Source of the DNA: Sphaerolaimus hirsutus
Lineage: Eukaryota > Nematoda > Chromadorea > Monhysterida > Sphaerolaimidae
NCBI GenBank assembly: GCA_964036195.1
Contig: OZ038452.1
Location: forward strand, 25,741,785-25,805,784
Reading direction: 5' to 3'
Length of the DNA stretch: 64,000 bases
Positions 1-64,000 of this stretch are shown here, in pieces (within the stretch, counting starts at the first letter, position 1; every line of letters starts with the position of its first letter). A model generated the notes under the pieces. It saw nothing but the letters and a program-made list of their open reading frames with translations, made no database searches and had not been told where the DNA came from. Position numbers and translations under genes: made by a program.

Positions 1-619
1 CAAACTATTTAATACAATAACATGGTGTCATATGGTGGCAGTATTATGAACTGTGTCAGTTAACTGGCAGTGCAGTCATGTCAAAGCTATGATAAATTAT
101 ATTTCGGTCTTTCAAAGCCTTACACCGCAAAAAAAAACGGACCGGCTGTGTAACTATGGTAATTGTATTTAACAAAACAATTACCGTGGTAGACAGGTTT
201 TTGAACCATGTTCCATGCTGTATAGTTTTCACCGCTAGCAAACCGGATAAATACCCGCGCCAATGAGCAAAGAGCGAACTATTTATTTAAACTCACTTTG
301 GGTTGGCTATCCCTTGAATCCGGCGGCTCTGTCGCCACTTCCACACCATAATTATTATCCTGCAAATCCAAATCCTTCACCCCATGTGCCTCCATTTCTC
401 GCTGACCGATGGCAATTTTCATGCGCCGCACTTCAGTGTGACGGTGCCTGGCGCCGGCGCCGCGGTGCAGTGCTCATGAATGTTCGCATGCGCCAGTGCA
501 TGCGCTCTCCCGTTTTGTTGCCCATGTACTGGCGCTTGATCGTGCTGCGGGCGCCATAAATAGGCTATAAGTGGGCGAATTCGACCTGCCAGAGTAGATC
601 GGATTGGAGCATGTGTTTT
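1..619. other. Left edge, no gene recognised
   Basis: I see no exon with family similarity here, although the RAD54 reading frame must continue leftwards. The stretch 400-560 is relatively GC-rich, but its open frames look arbitrary. The upstream RAD54 exons carrying the Walker A motif were not found and must lie before base 1. Confidence 0.5.
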
Positions 620-851
620 AAATGGTGGCCCACACACTAGTTGACACATGTGCGTCAACTGGTCCGTGTCAACTCAGATTTCGGCTTCACGTGTAGCAGA
701 ATAATCTCTAAATTCACATTCGGCAATGTTGAAATACAAAATTTTTACGCCAATTACATTGAAACATCGCTCTGCGACACTTGAAGCTGAAATCTGAGTT
801 GACACAAACCAGTTGACGCAAATGTGTCAATAATTGTGTGGACCGCCATTT
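620..851. repeat. Foldback MITE, TAGTTGACAC family
   Basis: The two ends are inverted copies. The left side reads AAATGGTGGCCCACACACTA and the right side reads back as AAATGGCGGTCCACACAATT. Both continue inward through GTCAACTGG and TCAACTCAGATTTC. A second, similar copy lies at 58018-58240. Non-coding. Confidence 0.8.
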
Positions 852-1556
852 ATGTTGGGAGAGAGTTACTTAGGCTGCTGCTCACGCTCACATTATGCGC
901 GATGTTCGCCCCCGACCCAAATCGGGTGCCAACAAAGGCATAGTACGGAAGAGTGAGCCGTGTTTAACGCCCTAAAGCGTGAGTTTCCCATGCACACGCT
1001 TCTGGGGCTGGCGGCAGTTAATTGCCACTTTCCTGGCTGGTGCGTTCATTCGCGTAGACAGGTAAATATGGGTTGAAAGCATTCGTACACACTTGCGAAT
1101 GGATTCGTTGGCCATGTTCTATCTGTTTACGGAGTTATTCACGCATTTAATGCATGCATTTAACATTAAACTTTTCTTCGAATCGGAAGTCGCATTTGGT
1201 CACGTGGAAATTTGCTGAAAAAGCTTGCATACTTATTGGGTTCAGTCAACTGAACGGGATAAACTTATTTTAAATAGCTGAGAGTAGCTTATTAAACGGT
1301 AATAGAGTGAATAACGTGCATATGGTATTGGTAGATCAAGGCATAACACATTCAAACAAACAAAAATGAAACAAACACGAGTAACTAAATAGAAAGAAAC
1401 TCTACGTAAAACCGTAATCACCGCTCCAATGTAGCTTGATGCTCCTCCTCACGTAGTCCGAAATCGTACTCGGACAAATTAACAGAAATCCAAAATTTTG
1501 AGAGAGAAAGTGGTACACACGCCTTACCCACCAAACTTATTATTTATAATTATAAG
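852..1556. other. Unassigned non-coding DNA
   Basis: No exon, RNA gene or clear repeat was recognised. The stretch lies upstream of the first RAD54 exon in the window and is probably intron or flank of that gene. Confidence 0.4.
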
Positions 1557-1787
1557 CAGGTGTCTCCAGGATTTTGAACCTCGCGGGGGCTGGATAGATA
1601 GCAAATCGCTTCTCCGGAGCGATAGATAGCTAACAAAATTTATGTGGGGGGACTCTCAGGGTACAATATATACACTTTTTCAACTATATACACGAAAGTA
1701 GCCAAAAAATGTGTATGAGTATAAAATAAGTATAACTGGTACATTTGGGGGGCTGCCCCCCAGTTCTCCCCCCATTGGAGACCCCTG
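1557..1787. repeat. hAT-like MITE, CAGGGGTCTCC ends
   Basis: Terminal inverted repeats are CAGGTGTCTCC at the left and GGAGACCCCTG at the right. The flanks ATTATAAG and TTTATAAA look like a decayed 8-bp target duplication. The interior contains CTCGCGGGGGCTGGATAGAT, shared with a better-preserved copy at 56052-56562 whose 8-bp duplication is perfect. Confidence 0.8.
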
Positions 1788-1953
1788 TTTATAAATATCC
1801 TCAAGCCTCTGAATGAACTGAATGCAGCATGTCATCGCATACTTTAAATACACATAAATAATTCATAGTTCAAATAATTCATATTCTATTTATGCATGAC
1901 TTTTCATCCTGGCCATAAATACTATTGTTTGATCTCGATCTACCCCTTTTCAG

Positions 1954-4900
1954 AATTGGGACAGGGAACTCAACAAATGGCTGTGTGGTAGATTGAACTC
2001 ACTCGCTGTAGATTCGGGCACAAAGTCGGAAATCGACAATAAACTGAGTAAGTCGAATTTTACTTATACGGCCGACTCCGCACTCGGGAAATCAGGGACG
2101 TAGCCAGGACTTTTGAGCGGGGGGGGGTTGTATACGGAGCCTAGCGAACGGGGGGGGGGGTGGCGCCCCCATAAAGTTTTACCCCTGTAGTAAGGGAATG
2201 GCGCCATTCGTAGGCACCACTGGCGTTGGCATTGGCGCCAAAACAGCAGTATGTCGGTATACATATTACGGGCATATACAGCGACATAGACAGGAATTGA
2301 GACCATTTTCACTGGCTATGAGGCTGCGGAAACCGGTCAGCCGAAAGATGTTTAGGGAAAGGGAAAATGCGCGCTTGCGCGCAAATTTTTTTCAAACTGT
2401 CGGTAAATCGTCTTCTGGAAGTGCCATTTCTGGCACATTAGTTGGTCCGGCCCGGGAAAGGCGGGGCGCCACCCCGCCCCTCTGGCTACTCCCTTTCGAT
2501 TGGTTTTTGTGATAAAAAATATTTGCTCCGCGTTCGCACGTTATTTGTGACGAGGCATCATACATAAAATATTTCATATTCATCCCAAAAATTGTTGAAA
2601 CGTAATTTTTCCAAAGCTTTCATTTCAACCTTACCGCGCAGGGCAGTTCATGCAAAATGTGAGCGCACGCAGTCCCACACCAGTTCTGATAATATCCTAT
2701 GAAACGTTTCGTCTGCACGCCGCGGTGTTGCACCAAGGTTCAGTCGGCTTGGTGATTTGCGATGAGGTGTTTTTTAATTTTCCGGTGCTATTTGTGACAT
2801 TTATCTTCAATTTTTTTGTGACCGTCACTATTTTTGTCAGGGTCACCGCTTGAAAAACAGCGACAACCTGACCTACCGCGCGCTGGTGCAACTCCCAGAC
2901 TCTGTAAAATGTCAAATGTCATGCAAAGTGTCAAAAGTCATGCAAAGTGTCAAAAGTCATGGAAAATGCCCTGCAAAATATCAATTTTGCAGAGCATTTT
3001 CCATGACTTTTGACACTTCGCATGACATTTGACATTTTACAGGGTCTGGGACTGCCCCCAGGACGGCTTGGAGTGCATGAGGCGCGTGCTACTGTCCGGC
3101 ACGCCCATACAGAACGATTTGTTGGAATATTTCAGGTTTTTATTTTTTTTGTCACTTTTCGACCTTATGTTGGTGAAATATGACTGTTCACAATTTCTAC
3201 CGTAATCGATCGAATAGGTAGATTTTCATTCCCCCTTTAGTTTGGTGCAATTTGTCAACGCCGGAATCCTGGGCACGGCTGCCGAATTCCGCCGCCGCTT
3301 TGAGATTCCCATACTGAAAAGTCGCGACGCGGCCGCTACAACGCAGCAGCGGCAAATTGGCAAGGAGAAATTGAAGGTCTCGTTTTATCCGCCATTTTGT
3401 CATTTCGGTTCATTTGGTTCTTTTTCTCACATTTTTGTCACCGTCGCAGGAACTGTCGGACATTGTGCAACGCTGCGTTATACGCAGAACGAACAAATTG
3501 CTCACCAAGTATCTTCCAGTGTGTTAATTTGAAATATTTATTAATTAAACATTTATGTACCGTAAATAATTCCGTGTCGCCCGCTGATTACAGGTTAAGT
3601 ATGAGCTGATTGTGTGCTGTCGTCTGAGTGATCTGCAAGTGCAAATTTACGAGAAATTTCTGTCCTCAAAGACTGCGCAGCGGCTCTTGCGGGAAAATGA
3701 TCGAGACAGCAGTAAAGGTATGATCATTTACATACCGTATTTGCTTGAATGACCCCCTTGAATGATCCCCCCCCCCTGTCTGACGAGCGATAAAAATACC
3801 CCCTCGAATAATTCCCCCATTAGGTATATTATGCATTTGTGTATCATTTCAACACAAATTACATTGTTGTTGTTTTTGTTATGATTTATTAACACAAATT
3901 ACAAATTGTTTTTTTTGTTGATAAATCATATTTCAGTAAATGAGTTGATAAAACATGCTTGAATATTTTGACGAAATAATACCTCTCCCCCTGAATAATT
4001 ATCCATCTTGAATACATAGTTACCCCTCAAAAAAGTCTGACGAAAAAGTTATTCCCCAGGGTTCCCTAGTTTCTGCACAGTACCCATTGCTTGCGTTTGA
4101 CTGAAGCAGCCTGGCGACCAGAGGTTATCGCGCTTCAAATAATCCTCGGTGAAATTTGATGCCTACTCATCAAATGACGATAAGAAACGTTTCACGAAGG
4201 AAAATGCCTTTTCTAATTTTTTATATATTTTTTGTGAACGTGGGCACAAAATAAACACCTTCCCGGACAAGTTCACCACCCATTTTTTTATTTCACTTCA
4301 GATGCAATATCTCTGATAATGGGAGTGGTATAAACCTAATATTTGGTGGGTATATAGTCCTAACACCCAACTACTCCGTAGCAATGGGGGAAGGTGCGGC
4401 GACTTACTTCAGGGTGGGTCGCCCTATATGTAAACATTTTTTGTCGCTTTTTCGGTGTCCCAAACAAGTTCACCACCCACTTGATTAGCTACACTACTAG
4501 GGCCATATCTCCAGCTGTGAGGGCGATAGAAAGTTGTAATTTGGGGTATGTCTTGCAAACAACCCCCTCTCACAATACACCAGTGGGCGGCCACCAACGA
4601 CCCACTACAGCATGGGTCGCTGAATATAAAATTGTTCATTTTTTAAAAATAACCCAAGTCTCCCAAACAAGTTCGCCACCCAACTGCATTATAAAAAATG
4701 TTGTGAGAACAGACCTGATAACAAAATTGAATAAGATTTAGACCCTAGTTCTGCTCATAAAAATTTTTTCAATGGGGCACCCACCCATCCCATAAACAGC
4801 AGATTGATAATTTCACTTTAAACCAATTTTTTGTTTCACACTTAAAAAGTTGGTTTACAAAGTTCACTAGGGGAGGGTCTAAGGTTAAAAGTTATGTAAA

Positions 4901-7900
4901 CAACATAACCTCTTAAATGCATGCATAAGGAAATTTATTTGGGGTGAATGAAAAAGTGGAAATTTTGTCAAATTGTGTTCCTGTGAAGATGTGATTATGA
5001 CATCATAATATTCACCCCAAATAAATTTCCTTATGGAGGCATTTCAGAGGTCATGTTGTTTACGTAACTTTTAACCTTGGACCCTTCCCTAGTGAACTTT
5101 GTAAACCAACTTTTTAAGTGTGAAACAAAAAATTGGTTTAAAGTGAAATTTTCAGTCTGCTGTTTATGGGACGGGGTGGGTGCCCTACTGAAAAAAATTT
5201 AATGAGCAGAACTAGGGTTTAAATCTTATTCAATTTTATATCAAGTATGTTCTCACAACATTTTTTTATAATGCAGTTGGGTGGCAAACTTGTTTGGGAC
5301 ACTTGGGTTGTTTTTTAAAAATGAACAACTGTTAATGCAGCAACGCAGACTGTAGTGGGTCGCTGGCAGGTAGCCCCACTGGTGTATTGTAAGGGGGGTT
5401 GTTAGCAAGACATCCCCCAAATTTCAGCTTTATACCAGCCTCACAGCTGGAGATACGACCCTCGAAATGTAGTCAATCAAGTGGGTGGTGAACTTGTTTG
5501 GGACACCAAAAAAGCCAAAAAAAATTGTTGCGTATAGAGCAACCCAACCTGTAGTGAGTCGCCCCACCTCCCCTCATTGAAGCAGAGTAGGGAGGTGTTA
5601 CAACTTTATATATTCAAAGTTTCAGCTTTATAGCACCCCCATAGACGGAGATATTACATCCAAAGTGAAAAAAATAATTGGGTGGTGAACTTGTCCGGGA
5701 AGGTGTTTAAGTATGCGCGCGTGTCAACTGTCCTGTCCGTGGAGCATAAATGATGCAAGATTTTTGTGCAGGCGGCGGGGGAAACGCAAGTTTGGCAGCT
5801 ATCACCGGCCTGAAGAAGCTGTGCAACCACCCGGCCCTCGTTTACGACAAATGCGTGCAGGGCGCCGACGGCTTCGAAGGTCCCCTATTCTGAATCTTAC
5901 TGTACTTTGACTGTCACCCCCGCCACCATCCCTCCCTGTAGACTGCAAGTCGCTCTTCCCCGGCGGCTGGGATCCTAGCAGCGACCCGGCGCCGAGCCTG
6001 AGCGGCAAGTTGGCCGTGCTCGACTGCATCCTGGCGACGGCGCGCAACAGCACCTGCGTGGACGCGGCCAGCGGCGGCGTGCTCAAGGAGAAGGTCGTGC
6101 TCGTGTCCAACTACACGCAGACGCTCGACCTGTGCGGCAGGCTGTGCGACGTCAGGTCAGCTCTGGGGGCGGTCCCGGAACCTGTAGAGTGTAAAGGACC
6201 CTGTAAAATTGCAGGTGTCGTGTGAAAGACCCTGTAAAATGTCACGTGTCGCGTAAAAAACCCTGTAAAGTGTCATGTGTATTTAAATCTGATGTCCAGA
6301 AGTAAAATTGGATACGATACAATAAGATGTGGATACACACGCCCTTTTACAGGGTCTTTTACGTGACACATGACATTTTACAGTCTTTTACACTTACCGG
6401 GTCAGGTACTGCCGCCAGGTTGTCGCTCGGCCACGTGGACTTTTTTGAATTGATTCTGATGTTGCACAATCTGCAGCACTGCACATAACCTATGGCCTTT
6501 TTTAGACACTATCCTTACGTGCGTTTGGACGGCTCCATGACGATCAAGAAACGGGGCAAGATCGTAGAGAAGTTCAATGACCCAGAGGTAAATTTCCCGC
6601 TTTTTATGTGTAAATACCCCCCCCCCCACGTCGCCCCAAAACTCAGGACCCCACATTCATTTTCATGCTGAGCTCTAAGGCGGGGGGCTGCGGGCTGAAT
6701 CTGATCGGCGCCCGCCGCCTGGTCATGTTCGACCCCGATTGGAACCCTGCCAACGACGACCAGGCCATGGCGCGCATCTGGCGCGACGGGCAGAAGGGCA
6801 CCTGCTTCGTGTACAGGTTGATCGCGGTGAGCCGAGTAAATACACTTTTGTTGTGATTGGAAAATGTGCGGGTGAGAATGAAAATATGGGCATTAGTAAG
6901 TATATAAAAAGATGTTTAAAGATTACCGTATTTATTCGAATTACCCCCGCGTGTTGATCCTCCCTCGAGTTGACCCCCTTGAGCGACCTGAGGAAAAAAG
7001 ACCCCCCTCGAAATACCCCCTGTCTTGAATGATGTACATCATGTATGCTGTATATTATGTATGCTTTTTCATTACGCAATTTTCTGACGACATAAAAAAC
7101 CCTCGAATAAGCCCCCTTCGAATTAACCGCCCCCCTACAAAGTTGCTGACGAAATAATAAACCCTCTGGGGGTATTTCGACAAAAATACGGTAGTTAATT
7201 TTTGGCTACCATTTCAAAACATCATTACAAGAATTCAAATACATTCAATTTGCTCACTACCACAGACGGGCACCATAGAGGAGCGAATGCTGCAGCGGCA
7301 GGCGCACAAAAAGGCTCTCAGCTCGTGCGTGGTGGACGGCGCCCAGGACGTGGCCGTGCACTTCAGCGGCGACCAGCTGCGCGACCTGTTCAAGCTCGGC
7401 CGCGACACCGACAGCGAGACCCATGACACGTTCGTCTAGGGTTTAAATCCCGATCCCAAAAAATTTCTGGATTTGGCAGTCCCGATCCCGAAATTTCAAA
7501 AAAACGAATCCCAATACCGGTCCGGAAAATTTTCAAATCCCCGATGTCGGAAAATTGATGAAAATGACAAGAGTTCAAAAAATTACTTTTGCACGAAGAA
7601 ATGTGAATAGAAACCTCCAGTGTCCAAGTTATCACACTTTTATGGCATCCCGGCGTAATTTTTGACCATTTCTGTGACAAATCAGAGAAAAACCTTTAAT
7701 ATCAGAACACTGTCCAAAATCCCGATCCCGAAATTTCAAAAAACGTTTCCCGAACCCGGAAACTTAAAAAACCAACCCTGATCTAGGAAAGTCAATCCGG
7801 TTTGACCCCTACGTTGGTCTGATGAAAGCACAACCTAATTAAATGAGTAGATGCAGGGTATGAGCTGGGCGGGGAAAAAAACATTGTCACACGCAAGCCC

Positions 7901-8914
7901 AACTGCGCAAAACCATACCGTGAATCGTTATCTACCTATTTACGCGCGAGCTATCTAAATACGCTTTAAATCGTGTGCCACGGCTTTGCAACATCACTTT
8001 TACACACTGCACAATAGCACGAGCTAGCGCGCGGCGGCGCAGGCTCAAGTGCGCGCGTTGCGTCAACGGGGTGGAGACCCGAGCGGCGCGCGGCACCGAC
8101 CAGCGGCAGGGCGACGGCGAGCACAACGACCTGGCCGATTGGGGACACGCGAGCGTGCGCGACCGCCGTCGCCTGCCCGACCCCTTGCTCAGGTGCGTTT
8201 TCTGTGGGAACCCCACCCTCGTGGGTTTGTGCCGCTCCTGGTGCAGTCTTGCATAGAGATGGCCAGCGGTGTTTTTTAACCAGCTGGGATGCTTTCAACC
8301 GCTTTTGAGTGTGAAATGGATAAAATTTCAAAATGTCGACATTTTTTGAAAAAGTGAAAAATGCGCTTTGAATCAGTGCTTTTGTTAAAGCAGGGCCAAT
8401 TGATAAACGCGCACTTTGCATCCATTATAATGCACTGCTCATTGCACGACGTATGTGGCTTTGGTAAGATGAGTAGTGGGCAGATCTTGATGAGTGCCGG
8501 GTCTAGATGAGTAGCGCGTTTAGTACAATAGCGAACCTACATCGACTTTATATATTACGGGGCCCGGGACTGGCACAGGTTTATCGTGTTGTTTTATTCA
8601 GACAAATATGGTAACATTCTGTCTAAAGATAGTTGTCCGATCAGTATATCTGCAGAAAACTGGATTGTCAGTGGTGTTGTTACATACATTAACGGTTTCA
8701 GATCGATAATGGATAGCGGTTTGGTGTCATTTGTCTTTCATCAACAGAGCCACGAGCAGCCAAGCAAAACTGCCGATCAGAAAAATGCAGATGAGGTAAG
8801 CTATTTTAGAGCTTAATTTTTTTGTCACACTCAACTAAACTACCTAATTAATTGACAATTTTTCAGAATGATAGTGATGTTGGGGAAAGTAGTGTGGATG
8901 AAAGTGTTGAATGA
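1954..8914 (+). CDS. RAD54L: RAD54-like recombination ATPase, 3' portion
   Basis: SNF2-family double-stranded DNA translocase that acts with RAD51 in homologous recombination in the nucleus. Fifteen exons join in one frame: 1954-2047, 2642-2766, 2841-2885, 3062-3135, 3241-3376, 3450-3518, 3594-3717, 5772-5879, 5942-6155, 6506-6587, 6647-6826, 7266-7429, 8043-8192, 8702-8795 and 8867-8914 (568 residues plus TGA). Visible motifs are motif II DEGH (split between the second and third exons), [38 protein letters not shown] and [12 protein letters not shown]. The tail has CARCVNG and FVFHQQSHE, as in RAD54L rather than RAD54B. About 200-250 N-terminal residues, including motifs I and Ia, lie before the window. 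All introns are GT-AG. One intron (2886-3061) is exactly a transposon-like foldback. The donor of the 7430-8042 intron lies inside a MITE target duplication. No frameshift was seen. Confidence 0.95.
2092..2496. repeat. Degenerate hAT-like MITE, CAGGGACGTAGCCAGG family
   Basis: It starts CAGGGACGTAGCCAGG and ends near CTGGCTACTCCC, with a poly-G tract and GGCGCCA-rich core like the intact copies at 27313-27748 and 62447-62881. It lies within a RAD54 intron (2048-2641). No clean target duplication remains. Confidence 0.65.
2886..3061 (+). mobile_element. Introner-like foldback forming a whole RAD54 intron
   Basis: This 176-bp sequence is one long hairpin: the left half (GTGCAACTCCCAGACTCTGT onward) is the inverted complement of the right half, which ends ACAGGGTCTGGGACTGCCCCCAG. 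The first two bases are the splice donor GT and the last two the acceptor AG, so no other intronic sequence is present. Joining the flanks gives TYRAL then [10 protein letters not shown], the length expected in RAD54 family proteins. The phase is 0. Pairing of the arms would bring the two splice sites together. That it moved as a transposon is inferred from further copies at 38.9 kb and 55.3 kb. Confidence 0.85.
3735..4050. repeat. Degenerate CCGTATTTCC-type foldback
   Basis: It begins ACCGTATTTGCTTGAATGAC and carries the run of C-tracts and GACGA-type spacers seen in the palindromic family with TACCGTATTTCCTCGAAATA ends. The right arm is decayed. It lies within the RAD54 intron 3718-5771. 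Confidence 0.5.
4253..5708. repeat. 1.46-kb palindromic element in a RAD54 intron
   Basis: The ends are AAACACCTTCCCGGACAAGT and its inverse complement near 5689-5708. The arms stay complementary for roughly 700 bp each, meeting around 4930-4990. Within each arm a unit of about 190-200 bp is repeated, each with a phrase like CAAACAAGTTCACCACCCA, an ATATCTCCAGCTGTGAGG-like phrase and GACCCACTACAG. Similar units recur at 43200-44350. There is no open frame for a transposase and no target duplication was seen. Confidence 0.8.
6170..6419. repeat. Introner-family remnant inside a RAD54 intron
   Basis: The ends GGCGGTCCCGGAACCTGTAG and, at the right, CAGGTACTGCCGCCAGG are an inverted pair related to the 2886-3061 element, with internal CCCTGTAAAATGTCA phrases. 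Here the intron (6156-6505) extends beyond the element on both sides, so this copy does not itself supply the splice sites. Confidence 0.6.
6924..7193. repeat. CCGTATTTCC-type palindromic MITE
   Basis: The ends TACCGTATTTATTCGAATTA and GTATTTCGACAAAAATACGGTA are inverted repeats with C- and G-rich inner parts. TA at both edges is compatible with a TA target duplication. It lies inside the RAD54 intron 6827-7265. Confidence 0.75.
7437..7811. repeat. hAT-like MITE (GGGATC-hexamer family) at a RAD54 donor
   Basis: The ends TAGGGTTTAAATCCCGATCC and GGTTTGACCCCTA are flanked by CGTTCGTC (7429-7436) and CGTTGGTC (7812-7819), an 8-bp duplication with one mismatch. The interior is rich in CCCGATCCC hexamers. 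The last exon base and the splice donor GTTCGT lie inside the left target duplication. Confidence 0.85.
8193..8701. other. RAD54 intron with degenerate repeat
   Basis: It contains a decayed A/T-tract element (about 8255-8400, with GCGCTTTGAATCAGTGCTTT-like phrases) and three irregular GATGAGTAG-like phrases near 8468-8515. Nothing coding was recognised. Confidence 0.4.
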
Positions 8915-9416
8915 TTCAATTACAAAGCAATGTTTCTGTTTTAAAATATTTTATGAGGACGTTCTTTTTTCATTTGTGTTCAATTATTTTTCCTAGCTTG
9001 TGTTTCAAATATGATATTGAGAAAAATTGTACTCTCAAAATGTAAATAAATATAATCACGCATGCCATCACCCTGTCACCATATTATTTTTGGGTGTAAA
9101 ATTCAAATCAAAGTGAAGCGGCCACGGCAGAAATTGTAAAAGTCAAAACGCATCGATTGTGTAAACACATTGATTGACATTGGTGATGCGCAGACTGTTA
9201 AGTTTTTGTGGCAGTCGGAAAAAATGTGAACCCTAAAATTTGCTACTGCGCAACATCATTGTCGAGTAGTGTGGGTATAATTTTTATAACGAATGCCTGA
9301 AGATGTACTTTTTAACCAATACAGACTGTACTAGGGAACGGTATGACTAGGGAGTGTAAAGGGAAAATGTCGACTATACAAAAAATCAACTATTTACGTA
9401 AATATTTATGTGGAGG
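8915..9416. other. Shared 3' region of RAD54 (+) and ACAD8 (-)
   Basis: Only 502 bp separate the two convergent stop codons. An AATAAA at 9045-9050 could serve RAD54. No equally clear signal was found for the opposite gene, so their 3' UTRs may overlap. Confidence 0.5.
9045..9050 (+). terminator. Candidate polyadenylation signal of RAD54
   Basis: AATAAA lies about 130 bp after the RAD54 stop codon in AT-rich sequence. Position and motif fit, but cleavage is not shown. Confidence 0.5.
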
Positions 9417-12400
9417 TCACATCGCCCTGCTGAGGTCCTTTGCTATAATAAATCGCATTATCTCATTTGTGCCTGCCAGGTAAATTGTTTAATTGGAAAA
9501 CGATTTTCTGGCAAATAAAAAATCTACATGTTTGGCTAACCTTCAATTATTTGGTGTACTCTAGTATCTCTGAGGTATTGTTCCAAAGGGTAATCCCTCA
9601 GGACACCATACCCGCCGTATGTCTGCAGCGCCTGGTTGACAACCTGTGTTTTGGGCGGTTTTGTCAATGGGCTGATTTTCACTGGGAATGAAATCGATAA
9701 CTACCTAGTTATGTGTTTTATGAGCGAACGCTGCGCACACTGGAATTTTAGCGATATTTTGACTAAGATTGGCCGAATTTTTTACTTTCGAATGTTAAGA
9801 AGTGCCTGGCACTTAAAAATTTGGTGAAAATTGTGAGCGCGTGTCTCCAATATAATTCAGGTAGTTTTTATCCGGAACTACTAAAATTCCAGGTTCATTA
9901 CGCCAGTACCTCGAAGCAAACGTCAGTCCCATACAGCTTAGCCATAGCGCAGTAGGAAGCCGTGTAGGGCTCGCCATTCTGAAAAAGCCTGGAGTATTTT
10001 TTCCCATCATATCAAGGATTTTTATGGGCAAAAGTAACCTGTAGCGCGCTGGCCGCCGCTCTGATCATCAGTCGAGCAGTGACAATTTTGGTGGCCATCT
10101 CAGCAAACTTGAACTGAGTCCACTGCAAAATGAATGTACATAAATATTATAATTATCTTCTGCACATCTCATAAGCCCATTCACAAAACCTGAAATGCTC
10201 CAATGGGTTTGCCGAATTGCTTTCTGACCGATGCGTGCTCCATGGCCAACTGCAGTGAGGACTGCGCCGCGCCCAACGAGCATGACGCTGCGATATATTT
10301 ATCAAAAAATCATGTTCAGTTTTATTTGGCACCACACCAAATTTTTGGGCAAACCAATGTTCACGCGGCCTCCATTTATGCCTGCCATGGCAATATTGAA
10401 GCCTTCGCCGAGCTTTCCGAGCAAATTTTCTTTGGGCACTTTGCAGTTGTCGAGTGTGATAATCCTGGCTGGTTGCGACCGCCAACCCATCTGAAAATGC
10501 CATAAAAAGTAGACGTTCAAACGGAACTGGCGTCAATCTCGCAGTGAGTGCACTTTCTCAAATTTATAGTTTAAACTTGACAATAGATGAAAAATATTTA
10601 TGAAAACCCTTAACAGCAATTTTTCCCGGGAACTTAATAATTCAGTGAAATTTGTCACTTGCACATCGCAAGGCGCAGGATTGATCTAAAATAAAATATA
10701 ACGTGCGTGAAATTAAACCCACCCCCAGCGGTACCCACTAGGGTTGGGGAACCGAACCGACCCGAACCGAACCGAACCGAGAACCGAGCACTATTTTGGA
10801 ACCGCGAACCGGAACCGAGCTTGAGAACCGGAACCGAGAACCGGCACTTATACCCGGAACCGAAGTAAATACCCTGAAAGAACCGAAATTTTCTAGGAAT
10901 CTTAAAGTTTTTAAACAGGTTTTTTCAACACCTACATCTAACCCTTTAAACAGCAGCTGAACATCTTGGTGCATGTTCAGAATTGCAAAATTCATCTGTT
11001 TGCAAAATGATTGCGCGGGAGCGTGTAATTTCACATATACTCCAGCGACATTACACCTTACAATGAAATCTACCATATCCCACCCTGAATAAAAGAACAA
11101 ACATAAAAAAATTTCCTCATATTTATCAAATTGCTTTGATAAATATGATGAAATTTTTTTTATGTATGTTTGTTTATTCAGATGGGATATGGTAGATTTC
11201 ATTGTAAGGTGTAATGTCGCTGCAGTATACACATTATCACTGGTAGTAGTTTTGGTTTTGTGGCAGTTTTAACCGTAGTTGGCAAAAGTTATTTATGTTT
11301 GTACTCAAAATAATATGCGTACTCACTTGCGTACTACATAAATACATTTACGTTTCCTCCAGAAAAAAATACCAGTACTCATTTACTCGTGTACTTTTTG
11401 AAAGTACGCGAGTACAGAAAACGTATATGTTTGCTTTTACACTTTTTTTAAATACCAGTATTATTATAACAACTCTGATTTCTGCATTCTACCATGAAAT
11501 AATAAGCTGTGATATGCTCCTGTAGTAAATATGAAATATCCAACCAATGTACTTACACATGTAAACTTGGGTATATTGTTTTTCTGTTGTTTAGCCGATT
11601 ATTACCCGATACCCGGTTTGTGTAACATTATCGTAAAATGTAAAAACCTATAATATTTAAGTTAACGTTCTTATGTTCTCTTTTATATTTAATTAATTCG
11701 ACTTATCAAGATTTCATTCATATTCACATTCCTTTTCTTAACATCTTCACATTCGCCATTTAATATCTCAAGCGATGTTGTTTACAACGTGCGCTTCACA
11801 TCGCTCACATATTTAGATCTTAGTCATTGCTCACATTCCGCCACATTTCCTTGACAAGCAGTACGCATATACGCCGTCATGTTTATGTTAAGCGGCGGGC
11901 CCGCCCCGAGTGGGGGGCCGGGCCCGCGCGCCATTTCAAATGCTGTCTGGCTTGGCTCACATTTTCACTATCTTGCCAGTTTAGCTCGCTTTTCATCGGA
12001 GAAGCGAGCGGGCAAGGATTGAACTTTCACAATTGGAAATGTTGGGTAAAAATCGGAGATTAGAGCCGACCGATTGGCGCCAAACCAATCGCCATCGGTC
12101 TGGCCCTTAAAAGCCGATTTCACAGCTAAAATCGGCAGTGTTTGCAACCTCGTCAACTTCACACGAATCTCTTCCTAGGATCTAAATAAGCGCCGTAGTC
12201 ACTTTATTAAGTCGCTTGTTTTTGGTGCTAAGTTTAACGCTTGGTGCTTTAAGTCACCTCAGGGCTTTATTTCACACCTGCGCTGTTTGAGGTGCTTTAT
12301 TCACAACCGCGCCACTTAATTCTCGCCTTTTGTCGTAATTAAGTGCCCTCTTTAAATTGCCTTATTTCTCCGGTAATTAGAGCTTCTTTTACGTTTTATT

Positions 12401-15400
12401 TAAGTAATTAATTTAGTTGTAAATTAATTCCTTTGTTTACGTATAATTTTATATATATTTTATTTACATTTATTTGTTTGTATTTAAATTGTCTAAATAA
12501 AAACGTTCGTCAAAAACCTTTGGTAAACAATCTAAATTTGCTTCACACTAACTCACGTCAATTCACTTCAACTCAACTAATCACATTCGATAAAATAACG
12601 GAACGTCAACTAGAGACGACGCTTCACGTCAACTTACACTTGTTCACATTTGTCCTCTTCCTCGGTTAGGAATAGGAGCTAGTTCACAAGTCACTTCAAC
12701 AAGTTCCGTATTATTTTACATGGCGCAGCGAGCAGGGTGACTAATTAAAACTAATTGGTCACTCTAATTAAGTCGTCTCGCGCGAAATTTCATTGGAAAT
12801 TGTTTTTCACAGCCTGAGTCACACGCACGGGGTTACGGTAATACGGTTTTGGACGCAAAATCGTTAGTAGCGCGTGCATATTTACTTACGATTTTACAAG
12901 TACAAGTCACAAGCAACGAAATATTTATTTTTATTATTTTATTTCGTTCACAGCTAGCTACCACTTTGCTAATAAGCAATAAATCGATCGAACTTTGCTA
13001 TGGCCGAAGAACGCATACGCGCTCAGCGAGGCGCCGCCGCCGCCGCAGCTATGCCTGCGAGCAACGTTGATGAGTTCGACACAGCTCATCCGTTGACTCA
13101 ACATAGCCGGGCGCTGACTGGAGTGCGCAACGGAGTGCTGCGTTTCACATCCAAACCGATTCCTAAAATCGTCAAAGACGAGTCACAACCCGCCGCCGTC
13201 AACATACGCGCGGCGGAGGAAGTATTAGAATTACTTCAAGCCTACGGCTACCAAGCCGAGATGAAACGCTCGGACCTGTCTACGGCTATGGACAAATTCA
13301 CAACTACTGTCCAAGATTACATCACAAGCCTAGACAGAGACGAAGACGGAGTGGCCGAGGAGATAAAGAGCGCTAACGCAAAATTGGAGCGCGCGCTCTA
13401 CTCGGGCTCGAACAACGCGATGATGCTCATGGATGAGCTGGAATCGAGGATGGCGACCGCCCAAGCGCAAATCAAATCCGCGGAAAGGTTGATACTTTCC
13501 TTGAAAGGTCAGTCAAATGTTAATGTTGATTTAACTACTCAACCCCCTTCACAACCCCCTTACAACAATGTCAATATGGGAAGTAGTTCTCAACCTTCAC
13601 AACCGGAAACTTTATTAAAGTTACCTAAAATCGAGCTTGCTAAATATAACGGTGATCCGTTAGAATGGGCAGCTTGGTGGGAGATTTTTCGAGCTCAAAT
13701 TCACGACCGAGCTAATTTGTCAATGGGTATGAAATATACATACCTCAAGCTCAGCCTTACCGGTCCAGCAGCAGAACTGCTGGCCGGATTAAAAGGTGAT
13801 GGTCGAGATTACATCACAGCGGTCACAATGTTACAATCAAACTTTGGTGAAACGCATCGAGTACAAGCAGCTCTTTGGGATAAATTGTATTCACTCGAAA
13901 AGCCTTCGTCAAGAGGAGACTCTCTCACAAATTTCACACGAACCCTTTTGTCAACTCTCAATCAACTTAAAGAAAGGGGTGAAAGTGTTGATTCTGGTGC
14001 AGTGCTAAGAATAATTCGTGGTTATCTTCCCGATAATATTGTTCTTGCCGTCACAGAAGAACACCGGAATTCGATGCGCACCGCTGTAACCGGCGACACC
14101 GAACTCACAGTCGTCAGGTTTGTTGATGCATTAACTACCATCGCTCGTGCTCGGTTAGATGCGATGAAAACTGAACAACAAAGTTCACAATCTTCAACTG
14201 TTGTTCAGAAATCACAAAATTCATCGGTCAAAAAGCCACAAAATGGAGGTAGTTGGCAACAGCAAAAGAAAAAAGGAAATAAATCACAAAATACCTTTTC
14301 AAAACAAAAACCTATTCACAATACGGTTGCTTTTGCTGGTACCAACGCTAATGTTGGTAAATCACAAGGAAAAAATAAAAATTCCACTCAACCTCCCAGA
14401 ACTCCGGCGATCGGAGCGATTAGTCAAAAGCAGTCCTCACAACCTGCTGCTGACTTTCGCAAACCGAAATTCGAATGCTTGTTCTGCGGCATCAAAGAGC
14501 ACTACACAACCGACTGCCCTCAATACGTCACACCGAGAGAGCGCACTGAGCGGTTGCAAGCTTTGGGCGACGTGTGCACGCGTTGCACGCGCAGAGGCCA
14601 TCAAGCGGCACAGTGCACTCAACACTTGAGTTGCTACTATTGTCGCCAGATTGGTCAGCATCACGGGGCGTTCTGTCCTACCAGACAGGCACCCGCCAGG
14701 CGTCAGGTAAACAATTCACAAAATAAAGCCTTTGTCAAAACAACGAGCGCTAATTTTGTCAACGCTCAGGTAATCACAACGGGCGCGGCGTCGTCACATG
14801 CACCGCCATCGTATCCGCCTTCACACACGGAACCGATGAGCGTGTGTGTAATCCCACCGGACGAAAACGATTTCCGGTGGAGACAGAATACGCTGTACCA
14901 GCTGGACATGGACGGCCCGCTCGACATGGGCGAATGGCCGAGGCCCGCTAACGCGCAACAGGCGAGAGCTCAAGAAGAAGCCCGCAAATATCACAGCGAA
15001 AACGAGCTGTGGACGACGCTCCGTGCCAACCTCATCCAGGAAGGCACAGATATGGAGACTGTCGAGGCTAAAATCCGCGGCTTCCAGCAAAAACGGTACG
15101 AGGTGTACCCACACCTCAACCCGAACCAAATGTCATCGTCGGTGCCACTTCAACCTAGTCACAGGCCCACGGTGGAGGTGCTGAGCGCACAGGCGGGTTA
15201 CGGTAATCCCAACACCGCTACCAGGCAGCAGGCCGAACAAGAATGTGAGTTCGATTTTGCACCTATTGTTCGTTTGCAAGTGGCCCAGGCTTCGTTAATT
15301 AATAAAGACGCTGAACTAAATCGAGTCACAGACCCTTTGTTAATATTTTTTGACACAGGATGCGAATATTCATACATTAAAGCATCCGTGGCAAATGAGT

Positions 15401-18400
15401 ATAACTTTGAAAACAAAGGAGATGTTGTTCTTCAAATGAACGTGTTTGCGACAAAAACGCCTTTCACAGTCAATACGTTTTTGGTCGAGGCTGTCATGCC
15501 TATTTACAAACACGTCGACAATAAGGGCAATATGTTACAAATTCCGCTCACTTTACGTGCAGTGGATAATTTGGCAACATATGCGTGCCCACCTCCTTTG
15601 TCACAAGACGACAAAACAGTCATTTATATTGTGTACGGTGAACATGCACAAGAACAATTCGCGGAACCGCTTGAATTGACCGAAATGACTGAAGAGTTTT
15701 GTCACAAATTATGTCAACCAGATGTAGTCATTGGTCAAGACTATTATTGGAAGTTCGACATTCGACCAACAGAAATCGAACTTCCATCTGGATTGATCAT
15801 AGTTGAATCAATACTTGGATTGATGTTAGGCGGAAATGCGTCCTCACAATCATTTGTCACAACACCCGACATTTCCCCACATCAATTCATGGTTTCATGC
15901 AGTTCACATGCTTCATCAGCTGTTGCTGTTGGCCAAGAGACATTATTTCAATTTCACAGTCTCGAGTCAATAGGTATCACAGATGATCCCTTATCACATG
16001 ATGACGACATAGCTGAACAGTTAATTCTGGAATCAATTACTCTTGATCCAGAAACTGGTCGCTATAGCGTGGATTGGCCATTCAAATCAACCATTCAAGA
16101 ATTGCCAACCAACAATGCAGAAGCATTTCGTCGCTTTCTGTCACTGTTGAAACGGTTTCGAAAAGATCCCGATTTATTCGCTACATACGCGAAAGTCATC
16201 TCAGATCAACTTCACAAGGGTGTCATCGAACCCGTTTATGGTTCACAAGATGGTTTGCAAGAACATATCTTACCTCACCAACCTGTCCTCACACCTGGCA
16301 GATCGACAACATGTCGAATAGTGTATGATGGTTCTGCAGGCAAGCCAAGTCTCAATAATTGCTTATTCCGAGGCCCAGTTCTCACACCACTGGCGCTCGG
16401 ATTAATGCTTCGCTTCAGAGCCGGAAAAGTGGTGTTATTAGCAGATATTGAGAAAGCATTTTTACAAATTGCTCTTCACCCAAAATCACGCGCTTTCACA
16501 AAATTTTACTGGCTGCGTGATGACACCATTCCATCTCATGAAGACAATATTCAAATGATGCAATTCACAAGGGTGCTGTTTGGTCTCACATGCAGTCCAT
16601 CCATTTTGTCAACTGTCATCAAATATCACCTAGAAGAGGAATTAGCTCACATGCATCCGGCTGAGACCAATGAACGAATGAAACTGGAGCTGTTGCTCAA
16701 CAGCATTTACGTTGATAATTTAGTTATCAGCGTAGATGATGACAAATATGCAATACAGTTATATCGTTTAATTAAAGCTGTTTTTGCCAGAGCAAATTTC
16801 AACATGCGCGAATGGATGACAAATTCGCCTATGGTCTCGGAAAAAATCAAACCTGATGACCTCAACCCGAAAAAGTCACAATATATCAAAGTAATGGGTC
16901 TCGTTTACGATCACATTGAAGACACCATTGTGGTGCCAGCTCCCAAAAAGGATTTCACGCTCATTGTCACAGCCACACGCCGCAATTTAAACAAATTGCT
17001 GGCTTCAACATACGATCCTATTGGCGTCACAGCACCCGCGTTATTTCGGTTGAAATTTCGCGTGTCACAAATAATTCAAAGGTGCAATATCACAACCTGG
17101 GATGAACTCATCGAAGACCCAGAGGCGGATGACTTACTGGACGATTTAAAACGACATCTCTCGTCCATAAGTCAAATCAAATTCCCGCGCTCATTTCATT
17201 CTTTTGGCATCGATGTCAAGGCTGTCACACGACCATTAGAATTACATGTGTTTTGTGATGCCTCAAAAGATGGATACGCCGTTTGCGCTTATTTGCGTCA
17301 AAAAGCGATTTCACCCGACGAATATGGTTATGAAGATGACCGATATTTTAGTGGTTTTCTCACAGCTCGCACAAAATTAGCCCCACTTCCGTCAAAACAA
17401 GGTCAACCCCTCACAATCACACGCTTGGAATTGCTAGGTGTCACAATTGGTGCACAGCTCATCGATTATTTACATCACGAACTCGTTGAGCTGGGTGGAT
17501 GGAAAATTCACAGTAATTTCCTCTGGACCGATAGTACAGTTGTCATCGGCTGGCTGTATACAGCAAAGCCGCTGGCTACTTTTGTCAATAATCGGGTCAC
17601 AAAAATCCATTCACTAATGTCAAAACATTGCATTCAAATTTGCAAGGTTGCTACAAAAGACAACCCAGCCGACATCGCGTCACGGGGTTGTACTTTTGAT
17701 CAACTAATGATCGAAACAATGTGGTTCACCGGACCCACATTTTTAGCTGACCCTCTCACATCAACCATGCTTGACATTTCGCAATATCAAGCGCAACCTG
17801 TCACTGGAGAACTTGCGAAAGGCGACACTCACATCAGTCGACCTTTATATGCTGGAGCAGTAACTTCACAGCCTGTTTCACAGCCTGATTCACAACCAGC
17901 TAATGCTCTTGCACAGCAAGTACCTGTCAATTTGGACCCCAATTTGTCACAAAATGTCACTCCTCAAAATCCGTTTGTCGAAAGTCGACAACGTCACATC
18001 CCTTCAAATCCATTCGAAATCGACATTCGACGATTTTCAACATTGTCAAAATTGTTGCGTACGGTCGTATACCTGCTTCGTGTCAAAACATATTGGCTAA
18101 ATCGCTCCATGCATAAAGCTGCAAAGCGCGAAAGCGAATATTTATCAAAACCCATCACACAAGCTGATTTAAACGAAGCATTTAGACATGTATTGCGCAT
18201 TTCACAGGCAGAGGAATGTGCCAATTGCATTTCACAAGCGCAACTTGGCAAACACCACATGCTCAAATGGGACGCGTGGAATAATTTATTATATTGTGTC
18301 ACGCGTGTGTCTCACAAAGAACACCGAAACCCTTCGTTGTTTTACTACCTGCCAAAGACCGGGTGGTTAACAACGCTAGTGGTTACTCATTTTCATGAGC

Positions 18401-21400
18401 TTGCTGGTCACAGTGGCATGCTTCACACTTTAGCAGATTTACGCGAACACTGCTGGTTGTCAAGTGCCAAACAGGTAGTTGCAAAAATCTTGCGTAAATG
18501 TGTCACATGCCGCAAAGCGGAAGGAGGTCCATTCACGTTACCTGATTTTCACACATTACCTGTCACTCGAACTCAATCACAAATCAAGCCATTTCAACAT
18601 ATTGGCATTGATTATATGGGACCGTTAGTTTATTCACAGAACGGAACCCGTCACAGTCAACACATTTTGTTGCTAACATGCTTCAGTACACGCGCCATTC
18701 ATTTAGAGTCAACCAATAGTGTCTCGACAGCCGACACAGTTATGGCTCTAAATCGTTTTATTTCACGTCGAGGCATGCCGGACACGATTTGGTCCGACAA
18801 TGCCCCAGCATTCAAAAATTGCGTCAAAATGCTACCGGACGTAAAATGGCATTTTATCACAGCCAATAGTCCATGGCAGGGCGGCGTGTACGAACGCATG
18901 GTAGGTTTAGTCAAACGCTTGCTCAAAAAAGCATGCGGACGACGTTGTCTCACATGGCATGAATTTCTCACAGTCATGCTTGACGTCGAATTCTCTGTCA
19001 ATACGCGACCATTGTCATACTTGTCAAACACAGACATTGGTGCAGCGATACTGCGCCCAATACATTTTCTTTGGGGCACCCCACCACCATGTTACATGGA
19101 TGAAAAACGTGAGTTGGAACTCGATTCCACCACGATTGAACCCATGCAAAAAATTCCAAAAGAGGAATGGGAAAGAATGACAGATGGATCTTTCAACCTC
19201 ACACCTTCACAAATCGAAAAAACCTACACACTCACACCCCCACGTGTCAATGACGTCAATTGCATCGACGAAATTGCACTTAATTCTGTGCCTGAAAAGG
19301 ACAGAGATGACATCACATTACTTTGGGACCAAATTCGTCACAATCGTGAAGTGCTTTGGTATGAGTGGTCACGTCAATACATTGACCTACTCAAAGATTG
19401 AGCTAAAAATCAACGCTTGAAAAAAGGCACAATCAACGAAGCTCCCAAACGTGGTCAAGTGGTGTTAATCACAGATGATAAACAACCACGCGGCATGTGG
19501 CAAATGGGCCGCGTTCACGAAATACACGTGTCAAGCGATGGCAAAATACGTGCAGTCACAGTATTGTCAAGCAACGGTCGTCGCACACGTAGATCTCCAT
19601 CTAACCTAGTGCCTCTTGAAATCGACACAGAGGACGGTGTTGAATATAAAATCGACACTGAGGTAAAAGATGATGACAATTCACAACCTTCACCTGATAA
19701 GGGTGATGATTCACAAACAGATCAATCACATCAACAATCACAATCTTCACAGCAAGATGCAAGACGCGCAAACCCACGTCGAACATGTCGCTATACTGGC
19801 ACATATTCGTTCTGGGGAAACGTGTCGCATTTAATGGCACTTTCGTTGCTAATACAATCAAAATTAGCCAACGCACTCACATGGACAGATCAATATCACA
19901 AAACTTTCAATCTGTGCCATAAAACATGCACTGGTCACGCAATTCAACTTCCGGAAAAAGTAACATGTCACTTTCCTCAAGTTACAGCCATAGAGGATAT
20001 TGTGGTATCCATATGGACGTTGCGTGTTCAGCCGCAAACGACACCAATTTATAGATGCTTTCAACAAGAACATACTATAGTCACGTATATGAGTCTGGTG
20101 GGCGGAAAAGCTATGCTGCCACCAGAAATCATTAAAAACCACAGAGTCACAACTTACGATTGCATGATCGCTTACCAAAATAAAACTTGGAAAGGCGAAC
20201 CCTTAATAAAAATCGGTCATGCATTGTGGAGTACCAACAAATCACTTCACATCGATTATTGTTACTTTTGTCACAATTTGAGTAACACAGTAATGAACTT
20301 TCACATAGAGGAAGGTGTGGTTGCGAGTCTTGACGGAAAGAAAATTGTTTCCGAAATTCAAGACCTGTCACATTGCAACCCACAAGCCGGCTATTGTTAT
20401 GACAGTGACAATGGCGTCTCTTTATGGAATGCTACTGCCTTTAACAAGCAGTGTGCATTCCAAGAGATTGGTCAATTCGATGCGCAATATTCACAAAATC
20501 ACTACATAGTAGAAAAATTGCAAGCTGCATTTTCTGTCACATGGAGATCACAACAATTTCCAGATAATGCAGAATGCGTGCCAAAAGACGCAAAATATAT
20601 TGACCAGGGCTCGGCATTCATTCAATTTCTTCGATATCAACTTAAGAAATTGAAAAAACCTGAAACCGAAAAAGCTCCTCTTCATTTCAAACTCGCACCA
20701 GATCTTGATGTTGGTGTGTTTCACTTGCTCACAGCCCGTCAACAATACGAAGTTGACAAAATTGCACATCTAGAACAAAAACAATTTGGATCTATCTGGC
20801 AACAATTATGTCACATCCGTCAGACCCAACTAGATATAATTCATGCAATTGTCACATTCAATCCCACACTTGGCTTGCGAGCATTGCTAGGACGTCAAAA
20901 TCTCTATGCCGAATGGCATGGAGATATATTAATGTTCTGGGATTGTAAACCAGTCACAGCAGAAATTATTTATTTTCAACACGAATATAACAATACTTGT
21001 TATAAATTTCTGCCGGTCAAAGTCACAAATCACCCACATATTATGTTCGTTGCTCCTGGCACCAATGATCTGATCACACATTCACCAATAGATCATTGTC
21101 TCATGAAAGATCACAAATATTATCAATTAAATGATAATTCATGGGCCAACGAAAATGGACCAACGAATTTGCACGTCACAAAACTCCCAATCGAATTAAT
21201 TTGGGCAGGCTTGTGGAAACCATTCACACTAAATGTTTCCGGGTCACCAGGTGTAAGCATGACTGACATTGCATTCAGTATCATGGCTGCACATCATCAC
21301 TTTCAAAATTTGCAACGACTCGAACAACAAGTCACACGTTCAGTCGATTATATTGCAACAAAGTCCAACGATCCTAAAGCAGTGCAAGCATATATTGCTG

Positions 21401-24400
21401 GCATCGGCCAAGGGGTTGGTGCATATTTTGAAGGTGTAGGAAAAGAATTGGGTCACATCATTCACGGTAGCGTCACAGGTGGTGCGTCTGCATTAGACAC
21501 GTTACTTACTGGGCCACTTCAAACAGCTGTGAACATTATACTCATTATTCTCACAATCGCCTGTATTGGGTATATTGGTTATGTTTACATGCAGTGGCGG
21601 CTCGTAACCGGCAGGGGTATGCTGCCAGACATCAAGGGCTTTTTCCGAAGAAAGGGCAGAAAGGACAGAAACCCAAACAAATGGGAGCCCCGCCCGTTCA
21701 ACAAGGAAAAATCGGTAAGCGACGGCGACGTAACCGCCAGAAGAAGCCGACAAGCGGTTTCAACAAACCCGCTTTGTCAAACCAAACCGTCACACAATCG
21801 TCACAATCGTCAAGTTCGTCACAGTTACCTTCAAAGTTTGTCACACCCCTCAAACGAGTTTCTCCATTCAAACGGCTTTCAGGACGCACGGTACAGCCTA
21901 GATCGGATCCCCCGGTCGGTTATAGTACCGAACGCGCCGAGGAAATCGAAATGGAGACGGGGGCGCGCCGGGTCACAAAACCTGCACCCTCCTGCGAGTC
22001 ACAACCGCAGAGCTCGTCACCAAACGCCAGACTCACAGTCACCGAGCCTGTCACAACGGAAGTCACAATGGAAGACGCGATCCCTGACCGCGAGCCCTTG
22101 CAAAAGCGACTCAAAAGATTCGCTGGAGTCGCAGGGCTCCCAGGTGAGCAGAAATTGTCACACCAAACATTTTCCTTTATACCCCAAACTTTTCACAAAT
22201 TCAATAACATCAATCAAAAACTGGTCAAATCAAAAGTTAAACGATCTAAAAAGATCTGTGACCTTCCTCAGACAAACACCTTCACAGTCCGACATAGAGC
22301 TCGGAGAGATGGAAGAAAGTCACGATCAAGAACTAGATCCCCCACCGTACCATTTGACCAATTCAACTCAATCACTTCACAGTGTACGACCTCATTCACA
22401 ACCTCCCATGTCCCCTTGCTATCAAGCCAACCGCTTGCAGCATCGGAGCAATGGCAGCCCACCGAGCCGTCGAAGACGATCGTCGACGAGACCGACGCGC
22501 TACGACAAGCCTTCGAGAGGCTCGCCGAGGAATCTGAGAAGCTCCCCAACTGGCCGGGACGACCAGTGGGGGCCCCAGAAGACCAGGCGCCCGGACACGG
22601 GGAAGGCAGCCAGCCTGAGGAGGATGCTGTCGAACCCATGGACGAGCATCATGAGGAGGGCCGGGAAAATGCCGGCGTCGAAGACGCCGACGATCTGCTA
22701 CCACAGGAGTGATGAGAGTATCACAGGCGTTTGATTTTGATTTTGTTTCACATCAATTTGCCGAGATTGGCTGAGATAAAATTAAATTAAATTTAATTTT
22801 TATTCTAGTTTCGGGAGTGTGTAACATTATCGTAAAATGTAAAAACCTATAATATTTAAGTTAACGTTCTTATGTTCTCTTTTATATTTAATTAATTCGA
22901 CTTATCAAGATTTCATTCATATTCACATTCCTTTTCTTAACATCTTCACATTCGCCATTTAATATCTCAAGCGATGTTGTTTACAACGTGCGCTTCACAT
23001 CGCTCACATATTTAGATCTTAGTCATTGCTCACATTCCGCCACATTTCCTTGACAAGCAGTACGCATATACGCCGTCATGTTTATGTTAAGCGGCGGGCC
23101 CGCCCCGAGTGGGGGGCCGGGCCCGCGCGCCATTTCAAATGCTGTCTGGCTTGGCTCACATTTTCACTATCTTGCCAGTTTAGCTCGCTTTTCATCGGAG
23201 AAGCGAGCGGGCAAGGATTGAACTTTCACAATTGGAAATGTTGGGTAAAAATCGGAGATTAGAGCCGACCGATTGGCGCCAAACCAATCGCCATCGGTCT
23301 GGCCCTTAAAAGCCGATTTCACAGCTAAAATCGGCAGTGTTTGCAACCTCATCAACTTCACACGAATCTCTTCCTAGGATCTAAATAAGCGCCGTAGTCA
23401 CTTTATTAAGTCGCTTGTTTTTGGTGCTAAGTTTAACGCTTGGTGCTTTAAGTCACCTCAGGGCTTTATTTCACACCTGCGCTGTTTGAGGTGCTTTATT
23501 CACAACCGCGCCACTTAATTCTCGCCTTTTGTCGTAATTAAGTGCCCTCTTTAAATTGCCTTATTTCTCCGGTAATTAGAGCTTCTTTTACGTTTTATTT
23601 AAGTAATTAATTTAGTTGTAAATTAATTCCTTTGTTTACGTATAATTTTATATATATTTTATTTACATTTATTTGTTTGTATTTAAATTGTCTAAATAAA
23701 AACGTTCGTCAAAAACCTTTGGTAAACAATCTAAATTTGCTTCACACTAACTCACGTCAATTCACTTCAACTCAACTAATCACATTCGATAAAATAACGG
23801 AACGTCAACTAGAGACGACGCTTCACGTCAACTTACACTTGTTCACATTTGTCCTCTTCCTCGGTTAGGAATAGGAGCTAGTTCACAAGTCACTTCAACA
23901 AGTTCCGTATTATTTTACACGGTTATTTTATTACCCGGAACCGAAATTTTGATCATTTTAGAACCGAAAGAACCGAACCGGAACCGAGTTAAAGAACCGA
24001 ACCGAGAACCGGAACCGAAAATTTTCAGGAACCGAGAACCGATACCCGAACCGAAATTTTTTGGAACCGAGAACCGGAACCGAAAATTTTGAAATTCCCA
24101 ACCCTAGTACCCACCTTCTTTTCTTTTTTGCCAAGGTGCAGTCCGTCACACGGCGACTCCACCAGCACGCAGGAGATCCCTTTGGGTGACGAGTCGGTCG
24201 GGTCGGTGCGGCACATGACCAAGTAAATGCCGCTCAGACCGCTGCCGCTGATAAACGCCTGCGCGGATCAGGGCTGTAGAAAAACTAGACGCGAAACTGT
24301 TATCGAGTTGCACAGAGTGCCAACAACCTTTGAGCCATTCAACACGAAATGGGCGCCATCTTCCGACAGCGTGGCGGTGGTAGTCAGCGCCGCCGCGTCG

Positions 24401-27400
24401 CTTCCGCTGTTCGGCTCCGTCAGGCAGTACGAGCCTGCACGGGGAATATACCGCATTTCCTCGAAATACCCCCCCCCCCCTCGAAAATAAACCCGAAATA
24501 ATTCCACTCTGAAAAAATAAACCCCATGGGGGTATTTCGAGGAAATACGGTACATCGAAATTTCAAGCGCGCGGCGTCAACGACACCGGCAAAAAGTCAC
24601 CGAGCAGCCGCATGGCGGCCATGTCGGGCAGCAGTCGGTCGCGCTGCGGCTCCGTGCCCCACTTGTCCACCATCCAAGCGCACATGCTGAACGTGTTGGT
24701 AAGTGTCGTTCAAACGGAACAGCAACAAACTACTGTCTATCCTCGAATAAGACCCCAGAGGAGTCAATTTGTCGTCAGCAGTTTTTGAGGAGGAGTTATT
24801 CGAGGGGGGATCCGTCAGAAGTTTTTGAAGGGGGCGGTATTCGAGAGCGAGTAACTTTCCTCAGAAAACTTTGACTTAATTCATTGTATGAATGCATTCT
24901 GTCAACTCGTGCAATCCAGTTTTAACTATTAAACAACAAAAAGGTATAGATACACTGTACTGTACACATTACGTATGCAGTGAGCTAACATTCTTCGTTC
25001 TTTGTTTTCGTTTTTATCTTTCTCACCCAGAGGGGGAGTTATTCGAGGGGAGTGATTTTTTCCTCGTCTGGCCAACAGGAGGGAGTTATTCAAGGATATA
25101 CGGTACCAAAAACTTTAGCCAGCCCAACTTGTGTATGCTCAAGTATGCGGTGGTGCTGACGCAGCCGGCGCTGAGCGCCTCGAAGATCACGGACGCGTCG
25201 AGGCGGCCGAGCGCGCTGCCGCCGAACCGCTCGCCGCAGTAGATCGCGCCCAGGCCCATGTCGGCCAGGCGGCGCAGCACGTCCAGCGGCAGGTGCTCCT
25301 GGGGGTGAGAGGGTGGAGTGTCTGGAGATGTAGAGTGACTAGTGTGCAGCAGAATGGAGGGGTCAAGCCTATTACGCATGTCAACCCATCCCGCATGTAG
25401 ACCCATTATATATACACATTATACGCGCAGGGGTAAGAAAGGGGGCGGGTGACACTAGGGATGGCACGCGCTTTTTTTTAAATGCCGCTTTTTTTTAAAA
25501 AAAAGCGCAAGGGTCCCAGCGCTTTTTTTAAAAAAAAAGCACTGGCAAAAATTTTAGTACACATGCACTAGGTATTTTGCAAAAAAATTAGCGCGCAAGC
25601 GCATAATTTCACATGCAAATTGCCATTGGTGGTTGTTTTCATTGGTTTTGTAGCATTTTAGTGGCATTGCTTCTATTCCTGCATGGTATCATGTAATAAT
25701 AAGTTGAGGAGATGTAAGTGTGGTAAATAATATCCAGCCAATGTGCTTCCACTTTTGTACAGTGTGAAACTGTCATGTATTAGTAGGGTTCAAACGGGAT
25801 CCCGATCCCGATCCCGGATCCCGTGAAATTCCGGGATTTAGCAGTCCCGATCCCGATCCCGAAACTTTTCAAATCCCGATCCCAAGAAACTCAAAAGTCC
25901 GGGATCCCGATCCCGGAAAAATTAGTGGAAATTATCAAAAGTGAAAAAACGACGTTTTTGCATACAAAAATGTGAACGCAAACCCCCAGCGTTCATTTTA
26001 TGCCACGTTTCTGGCATCCAACCGTGTTTTTAGACCTCTATGAACAACTGTGGATGCCAAAACATAGGCTAAAATCTCTATCCCAAGACCCCAATCCCGA
26101 TCCCGAAAAAATGCCAATCCCGATCCCGATCCCGTGACCCCAATCCCGGCCAATCCCGATCCCGATCCCAATCCCGAAATCTCAAAAAACCAATCCCGAT
26201 CCCGATCCAGAAAAGTCAATCCCGTTTGAACCCTATGTATTAGCCATCTTTTATAGCCAAATTTAAGCACTATTCCATGCCTAACTTCACAGTCAAGAAA
26301 ATTTCAAAAACGGCGATATACATAATTAGTCGACATAAAATTGGATTTTTTTGGCAGAAATCAGCACTTATAATGCCATCAGATGATTACATAGCCATTC
26401 TATGATTATATATCATCACAAGTACTGCCACTTGTCTGATATACCTGTATATATTGACTCAGGACCATATTTGGGAGCTTTTTAGGTAACGTCTTGACAA
26501 TTTTTGAAAAAAAGCGAAAAAAGCGCGTTTTTTTTAATAAGCGCTTTTTTTTTGAAAAAGCAGGGCCGTTAAAAAAAGCGCTTTTTTCCATCCCTAGGTG
26601 ACACCACCCCAAACCGCCCAGCTATCTATCTATACCTGGCACAATTTTTTTTGGCAACTTTCCCCTGAACATCCCCCCAGCTATCTAGCTATCTGGAGCG
26701 CTTTTGTGCAATTTTACCCTAATTTTCACCCAAAATCGCTAATTTTCATACATATTATACATTTTCACCTTCAAAATCATTAAGTCATGTGTTTTATTGC
26801 CTATTTTCAGCATGCCAGGTATAATTAAATGTGTTCCGGGTCAACATGCGGGATGGGTTTACTTGCGGAATAGTGCAGTGCCGAATGGAGTGTGGGAGCA
26901 TAAATACGTGTTTACACGAATTATTGCCTGTCTTGAATAATTCCCCCTTGGATAATTCTCTGTTTGACGAGTGAGGGACAAATAACTCCCCCTTGAATAA
27001 TCCCCCCACCCCTCAGAAAAGTGTGACGAAAAACTAATTCCCCGATGGAATTACTCGAGTAAATACGATAACTGTAGTTTGTGTGACGTCAACTTCTGTA
27101 CATGGAAAGCGATCGCAGCGATTCATGCAATCATGCGCATGATTCCTAATCTGACAAAAAAATCGCCTCATTCGAACCTGTTCATCCCACTCGGCCATTT
27201 TCGGCAACATTTCATTTTGGGCAAACGAACTGCACACCGAGTACACCTCCTTTTGTTCCGCCGTCAACCCAATCAGGGCTGCGAATTGAATGTGACGGGC
27301 TGTCAACTGGAACAGGGACGTATCCAGGATTTTTGAGCGGGGGGGCTGCTTGTTTACGGAGGCCGGCGAGGGGGGGGGGGGGCTCAGCCCCCCCCCTAAA

Positions 27401-27991
27401 ATTTTAGCTACATAGTGGCGGAATGGCGCCATGGCGCTGGCGCCATTAGTAGGTGCCATGCCATGGCGCCATTGGCGTTGGCGTCGGCGCCATGGAATGC
27501 TGTATATGTATGTAAATATACATACAAAACAGCAAAAAAACACAACATTGAGTGTATTTATAATGATTTGTGGCCACATGGAGCAAATCCGATGATAATA
27601 CGTTATGTCTGGTGAAGAATGCGCGCTTGCGCGCAAAATTTTTTTATGCTGACGTTGAAAAAGTCGCATTTTCCGGTCACTTTTTGGTCTCGCCCCGGGA
27701 GGGGGGGGGGGCTGCAGCCCCCCCCGCCCCCCCCTGGATACGGCCCTGAACTGGAATACCATTGAGTACAAAAGTTTACTCAAAATCAACATTCAACTAC
27801 AGACGATCTATGCAAGATGTGTGAACCCATCGCGACGCCGCAATTCCGCCTCCAAATTGGAGTTGGGACCGTCTCGATAATTTGTTGGTGAGCAGTAGAG
27901 CGCCGCGGCAAATCTGCGAACACCTGCCGTGCAGCAGATTCATTTTCCGGCGTGTGGATGGGGTCGACCTCCTAACCGCTAATTTTGGCAC
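9417..27991 (-). CDS. ACAD8: Isobutyryl-CoA dehydrogenase, mitochondrial (ACAD8-like)
   Basis: FAD flavoenzyme of valine breakdown in mitochondria, oxidising isobutyryl-CoA to methacrylyl-CoA. Twelve exons on the minus strand, from 5': 27805-27991, 27178-27278, 25129-25298, 24601-24686, 24328-24434, 24115-24258, 10355-10490, 10190-10287, 10039-10122, 9910-9978, 9541-9643 and 9417-9472, giving 446 residues. The N-terminus is Arg/Ser-rich, lacks early acidic residues and leads to WVHTSCID, fitting a mitochondrial presequence; a second Met at residue 17 may be the true start. Family motifs are [51 protein letters not shown] and the catalytic-loop region [14 protein letters not shown]. These match ACAD8 better than the short/branched-chain or medium-chain enzymes. 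Intron 6 is 13.6 kb because of nested transposons. It is divergent from the thioredoxin gene, with 325 bp between the start codons. Confidence 0.95.
11043..11222. repeat. Near-perfect 180-bp hairpin
   Basis: From CAGCGACATTACACCTTACA to its inverse complement ending GTAATGTCGCTG, the two arms pair almost throughout, with the turn near TCAAATTGCTTTGA. It lies inside the GAACCG-type MITE. The ends resemble those of the TATACTCGGCGGACA palindromes at 41.1-41.6 kb, so it may belong to the same foldback group. Confidence 0.8.
11240..11480. repeat. Partial CAGAGTTG-family hAT-like element
   Basis: It contains GTACTCATTTACTCGTG, AAAGTACGCGAGTACAGAAA and a right terminus AACAACTCTG, the same phrases as the elements at 49465-50288 and 59480-60436. 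The left terminus is not clear. Confidence 0.5.
11619..12720 (+). repeat. 5' LTR of the BEL/Pao element
   Basis: It starts TGTGTAACATTATCG and ends TATTATTTTACA, with TG...CA borders and 1102 bp. It contains a GC-rich stretch (GGCGGGCCCGCCCCGAGTGG near 11893) and many TCACA/TTCAC pentamers. The promoter start was not identified. Confidence 0.95.
12721..12740 (+). promoter_or_regulatory. Presumed primer-binding site
   Basis: TGGCGCAGCGAGCAGGG follows the 5' LTR directly. A TGG start matches pairing to a tRNA CCA end. The tRNA identity is not assigned. Confidence 0.6.
13000..19401 (+). CDS. BEL/Pao Gag-Pol polyprotein
   Basis: A 2133-residue frame ending at TGA 19399-19401. Domain order by approximate residue: gag helical region (about 100-165); DUF1759-like gag (about 205-400, with [20 protein letters not shown]); zinc knuckles [14 protein letters not shown] (492) and [14 protein letters not shown] (about 527), then [15 protein letters not shown]; aspartic protease [11 protein letters not shown] (about 784); reverse transcriptase with [12 protein letters not shown] (about 1148) and YVDNLVIS (about 1237; BEL/Pao commonly has N or D here); RNase H with [10 protein letters not shown] and [11 protein letters not shown]; integrase zinc region GHSGMLHT...CVTCRK (about 1800-1838); and catalytic core [15 protein letters not shown] and YERMVG, which supply D, D and E. 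All catalytic motifs look intact. The integrase-distal DUF5641-like segment follows the TGA in the same frame. The start is the first in-frame ATG upstream of gag. Confidence 0.93.
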   Translation: MAEERIRAQRGAAAAAAMPASNVDEFDTAHPLTQHSRALTGVRNGVLRFTSKPIPKIVKDESQPAAVNIRAAEEVLELLQAYGYQAEMKRSDLSTAMDKFTTTVQDYITSLDRDEDGVAEEIKSANAKLERALYSGSNNAMMLMDELESRMATAQAQIKSAERLILSLKGQSNVNVDLTTQPPSQPPYNNVNMGSSSQPSQPETLLKLPKIELAKYNGDPLEWAAWWEIFRAQIHDRANLSMGMKYTYLKLSLTGPAAELLAGLKGDGRDYITAVTMLQSNFGETHRVQAALWDKLYSLEKPSSRGDSLTNFTRTLLSTLNQLKERGESVDSGAVLRIIRGYLPDNIVLAVTEEHRNSMRTAVTGDTELTVVRFVDALTTIARARLDAMKTEQQSSQSSTVVQKSQNSSVKKPQNGGSWQQQKKKGNKSQNTFSKQKPIHNTVAFAGTNANVGKSQGKNKNSTQPPRTPAIGAISQKQSSQPAADFRKPKFECLFCGIKEHYTTDCPQYVTPRERTERLQALGDVCTRCTRRGHQAAQCTQHLSCYYCRQIGQHHGAFCPTRQAPARRQVNNSQNKAFVKTTSANFVNAQVITTGAASSHAPPSYPPSHTEPMSVCVIPPDENDFRWRQNTLYQLDMDGPLDMGEWPRPANAQQARAQEEARKYHSENELWTTLRANLIQEGTDMETVEAKIRGFQQKRYEVYPHLNPNQMSSSVPLQPSHRPTVEVLSAQAGYGNPNTATRQQAEQECEFDFAPIVRLQVAQASLINKDAELNRVTDPLLIFFDTGCEYSYIKASVANEYNFENKGDVVLQMNVFATKTPFTVNTFLVEAVMPIYKHVDNKGNMLQIPLTLRAVDNLATYACPPPLSQDDKTVIYIVYGEHAQEQFAEPLELTEMTEEFCHKLCQPDVVIGQDYYWKFDIRPTEIELPSGLIIVESILGLMLGGNASSQSFVTTPDISPHQFMVSCSSHASSAVAVGQETLFQFHSLESIGITDDPLSHDDDIAEQLILESITLDPETGRYSVDWPFKSTIQELPTNNAEAFRRFLSLLKRFRKDPDLFATYAKVISDQLHKGVIEPVYGSQDGLQEHILPHQPVLTPGRSTTCRIVYDGSAGKPSLNNCLFRGPVLTPLALGLMLRFRAGKVVLLADIEKAFLQIALHPKSRAFTKFYWLRDDTIPSHEDNIQMMQFTRVLFGLTCSPSILSTVIKYHLEEELAHMHPAETNERMKLELLLNSIYVDNLVISVDDDKYAIQLYRLIKAVFARANFNMREWMTNSPMVSEKIKPDDLNPKKSQYIKVMGLVYDHIEDTIVVPAPKKDFTLIVTATRRNLNKLLASTYDPIGVTAPALFRLKFRVSQIIQRCNITTWDELIEDPEADDLLDDLKRHLSSISQIKFPRSFHSFGIDVKAVTRPLELHVFCDASKDGYAVCAYLRQKAISPDEYGYEDDRYFSGFLTARTKLAPLPSKQGQPLTITRLELLGVTIGAQLIDYLHHELVELGGWKIHSNFLWTDSTVVIGWLYTAKPLATFVNNRVTKIHSLMSKHCIQICKVATKDNPADIASRGCTFDQLMIETMWFTGPTFLADPLTSTMLDISQYQAQPVTGELAKGDTHISRPLYAGAVTSQPVSQPDSQPANALAQQVPVNLDPNLSQNVTPQNPFVESRQRHIPSNPFEIDIRRFSTLSKLLRTVVYLLRVKTYWLNRSMHKAAKRESEYLSKPITQADLNEAFRHVLRISQAEECANCISQAQLGKHHMLKWDAWNNLLYCVTRVSHKEHRNPSLFYYLPKTGWLTTLVVTHFHELAGHSGMLHTLADLREHCWLSSAKQVVAKILRKCVTCRKAEGGPFTLPDFHTLPVTRTQSQIKPFQHIGIDYMGPLVYSQNGTRHSQHILLLTCFSTRAIHLESTNSVSTADTVMALNRFISRRGMPDTIWSDNAPAFKNCVKMLPDVKWHFITANSPWQGGVYERMVGLVKRLLKKACGRRCLTWHEFLTVMLDVEFSVNTRPLSYLSNTDIGAAILRPIHFLWGTPPPCYMDEKRELELDSTTIEPMQKIPKEEWERMTDGSFNLTPSQIEKTYTLTPPRVNDVNCIDEIALNSVPEKDRDDITLLWDQIRHNREVLWYEWSRQYIDLLKD
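19402..22734 (+). CDS. DUF5641-like segment plus envelope-like glycoprotein
   Basis: Open in the same frame as gag-pol directly after its TGA, with no ATG near the junction (a TTG lies at 19417). Expression would need stop readthrough, a spliced message or an internal start. Residue numbers are counted from 19417. Residues 8-70 ([20 protein letters not shown]) resemble the DUF5641 tail of BEL/Pao Pol. A hydrophobic segment at about 132-156 could be an internal signal. A Cys-rich ectodomain follows, with the region around [13 protein letters not shown]...FWDCKPV (about 485-512) and a Gly/Ala-rich stretch before a membrane span [18 protein letters not shown] (about 706-724). The last 380 residues are a basic, Ser/Pro-rich tail with a PPPY motif (975-978). 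The layout resembles class III fusion glycoproteins such as those of herpesvirus gB and Jingchuvirales; the latter are reported in arthropod BEL/Pao elements. That assignment is an inference. Confidence 0.7.
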   Translation, partial: AKNQRLKKGTINEAPKRGQVVLITDDKQPRGMWQMGRVHEIHVSSDGKIRAVTVLSSNGRRTRRSPSNLVPLEIDTEDGVEYKIDTEVKDDDNSQPSPDKGDDSQTDQSHQQSQSSQQDARRANPRRTCRYTGTYSFWGNVSHLMALSLLIQSKLANALTWTDQYHKTFNLCHKTCTGHAIQLPEKVTCHFPQVTAIEDIVVSIWTLRVQPQTTPIYRCFQQEHTIVTYMSLVGGKAMLPPEIIKNHRVTTYDCMIAYQNKTWKGEPLIKIGHALWSTNKSLHIDYCYFCHNLSNTVMNFHIEEGVVASLDGKKIVSEIQDLSHCNPQAGYCYDSDNGVSLWNATAFNKQCAFQEIGQFDAQYSQNHYIVEKLQAAFSVTWRSQQFPDNAECVPKDAKYIDQGSAFIQFLRYQLKKLKKPETEKAPLHFKLAPDLDVGVFHLLTARQQYEVDKIAHLEQKQFGSIWQQLCHIRQTQLDIIHAIVTFNPTLGLRALLGRQNLYAEWHGDILMFWDCKPVTAEIIYFQHEYNNTCYKFLPVKVTNHPHIMFVAPGTNDLITHSPIDHCLMKDHKYYQLNDNSWANENGPTNLHVTKLPIELIWAGLWKPFTLNVSGSPGVSMTDIAFSIMAAHHHFQNLQRLEQQVTRSVDYIATKSNDPKAVQAYIAGIGQGVGAYFEGVGKELGHIIHGSVTGGASALDTLLTGPLQTAVNIILIILTIACIGYIGYVYMQWRLVTGRGMLPDIKGFFRRKGRKDRNPNKWEPRPFNKEKSVSDGDVTARRSRQAVSTNPLCQTKPSHNRHNRQVRHSYLQSLSHPSNEFLHSNGFQDARYSLDRIPRSVIVPNAPRKSKWRRGRAGSQNLHPPASHNRRARHQTPDSQSPSLSQRKSQWKTRSLTASPCKSDSKDSLESQGSQVSRNCHTKHFPLYPKLFTNSITSIKNWSNQKLNDLKRSVTFLRQTPSQSDIELGEMEESHDQELDPPPYHLTNSTQSLHSVRPHSQPPMSPCYQANRLQHRSNGSPPSRRRRSSTRPTRYDKPSRGSPRNLRSSPTGRDDQWGPQKTRRPDTGKAASLRRMLSNPWTSIMRRAGKMPASKTPTICYHRSDESITGV
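21594..22712 (+). CDS. Overlapping ORF in the glycoprotein tail region
   Basis: A 372-residue ATG-started frame lying completely within the tail-coding part of the glycoprotein, in a different frame. It starts just at the end of the membrane span. The N-terminal half is strongly basic ([14 protein letters not shown]), the middle Ser/Pro-rich, and the C-terminal 100 residues acidic with a helical-looking [18 protein letters not shown]. No family was recognised. Two long open frames over 1.1 kb could be chance in a GC-richer stretch, but the ordered basic-to-acidic layout suggests an accessory protein. Confidence 0.45.
   Translation: MAARNRQGYAARHQGLFPKKGQKGQKPKQMGAPPVQQGKIGKRRRRNRQKKPTSGFNKPALSNQTVTQSSQSSSSSQLPSKFVTPLKRVSPFKRLSGRTVQPRSDPPVGYSTERAEEIEMETGARRVTKPAPSCESQPQSSSPNARLTVTEPVTTEVTMEDAIPDREPLQKRLKRFAGVAGLPGEQKLSHQTFSFIPQTFHKFNNINQKLVKSKVKRSKKICDLPQTNTFTVRHRARRDGRKSRSRTRSPTVPFDQFNSITSQCTTSFTTSHVPLLSSQPLAASEQWQPTEPSKTIVDETDALRQAFERLAEESEKLPNWPGRPVGAPEDQAPGHGEGSQPEEDAVEPMDEHHEEGRENAGVEDADDLLPQE
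22735..22817. other. BEL 3' untranslated stretch
   Basis: AT-rich sequence between the last codon and the 3' LTR, including repeated AAATTAAAT and a short GGGAG before the LTR. No clear polypurine tract. Confidence 0.5.
22818..23919 (+). repeat. 3' LTR of the BEL/Pao element
   Basis: 1102 bp, same ends as the 5' copy. One difference was noted: A at 23351 against G at 12152. It is followed by the target duplication CGGTT. Confidence 0.95.
24449..24552. repeat. Short CCGTATTTCC palindromic MITE
   Basis: The ends TACCGCATTTCCTCGAAATA and TATTTCGAGGAAATACGGTA are inverted, bounded by TA. It makes up about 60% of the 166-bp ACAD8 intron 24435-24600. Confidence 0.85.
24735..25104. repeat. CCGTATTTCC-family remnant
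   Basis: Repeated phrases GGAGTTATTCGAGGGG and a right end GGATATACGGTA match the palindromic family in decayed form. It is intronic in ACAD8 (24687-25128). Confidence 0.55.
25456..26596. repeat. hAT-like MITE, TAGGGATGG family, with nested MITE
   Basis: The ends TAGGGATGG and CCATCCCTA are flanked by identical 8-bp GGTGACAC at 25448-25455 and 26597-26604. The subterminal parts are GCGCTTTTTTTTAAA-type tracts. The 25784-26235 element interrupts it. Confidence 0.9.
25784..26235. repeat. hAT-like MITE, TAGGGTTCAAACGGGATC family
   Basis: The ends TAGGGTTCAAACGGGATC and CCCGTTTGAACCCTA are flanked by identical 8-bp TGTATTAG (25776-25783, 26236-26243). The interior is arrays of CCCGATC hexamers on both arms. 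It is nested inside 25456-26596. Confidence 0.92.
26913..27070. repeat. CCGTATTTCC-family remnant
   Basis: It shows CTTGAATAATTCCCCCTTGG, GACGAGTGAGGGACAAATAA and the end TTACTCGAGTAAATACGATA. It matches the decayed copies at 3735 and 62950. Intronic in ACAD8. Confidence 0.5.
27313..27748. repeat. hAT-like MITE, CAGGGACGTATCCAGG family
   Basis: The ends CAGGGACGTATCCAGG and CTGGATACGGCCCTG are flanked by identical 8-bp AACTGGAA (27305-27312, 27749-27756). The interior has poly-G/poly-C tracts and a dense GGCGCCATGGCGC palindromic core. It lies in ACAD8 intron 1 (27279-27804). Confidence 0.92.
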
Positions 27992-28316
27992 TTTGCCAGG
28001 TCAGTCGTGTCGGGAGAATGATGCAAAGACGGCCTTGATTTACAGGAAACCTTTCGCAATAACGCTAAGTAAGTACAATAAGAATGATGTTTGTTTCGTT
28101 GTTTATGCATGGAATACCGAATAATGTTTGTTCCATTGTTCATGCATGGAATACCGAATGCGCTGCCTCACTTTGCAATGCGCTTGATGAGATGCATCCG
28201 CATTTTCGAGCGCCATTGTACCATCATGGCTTTATACCCGCCTTTATCTCGAAACTGAATCGAATCGCTATAAATTTACAGTTAATTAGCCAGATAAATC
28301 ACATTAGGCAGCGCCA
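27992..28316. promoter_or_regulatory. Divergent ACAD8/thioredoxin promoter region
   Basis: The start codons of two oppositely oriented genes are 325 bp apart, so both promoters must lie here or overlap the 5' exons. No TATA box was assigned. A tandem duplication of 37 bp is present at 28087-28160. Confidence 0.6.
28087..28160. repeat. 37-bp tandem duplication in the divergent promoter
   Basis: Two adjacent 37-bp units begin ATGTTTGTTTCGTTG and ATGTTTGTTCCATTG, and both finish with CATGGAATACCGAAT. They differ at a few positions. Confidence 0.85.
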
Positions 28317-29312
28317 ATGGTTGTAACAGAGATTGAAAATGGCAAGGTGGGTCAATGAAAGTTGTTGCGTGGCAGAAAGAGCGCGCCAAGCGCCACGGCG
28401 CCATTCGAAAATCGGCGCCAGGCGTCAAAACCCAATGGCTCCATGGCTCCCTCAAACACCTCTGACTCCCTCCGACTCCCTCAAAAAAGAGCCAGCGCCA
28501 TGGCGCCATTCTACCACTACCTGCGACTCATCATTTTGATCCAAGTTGACATGAACGCCAGTTGACATCCAGTGCGTGTAGCGCCAACGTGCGCCGCACC
28601 CAGGAGCAGTTCGACAAGATCCTGCGCCAGGCGGGCGAGCGCATAGTCGTCGTGCAATTCTACGCTAACTGGTGCAGCTCGTGCAAAAAAGTGGCGCCCG
28701 CTTTTCTGGTGACCAATTTTTAGGTGTTTCATTTTCATGGTGATTGTAGATTTCACATGGATTTATTGCACTCATTTCACTCATTGCAGCAAATGGCCGC
28801 TAAATACAAGAATCAGTGCGTATTTCTGAAGGTGGATGTGGACGAAAACGTTCGTGCTTTTGGACATTATTTACCGGTTTTCGGTATAAAAAGTTTATTC
28901 TTTACTATGAATTTCATGAAAATTTCTGGCGAAATAATAATCAGCCCCCTCGAAATACCCCCTCAAAATCTGCACTCTGAAAAAATAAACCCCGGGGGTA
29001 TTTTGAGGAAGTACGGTATCTGGTTTTCAACATTGAACTCAGGATGAAATCGTTGAAGAGCACGGCGTCAAGGTGACACCAACGTTTGGCTTCTTTCGAT
29101 GCTGCAAACGAATCGTTTGTTCTTTTTGCACTTTTTTCAAACAAGTGGAGCCAGATTCAATTAAAACGTTCAATAAACGTTCTTATTAAATTTGGGACCC
29201 GGTTAAAAGCAAAATATTTATCATTGCGCAGGATATGTTCGAGGGGAGTGCCGATGAAAAGTTGGAATATTACATACAGCAGAACATGAACAGCGCGCTG
29301 ATTATCAAGTGA
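28317..29312 (+). CDS. Thioredoxin with WCSSC active site
   Basis: Small redox protein exchanging disulphides with cytosolic or nuclear targets. Five exons are proposed: 28317-28346, 28562-28708, 28790-28849, 29043-29114 and 29232-29312 (129 residues). The core is clear: VVVQFYANWCSSCKK (active site), VFLKVDVDEN, the cis-Pro segment VKVTPTFGFF, then FEGSADEKLEYYI as the last helix. Exon joins keep family spacing without gaps. The first exon (MVVTEIENGK) and the acceptor at 28561 are the weakest parts, because they add about 15 residues before the helix TQEQFDKIL. The usual CGPC is replaced by CSSC. There is no targeting peptide. The intron before exon 4 contains a CCGTATTTCC-type element. A candidate AATAAA lies at 29489. 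Confidence 0.85.
28888..29022. repeat. CCGTATTTCC-type MITE in a thioredoxin intron
   Basis: The internal phrase CCCCCTCGAAATACCCCCTC and the right end GGTATTTTGAGGAAGTACGGTA belong to the palindromic family. It forms most of the 193-bp intron 28850-29042. Confidence 0.6.
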
Positions 29313-29488
29313 TCTGAGATGAAATTTAATTGGCGACCCGCTACGTTTTTTTCAATCATGTTTTTACCAGAAACGCATTGAATCGGGATCGCCGAGGATG
29401 CGTATTTTATGTGGGCCAGCCGGTCAAATTTCATAGTAGCGATTAATACCGTCTATTTCATTGTATTTTATTGCTTATTCCGTACATA

Positions 29489-29494
29489 AATAAA
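29489..29494 (+). terminator. Candidate polyadenylation signal of thioredoxin
   Basis: AATAAA lies 177 bp past the thioredoxin stop codon and before the V-ATPase start codon at 29832. Confidence 0.5.
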
Positions 29495-29831
29495 ATCGGC
29501 ACAGGTACAAATGAAATAAAATGAAACGGAAACGTAAAATTAAAAACAACGCAATCTAATATTGGGAGAATACCAAAAAGTTTATCATTCCGCAGGTGTG
29601 CATTGTAAGGTAATGTGAATTAGCCGAGAATTTTGCGATGTTGCTAAACGGAAGTATGACAAATTTCTGTGGCACTTTCTGTGAGAATTCCGTGGAAATT
29701 TCGCTTTTGCGCGTAACGAGACATAATCCAAACACCCTCTATAAATTCCGATCCAAAACAGAAAATCAAACTGTATCCATTTATTGTTTCCGTCGCAAAA
29801 AAATAAAAGTGCCAGTTCTGGTCGATGCGAA

Positions 29832-32800
29832 ATGACCGAATTTTGGTTGATATCGGCGCCGGGAGAAAAGACCTGCCAGGAAACATGGGAACGGCTGCAG
29901 CGCGCCACCGCCGATCAGAATATGAGTACAAACCATAAATTGAATATACCCGATTTGAAGGTAAGTGCGTGTTAAAGTGAATTCTGTCGAGTGGTTTTTT
30001 CACTGCCCGGAGCTTGTGATAGTACTGTTTATGAATATTCTAATAATCGGTGGAAAACTTACAAAGCGCGATTTTGGGAATGCATTCCTAACAGTTCGAT
30101 AAATCTGTATGTGTATGTTTCTGTATTGTGGCGAATGATAAGAAAAAATTGGAAAAATGTATTTTTGCTGGCATCAGCAGTACCGGGTTTTAGTTTTTCT
30201 ACACAAAAACATACTAGATAGGACGTGGATAACATTTTCTAATAAAATATATATGTTTAAAACGCAGGTTGGCACACTGGATCAATTAGTGGGGCTGTCG
30301 GATGACCTCGCAAAACTTGACCAATACACGGAAAGGTTTGAAATTCGCATGCCAATTTCATACCGGGGATTGAACGTATTTAGACTTGGCAACAGGCCAA
30401 AACAGCCATGTGGATTCACCGATTTGTACACATACATCACATGTGTCAACTAGTGTGTCGGTCGCCATTATCGACCATTTCCGGTCGCCTAATTGCATCC
30501 CTCGGCCATTATCGATGACGCGGACGGAAATCCTGCGTATTTTACTCTAATTGTATACAACAGTATCCAATACAAAATTGGACGTGGGCCAAGTCTAAAT
30601 ACGTGCAACGATCCTTTCATACTACTGTATCCAAATCGTTTGTGATAAAAAAGTGACAAGTAACATTTTTGACGCTGACAGCACTTTATTGTAAGTTGAC
30701 AGAGTGATTGGTTTTATCACAATTTCATTGTCTTTCTGTTGATTGTTGTTCACACCAATTTCTGCCGCCTGCAGCGTGACACGCAAAGTGGTTCAATATT
30801 TCGCTGATGTTCTGGAAGACCACAGAGACAAGCTTTTTGAGAACCTGAATGTCTCAGGAAGTAGGTTCCTCCTTTCGTTATAATAAAAATAAAAAAACAT
30901 AATTTTTAGCGTTTTATGTTTTCAGAGGACATGGTCACGTATTTGACGAAATTTCAATGGGAGGCTGCCAAATATCCCATAAAACAGTCGCTTAGAACGA
31001 TCACTGACAATATTAGCAAGGTATGTAATCGATACTCTTCCCCCCACGCCACTCGTAATTTCATAGATTTTCATATATTATCTTAATTTCAGGAATTGAC
31101 AAGAATCGACCAAGACTTGAAAACTAAAGCAACTACATATAACAATTTGAAGAACACACTCGCATCGTTAGAGAGAAAGGCTACGTGAGTTGTAATAAAA
31201 AATAAATTGGGATAATATGAAGATGAGCTAAAAACGATAGTGTCAAATTATGCAAAATGTCAAGTTTAGTAAGTAAAAGTTTAGTGTACTAAAAAAGTTT
31301 AGTAAGTAAATCTTTTCTTAACATCTTATCATTTTCACCGTAATTTTGCTTGACATTTGACACCCTGGCCCTGTGCCATTATGCATGTAAACCCATCATG
31401 CATCTAGAACCAGAACGAATTTAACTATACCAGGCATGCCGAAAATATGCAATAAAACATGTGACCTAGTGGTTTTAAATGTGAAAATCTATAAAAAGTT
31501 TGAAAATTCGCGACTTTGGGTGAAAATTAGGGTAAAATTGCTCAAAAGCGATCCAGATAGCTAGATAGCTACCTAGGCAATTTACTTGGGGGGGGGGGTT
31601 GTCCAGGGAAAAGTGACCAAAAATTTACCTATGATATTCATAGACAGCTGGGCAGTTTGGGTGGGTAACCCGCCCCCTTTCTTACCTCCTCGGGTATAAT
31701 GTGTCTATAATGGATGTCGATGCGTAATGGGTTTACATGCATAATAGGCCTGACCCCCGAGAGACCTCTGCGTCGATCCCAATTAACAAAACCACGCCAA
31801 CCCACCCAGCGGCAACCTGATGACTCGCGAACTGAACGACGTGGTCAAGGCGGAACACTTCGTGCTCGACTCCGAGTACCTGGTCACCCTGCTGGTGGTG
31901 GTGCCCAAGTCGCTCACCCGCGACTGGACGAGTCGCTACGAGACGCTCACCGACATGGTCGTGCCGCGGTCGTCGATGCTGATCCACGAGGACCAGGACA
32001 GCTGCCTGTTCACGGTGAGCCTGTTCAAGAAGGTCGTCGACGAGTACAAGGCCCATTGCAGGGAGAACAAGTGAGTTGGGTTGGCCGTTCGGTTGGCTTT
32101 TGGGTTTTTTTGTGGGGACGAGTGAGGTACTTTTGAAAGTCGATAACAAAAAATTCGACAAATGGACAATAGGTGGCATTTGAAGGACAATGGCATTTAA
32201 AGTTTCATTTCCGATTCTCTGCCAGTGATGGATTTAAATAGAATGGGCGCGCTCGCTGACCATCGTTAAGTTTCACAGTGAAAAGTGAAAAAATTCGCCC
32301 CGGCTCTCGACATATTTGTGTGGTTGTAGTGGCTTTTCCGCTAAATGCATTGGCCGAGAAGAATAAAGCATCTCGGAAGAAGTACAGTTAACAAGTAGAA
32401 ACTTGACACATTTCTAGACAGAGAAAATGGTGAAAAATTCTATATGTCATTTCTAGGGTTGGCCGATGTTTTTTTAAAACGTTTTTTAATAAAAAAAACG
32501 TTTAAAAAAAAAACAAACATGACGTCCGAAATGTTTTTTTTTAAACATCGACCTAAATTTTTAGTACTAAGCACTAGGTATTTTGCAAAATTTTTGCGCG
32601 CAAGCGCTCAATTTCACACACAAATTGACATTGGTGGTTGTTTTAATTGGTTTTGTGGCATTTTTAGTATCAAAGTATCCATTTCTATGTGCTACCATGG
32701 GTTAATAAGCCGTCATATGTTGCTGTAGTATATAATATTGAGGTAATGTGCTTCCATGTACTTCCGCAGTGTGTAACTTCACTCCCAAAGTAACAACCTC

Positions 32801-35800
32801 GTTTTATAACCTTGTTTGATAACTATTCCATGCCAAACTTTACCTCAAGTCACAAACATTCGACTATAAGGCGATATACGAACGATATGTCGACGAAAAA
32901 TGGATATTTTTGACACAAATCACCACTTATAATGCTATCCCATGGCTCCACAGACATTATATGGTCATATATAACATCACAGAGTATTGCCACTGTCTGA
33001 TATAAATACCTATATATGTTGACACAAGGTCATATCTGGGAGCTTTTAAAAAAAACGTAAAAAAACATCCAGTTAAAAAAAAGTTTTTTTTCCAACCCTA
33101 GTCATTTCTGTGCTAACTCATTTTCCACGTTTGGAGTTATCGACTTATATAAGTGGACGTCGGATAGGGTTTCAAATGTTTTTTTTGTGAAACTGTGCTA
33201 TGGTAAGTTTCGAAGTCTAGTATTTGATCGAAAAATTTTAATGCCAGTTTTAGTTTTTGAATATTTTTTTAAAGATTTCAGTCTCGGTCTCTTACTGTCA
33301 GACTGTAACCTACATATTTACTTGCAGAGAATACAAATACATAAAATCATTGATTTGTTTCCGATCTCAAATTGTCAAGTGTCAAATTTATTTCTGGCAA
33401 AGTTTACTCCTCATTTAAAACCTGTATAACTGTTCGCTGCAGATTCATGGTGCGCGACTTTGTGTACGACCCAGAAACTTTGAATGCTGGCAAGAATGAG
33501 CGCGACAAATTGACCGCGGAAAAGCAGCGTCAGTTTGGCCCGCTCGTCCGTTGGCTGCGTGTCAACTTTTCCGAAGTTTTCGGCGCCTGGACGCACGTGA
33601 AAGTTCTGCGCGTGTTTGTGGAGTCCGTTCTCAGGTTCGCTTTTTCGTATGTTGCGATTGTTTTGGAATTGAGTGCGTTAATTTGAATGTTACACTATTA
33701 AATCGGTTTTATGTTTACGAATTTATCAATTGCGTTTGTCGTAATTATTAGCATTTGTTAAATTGAATTAGACAATAGAATACGGCATTTACAGACAAAA
33801 TAAATTCTTCTGTTGGTCCTGGTATAGGTGCTTGCTCGATAAATTATTCTGAAAAGTCGGATTCAATCCGAGCTATCCCTCTATATCAGATGATAATAAA
33901 ACACACCTCCAAATTCTACTTATAAATACATATTTATTCACACAATTCCATTGAGTATCCATTCAAGCTAATGCACTTCTGAATATTTCCAGTAAGGATG
34001 AAAAAAAACTTTTTTCAACGACCCCGTTTTTTCAAAAAAATTTTTTTTGAATAATAATTCCATTGAAGAACACCGGCCATCCCAAATCTCAGCCCTGAAT
34101 AATTTTTCCTTGCGTACACACGGCCGTATCCAGGGGGGGGGGCGGGGGGGGGCTGCAGCCCCCCCCCCCTTCCCGGGGTGAGACCAGAAAGTGACCGGAA
34201 AATGCGACTTTTTCGACGTCAGCGTAAAATTTTTTGGTTGTAAGCGCGCATTTTTCACCAGACATAAGGTATTATCATCAGATTTGCTCCATGTGGCCGC
34301 AAATCGTTACAAATAAACTCAATGTTGTGCTTTTTGCTGTTTTTGTATGTATATTTACATACATAAACAACGTTTCATGGCGCTGGCGCCAACGCCAATG
34401 GCGCCATGGCGTGGCGCCTAGGGTTGGGACTTGGGTTGTCCGATGTTTTTTTAAAACATTATTTATTAAAAAAACGTTTTTTTTATTAAAAAAAATATGA
34501 CGTCCGAAATGTTTGTTTTTTTTAAACATCGGCCGAAATTTTTAGTACTAAGCACTAGGTATTTTGCAAAAATTTCGCGCGCAAGCGCGCAATTTCACAC
34601 ACAAATTGACATTGGTGGTTGTTTTCATTGGTTTTGTGGCATTTTTAGTATCAAAGAATCCATTTCTATCTGCTACCATGGGTTAATAAGCCGTAATATG
34701 TTGCTGTAGTATATAATATTGAGGTAATGTGCTTCCATGTACCTCCTCAGTGTGTAACATCACTCCCAAAGCAACAACCTCCTTTTATAACCTTGTTTGA
34801 TCACTGTTCCGTGCCAAACTTTACGTTAAGTCACGAACATTCGACTATAAGGCGATATACGAACGATATGTCGACGAAAAATGGGTATTTTTGACACAAA
34901 TCACCACTTATAATGCTATCCCATGGCTCCACAGACATTATATGGTCATATATAACATCACAGAGTATTGCCACTGTCTGATATACCTATATATGTTGAC
35001 ACAAGGTCATATCTGGGAGCTTTAAAAAAAACGTTTTTTATTAAAAAAACGTTTAAAAAAAAACAACGTTTTTTTTATAAAAAAACATCGAGTTAAAAAA
35101 AACGTTTTTTTTCCAACCCTAGTTGGGACGATATATCGTATCGAATATCGGATATCGACTGTTTTTTTTTCATATCAAATATCGAATATCGATATCGAAA
35201 ATTTTGAAAAAATATTGAATATCGACCATTTTTTCGATATTTTTCGATATTCAGAAGTGATATTTCAGTAGAATTAAATGTGGAAAGCAAAGTATAACAT
35301 GTAACACACAGTGAGCATTTTCTTTCACTAGCAAAAGTGGCAAAGTGGTATCTCGGTGCACCAGCCTCAAGTGTTTCTTTGGAATGCTTATTCAGCTCTA
35401 CTGGGAGCATTAATGACTATCAAACATAAGATTTGAACTAATATTTAAATATGCTGATACGCTGCTGTTTTGCAAAATGCTTTGCCTTAAGCAATTGGGT
35501 TACAAGTATGAATTGTAATGTCTGCCAATTATTATTTGCCCAATACAATTTGATTCTGCATGTTTTATACCACTTTGACTGTTGTGACTTTTGTTTATCA
35601 CTTTTTAGATTCCTATTTACATATTCAGTGAATGGAAGTTTGTGACCAAATGGAAATGCAAAATGCCATTTGGAATACGCCTATACCAAGAGGGAAATAT
35701 CGATATCGAATATCGAGCATATTTTCATATCGATATCGAATATCGAGGGTCCATATCGTATCGATATCGAATATCGACTTCCAGAAAAAAATATCGAATA

Positions 35801-36597
35801 TCGATATCGAAAAGTCATATCGTCCCAACCCTAGTGGCGCCTACTAATGGCGCCAGCACCATGGCGCCATCCCGCCACTCTGAAGCTAAAATTTAGGGGG
35901 GGGGGGGCTCCCCCGTTCGCCGTCCTCCGTAAATAAGCAGCCTCCCCGCTCAACAATCCTGGATACGTCCCTGCGTACATATATTTCAAAGTGCTGCATA
36001 TCGATCACATCCCCACTACAAGGGTTTAGTAGAGTTACCCCCCCCCCCCTCAAATCCGCCAGCTATCTATCTATCCCGGCGGCCACTCAGCTTTGTATCT
36101 ATCCCGGGGGCAAATTTTTTGACTATCAATCCCCAAAATCGGCCAGCTATCTACCTATCTGGAGCGATTTTTGAGAAATTTTGCCCCAATTTTCTCTCAA
36201 AATCGCTAATTTTTGTACCTTTTTACATTTCACCTTTCCTTATATATTTTATATTTGCTTCAAAATCGCTATCTATATGAACCCCCGCGGGGGTCCAAAT
36301 CTACAAAACCCCTGCCCCACTAAAACCATCGCCCTCTCACCACCCCCTCGCAGATACGGCCTGCCCGTAAACTTCCAAGCAGCCGTCCTACAGCCAGCCA
36401 AGGGCACCACCAAGCGGCTGCGGTCGGCCCTGAACCAGCTCTACGCGCACTTGGACTCTGGCGGCGCGGCGACGGGCGCGTCCGGCCGCGACGACCTTGA
36501 GCTGCCCGCCATGGCCGCGCTCACGGGCGCCGATTACTACCCCTATGTGTATTATAAGATGAACTTGGAACTGCTGGATAATTCTAGGGTTATTTGA
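29832..36597 (+). CDS. ATP6V1C: V-type proton ATPase subunit C
   Basis: Peripheral V1 stalk subunit that links the catalytic head to the membrane sector and leaves on reversible disassembly. Eight exons: 29832-29960, 30268-30335, 30775-30860, 30926-31020, 31093-31184, 31810-32070, 33443-33634 and 36354-36597, giving a complete 388-residue protein close to the usual 380-390. Recognised segments in order: [120 protein letters not shown] and [14 protein letters not shown]. The two longest introns, before exons 7 and 8, are inflated by hAT-like MITEs. There is no sign of pseudogenisation. The start lies 519 bp after the thioredoxin stop in the same orientation. Confidence 0.96.
30430..30475. repeat. 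Right end of a TAGTTGACAC-family MITE
   Basis: CACATGTGTCAACTAGTGTG followed by TCGGTCGCCATTA matches the terminus of the copies at 620-851 and 58018-58240. The left end is lost. It lies in V-ATPase intron 2. Confidence 0.55.
31364..31758. repeat. MITE with CCTATTATGCATGTAAACCC ends
   Basis: The left side reads CCATTATGCATGTAAACCCA. The right side reads ATGGGTTTACATGCATAATAGG, the inverse. The interior has poly-G and CTATCT runs like the composite at 25357-26874. It fills most of V-ATPase intron 5 (31185-31809). A short introner-like phrase, CTTGACATTTGACACCCTGG, lies just upstream. Confidence 0.7.
32454..33100. repeat. hAT-like MITE, TAGGGTTGGCCGATG family (647 bp)
   Basis: The ends TAGGGTTGGCCGATG and TTTCCAACCCTA are flanked by identical 8-bp GTCATTTC (32446-32453, 33101-33108). 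The inverted copy at 50754-51400 has the same length. It lies in V-ATPase intron 6. Confidence 0.92.
33990..34085. repeat. TAGGGATGG-family remnant
   Basis: AAGGATGAAAAAAAACTTTT at the left and CCGGCCATCCC at the right, with A/T tracts between, look like a short decayed copy of the family. Confidence 0.4.
34419..35833. repeat. Second-level hAT-like MITE, ATCGATATCGA family
   Basis: The ends TAGGGTTGGGAC and GTCCCAACCCTA are flanked by identical 8-bp GTGGCGCC (34411-34418, 35834-35841). Subterminal repeats are ATATCGAATATCGATATCGA-like on both sides. It contains the third-level element. Confidence 0.92.
34431..35121. repeat. Third-level hAT-like MITE, TAGGGTTGGCCGATG family
   Basis: It is bounded by identical 8-bp GTTGGGAC (34423-34430, 35122-35129) and begins TTGGGTTGTCCGATG, ending TTCCAACCCTA. 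The interior matches 32454-33100 closely. It inserted 4 bp inside the terminus of its host MITE. Confidence 0.92.
36010..36345. repeat. Partial CAGGGGTCTCC-family element
   Basis: It shares CCAGCTATCTATCTATCCCG phrases, poly-C tracts and ACCCCCGCGGGGGTCCAAAT with the 45450-45840 and 56052-56562 copies. The right border abuts the last V-ATPase exon acceptor region. No target duplication was recognised. Confidence 0.55.
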
Positions 36598-36619
36598 GAT
36601 GGGGTAGTGAAGTTGGAAA

Positions 36620-37228
36620 TAGGGATGGATAAAAAACGCTTTTTTTCAACGGCCACGCTTTTTTTTTAAAACGCGCTTTTTTCGCTTTTTTCAAAATACG
36701 TTAAGACATTTCCTAGATAGCTCCAAAATATGATTAGGAGTCGATATATACAGGTATATTTTACAGTGTGTATGATGATATACAGCCATAGAATGGCTGT
36801 GGAGCCATGGGATAGCATTTTAAGTTGGGTTTACGCCAAAAAATTCCACTTTCGTTATTTGTCAAATGCTCATGAAATTAGGCATTGAAGAGTGCTTAAA
36901 TAAGGTTATAAGAGAAGGCTAATACATTGAGACTGATGTTTCCCACTGTATAAGTATGTGGAAGCACATTGTCTGGATATTATAAAAATACTACACTAAC
37001 ATTTCACAACTTATTTTTATATGATAGCATGCAGGAAAAGAAAATATGACTCTTAAAATACACAAAACCAATGAAAAAACTACCAGTGGATAAGTGCATG
37101 TGAAATTTCGCGCTTGCGCGCCAAAAATTGCAAAATACCTAGTGCATAGGTAAAACTTTTTTTTTAAAGCGCTGGGTCCCTTGCGCTTTTTTTAAAAAGC
37201 GTTTGAAAAAAAGCGCTGACCATCCCTA
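36620..37228. repeat. hAT-like MITE, TAGGGATGG family
   Basis: The ends TAGGGATGG and CCATCCCTA are flanked by identical 8-bp GTTGGAAA (36612-36619, 37229-37236). It starts 23 bp after the V-ATPase stop codon, so it probably lies within the 3' UTR. Confidence 0.92.
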
Positions 37229-38207
37229 GTTGGAAATGTGTTAGCTAGCTCAAATGGGATATTTATTTTAGTCTTGAGGGCTGGCGGCATTTTCATTTGC
37301 CCATTTCAACTGATGCAATCGTGTTTGATGGAACACGTTGTATTTTTGTAAATTGAAAGATGCTGCCATTGACTGCGTATTATAGACCTTAATAGTCAAC
37401 TAATTTATGTTTTTATTTAGTCGAGCATTAAAAAATTATATCACGAATTCTATCAGTTATCCATTCTCATTTATTTTTTACGACGCAATAAATGTGGGCC
37501 ACTGTATTCACAAAAGAATTAATTATTATATATTAAATAAGCGCCAGCTGAGCGCGGCTCTGTCAGCTTTCAAATATCGTCTACCGTATTTCTCTGAATG
37601 TCATCTTAAATAACTATTGCGGCTCGTAATCCTACAGTAATTTCCTACAGTAATCCAGCAATGAAACCGCATTACCCCTATTTTAAAACTTTCTGGTGCT
37701 GAAATCAAACTTAACCTGGAAAAACGATTGTTTTGCTGTAAATTTGTTTGTTTTCATCGAAATTGATTATGAATTCTCGTGAAAATTGTATTAAAAAAAC
37801 TCCCAGTTGGATAACCCCAAGTCGTATAAATCAAGGAAAATGTATTTCCGTGGAAGTTATTCGAGGTGATACGGTACCTAGGTATATTTTATTTTTGGTT
37901 AAGGACCGTAATTCGAGTCGGCACTGTCTGCGTGTTTATTGTCACTTTTTATCATTCTGTCATCTGTGATTCCATTATCTCATTTTATTGTTTCCATCGC
38001 TATCCTTCATTGTGATTAAATATATACATAACTTTGATGTATTAATGTATTTTTGATACTCGGAGCGTTCTGAAATATTTGTGGTCTAGTCGCTTGTATT
38101 AATTTATGAGAAAAGCCTCCGTGTAGCTGATAATGGCGCCACACAAGCTATTTTTGATGGTTTCAATTTGAAAACTCGATCGAAATCTTGTCCATCTCCT
38201 TAAGCAA
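37229..38207. other. Intergenic stretch, no gene recognised
   Basis: AT-rich. An AATAAA at 37487-37492 could end V-ATPase transcripts. About 37575-37880 has ACCGTATTTCTCTGAATG and a right end AGGTGATACGGTACC, likely an old CCGTATTTCC-family copy. Confidence 0.4.
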
Positions 38208-38465
38208 TAGGTATACTCAAGTCACTTTACACCCTGCACGCGTGGTTCGCGCTGGAAGCGTGCCAGCGCTTTTTCATTATGCGATTTTCATAAAAAGTTG
38301 AAAACAGTCATCTCTGTTATAACGATATACACACGTTAACTTATTGACAAAGATGGTTTTTTCATTTTTTATACAAAATTAGCACGCTTTATCATTATTG
38401 GCACGCTTCCAACGTGAGACATTAATTAGTGCGAGGGCAGAGTATCATGTCCTTTGAGTATACCT
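38208..38465. repeat. Foldback with GGTATACTCAA ends
   Basis: GGTATACTCAAGTCA at the left and TTTGAGTATACC at the right are inverted. The inner right part GAGGGCAGAGTATCAT also occurs at about 54125-54150 in an NHERF intron. Confidence 0.55.
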
Positions 38466-38894
38466 ATTTCTGTAAACTAATAATTGCATCCTACCACCAG
38501 TGCGCGGAGTCTAAGTGGTCAGTTACGTGATTGTGAAAGCGTCAATCAGCGTTCGCGTGGCCATTCAGTTTTTGGACGAGTTTTCAAATTGGAACCAAGA
38601 ACACTAGCTGGTGTGGCCACATCTTTGATTTGATTTGTGGCAACACTAGTTCAGAATGCACCGAGCTAATGTGCAAGTGAATACCTAGCTACACATTATA
38701 TACAGTCTCTATTTGCCAATTTGTGATCAACCCTAATTGCGATATTTCTTTTAGTCACTCGCGCTGGAATGATTTGCACTTTGATACGTTTCAAGCTGGG
38801 CATGTTATGTTGCCAATTAGTTTTTCTCTGTAATACCGTATCCGCTTGAATATTTCTCCGTCTGAATGGCACTTGTTCAAGTGATCTAAATTCT

Positions 38895-39070
38895 GCTAAC
38901 CGGGTGCGAATCCCAGACGCTGTAAAATGTCAAATGTCAGGCAACGTGTCAAAAGTCATGGAAAATTTCGTGCAAAATGGCAAACAGTTTGCCATTTTCC
39001 AGGCCATTTTACATTACTTTTGACACTTTGCATGACATTTGACATTTTACAGGGTCTGGGACTGCCTCCA
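38895..39070. mobile_element. Solo introner-family element, intergenic
   Basis: The left end GGTGCGAATCCCAGACGCTG and the right end CAGGGTCTGGGACTGCCTCCAA, with an inverted interior (TGTCAAATGTC, GTGTCAAAAGTCATGG). Size and ends match the RAD54 copy, but the right end reads CCAAC, without an AG acceptor. No coding exon flanks it. Confidence 0.8.
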
Positions 39071-39315
39071 ACATGGTTGGTGCTATTTGAATCAAGTTAT
39101 TTCGGTGGGGGCACATTCAAGGGAATACGGTGTTTGTCTGATTTGTAATTAATAAATTGGGCTGTCGAGTGCAAACTCCACCGCGAGCAATCAGTGTTCA
39201 GCTCGGTGCGCGCGTTCATTTGCGTCAGACAGAACATTTGTGGTATTTACCGTATACTTCGTGAATGAATTCGTCCACTACCTAGTGATAATGGTCATTT
39301 TTTTCTCCCGCAATG

Positions 39316-39476
39316 GGCCTCCACACGCTAGTTGACATCGACACCTAATGTCAACTGGTGCCGATCCCGATTCAAAGCTTGCTGACGAGCCGACAATTGA
39401 CGTTCAAACGCATGCTTTGAATTGGGAACGGAACCAGTTGACATTTGGTGTCGATGTCAACTAGCGTGTATGGGGC
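39316..39476. repeat. 161-bp MITE, CACACGCTAGTTGACATCGA family
   Basis: The ends GGCCTCCACACGCTAGTTGA and CTAGCGTGTATGGGGC are inverted. The 5-bp target duplication is CAATG (39311-39315, 39477-39481). Same length as the copies at 42023-42183 and 55379-55539. Confidence 0.9.
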
Positions 39477-39574
39477 CAATGGGCGGTTAATCGCTCCGCA
39501 GATTGAATATCTTAATACCATCGATGATGTGGCGTGTGATTCGTTAAACTTTTTCCTGTTCAAAGTCTTCAAAT

Positions 39575-39993
39575 ACAGTATTTCCTCTAAATGCCCCCCT
39601 TGAATTACCCCCCCCCCTCCCGTTGAAGTACCCCAGACGCCAGGTCTTTTCGCGCTGAGGAAAAGATACCCCTCCCCCCGTCTGGAATGATGTACCTACA
39701 TTCATGTATGCAATGTACATAATGTATTTATTGCTGCGGTTTGCACCGCAGTTACACATATACGTAGTGTAAGTAGAGAATGTACTTTTTTATGCCTTTT
39801 ATATCCTTATCCGTCACATTTGTTACTTGTTTTGGGCATTTTTAAACGTATTGTTGACTACTAAATTCACGAAAATTACTGACGAAATAATAACCCCCCT
39901 CAAATTAGCCCCCCCCTCGAAATACTCCCCCATCCCTCAAAATTTCCGCCCTGAAAAATGAACACCCTGGGGGTATTTCGACGTAATACGGTA
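39575..39993. repeat. CCGTATTTCC palindromic element
   Basis: The ends CAGTATTTCCTCTAAATGCC and GGTATTTCGACGTAATACGGTA are inverted, with C-tracts near both ends. Confidence 0.7.
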
Positions 39994-40569
39994 TTTCGAA
40001 AGGTAAATTGATTTCGATCTGTCCAATGCAACTTCCAAATGTTCATTTTAGGAAGTTTTTAATTTAGGAAAGAGTTCAGGTTCATTGAAAATCAAGTACA
40101 TTTTCAGCCAAACCCATGTACTGATAACGTTTTTTACAAAGTGTCGCATGCTGCGCGATTTCAGTCGATTTTTATCCTTTGTGCGGCAGAGTTTTACTCG
40201 ACGGTGACACATGCACATTTTGTGGTCGCCTAATTGAGTTTCGAAAGTTGCACACATTTGATACGAATATTTTCCAGTTAGATATTTGCCAAAATCTTCA
40301 AAAAATCCCGAATATTTACCTGAAAAAACCATTTGCCATCGTCGTCAATGATCATTTTTTATTCCCCAATTTCTTCATGTATTTCAGATCGGGCGGGCTG
40401 CGGAACGCGCGCAAATTCAGAAACTCTCCGGAAACTTTCAGTGAAGGTCGGTGATCAAATTTTCTCCGTGTAGAACGTGGGGCTTTGCGGTGCCTTTTTT
40501 GCCCTTTGTAGTGGCTGCCTTGACCTTTGCCAATGCGGGGTATTTTCCTAGTATTTTTGAAGCGCATTC

Positions 40570-40772
40570 CACACTAGTTGACGTGAAAATTCGTGTCAAC
40601 TACATTTAGTTAATAATTTATGTGATTTCAACTTTCCTGTGCGATAGAGCATACATAGTTGATTTTATATCGTGACACTTGATTTACCTATTTACATTGT
40701 TTCTGTTAAGTATGATGCTTTTTATAAAAAAAATTGTTGTCGAATTTTCGATGTCAACTAGTGTGTGTGGCC
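40570..40772. repeat. MITE with CACACTAGTTGAC ends
   Basis: CACACTAGTTGACGTGAAAA at the left and GATGTCAACTAGTGTGTGTG at the right. The interior TGTGCGATAGAGCAT is shared with 52930-53108. Confidence 0.75.
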
Positions 40773-41095
40773 ACATTTTGCCGTTTGGAGAGTACGGGGC
40801 TGGTGCCGATGGTACACACTGCTAAATATGTGTCAACATAATGTTGTGTGTTTGCCGGTACAGTTGTCGTTTATCTCTAAGAGCCTTGTTTGACATTTTC
40901 CGATGTTGCATTATGTTTAACTTTTCCCTAAGGCTTAAAAAACTTGAATACTTTTTCGCTGCATACTTTTCTCCTCACTGGTTAAGCTTCGGAAATATAG
41001 TGTACGAGTGAAAAAGAGGTGGTAAGCGATAAGTCAAGTGACTGAACTTATGAGACAATTAAATTTTTATAGGAAAATTCGCCGCTTAAAATATT

Positions 41096-41290
41096 GCATA
41101 TACTCGGCGGACATCACACATAGTATGGAAACCTACCGTAACCCATCTGAATAATGAACCTAAAATTATACAGTTTTTCATCATAATATTTCCTTTCTAC
41201 TATGGAATAATTAATTTAGAAATTTATCACTAGATTTTATTCATTGAATTATGGTAGGTATGTGCACATACTTTGCGGTACGTCAAGCAT
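41096..41290. repeat. TATACTCGGCGGACATCACA foldback, first copy
   Basis: The left arm runs GCATATACTCGGCGGACATC through GAAACCTACC. The right arm contains ATGGTAGGTATGTGCACATA. The palindromic middle is ACTATGGAATAATTAAT-like. Confidence 0.6.
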
Positions 41291-41449
41291 ACAAATCACC
41301 ACTCTACTCTACTTGTGCGAAATTGTCCTAATCATCTTCTCTAATGCGTAATATTCTACATGTAAATAAATAAATTTTTAATAACGCCATTCTAAATGCC
41401 AAACAAGAAGCAATGTCGCCATTTTCCTTGCCCCAACTTTTCCCCGCCT

Positions 41450-41643
41450 ATACTCGGCGGACAGCACACCTAGTATGAAAACCTACCATAATTTTCTGAA
41501 TAAAATCTTGTGATAAATTTCGTAATTAATCATTCCATAGTATGAATGAAATATTATGATGAAAAACTGCATAATTTTTGGTTCATCATTCACAAGGGTT
41601 ATGGTAGGTTTTCATACTAAGTGTGATGTCCACCGACTATGCC
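41450..41643. repeat. TATACTCGGCGGACA foldback, second copy
   Basis: The left end CTATACTCGGCGGACAGCAC and the right end GTGATGTCCACCGACTATGC are inverted, with TAGTATGAAAACCTACCATA pairing in both arms. A GC-rich segment follows (41650-41990). Confidence 0.8.
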
Positions 41644-42017
41644 AAAGATGTGGGGCAAAGCGAAAAAAGCGGCGACGCGGCCGTCCGCTTATCACTGTTA
41701 GCAGCGGCGCGGCGTCAAGCTCCCATGCAGCGCGGCGGCCGCACTTGCATAATGTTGTTTGCGTACTTTGCAAAGAAGTGCCGCAAATAAGGCGGCCGTG
41801 CGTTTCTGCCCCATGGGAGCGCGGCCGGCGCTGGCGTTGGGAAACGCGAGCCGCTGGCGCGCTAATCACGTCAAGTTTGGACCGGTGTGCTTTTTGTGTC
41901 AAGATTAGTGTTGACGTTCGAAGGTTACGCTACGCATCGCGTGGTGTGTCAAGTGTCGATTCGACGCGATTGGCTATCGCTCGGAAAAAATTGATAAAAA
42001 CCGTTTTTAAACCAGTT
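41644..42017. other. GC/CpG-rich intergenic segment
   Basis: CpG-dense sequence such as GGCGACGCGGCCGTCC that stands out from AT-rich surroundings. The open frames across it resemble no family. It could be a promoter or CpG-rich repeat; I cannot tell. Confidence 0.35.
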
Positions 42018-42022
42018 TTAAG

Positions 42023-42183
42023 GGCCCACACACGCTAGACGACATCGACACCAAATGTCAACTGGTGCCGATCCCGATTCAAAGCTTGCTGACGAGCTGA
42101 CGAACGACGTTCAAACCTAAGCTTTGAATTGGGAACAGAACCAGTTGACATTTGGTGTCGATGTCAACTAGCGTGTGTGGGGC
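42023..42183. repeat. 161-bp MITE, CACACGCTAG family
   Basis: The ends GGCCCACACACGCTAG and CTAGCGTGTGTGGGGC. The target duplication is TTAAG/CTAAG (one mismatch) at 42018-42022 and 42184-42188. Interior nearly identical to 39316-39476. Confidence 0.88.
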
Positions 42184-43199
42184 CTAAGGCGTGTTTGATT
42201 TGATTTGCTGTTGCGCCGAGCTCGACGCTGTGTCATAATCTTCATTTTTTTAATTTTGATGACTTCCAAGAGATCTTGTCTTTGGGTCTCAAAAAGTCAT
42301 GAAAAGTATACCCTTCGCTTAGCGCGTTCTTTGTTGTCTTCGATAGGCCACTTGTCGCTATTTTTGTCATAGCCCGGTATTAGGTCCTGCTGTGCGAGCC
42401 CGGCGTGCTCCACTCAGTGCTGTACCTATACAGCTACCCGTATAGAATAGCATGTGCAATATGGCTGCTTGCTGCGGTGTTTGATCCTTTCACGCTACTT
42501 TTTTAATCTTTTTGTCATTGAATCCGTGCCAGGAACTCATTAGGTAAATCCTCTGCGAAACACTCCAAGGCGCAGCACAAGTATAGGTAATTTATGTGCC
42601 GCTATAAATATAGTATAAAATACAAGTATGGGCCGCTTCTACAGTACATTTTTGCGGCGGCGCCGCCAGCCGACAACATTGTGTGTGATAGCGGCGTCTG
42701 AACGAACCAAGGTGCCGCTAAAAAAACTGATAAAGAACAGGGCGATAGCGTCTGGGTTTCACTTTGGGAGCGATCGTTTTCGCTTGATGTTTATGCGCAC
42801 TTACATAGATTATTTTTGAAGCTTTCAGTTTGACCTGGCCACAAGGGCTCCGCCCCCCCCCCCTCAAAAAAATACATAGTCCCAGAATTTTTTTAAACAT
42901 ATACAACAACTGTGCGCCGGGGGCCGGCGAGGGGGGGGGTGCGCGTAACCGCCCAAACACCTCACTCAATCATAGCACATCCTAGCTTTAAGCGCCCTGC
43001 TCATTACCTAGTTCGTTCGCGGCGGCAGTGGCTTAGCATTTCTTCTGCTACATACTTTTTGCCATCGCTGTTCCCGGCTACTTTTCACTTCTTATGCCCA
43101 ATGTGTCTCCTTAGCTACACTTGGAAGCGGTTTACTGTGCAGTGCATGTATTTATTTAGAAGATGTAAACTGCTGTCGCATCATGTTCGGCACCGATTT
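42184..43199. other. Intergenic, no gene recognised
   Basis: It contains poly-C/poly-G tracts (42853-42862, 42930-42938) of decayed MITE type. No exon recognised. Confidence 0.35.
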
Positions 43200-44350
43200 T
43201 CTATTTTTTACGCATGCCATATCTCCATCTGTGTGTGAGATGGAGCTGTTAATTAAGGGGTATATAGGCGTAACACCCCCTACTATACACCAACAAGGGG
43301 GCTTCGGCGACTCATAACAGTGTGAGCGCTGAACATGAAAAAAATTGTTCCGTTTTTGCTGTTTGCATCAATTTCAGCAAAACATGGTACCCACCACTGC
43401 GTATGCCATAACTCCAGATGTAGGGGGCATAGAATGCTCAATATTTGGGGACGTGTAGCCAACACTCACCCCTACTATAAATACAACATGGGGTGGGCCT
43501 TGGCAACCCACTACAGTGTGGGTCACAGAACATCAAAAAAAATTGACACGGTTTTTGTCTGCGTCAAGTCCATCACATATTTTTTATGTATCTGCATCAA
43601 GCTAGGTACTTGACAGCATCTTAAAAATTCTGATCCCTAGATCCCAATCCCAACATTAAAACAAACAATCCTGATCACAAAAAGTAAATACTACTTTAAC
43701 CCTATGCCAAAGATAACTTACCCCACCACACCACCCCCGATAGGGCTTTTTATTTTTTAAATCACTTTACCTCACCTGTGGTTCCTGTTAGGTAATGGTG
43801 AACAGGGAGTATTAAGGCTTACTGAGTATTGAAATCATTTTTATACCTCAATGACAATCAGAAATACACGAAATAATCAAATAATGAATGTCGAACTTGA
43901 TGCGAAAATGAAAAATTGTGGGTGCCGGACTTGACGCATACAAAAATCTGTGTCAAAAAACTTTTGATGATCAGCGTCCCACTCTATAGTGGGTTGCCGA
44001 TGGCCGCACCGTGGTGTATAGTAGGTGGGGGTGTTGACTGCAACCCCCCAAATTTCACGCATATACCCCCCAGAGCAGGAGATATAGCCTGCATACTGGA
44101 GGGTACCGTTCTGCTGCCAAACTTGCCGCGGACAGCTAAAATCGCAAAAAAAATTGTCATCTACAGCGACCCACACGTTAGGGGCTCTCCGCAGCCCCCG
44201 CCGCTGGCGTACAGTAGTATTATGCCTATATATACCCCAAGTTTCAGCTCCTGATCCCCCCTCCAGCTGGATCTATGGCGATGGTAAAAAATAAAAAATC
44301 GCTGCCGAACCTGACGCGACAGCAGTTTATATTTTTATGTACCTTTACGC
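43200..44350. repeat. Tandem degenerate 190-250 bp repeats
   Basis: The unit phrases recur: ATATCTCCATCTGTG / AACTCCAGATGTAGG / ATATAGCCTGC with ACACCCCCTACTATACACCA, then a GACTCATAACAGTGTG / AACCCACTACAGTGTG-like phrase. They match the units inside the 4253-5708 palindrome. Some units at 43900-44300 run in the opposite sense. Confidence 0.6.
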
Positions 44351-44412
44351 GTGCCGGGCCTCTTCAGAGTTCAGATGAAAATTTCAAACTAAAAAATTTG
44401 GATCCCGTACAG

Positions 44413-44786
44413 GGATGGCCGTGGTTTCTTTCAACTGTTAAAAACAATGTTTAAAAAGACGCAAGCGTCGAAACAGTTTTTTAAACCGCAGCTGAAAATT
44501 TTCGTACTTATTCACGTTATAAGGATAAGGTTATAACGGAAGTCTAATATTCATATTCAGAGTTATGTTTCACATTGAGAGTGTGTGTAGGTGAAAATTG
44601 GGTGAATAAAATACAGTTACTTTCACTTATATATTTGCTATTATTATACCTTATTATTACACTACCATGAAAAATTGGGATGACACTACTTTGTGTGTAA
44701 AAATGCCCGCTTACACAAAAAATGCAAAATGCCTAGCGCATAAGTACTCAACATGTTGCCTGAAGTTTTAAGAAAACCAACGGTCT
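44413..44786. repeat. Left part of a TAGGGATGG-like MITE, cut by gap
   Basis: CAGGGATGGCCGTGGTTTCT at the left with GTTTAAAAAG tracts and CAAAATGCCTAGCGCATAAG, phrases typical of the family. The right end is not visible before the gap. Confidence 0.45.
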
Positions 44787-44986
44787 NNNNNNNNNNNNNN
44801 NNNNNNNNNNNNNNNNNNNNNNNNNNNNNNNNNNNNNNNNNNNNNNNNNNNNNNNNNNNNNNNNNNNNNNNNNNNNNNNNNNNNNNNNNNNNNNNNNNNN
44901 NNNNNNNNNNNNNNNNNNNNNNNNNNNNNNNNNNNNNNNNNNNNNNNNNNNNNNNNNNNNNNNNNNNNNNNNNNNNNNNNNNNNNN
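44787..44986. other. Assembly gap
   Basis: Exactly 200 N, a typical placeholder length, so the true size is unknown. It separates two repeat copies. Confidence 0.99.
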
Positions 44987-45337
44987 CATTTTTCTGGCAT
45001 TCACAGTTGTTCATAAAGGTCTCAAAACACTGTTGGATGCCAGAAAAGTGGCATAAAATTGACGCTGGGGGTTTGCATCCACTTTTTTGCATGCAAAAAC
45101 GTCATTATTTCACTTTTTATAATTTCCACTAATTTTTCCGGGATCGGGATCCCGGACTTGGGAGTTTCTCGGGATCGGGATCGGGATTTGAAAACTTTCG
45201 GGATCGGGATCGGGATCGGGATTGGTATTTTTAAGATTTCGGGATCGGGATCGGGATTGGGGTTTCGGGATCGGGACTGGTAAATCCCGGAATTTCACGG
45301 GATCCGGGATCGGGATCGGGATCCCGTTTGAACCCTA
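44987..45337. repeat. GGGATC-hexamer hAT-like MITE, left end in gap
   Basis: The right end CCCGTTTGAACCCTA with arrays of CGGGATCGGGAT. The internal phrase TTTCTGGCATTCACAGTTG pairs with the same region of 25784-26235. Confidence 0.8.
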
Positions 45338-45344
45338 CTTGCAT

Positions 45345-45840
45345 CTACCGTATTTCCTCGAAATACCCCCCTCGAAATACCCCCGTCTCGAAATCCCCCC
45401 TCAAAATGGACACTCTGAAATAATTACCCACCCCCTCGAAATACCCCCTAATTCAGGGGTTTTGTTGATTTGGACCCCCGCGGGGGTTCATATAGATAGC
45501 AAATCGCTCCTCCGAAGGGATAGATAGCTGAAAAAAATTTTGGTGGTGGTTGGGTGGGGTTCGCGGGGGTTCAATATATAGGGTTTTCCAGGTATAGAAG
45601 GAAGAAAAGGGTAAAAAAATCGCTAAAAGTAGGTGAAAAATGTCTAAAAATAAGTATATAAGCACATATAGTATATAGCCAAAATAGGCGATTATGAACA
45701 TGAACTAGCGATTTTGGAGGCGAAAAACTATAAAAAAGGTACGAAAATTAGCGATTTTGGGCGAAAATTGGCCAAAAAGTTTCAAAAATCGCTCCAGATA
45801 GATAGCTGGCGGATTTGGGGGGGGGGGCGGGGTAACCCGG
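45345..45840. repeat. CCGTATTTCC fragment plus CAGGGGTCTCC-type fragment
   Basis: TACCGTATTTCCTCGAAATA starts at about 45347. From 45450 the sequence is GGACCCCCGCGGGGGTTCAT, ATAGATAGCAAATCGCTCCT and further CAGGGGTCTCC-family phrases. Neither has both ends. Confidence 0.55.
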
Positions 45841-45887
45841 TAAATGACAAATTTGTACCGGGATTTCAAAAAAGTTCTGGCGAAATA

Positions 45888-46601
45888 TAGGGATGGCCAG
45901 CGCTTTTTTTCAAGCGCTTTTTTTTAAAAAACGCCGCTTTTTTTAAAAAAAAAGCGCAAGGGTCCCAGCGCTTTTTTTTAAAAAAGAGCGCTGGCAAAAT
46001 TTTTCAGTACTTATGCACTAGGTATTTTCCAATTTTTCGCGCGCAAGCGCGCGATTTCACATGCACATTACCACTGGTGGTTGTTTTCATCGGTTTTGTG
46101 GCATTTTTAGTTCCATTGCTTCTATTCCTTTATGCTATCATGTAATAATAAGTAGTGATATGTTAGTGTAGCATAGAATATCCAGCCAATGTCCTACCAC
46201 ATACTTCTACAGTGTAAAACATTACGCTCAATGTATTAGCCTTCTCTTATAGCCTTATTTATAAGCACTATTTCATGCCTCACTTCACTTGAAGTCGCGA
46301 AACATTCACAAAGGGCGATATACATAATGAGTCAAAATTAAAAGTATTTTTTTGGCAGAAATCGCCACTTATAATGCTATCCTATGGCTACACAGCCATT
46401 CTATGGCTATAAATCATCACAAGTACTGCCACTTGTCTGATATACCTGTATTTATTGATACAGAACCATATTTGGGAGCTTTTTAGTGAACGTCCCGACA
46501 TTTTTTGAAAAAAAGCGAAAAAAGCGCGTTTTTTTAAAAAAAAGCGCTTTTTTTTAAAAAAAAGCGGGGCCGTTAAAAAAAAGCGCTTTTTTCCATCCCT
46601 A
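45888..46601. repeat. hAT-like MITE, TAGGGATGG family
   Basis: The ends TAGGGATGG and CCATCCCTA. The flanks GGCGAAAT and GGCGAAAA are near-identical. The interior closely matches the outer part of 25456-26596. Confidence 0.85.
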
Positions 46602-46708
46602 GGCGAAAAAATAAGCCCCCTCGAATTACCCCCCTCGTTTAAATCTCCCTCAAATTCTCACTCTGAAACAATCACCCCCCGGGGGGTATTTCGAGGAAAT
46701 ACGGTACT
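46602..46708. repeat. CCGTATTTCC palindrome right part
   Basis: CCCCCTCGAATTACCCCCCT and the end GGTATTTCGAGGAAATACGGTA. It directly follows the preceding MITE, whose insertion probably replaced or split the left end. Confidence 0.6.
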
Positions 46709-47036
46709 TGTTTAGTACTTTGCTCCCTGACTCATATTCCTGATGTTTATGCGTTATTTTATGTCGCTTACATGTGCATATAGGCTATTTTGCAGAATTT
46801 GCGTCAAAAAGCCGCTTTTGCAGCCGCTTTTGTCGGCAATAAAGGCTTTACTTCCATTTCTAACATCCCGCATTAAAAAATGCTAATTCTGTTTGCTTAG
46901 CCACATATATTTAACCATAGTCTCTGGCTTAGCCGGAATAAGGCTTCCATTGAACAAATGCTGTTGTAATTTGCACAAGCATAGGGAAGCATTTTCGGAA
47001 AAATATATTACCGATAAAATATTTTTGAGAAAAAAA

Positions 47037-47060
47037 AATTAATTAATTAATTAATTAATT
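47037..47060. repeat. AATT microsatellite
   Basis: A run of AATT units, six or more, in AT-rich intergenic sequence. Confidence 0.85.
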
Positions 47061-48060
47061 ATTTAGAAAAGGGTTAATCAACGACTTAAACTAGTGCCCT
47101 TTAAATATTTCCGAACCCTCTACATAATTGTGTCTATATTTGTTCAGATTTCCCTCATTTCTTCCCTTGACAGCTACTTCTCATATAAATATTATCGCGG
47201 CAAAAATTTGGAGCTTTATTTTTCGTCAATAACGGGCGAATACGGGGCAAATAAGTACACTTTATTCAGGGACCGTCGGATTTCTGCACAGGTGTGCAGC
47301 GCGTTTGTAAATATTCAGGTAGACGCGCGCGCTTTGCATGGCTGGCATTGAAACTTGCGCAACGCACCCGCCGCCGCCATTGAATTTGCATTTGGCACGC
47401 GGGCGTGGGTCACACCGTACGGTTGCAGTTGTGTGTCAGCCGTTTATTTAACTGCCAGCGTGTGGCTCGCGCAGACTTGGCAGCTTCGGACTGTGTTTCG
47501 ACACATGTGTGGGAAAGTGCGGAAGTTGCACTTCACGCGGTCGTTCTGCCGAACTTCTTATACTTTGGTGAATATTGTCTGATAATCTCTGACAAACCCA
47601 CTGCGTGTAACTGCATACACGTGTCAAAAGTCACCAATTGGGTCTTCTCACATTTGGCTCTTTGCCAATTGCCCACTTTACAGGGGTCAAACAGGGCTGG
47701 AGTTGTTGGGGATCGTGATTTTGAAATGTCCAGATTGCAACTGGAAAATTCCAACATTGTGCAATACTATGGATCGCGTTCAAGGTCCTGTTCGATTCCT
47801 AGGATCAATAGCTCTAATAAGAAAACTTTTTCAACATGCCACTGAGTTTAAGATTGACACAAAGCAGGAAGGCAATTCATGTATTTCTTCTAATAGAAGG
47901 GGTGGTCTCCAATGGAATGCATCTACAATAGAAGGTACACTTTTGACTTTAGTTCAGCCATAAAAATAGAACTGTGTTCTCCAATAGAAGGGTTAATGCT
48001 GCTTGAATTATGCCACATGCATAAAAAAATAAAATGTCAGTGGATGCTATTATTTAGTGA
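47061..48060. other. Intergenic, no gene recognised
   Basis: The stretch 47275-47560 is GC-richer and open in several frames, but shows no family motif or splice context. From 47685 decayed GGGATC-type phrases occur. Confidence 0.35.
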
Positions 48061-48400
48061 GTTTGGTCAGTGGGGGGCAGGGGGGGGGTGGTCACCCTGC
48101 CCCATTCCTGGGTGAAACTTGGACAATGGCTGGGGGAGTGGCAATTTTACGTAATGTTTTCAAGGGTGCTGTAAAAATGTAAAATGCATTTCCCTTCTGA
48201 CAACAGGTCTTGAATCTGCAGGTCTCTGTAGCCACCAATCCCGAGCAAGTGCACTCCGGGTATCCATGTCATTACAGTGGTCTTTGGCATCAATGTCAAT
48301 GCCAATGTCTCCTACTAATGCGCTGCCCCCCCCCCCTGTTCGCCGTGCTCTCTATACAATCCCCCTCTGTATACAAGCCTGGCTACACCACTGACTTTAG
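48061..48400. repeat. Decayed CAGGGACGTAGCC-family MITE
   Basis: The poly-G/CCC pair, CAATGTCAATGCCAATG, TCCTACTAATGCGC and a right end CTGGCTACACCACTG are degenerate versions of the family core and terminus. Confidence 0.5.
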
Positions 48401-49456
48401 TCCATTGATTTGGTGTCATTTTGAGATCAAATGTCAAATGAACTATCATCATAATCAAATGGTGAAAAAATGGCATGGTGAATTAAAAAGTTGATGAAAA
48501 ATAGAAGGGCCCGCTTCTATCAGAAGAATCAAGGTGTATCCACACTGAATTTTTACACGCCTCAGAAACTAAGATCGGGTATCATAATGTGTGTAGTTTG
48601 TCAAATACCGATTGACAGATCTGAACCACAGGCGCGTATAAAATATAAATAGTGAAAAGCTTAGGGTTGAGTTTTAATATTGTATAACATTCCATGGCGC
48701 GTGGTGAAATCTTCTGGCAACCCTACCTTTTTGCCGCCCAGCTCCAATTGTAGTATTCCATATTGCATCCCATTACAATTAGAAAAGAGACATATCGGAT
48801 GTTCATTAGGTAGATTTTGCACCTCTAACTGGCTAAAACATGAAAGCGCTCCCTGACGATTGACAAGTCAGAAAGGTGACAAACTGGGATGGGAAGTAAC
48901 AAAAGTAACTTTCTGCCTGTAATCTTTATGTAAGTGTGCATAAATAAGTGTTTATGTGCTTAGATTCGCGACAAATTGTTTTTTCTGATGCCTACTTGAC
49001 AAAATGGGCTTTTTGTGATAAACACATGATGTTTACTTACTTAGGCAGCAGAATGAGCTGTTTCAGTGAGATTATTTGTTGCTAAAGTATATTGTAAAGC
49101 AAACTATGTTTTCTTTACTCCGCTTTTGTGCCATTTCTGCTGATAATGTAGGCACTGCAAAGAGAAACGTCTGTGCTACCCTAGTTATTTTGTGCAAATG
49201 GCTTGAGTAAAAAGTATGCATTGCTTTACGACTTCTTGTGTGTCCAATTTGTCTCGAACAGATCGTAAAATATGCGTGAAATTGCTTTTGTGTGGATTTG
49301 AGTGCGTGGGTAAGCTTGGCATTTGCATATGTAAACCGACCTATGCAAATGATACCTACGCAAAAACTGCGGAGTTATGCATTTCATGTGCATGCCAATC
49401 ACGTAACATAAATAACAAACCCTTCTCACTCCATATTCACCTGTCTGTGATCGTGT
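48401..49456. other. Intergenic, nothing recognised
   Basis: AT-rich, with no exon, RNA or repeat I can name. Confidence 0.4.
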
Positions 49457-49464
49457 GTATGCAC

Positions 49465-50288
49465 CAGAGTTGCGAAAACGTATTTACGTTTACCCGAAAT
49501 ACCCGGTTATTCGGGTATTTATACTTACGTTTACGTTTACGCTTTCCAAAAATACCGTTACGTTTTGTTACGTTTTCCTGGCACAATTACCCGGGTACCA
49601 GAGAAAACGTAAAAATATGTGAACGGAACCTTATTATTTGACAAATGTAGTGTTATATGGTTAGTTCAACATGCTTAAATGTTAAAAGGGTGCCAATTCC
49701 GCAAGTGGAGAACTAAAACGATTTATCAGTGAGAAGTCAAAAGTTGAGAGAGAAGTAAATTTATTTGTGAGAAGTGAAATGCAAGTAAAGGATAACAAAA
49801 TTTTTTTTAGTATTTTCTTGTGACCTGCCATTTGTCGTTTAACTTGCCATTCCACTTGCCACTTATAAATTTACTGTTCTTTTACTTTTCACCTGCCGTT
49901 ACCTCTCACTTAAAAATTGTACTTTTTTAGTTCTCCACTTAAGGAATTGACACAATATAACCCTACACCCACTAGTTGATAACGACGCCTAATGTCAACC
50001 GTCCAACCAATGTCCAACTCAATACCCTGATCCCATCATTCTGTATAAAATATAGGTAATATCAATGTCAATGAAGATCATAGGAACACATAATGTTGTA
50101 AAAACGTGGTTTTTAAATTTTCTGATAATGGTCGCACTTGATAAAAAATTTTACGTTTACATTTTATTTTACGTATTCCCAGGTATTTTGAAAATACCTT
50201 ACGTTTTAGTATTTATACTTTAAAATTTGAAAAGGTATTTACGTTTACGTTTACGTTTTCCAAAAATACCAGTATTTGAACAACTCTG
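49465..50288. repeat. hAT-like element, CAGAGTTG ends
   Basis: CAGAGTTGCGAAAACG and AACAACTCTG are flanked by identical 8-bp GTATGCAC (49457-49464, 50289-50296). Subterminal arrays of ACGTTTACGTTTACG appear on both sides. A fragment of the CACTAGTTGA MITE family lies within (about 49965-50010). Confidence 0.9.
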
Positions 50289-50331
50289 GTATGCACTACA
50301 TATTTAGAATACCTAATTGTGTACAGTAAAG

Positions 50332-50580
50332 TAGGGTTCAAACGGGATTGACTTTTCGGGATCGCGATAGACTTTGGTTTTTTTAATTTTCGTGATCGGG
50401 ATTGGGCTCTCGGGATCGGGATTGGGATTGGGATTGGGCTCAAGGGACCGGGATCGGGATCGGGATTGTGATCGTTTTTTTAGTTTTCGGGATCGGAAGT
50501 GGAGCTTTGGGATAGGGATCGGACCCGCAAAATCCGAAACATTTATCGGGATTCGGGATGGGGATCCCGTTCGAACCCTA
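50332..50580. repeat. GGGATC-hexamer hAT-like MITE
   Basis: TAGGGTTCAAACGGGAT and ATCCCGTTCGAACCCTA, with flanks CAGTAAAG and CTGCAAAG (six of eight match). The interior is CGGGATCGGGAT arrays. Confidence 0.88.
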
Positions 50581-50604
50581 CTGCAAAGCTGACGCCTTTG
50601 TTCA

Positions 50605-50715
50605 TTAAGAAATGCTGCACCACTGTTTTTTTATCGTGGCTTGCAATTCGCCCAGCTGCGCGATTGCGTGATCGTTGATGTCGCACTCCAGCAACATGTC
50701 GTTCTTGCCGCATGC
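50605..50715 (-). other. Possible isolated terminal exon
   Basis: On the minus strand a CATTGCAG acceptor is followed by an open stretch beginning ACGKNDMLLECDINDHAI and ending KKQWCSIS with TAA. Composition looks protein-like and non-repetitive, between two MITEs. No matching upstream exon was found and I do not recognise the family. It may be a relic or a chance frame. Confidence 0.3.
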
Positions 50716-50753
50716 CTGCAATGCAGTCGTGCTCGACTTCGGGTGTTCATACA

Positions 50754-51400
50754 TAGGGTTGGAAAAAAAACGTTTTTTTTAACTCAATGTTTTGTTTTTT
50801 TTAACGTTTTTTTTTAAAAGCTCCCAGATATGACCTAGTGTCAACATATATAGGTATATCAGACACTGGCAATACTCTGTGATGTTAAATATGACCATAT
50901 AATGGCTGTGGAGCCATGGGATAGCATTATAAGTGGTGATTTGTGTCAAAAATATCCATTTTTCGTCGACATATCGTTTGTATATCGCCTTATAGTCGAA
51001 TGTTCGTGACTTCAGGTAAAGTTTGGCACGGAATGGTGATCAAACAAGGTTATAAAAGGAGGTTGTTACTTTGTGAGTGAAGTTACACACTGTGGAGGTA
51101 CATGGAAGCACATTACCTCAATATTCTATATTACAGCAACATATGTCGGCTTATTCACCCATGGTAGCACATAGAAATGGATGTTTTGATACTAAAAATG
51201 CAACAAAACCAATGAAAACAACCACCAATGTCAATTTGTGTGTGAAATTGCGCGCTTGCGCGCAAAAATTTTGCAAAATACCTAGTGCTTAGTACTAAAA
51301 ATTTCGGCCGATGTTTTTTAAAAAAAAAAACATTTCGGACGTCATGTTTTTTTAAAAAAAAAAACGTTTTTTTTTTTAAAAAAAACATCGGCCAACCCTA
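50754..51400. repeat. hAT-like MITE, TAGGGTTGG family (647 bp, inverted)
   Basis: TAGGGTTGGAAAAAAAACG and CATCGGCCAACCCTA are flanked by identical 8-bp TTCATACA (50746-50753, 51401-51408). It is the reverse orientation of 32454-33100 with identical length. Confidence 0.93.
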
Positions 51401-51420
51401 TTCATACATCATATCATAGA

Positions 51421-51833
51421 TACCGTATTTCCTCGAAATACCCCCGGGGGGGGGGGTGATTGTTTCATAGTTCTCCCAAGCGGGGGGGGGGGGGGGTAAA
51501 ACGAGGGGAGGGGTGTTATTCGCAAGAACTTTTTGAAATCCTAGTACAAAATCGTTGTTTGTGATGTGCGTTGGGGTAGAAAAATGCATCAATAACTGAC
51601 ATGTAAAGACTCCTGTAGACTAATATTAGTACGTAGATGGTATAAACACTGTTCTAACGTGATTCCGACATTGTTTTAACGTAGAACACAAACTGCAGTA
51701 TTTGTCATGTACGTTCTCTTTACACTCAATTGAGGTGGGGGTATTTCGAGGGGGGGGGGGTGATTGGTTCATAGTGGTCTCGAGAGGGGGGGTGTCAAAC
51801 GAGGGGGGGGGGGTATTTCGAGGAAATACGGTA
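51421..51833. repeat. CCGTATTTCC palindromic element with poly-G
   Basis: TACCGTATTTCCTCGAAATA and TATTTCGAGGAAATACGGTA form perfect ends. The interior holds several G runs of 8-13 and an internal GAGGGGGGGG...ATTGGTTCATAGT repeat. Confidence 0.85.
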
Positions 51834-51857
51834 TATTTATAAGGGCAGAATCTGTAG

Positions 51858-52156
51858 TAGGGATGGCCAAAAATGTTGTTTTTTAACGACCCTGTTTTGT
51901 TTTATTATTTTATGAAACTGTTTTTTAATGCTCCCAAATATGGCTATGAGTCAACATACAGGTATTTATGTATATCAGATAATTGCCAGTACTTTATGGT
52001 GTAAAACATGTGAGATTGCGCGCTTCCGCCCAAACAAATGCAAAATACCTAGTGCATAAGTACAAAATAATTTGGCTGATGTTTAAAAAAACGGTTTCGA
52101 TGCCTGTTTAAAAAACATTTTTTTAAGACGGTTAAAAGACACACCGGCCATCCCTA
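51858..52156. repeat. hAT-like MITE, TAGGGATGG family (299 bp)
   Basis: TAGGGATGGCC and GGCCATCCCTA are flanked by identical 8-bp ATCTGTAG (51850-51857, 52157-52164). It lies about 290 bp upstream of the NHERF start codon, so it is likely in the promoter or 5' UTR region. Confidence 0.92.
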
Positions 52157-52164
52157 ATCTGTAG

Positions 52165-52448
52165 ACCTTTTGACCGCCTCTGTAGTCAGTAGTCACTTTT
52201 TATCAATTGCCCAGTTCAGCACCGACACGAGCCACTACCAAAATGTACAAGTTCACAATACTTTCAACTCCAGAAATACGCGCAAATACACATTCGAACG
52301 CAGGTGCCCGCCGCCCACGACGTTCGCACATTTGGTTCCCTATTGATCGCATTTTCAAGCGCAATTATTCCACTACTGCGGGCGCCATTGTCCAAACCGC
52401 GCGACACTCGACAACTCCGGATTATTATTGTATTTTCGCGCGTCAGGC
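52165..52448 (+). promoter_or_regulatory. NHERF promoter and 5' UTR region
   Basis: Unique sequence between the upstream MITE and the ATG, becoming CpG-rich towards the gene. No TATA box was identified. The transcription start is not known. Confidence 0.4.
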
Positions 52449-55400
52449 ATGAGCGCCGGCGACGTGGACGCGCCGCAGGTGCGCAGCTGCCTCGTGAAGA
52501 AAGATCGGCCAGAACAGGTGAGTCTGGGGGAATGCTTCCCTCGGTGATGGCGCCTTCCGTTCGGGTGCAATGGCGCCTTGCCCCTGGTGCCAGTCCCGGA
52601 CTCTGTAAAGTGCCCTGAAAGGTGTCAAGTGTCACGCAAAGTGTCAAAAGTCATGTAAAATGCCTGGTAAAATGGCAAACGCGTTTACATTCAAGTTATT
52701 ACGTCGTTTCTCTCCGGCGGATTTTGACGACTATCCCATCACTGCTAACTAATTCATACCTTTTTCGTGTCTTCAGGAATATGGCTTCAACCTGCACGCG
52801 GATTCCAAGCGCGGCCAGTTCCTGGGTGAGGTGGACGACTTGTCGCCCGCCGCCGTGGCCGGCCTCAAGCAGAACGACACCATACTGGCGGTCAACGGCA
52901 CGCCCGTCGCTGGTTAGATCCGCGCCATTGCGCCCACACACACTAGTTGACATCAAAATTCGTGTCAACTAAATTTTGGTTAATGTGTGATTTCAATTTT
53001 CCTATGTGATAGAGCATCGTTAATTTTAAATCGGGACACTTTATTTTTATTGTTTCTATTAAATGTGATGCTTGAAAAAATTTGTGTTATTAATTTTACA
53101 TTTAGTTCACATTGATTTGCGATGTTACGCGTTGAAAGCGTTCCCGATCGCAACTTGGTGCCTGAAAATCATCTCAGGCATGCCGCACCGGCAAGTGGTC
53201 GACGCGATCCGGTCGCACCCGTGCAGATGCGAGCTGCTGGTGGCCGACCCGCAGACCTTGCTCTGGTACAGGGAGCGCGGCTCGCCGCTCGACGCCATGG
53301 ACGCCTTCACCAACGTGGTCTACCTGCCCGCCGACAGGAGCAGAACATCGACCGGAAACTCTGGCGCGGCCAAAAAACCGGCCGACTGCGACTCGGCGTC
53401 GGTGTCCGTGTGCCGCGAGCACGCGTCGTCGCACGCGTCCACGCAGCGTAGCAACGGCGCCGTGCCGCCCGCCGTGGCTACGAGCACCATGAGACACGAG
53501 GAGCACACGCACTGCGACCTGGCGCAGCACCAGTCCAACGTGCCCGTGGTGGGTGATTTTGGGCTGCATTGTGTGACTTTGGATCATCTTGTGTGTGTAC
53601 ATCCGGTACCTGGATATTGTGGGGTTCAGCATGGAGTTTATTGAAGTGTATTTATAGTGTCGATCGCGCTAGGGTTATAAATAATAATCAATTTTTGATC
53701 AATTATCATCACGAGGGACGTAGCCAGGATTTATACGGAGCCCGGCGAAAGGGGGGCGCCCTCAAATTTTACCCCTGTAGTAGGGGAATGGCGCCATGGC
53801 GCTGGCGCCATTCGTAGGCGCCACGCCATGGCGCCACTGGCGTTGGCATTGGCGCCAAAACAGCAGTATACGTATGCATATTACACGCGGCCGCCCCCCC
53901 CCTGGCTACGTCGGCCCCGCACCTGTACGCACAAACGCCCGGCGCGCACAAACGCCTGGCACGCACAAAATGAAAGTCCGGTACGCACAAACGCCCGGTA
54001 TGCACAAAACTGTAGCTTTGTGCATGCCGCACAATGTGCGTGCCAGTCGTTTGTGCGCGCCGGTCATATGTGCGGGCGGGGCTTGTAGTGAGACATAAAT
54101 AAGTGAGACCAACGTGAGACATAAATGAGTGCGAGGGCAGAGTATCATATCCGCCGAGTATAAATAACATTGCCGCCAATCTCACTGAGTTTTTGAGTGC
54201 ATGTTGGGTGCATTCACGTGTAAGTGCGGTGCACATACACGTGTCGCGGTGGGGGGGGGGGGGAGGGGGCGTGTAAGACATAATTAACTTAGACAAATTA
54301 GTTGACAATCAAAATTTCGTCAACAGCAAAATCTGTTTTCTACATTCAAATCGCGATTATCAAAAGCTCGCGACTCACGATCCAATAGCACTCGGTCAAG
54401 ACACGCAGGTGTACTCTTGCCCATATATACGTGTACTCTTGTAATCCAGGTGCTCATGTATGGGGGGGGGTGCTCATGTATGGGGGGGTGCTCATGTATG
54501 GGGGGGCAAACACAAAGTGGGGGGGGGGTGTGTGAAAATCCCATGGCCGGTACGCACAAATGACCGGCGCGCACAAACGACTGGCACGCACAAATACCCG
54601 GTACGCACAGAGCATCAGATTTGTGCGCGCCGGGCGTTTGTGCGTGGCGGGCTCAATTTTGTGCGTGCCGGGCGTTTGTGCGCGCCGGGCGTTTGTGCGT
54701 AGGAGGCCTGGCCCGCTACGTCCTTCATCATCACTCATGTAGTTTTTGAACTTTTGTAAACGATCGTCGGAGAAAAAAAACCTTTTTTCCATCCCTACCT
54801 AGGAGCCAACCGTAGAAGCGCCCACACCGCCGCCGGTCACCGAGTTGAATTCTAGCACGACAACCCGGGACATCACGAGCAACGGCGCCGTGCCACACTC
54901 GCAGAGACTGGTGCCGCGCTTGTGCAGGTGCGTCATGATGTCGCCGCAGCGCGTTCTTGTATACCTACTAGTACGATCTAAAGTATATACCTATCGTACA
55001 TTTCGGGCGTCGGATAACTTTTTTTGAACATATTTTAAAGTCATTTAATTGATAATAAAAAGTGAACAGTGTCAAATATAAACATCCAATATCTACAAAC
55101 ATCGCATCTGATAACTAGTAGTCATTTCATATTTAAAAATACCTATCGCACACTGAAAAGCGATTCCATCCAAACCCCGCCTCACCGGTGTCGCAACAAT
55201 CTAACGCACCCCACCCGCAGATTGCGCAAGCAGCGGCAAGACGACGAGTACGGCTTCAACCTGCACGCGGAGACGCGCGACACCGGCCACTTCATCGGCG
55301 TGGTCGACCAGGTGCCAGTCGCAGACCCTGTAGAATGCCCTGTAAAATGTCAAATGTCATGTAAAATGCCCTGCAAAAGCCCCACACATACTAGTTGACA

Positions 55401-58400
55401 TCGACACCAAATGTCAACTGGTTCCGATCCCAATTCCAAGCTTGCATTTGAACGTCGTTCGTTGGCTCGTCAGCAAGCTTTGAATTGGGATCAGAACCAG
55501 TTGACATTTAGTGTCGATGTCAACTAGTGCGTGTGGGGCCAAAATGGCAACTCGGTTGCCATTTTGCAGGACATTTAACATGACTTTTGACACTGCGTGA
55601 CATTTGACATTTTACAGGGCATTTTACAGGGTCTGCGACTGCCCCAAGGGCAGCATAGCCGACCGGTCGGGGCTGCGCATCGGCCAGCGCATAGTCGGCA
55701 TCAACGGCACGCTCGTGTACAAGCAGACGGGCCACAAGCACGTGGTGGGGCTGATTAAGCGTGACCCCATGGCGACTGATTTGCTGGTGGCCACGCCGGA
55801 GGTGGATCAGCACTTTGAGCAGGCGGGTAGAGAGTTCGACTTTGCCGACTGCGAGGTGTATGAAAGAGAGGTTGGTTTTTGGTGCACTTTTTTTATTTCG
55901 GGATCGAGACCGCTGAATTCCGAAAATTATCGGGATCGGGATCGGGATGGGAAAATATCGATAATAGGCTAATGGGCATCATTCTCTGAATCACACGTGC
56001 CAGCCGCGGCAACCGCAGCCGATGCGCATAGAAGAAAAATGCCCACCAAGCCAGGGGTCTCCAGGATTTTGGCCCTCGCGGGGGCTGGATAGATAACAAA
56101 TCGCTCCTCCCGAGGGATAGATAGCTGGAAAATTTTTGTGGGGGGGGCTGGCGGGGGCACAATATATAGGCCTTTTCAAGGTTAAGAAGGCAGAAAGGGG
56201 AAAAAATCGCTAATAATCAGTTAAAAGTAGCCAAAAGTAGGTATAAAATGGCTAAAAATAGGTATATAACCGTGTATATAACCTGAAGGCACGATTTTGA
56301 AGGTGAAAAACTATAAAAAGGTGCGAAAATTGGTGATGTTGAGCTAAAATTGGGGCAAAATTTTACAAAAACCACTCCAGATATATAGATAGCTGAGCGA
56401 TTTGGGGGGGGGGGTCTTTGGGGGTAGTAGCCAAAAATTTTGCCTCAGGATAGATTGATAGCTGAGCGGCCTCCGGGATAGATAGATAGCTGGCCGATTT
56501 GGGGGGGGGCAGCCCCCCCCCCAGCCCCCCCCAGCCCCCCCCCCCGCCCTAGGAGACCCCTGCACCAAGCACCGGCAAATGTCCACAGTCTGTGTATGTA
56601 TGTCCATGTACCACTCTCAGATCATGTAAAATGTTCTGCAAAGTGTTTAAAAATAATAATTTGACATTTTACAGGGCCCGCCAATGCTAATGCATTTTGC
56701 ATGTGTTGTGCCACGGCCATTTGTCTATACTTATCAATGAATGATATTTTGATGTTTCTTGGGTGAATCAATTCCTTGTATTTCAATGAATTCGTGAGTC
56801 ACTCAACATGAAGGAATTGTAATTTTTTCCATAGCATAAATATCATTTCAATTTTTGCATTACTTACCGCAATCCGTATGGATACAGAAAAATTGGCACA
56901 AAGCCATAATACATAAATACAACAGAAAATGCCCGTTTTTTGTCTTCCCTTCCCCAGAAAACCCGCAAGGAAAAGATATGATAGTTACATGAGTGATGAT
57001 GGTTCTATCGCGCTTATCGATTCCCACTCGCCGACTGTGCACACCCTCAGATCAGTCAGGCTGCGGTTAATTGTGAGGCAGCACACCTTTTTGACCTTTA
57101 AAAAAGTGTTTTTAATCGGCACGGATCTGGAGTTTTCTTAGATGATATCAATGCCTTCAATAAGTGCAGTCAATATGTCTTCCATATGTAGGTACATAAA
57201 TGATTGCAGAATGTGTTGAAGTATGAAAAACCACTCTATTTTTAAGCCTTTTTAGCCTGTATTAACGATATTTTAAGGGAAATGTTCAAATACCTTCATG
57301 AAAGGTGATATCTATTATATATAAATATACTACCAGTTAGCAAAATACTATTATTGAACGATATATAAAATTCATCTTGATATTTTTGTATCAAGCTACT
57401 TCAAAAAATATTTCCATCCTAAAAACACCTATTAGCTATTTACACATGATAAACATAAATATAGCAGAATACAAGAGGCTTTGGACCCATTGGTTAGTGT
57501 GCGGTGCACTCATTCCCAGTAAAGAAAAAGTGGATTACGGTAGAAATTTTTGCCGGAAAGTGTCCGTTTAGGGGACTTATGTCTACTTTTGAAACTTGTG
57601 TCCTCATGGCGTCATAAGTCCAAATAAGCCAATAGGTCCAACGGCTCTTGTATTCTACTACAGTTGCATTTCAATACACACCTCCACATTACCACCTCAG
57701 GAGCTGCGCTCTAGTTCCGGCTCCTCAGCCGCATCATCATCGGTCGTCCAAGCGGACGTGCACCACGTGGCCGCCGCCGCCGCCGTGCCCGACGCCACCG
57801 ACGACACCAGATCCAAGTCGCACAGCGCCGCCAGCCCGGACAAGGGTAGCCAGGGCGGCGGGTCGAAGTCGCGTCGCAGCACTGAGAAGAGCGAGCACGT
57901 GGAGGAGAGCGTGGAGCGGCCCGAGCCGGAGCTGAGCTTTCCGCAGCCGCCGCCGCCGATTGAGGTTTGTTTTGTCCGTGTTTTGTTGCCGCGTGTTCGT
58001 TGGACTGGGTGTAATGTCGGCCATGTGGACACAAGTTGACACATGTGTCAACTGTAGGCGTAGGGTGTCAACTCTGATTTCGGCTTCACGTGTCGCAGAG
58101 CGTTCTCCAAATGCACATGCGGCAATGTTACGGCAAGTGCATTCGGAGATCGCTCTGCGACATGTGAAGCTGAAATCTGAGTTGACACAGACCAGTTGAC
58201 AGTTTGACAGACGTGTGAACTAGTGTGTGAGCCGCCAATGTGTCAATTAAGTTTGTGAGTGTAACAATGCGGCGTAAATGCGGCTTAATGTGGGCGGGTG
58301 CTGTGTAAAAGTTTTGATGAAATCATAGTGAAATCTGGCACAGGTTCTTCAAATTCTATTGTTCACCTGTCATCGTTGTCTGCATAATTACGAACTACAA

Positions 58401-61400
58401 ATCGCTTTTATTTACACGATTTTCTGCGCACGACCACTTCACTTTTGATGGATTGCAATTTGCCGACCGCATTTGAAAAAAGCAGCGCGTGATGTAAAAA
58501 AGTTTGACTCGGAGTGGAAGTCGATTAGCCCGACTGGTTTTGTCGGGCTACCCGATTCAATGGATCCTGAATTATACGTGGTCGGGTTAAATCTGTTTCC
58601 GATTGTCAACTCGGGTCTATTCCTATTCTATTCGGAATCGGGTCGCCCGACATAAAAAGGCTTTCGGACTAAATGGGCAAATTTGGTGCCAGATAAACTC
58701 CGCAAAATCCGAGTCAACTTGTTGCGCAATTAATCTTTGCCAGTGCAAATTTATTCCCCTGCGATTATGATCTGATCGTTTTCGGAACACTTGCAATGCG
58801 TGTCGTTCATTTTTGCGAAATACTTGAGCCGAAACAATGTTATTACATGTATTTTTGTGGTATATTATTTTTATAGGACAGATAACCGCGCGTCGCCGTA
58901 TAAAATTATACGTTTACAATGGTCCGCCGCATCGATTCCGCCCGCAGTAGGAGATAAAATCGGCCTGTAAATTACGACGAAGTTTAGAACAACAGACAAC
59001 AGAACACGCTCTGTAAATACAGTTGACCGTTTTTCATCCAAAAATTGACTGTATACTCAAACATTTGTTAGATCAGTCACCTGACAGATTGTCAACTGCA
59101 AAACAAAGAGAACAATAATTCGCGCCATTTTTTTCACGGTAATATTCTTTTTCTCAATCTGATTGTCTAACTACCACCAACTATTTTTTGAACCGAGTAT
59201 CTATTTAACTTTTTATTCCGATAATCAAAGTTTTACCAAAATTCATATGTCGATTCATGGCGATATGATTTAAGTTCCAGATAACTTTTACTTGATATCG
59301 ATTTTTTTTGTGTCGCTTTTCGATGTATTGAAAACAATACCGAGTATTCGTTGTTGTTTTTAAATACAGATACTTTGATATATCGTTCGAACCCTTAAAC
59401 GCTACCCAAATCTGCGCCGCAGTTGTACTGACTAACCATTTTGTTTTTGATTCATTATGATCGCGAAAATGACACCCTTTCATAGTTGTTAAAACGTATT
59501 TACGTTTACTCGAAAAAATACGTTAAGTCGAATACTGTGTAAATACGTCTACGTTCCCTCTGAAAAAGTACCTGTTCTCGCTTCTACATATATTTTTTGA
59601 AAGTACTCGAGTACACAAAACGTTTTTTCGAAGCATAGAAGGGAAAGAGGAGAAAAACGCTTAGAAGTAGATTAAAATTGGCAAAAACATACATGAACAG
59701 ATGAATTAGGGAAATGAGTGAAAATGGGGAAAAAAGTATGAAAATAAGTTATTTTGAGTGAAAATAGGCAAACTTTCTCATAAAAATACTCACTTTCCGG
59801 AAAGAAAACTATTTTACTCACGTTTATACATGAATAAAAGTAAAAAAAATTCTTCATATTTTCTGTACTCAGTGGAGAGTAAAAAAGAAGTAATTTACGT
59901 TTACTTATATTACTTACGTTAAAAAAAGTTCGGTACTTTTAACAACTCTGCACCAGAGTTGTTAAAAGTACTGAACTTTTTTAAAAGTAAACGTAAACTT
60001 AAAGTATTTTTCTTTTACTCACAGAAGTACAGAAGTACAGAAGCACCTGAGTACAGAAAACGTTAAGTATTTTAAAAATACTTTTACACTACGTAAAACG
60101 TGAGTAAAATACTTTTTTCAGAGAAAACGTAAAAGTTAGTATTTTTCTCAGAAGAAAGTCAGTATTTTTTGAATTTTTACTCTGATATACAAAAAGATGT
60201 GTTTTTCTCTCCCGCTAAGTATTTCTTATGAAAATGCCTTAGATTTGGCACTTTATGTTTGGCAAAATGACATTTTCTGTCCCTTAAAAATACGTTTTCT
60301 GTATTCGCGTACTTTCAAAGTACGCGAGTAAGTGAGTACCGGTATTTTTTTCGCGGGGAAACGTAAACTTATTTACGCAGTACTCGAGTATCCTTAATTA
60401 TCGAGTAAACGTAAATACGTTTTAACAACTATGGTCTGCACCCTTTTGGTTAGGAAAAGTGATGCGCACTGGACGCGATGTGTGTCACTTGAATGACACT
60501 TGTGCCACCTCTTCATGCGAGTGTGCCCGAAAATTTCATTTCACAGCGATAAAAGATAGTTTTTATTTTACCTTTGGCGAACTTTCACGTGATTATTGGA
60601 TGAATTTACTGATTTTCAAATTCCCTTTAACCTCTGAGCTTTTTTGTCCCCCACGTATTTTTTGTTTGATGCTCTGGGGAGGTTAAAATTTTCCACATTT
60701 ATCATTTATTGTGCATGAAAAATTATCAATTTGAAATGACAGGTCGATTTTATGTCATCTATTTTTTGAAAAAACACGACAGTTTTATGAATGGACACTT
60801 TTTAGGTGGCACTTATCAGAATAAGTGGCGCACGTAGGAACAATTGAAGTAATAATTTTGAGTATTTTGTAGGTGATTGTTAACGTGACCCGTAGACAAA
60901 AATTATCTTTTACACGCGAAAATATGTGGATGAAGTGCTGAACTAATGGCATATTTCTTCATAATTGTAGAGAATATTCATTTCATACTTTCTGCATGTT
61001 TTTTTTGTCAAGTCACTAGCTAAATTTTGCTGGCGGAATTGCAAATTCCGAACCCGATTGGTAAGCTCTCGATTTTTAAGCCAAAGTGTTTAGATTTTTA
61101 CCCAGTTATCCTATTTTTTTTTGCCACAAACAAATTTTGTTTTTCATTCGATTGGTAAGCCATAGTACCGTCTCGGTATTTAAGCCACGCGTGTACATGA
61201 TAATTTTCAGAAATTTCGCGCACAAATCAACTAAATCGACTTAAATATACAAAAATCTAAAACACAAAAAATGATTCTGTACTGTAATGAATGATTAAAT
61301 AACAGGCCACTTTTTTCTTGCATTTGATGTCCCCACGTCTTTTTACCATTGTGCATTGTGGCTTAAAAAATTGAAATATTGGCTTTATTATCAACTATGG

Positions 61401-63481
61401 ATGAAAAAACAACGGTTTTTTAAAAATAAATCCGTTCTTATAAAAGTTTCCAAATAATGATGGCCTTTTAGTAACGGGTCACTCGCGAAGTCACTATTTG
61501 CCAACGCTTTGTGTATTTCTTTTTTCAGATGGAAAAAAAATTTCATCGACTTCATAAGCTTTATTGTCTGTTGATATTTCTGATCAAACTATCTTATCTG
61601 TTGCTCAAACACAATTGAGTATTAGGTAATTGTGTGAATTGTGCGTGGTGGTCGCGTCGTCTCGTTGTAAATATGTAAGTGCCCAAACAATTTCGATTTC
61701 ATGGAAAATACGGAAATGCAGTTTACCGGAAAAAGTTGTCTGCCGCGTGTCTGCTTTGCGTATAGTTTTATTTCACGTTTTTTGATGAAAATGCGCCATG
61801 GCTGATGCGGCCGCCATTTGTGTTAATTGGCGCCATTTTTTCTTTGTGTCATGCATTAATTCTTGTAGGATTGAAAACAGCGTTGATGAACTCACTTAAT
61901 TCACTCACTACGTTTGAAGTTTAAAGAATGTCACCTGGCTAGACCAGCTACAGATATCAATATTTAAAAGTCCGTCGTTTATAATTCAAGTGTGGCATGA
62001 TCTCTAAATGCGTCATGGCGCTTTTGGCGCGCCGCGCCAAACTTTAGCACGTTTAACATCACCACCGCCGTGGTTCACTATTCTAACTTTCCGGTTCCAT
62101 TGACAGAAATTAGGGTGCGGTCCGTTCCCAGTCTACACTTCTTCTTACTGCGGTCTTCATATTGCCTGTTAATTGCAAACTACACATTTATACAAACCGG
62201 GGCTTTTAAAACTCTGAAAACGATGCGAGCATGGCTATCATGACTGTTTTGAGCATGTCGTCGAAGTGCCTGGCCATGCCGCCCGCCCCGTTGTTACCAC
62301 ATGTGAGGCATTTTGGCATCGTTTGTGATCGATCTTTAGCTCGTAGGAAGGCATGTGCCGGGATCAGAGCGTCGTGGTTTCTTTGTGAACTGTGGAAACC
62401 ACGTTGATGCTTTTCCAGTCTCACAGTTTTGAAGCACGGTAGTGGTCAGGGCCGTATCCAGGGGGGGGGCGGGGGGGGCTGCAGCCCCCCCCCCTCCCGG
62501 GGCGAGACCAAAAAGTGACTGGAAAATGCGACTTTTTCAACGTCAGCGTAAAAAATTTTGCGCGCAAGCGCGCATTCTTCACCAGACATAAGGTATTATC
62601 ATCGGATTTGCTCCATGTGGCCACAAATGATAATAAATACACTCAATGTTGTGTTTTTTTGCTGTTTTGTATGTATATTTACATACATATACAGCATTCC
62701 ATGGCGCTGACGCCAACGCCAATGGCGCCATGGCGTGGCGCCTACTAATGGCGCCAGCGCCATGGCGCCATTCCGCCACTATATAGCTAAAATTTTAGGG
62801 GGGGGGGGGCTGAGCCCCCCCCCTCGCTGGCCTCCGTAAACAAGCAGCCCCCCCCGCTCAAAAATCCTGGATACGTCCCTGGTAGTGGTCATGCAAAATC
62901 TGTAAATGGAATCATGAAAATGGTCGAATTTCACGTAAATAGCGCATTTTCCTGAATAATTGTCACTGTTAGACGACTGAGGAAAAAATACTCCCCCCCT
63001 CAAATAATTCCACCTTTAGGCATATGATCAATTTGTTGTGTATTATTTGAAGAAAAATGGCATTTTATGTTGTGAATAAATCATGTTTCATGAAATGAGT
63101 TGATAGAAACATGCTTGAAAATTTTGACGAAATAATAATAAATTATCTTGAATAATCCCACTCAAAAAGAATGTAGAAAAATAGATTCACAGGGAATTAT
63201 TAGAGTAAATTCCTATCTTCCTAGGGATCTTCATATCCGACCTATTATAACCGGTACACCACGAAAGAAACAAATCCTGAAAGTTTCACCCAGTTTCACC
63301 ACCCCCAAACAAAATTCATGTCAACCCCATTTTACCCCCCCCCCCCAGGTGCACCCCGACGACGATCAGCAGCCGGAAGTGCGTCGCGTGGTCGCCAACT
63401 CGGCCGAGCGCCGACGCACCGGCACCGGATCGAGCAAGTCCAGTCAACAGCACCAGGCTACCGGAAATGGCCACGCGGTCG
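52449..63481 (+). CDS. NHERF/EBP50-like two-PDZ scaffold, 3' end missing
   Basis: Submembrane scaffold that binds C-terminal tails of transporters and receptors and usually links them to ERM proteins. Eight exons: 52449-52517, 52777-52912, 53178-53548, 54803-54927, 55221-55311, 55649-55870, 57701-57964 and 63349-63481. PDZ1 (about residues 12-100) has carboxylate-loop EYGFNLHADSK, GQFLGEVD, NDTILAVNGTPV and QVVDAIRS. PDZ2 (about 235-320) has EYGFNLHAETRD, GHFIGVVDQ, ADRSGLRIGQRIVGINGTLV and HVVGLIKRD. Both use EYGF in place of the commoner GYGF. The linker and tail are Ser/Pro/His-rich and unconserved. The C-terminal ezrin-binding segment is not seen and should lie after 64000; exon 8 ends at a GT donor (63482). 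The intron inside PDZ2 (55312-55648) is an introner-like element. NHERF1/2 paralogy is not resolved. Confidence 0.9.
52586..52682. repeat. Half introner-family element in NHERF intron 1
   Basis: The donor-type end GGTGCCAGTCCCGGACTCTG followed by AAGTGTCAAAAGTCATGT. It stops near GGTAAAATGGCAAAC, so the acceptor-type half is missing. The real intron boundaries (52518, 52776) lie outside it. Confidence 0.7.
52930..53108. repeat. MITE with CACACACTAGTTGACATC end
   Basis: CACACACTAGTTGACATCAA and TGTGATAGAGCAT match 40570-40772. The right end is less clear. It makes up most of NHERF intron 2 (52913-53177). Confidence 0.65.
53713..53915. repeat. Short CAGGGACGTAGCC-family MITE
   Basis: GAGGGACGTAGCCAGGAT and CCTGGCTACGTC, with the GGCGCCATGGCGCTGGCG core. 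It lies in NHERF intron 3. Confidence 0.7.
53925..54090. repeat. CGCACAAACGCCCGG degenerate array
   Basis: Repeats of ACGCACAAACGCCCGG with spacer variants, then the inverse TTTGTGCGCGCCGG, so the array folds on itself. A similar array in the same intron lies at 54545-54705. Confidence 0.75.
54451..54510. repeat. Three tandem TGCTCATGTATGGGGGG units
   Basis: Three adjacent copies with varying G-run length, about 18-22 bp each. Confidence 0.85.
54545..54705. repeat. Second CGCACAAACGCC inverted array
   Basis: GTACGCACAAATGACCGGCG units pass into TTTGTGCGCGCCGGGCGTTT units in the opposite sense, forming a fold-back array. It lies in NHERF intron 3 (53549-54802). Confidence 0.75.
54765..54802 (+). 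other. NHERF exon 4 acceptor next to a MITE end
   Basis: CCTTTTTTCCATCCCTACCTAG precedes exon 4. CCATCCCTA is the terminus of the TAGGGATGG family, and the pyrimidine run just upstream belongs to its A/T-tract zone. The MITE end therefore seems to form the polypyrimidine tract, and AG follows 4 bp later. Confidence 0.6.
55312..55648 (+). mobile_element. Introner-like foldback forming an NHERF intron
   Basis: Starts GTGCCAGTCGCAGACCCTGT and ends ACAGGGTCTGCGACTGCCCCAAG; the first bases are the donor and the last the acceptor. Removing the nested 161-bp MITE and one copy of its 5-bp duplication leaves 171 bp, close to the 176 bp of the RAD54 copy. The joined exons read GVVDQ then GSIADRSGL, keeping the PDZ length exactly. 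The phase is 0. Confidence 0.85.
55379..55539. repeat. 161-bp MITE nested in the NHERF introner
   Basis: The ends GCCCCACACATACTAGTTGA and CTAGTGCGTGTGGGGC, with target duplications CAAAA at 55374-55378 and 55540-55544. Without it the host hairpin closes as TGCAAAATGGCAAC against GTTGCCATTTTGCA. Confidence 0.93.
55895..55972. repeat. GGGATC-family fragment
   Basis: TTCGGGATCGAGACCGCTG and TCGGGATCGGGATCGGGATG. No terminal inverted repeat remains. Confidence 0.5.
56052..56562. repeat. hAT-like MITE, CAGGGGTCTCC family
   Basis: CAGGGGTCTCC and GGAGACCCCTG are flanked by identical 8-bp CACCAAGC (56044-56051, 56563-56570). The interior has CTGGATAGATAACAAATCGC and several poly-G/poly-C runs. 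It lies in NHERF intron 6. Confidence 0.93.
56571..57700. other. NHERF intron 6, right part
   Basis: A short introner-like fragment lies near 56623-56680 (ATGTAAAATGTTCTGCAAAG, then TTGACATTTTACAGGG). The rest is AT-rich with no exon or repeat recognised. Confidence 0.4.
58018..58240. repeat. TAGTTGACAC-family foldback MITE
   Basis: GGCCATGTGGACACAAGTTG and GAACTAGTGTGTGAGCCGCC, with CAACTCTGATTTCGGCTTCA opposed to TGAAGCTGAAATCTGAGTTG. Homologue of 620-851. Confidence 0.8.
58241..59479. other. NHERF intron 7, unassigned part
   Basis: Short phrases AGCCCGACTGG and TCGGGCTACCC near 58528-58555 form a small inverted repeat. Otherwise nothing recognised. Confidence 0.35.
59480..60436. repeat. 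Two head-to-head CAGAGTTG-family elements
   Basis: The first runs from CATAGTTGTTAAAACG to AACAACTCTG (about 59949). The second runs from CAGAGTTGTTAAAAGT to AACAACTATG (about 60432). Only a few bases separate them. CACCCTTT occurs just before the first and again just after the second, hinting at one insertion event. Both hold GTACTCGAGTAC-like and ACGTTTACG runs. Confidence 0.75.
60437..62438. other. NHERF intron 7, unassigned AT-rich stretch
   Basis: No exon, RNA gene or named repeat found in two kilobases. The open frames are short and lack family features. Confidence 0.4.
62447..62881. repeat. hAT-like MITE, CAGGGCCGTATCCAGG family
   Basis: CAGGGCCGTATCCAGG and CCTGGATACGTCCCTG are flanked by identical 8-bp GTAGTGGT (62439-62446, 62882-62889). 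Inverted relative to 27313-27748 and highly similar. Confidence 0.94.
62940..63215. repeat. CCGTATTTCC-family remnant
   Basis: GACGACTGAGGAAAAAATAC, CCTCAAATAATTCCACC and GAATTATTAGAGTAAATTCC match the decayed copies at 3735-4050 and 26913-27070. Confidence 0.5.
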
Positions 63482-63511
63482 GTACGGGGGGGGGGTATTG
63501 CGGTTGGATCT

Positions 63512-63895
63512 GGGGCCAGTGCCGGACCCTGTGGAATGCTTTTGGTTCAAACGGGAGTGACTTTTCGAGATCGGGATTGGTATTTATAGGTTTCGAGATT
63601 CGGATTGAGGTCACAGGATCGGGATTTTGTTTAAAGTTCTTATATTCACTGATTTTCTCCGGTTTTTCGCAAAAAAAGTATAAAAACACACTTTAATGCT
63701 AGAGAATGCATTATTCAAAGGCACAATGGATATTTCCGTTCACATTTCTCAGTGAAAAAAGCTAATTTTAAAAGCTAAAAGCAGGATCGGGATCCCGTTT
63801 CAACCCTAAAAATGTCCTGTAAATTGTTAAATGTCATGCAAAGTGTGGAAAGTCATGAAAACTATCCTGAAAAATGGCAAAACGTACGTGACGAA
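63512..63895. repeat. Introner half-element split by a GGGATC MITE
   Basis: GGCCAGTGCCGGACCCTGTG begins a donor-type introner end just downstream of the exon 8 donor. A MITE (TTTGGTTCAAACGGGAGTGA to ATCCCGTTTCAACCCTA, 63541-63808) interrupts it. Introner phrases resume: AAATGTCATGCAAAGTGTGG and AAAGTCATGAAAA. Confidence 0.65.
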
Positions 63896-64000
63896 AATGG
63901 GATTAGTTTCCCGATGAAAAGTATGTATGAGTAAATATTCTGTCAAAATTGTTACTACCGTCACACGCAAACTCAACTCAACTCGACTCGCCTTCTTACA

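Follow-up and report, generated by a model that had tools for sequence, protein, structure and literature searches.

The window, by which we mean the whole 64-kb stretch of DNA analysed here, contains a RAD54-like gene and an NHERF-like gene encoding a PDZ domain (Table 1). From these genes and a BEL/Pao-type retroelement described below we take the host to be an animal. The RAD54 protein has a best match of 65% identity, and in a tree the window sequence falls on a long branch whose neighbours, at 96/95, are nematodes and a single environmental sequence, a placement that we distrust. A search of the 64-kb window against Rfam returned no matches at gathering thresholds.

One RAD54 intron of 176 bp (2886-3061, forward strand) is made up of a foldback transposon of 173 bp and a single copy of a 3-bp target duplication. 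The arms of the transposon read GTGCAACTCCCAGAC on the left and GTCTGGGACTGCCCC on the right, and the two target copies differ, being CTG on the left and CAG on the right. The preliminary description had taken all 176 bp for the element and described it as one hairpin ending in the GT donor and the AG acceptor. The interval does begin with GT and end with AG, the canonical U2 boundary, and the DNA from 2876 to 3071 folds into one long hairpin that is far more stable than its shuffled versions (minimum free energy -77.4 kcal/mol; mean of 200 shuffles -23.7, standard deviation 2.9). The extent of the element had to be corrected, however, as the final CAG belongs to the target duplication, and the hairpin has a bulge.

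After excision, 106 spliced residues from RLKNSD onward align to zebrafish RAD54 (1z3i) with zero gaps, in agreement with the earlier statement that exon sequence abuts both ends and that the spliced protein keeps the RAD54 spacing. If retained, the insert would introduce a stop and a frameshift. The other RAD54 introns that were modelled by eye in the window are ordinary GT-AG introns. A RAD54 intron at 3718-5771 holds a large imperfect palindrome that represents another, larger foldback element, with arms pairing 4252-4567 with 5394-5709 and 4758-4949 with 5010-5201.

Table 1. Features of the two genes and of the element copies in the window, and exonic copies outside the window with a domain match across the junction
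Feature	Position or locus	Strand	Remark
RAD54-like exon, upstream	2841..2885	+	ends ..TYRAL; last codon is the left target-site copy
Left target-site copy, CTG	2883..2885	+	conserved Leu codon, end of RAD54-like exon
Foldback element, 173 bp	2886..3058	+	first two bases GT, putative donor
Right target-site copy, CAG	3059..3061	+	putative 3' splice site
RAD54-like exon, downstream	3062..3135	+	
Diverged related element, CTG..CAG flanks	6166..6415	+	within RAD54 intron 6156-6505, ten bases past donor
Copy outside recognised exons	38904..39068	+	flanks diverged, CGG..CAA
Partial copy, left arm	52587..52680	+	first intron of NHERF-like gene; end estimated by eye
Left target-site copy, CAG	55309..55311	+	end of NHERF-like PDZ exon (..FIGVVDQ)
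Second exact candidate introner of the window, 334 bp	55312..55645	+	PDZ match across junction
Right target-site copy, now AAG	55646..55648	+	putative 3' splice site, NHERF-like gene
Partial copy, no recognisable end	63806..63890	.	limits estimated by eye
OSCP1	L075, L038		Pfam match across junction
CBS, AMPK gamma	L048		Pfam match across junction
LRR protein	L068		Pfam match across junction
7TM receptor	L103		Pfam match across junction
E1_dh, BCKDHA	L105		Pfam match across junction
Cyclin (cyclin Y)	L106		Pfam match across junction
Xanthine/uracil permease, SLC23	L107		Pfam match across junction
Cation ATPase, Na/K-ATPase	L098		Pfam match across junction
Patched	L025		Pfam match across junction
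Chondroitin GalNAc-transferase	L044, L045		Pfam match across junction, each checked singly

Copies in the window and across the genome

That the element is present elsewhere in the window, as first described, is borne out by one further exact copy, one copy outside recognised exons, one diverged relative and two partial copies. The diverged relative lies in a RAD54 intron that may itself be an introner of greater age, with splice sites that have since moved. The exact copy, in the NHERF-like gene, has been enlarged by a different foldback element nested at 55378-55545, which almost doubles the size of the intron. This second foldback family also occurs at 39315-39482 and 42022-42189 and has ends near CACACACTAGTTGACATCGACACC; a palindrome at 619-852 resembles it in appearance only. 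The window also carries long open reading frames at 12976-22734, flanked by two 300-base stretches (11619-11918 and 22818-23117) that are 100% identical. These belong to an LTR retroelement, of BEL/Pao type as judged by eye, and the identical flanks indicate a recent insertion.

A genome search with the element, put forward in the preliminary description as a check, was run in part over 348,482,957 bases in 762 contigs, and copies were collected both by similarity and by end pattern. They share the structure CWG-GTGCCANTCCCAGACCCTGTAAAA...TTTTACAGGGTCTGGGANTGCCCC-CWG, or in short form CWG-GTGCCA…TGCCCC-CWG, with variable arms. The exact left end occurs 2,588 times in the genome and a reversed-pattern control zero times. 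Most of these left ends (2,139; 83%) directly follow CWG, with 1,161 after CAG and 978 after CTG.

We assembled a set of copies for which both ends could be paired. Ninety loci gave 79 distinct pairs, after six were dropped as repeats of another locus and five proved unpairable (L027, L037, L052, L066, and L090). The 3-bp target copies are identical in 51 of the 79 (CAG/CAG in 27, CTG/CTG in 24), while the non-identical ones include ten CTG/CAG pairs and a single CAG/CTG pair. Another 20 small loci contributed 19 more pairs (L108 remained unpaired), for a total of 98 copies; L091 and L092 among them duplicate a single sequence in inverted form. A consensus 183 bp long was built from the 78 copies that measure 130-215 bp. 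Hairpins of the family are long and near-perfect, and the arms are unequal, with GTGCCA at the left and GGGGCA at the right.

Two homology-free tests, both blind to strand, were applied to the excised junctions. In 53 of the 98 copies, against an expectation of one third, the two flanks share their best coding frame. Shifting the join by one or two bases shortens the joined reading (p 0.006).

Exonic copies, empty sites, and orientation

To identify copies lying in exons, the element and one target copy were removed and the resulting reading was followed across the junction. For a copy to count as supported, the junction had to lie inside a Pfam match exceeding the curated cut-off or inside a PDB match. 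Fourteen exonic copies are supported in this way, comprising RAD54 (by PDB), the NHERF-like PDZ gene, and 12 outside the window (Table 1). Where a gene name goes further than its Pfam or PDB label, it reflects our own recognition. All six readings sent for PDB alignment (RAD54, BCKDHA, AMPK gamma, SLC23A1, cyclin Y, and Na/K-ATPase) are ungapped at the junction; that of BCKDHA has one gap, away from it. Retention of the insert would bring in at least one stop in all 14 supported copies. Eleven of these copies come from a pattern sample of 72 paired copies (L031-L110), and extrapolating that proportion to the 2,139 CWG-flanked left ends would give some 330 introns genome-wide.

Several candidates were set aside. 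Translated in full as part of an exon, the insert has a stop in 20 of 21 copies and a frameshift in the other (L055), and the inserts of L044, L045, and the NHERF copy likewise contain stops; this reading was rejected. Below the curated cut-off, and thus uncounted, are L055 (zinc finger, E 0.0046) and L020 (FMN_dh, E 0.0007, beginning at the junction). L100 (RsmB/F methyltransferase) has a match just under the cut-off that stays entirely to one side of the junction, and L040 has a sub-threshold match (E 0.004) to the bacterial nec1 family that we judge to be chance. Pfam gave no match in eight of ten extra readings of coding-looking copies, and none for L070, L082, L094, L093, L016, L058, and L099.

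We conclude, with a probability of about 90%, that the RAD54 intron is an introner, that is, a non-autonomous cut-and-paste transposon (MITE) that inserted into an exon and was turned into an intron. That an insertion created the intron had been proposed in the preliminary description, and the proposal is strengthened by exon sequence adjoining the target duplication on both sides, by 13 further gene positions of the same kind, and by a paralogue with an empty site. Transposable elements do insert into introns, and the window copies at 6166-6415 (RAD54) and 52587 (NHERF) lie inside longer introns, as would be expected if an older ordinary intron had later been filled end to end by the transposon. 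Yet in all 14 supported cases exon codons directly flank the target copies at either side, and no remnant of an intron is present. Moreover, a paralogue of the AMPK-gamma gene on contig C2, whose protein is 81% identical, is uninterrupted at the element site; its DNA is ungapped through the junction and has TTG opposite the CTG of the interrupted copy. Five paralogous stretches of SLC23 (46-57% identical) also cross the site uninterrupted. The filling of an older intron, largely contradicted by the empty paralogue, is therefore scarcely credible.

Orientation gives indirect support for splicing of the exonic copies. In all 14 supported copies the GT arm lies 5' on the coding strand. Within the pattern sample, junction-spanning Pfam matches were obtained for 11 of 55 canonical-strand readings and for none of 49 opposite-strand readings (Fisher p 0.0007), the two sets having been chosen differently: of the canonical readings, 25 were selected by eye out of a list covering both strands and the rest by codon score; the opposite-strand set holds a single reading for every copy whose frame was sufficiently long, less one duplicate. 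The 30 further canonical-strand readings gave three Pfam matches, two of them spanning the junction (L044 and L045) and the third being L100. On the opposite strand, a weak RING match (E 0.005) was judged to be chance, and a longer reading of L097 matched GDT1 on one side only, past the junction. Inspected by eye, the L097 element seems to occupy an ordinary intron that has a GT donor and a TTTACAG acceptor of its own.

The single orientation is the outcome predicted by a GT-dependent process, whereas it should be indifferent if the exonic copies were unspliced, harmful, or recent insertions in polymorphic alleles, redundant paralogues, or pseudogenes. Such insertions would fit the uninterrupted paralogues that accompany three of the copies flanked by CTG on both sides, in BCKDHA (46% identical), AMPK gamma, and SLC23. 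However, the flanking exon frames are open (checked for BCKDHA, AMPK gamma, SLC23, and OSCP1), and for OSCP1, which carries two exonic copies, the genome search at E 0.001 found no second gene. We regard unspliced insertions as very improbable as a general account of the exonic copies. Because three of the seven CTG..CTG genes have uninterrupted paralogues, tolerance of a broken copy or poor removal is possible in those three.

Two pairs of neighbouring copies lie on contig C1. In the OSCP1-like gene (about 3.592 Mb), L038 and L075 are exact candidate introners 0.8 kb apart that differ in ending with CTG and CAG, and they make a natural pair for a comparison of splicing. In the chondroitin GalNAc-transferase-like gene (about 5.420 Mb), L044 and L045, 1 kb apart, are flanked by CTG..CAG and CTG..CTG, respectively.

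Acceptor classes and the proposed mechanism

The supported copies fall into two equal classes by their right end. Seven end in AG (L001, which is RAD54, L068, L075, L098, L106, L044, and the NHERF copy). In the other seven (L038, L048, L103, L105, L107, L025, and L045) the right target copy is CTG, so that there is no AG at the exact boundary; the right arm of L048 has also lost one base.

The sequences suggest a simple division of labour. Insertion at a CWG trinucleotide duplicates the target, as can be seen from the sequence itself. With a left arm that begins with GT, CWG-GTGCCA would serve as the 5' splice site, and with a right arm that ends in the pyrimidine-rich TGCCCC, a following CAG copy would complete CCCC-CAG as the 3' splice site. 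The element would thus carry the donor and borrow the acceptor from duplicated host bases, and its fold-back arms may bring both splice sites together. Because the second target copy supplies the AG acceptor, removal of an intron made of the element plus one target copy would restore exactly the coding sequence that preceded the insertion. At a CTG target the second copy provides TG instead, and a T-to-A change there would be favoured by selection, leading to CTG..CAG copies such as that of RAD54.

The distribution of target copies points in the same direction. Among the 98 paired copies, 12 are flanked by CTG..CAG and one by CAG..CTG, and genome-wide CAG makes up a larger share of right ends (945 of 1590) than of left ends (1161 of 2139; p 0.002). 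This bias and this excess suggest that AG is favoured at the acceptor. Identity to the consensus, compared as a test of age, is 0.906 for CTG..CAG and 0.925 for CTG..CTG copies, a difference that is suggestive but not significant (p 0.07). The picture suggested is one of insertion at CAG and CTG alike, with CTG sites improved later at the acceptor. The RAD54 copy, which keeps the CTG leucine codon on the left and has CAG on the right, looks like a CTG site that has been improved to AG.

Several routes are conceivable for removal of the CTG-ended copies. In the range scanned, no combination of a GT or GC donor with an AG acceptor leaves the protein of any of the seven unchanged; the nearest inner AG lies 18-19 nt upstream, and the smallest in-frame alternatives change the length by 18-21 nt. 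Other splice sites could be in use, mostly a GC donor two bases in (GGT-GCC) with the inner acceptor TTACAG, adding seven residues. Five of the seven CTG..CTG copies offer such a solution in frame (+21 nt), and AMPK gamma has a GT-AG solution of +18 nt. But GGT-GCC is a poor splice donor, the seven extra residues would fall inside conserved domains, and for OSCP1 the range scanned contains no in-frame pair at all, which makes alternative sites an unlikely explanation for the class.

The copies could also be taken out of the mRNA by a pathway that recognises the hairpin and needs no splice sites, in the manner of SOS splicing, which reportedly acts on DNA transposons in the cells of worms and humans. 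The long near-perfect hairpins and the non-AG boundaries would suit such a pathway, and a similar proposal exists for Amoebophrya, where introners show inverted as well as direct repeats and use non-canonical sites (PMC7789003). Either orientation would then be expected, yet the GT arm is 5' in all seven supported CTG..CTG copies (two-sided chance 0.016), and we consider removal of this kind improbable.

A bolder possibility, somewhat less likely than not, gives a role to the TG itself. The family may seed introns that are born with a TG acceptor at CTG targets, about half of the new exonic insertions being removed as GT..TG, perhaps with help from the hairpin, and a single T-to-A change then giving GT..AG; this is a possibility that we would put forward rather than assert. 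If true, both the birth and the maturation of introns could be observed inside one genome.

Relation to known introners and transposons

The origin of new introns is a long-standing question. Introners were reportedly first described in Micromonas and Aureococcus, and they have rarely been reported in animals. The present family shows similarity that reaches both putative splice boundaries, with the same ends at 14 supported gene positions. Removal of its exonic insertions leaves coding length unchanged, as seen in the PDB alignments and the empty paralogue.

A survey of 3,325 genomes found introners in 175, and among animals and land plants in two groups only, both of them animal (Gozashti et al., 2022; PMC9860276). 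Also established are introners with terminal inverted repeats and target-site duplications in which one splice site is carried and the other borrowed. Like the DNA-transposon introners of that survey, our elements form a repeated family whose exonic copies would be complete introns with terminal inverted repeats and short target-site duplications, and like those of Chrysochromulina they appear to carry the 5' site and co-opt the 3' site from the duplication. They differ from those introners in their animal host, the CWG duplication, the unequal arms (GTGCCA and GGGGCA), the one orientation in supported exons, and the class at CTG targets that lacks AG.

Two further systems share some of these features. 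Hairpin introners of Amoebophrya (PMC7789003) are also derived from repeats and have inverted repeats and direct repeats of 3-5 nt at their boundaries, and Fritillaria (PMC13326754) has non-canonical introns. In contrast to both, the other RAD54 introns seen here by eye are GT-AG, and the deviation concerns the 3' dinucleotide only and CTG targets only. The GT..TG boundary is itself known from human U2 introns, where, in the study PMC2374985, TG acceptors occur as alternatives beside a nearby AG and constitutive ones were not found; here, TG is the sole acceptor that would give the exact protein. A search of the open-access literature yielded nothing relevant on SOS splicing, on introners combined with non-AG boundaries, or on introners combined with Harbinger elements and animals.

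What is added here is a CWG-targeting, NuwaI-like source, a high-copy animal family, a single direction in supported exons, and the TG class. The simple rule outlined above could turn any exonic CAG into an intron site for a family present in thousands of copies. The direction is apparently imposed by splicing, and the intermediate stages, CTG..CTG and CTG..CAG, make acceptor maturation testable.

Among the PHIS (PIF/Harbinger-like) transposons, the NuwaI group is recognised by its CWG target; the study that describes it (PMC4482050) met the group in animals only, with terminal inverted repeats that usually begin with GGG. The family described here shares with NuwaI the 3-bp CWG target-site duplication and the animal host. 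Read inward, its right arm is GGGGCAG, which starts with GGGG, and its left arm is GTGCCAN. It differs in being non-autonomous, in its length of about 180 bp, and in a left arm starting with GTG. On contig C1, the one contig compared, with left ends covered to near 31.8 Mb of 34.0 Mb, none of the listed matches to DDE_Tnp_4, the Harbinger-type transposase, comes by eye closer than about 3 kb to any of the exact ends listed. Because no transposase was seen beside the ends there, the likely NuwaI affiliation rests on target-site duplication, host, and arm sequence. Genome-wide there are at least 163 DDE_Tnp_4 matches, spread over many contigs, and most of those listed contain several in-frame TGA codons, which may reflect introns or decay.
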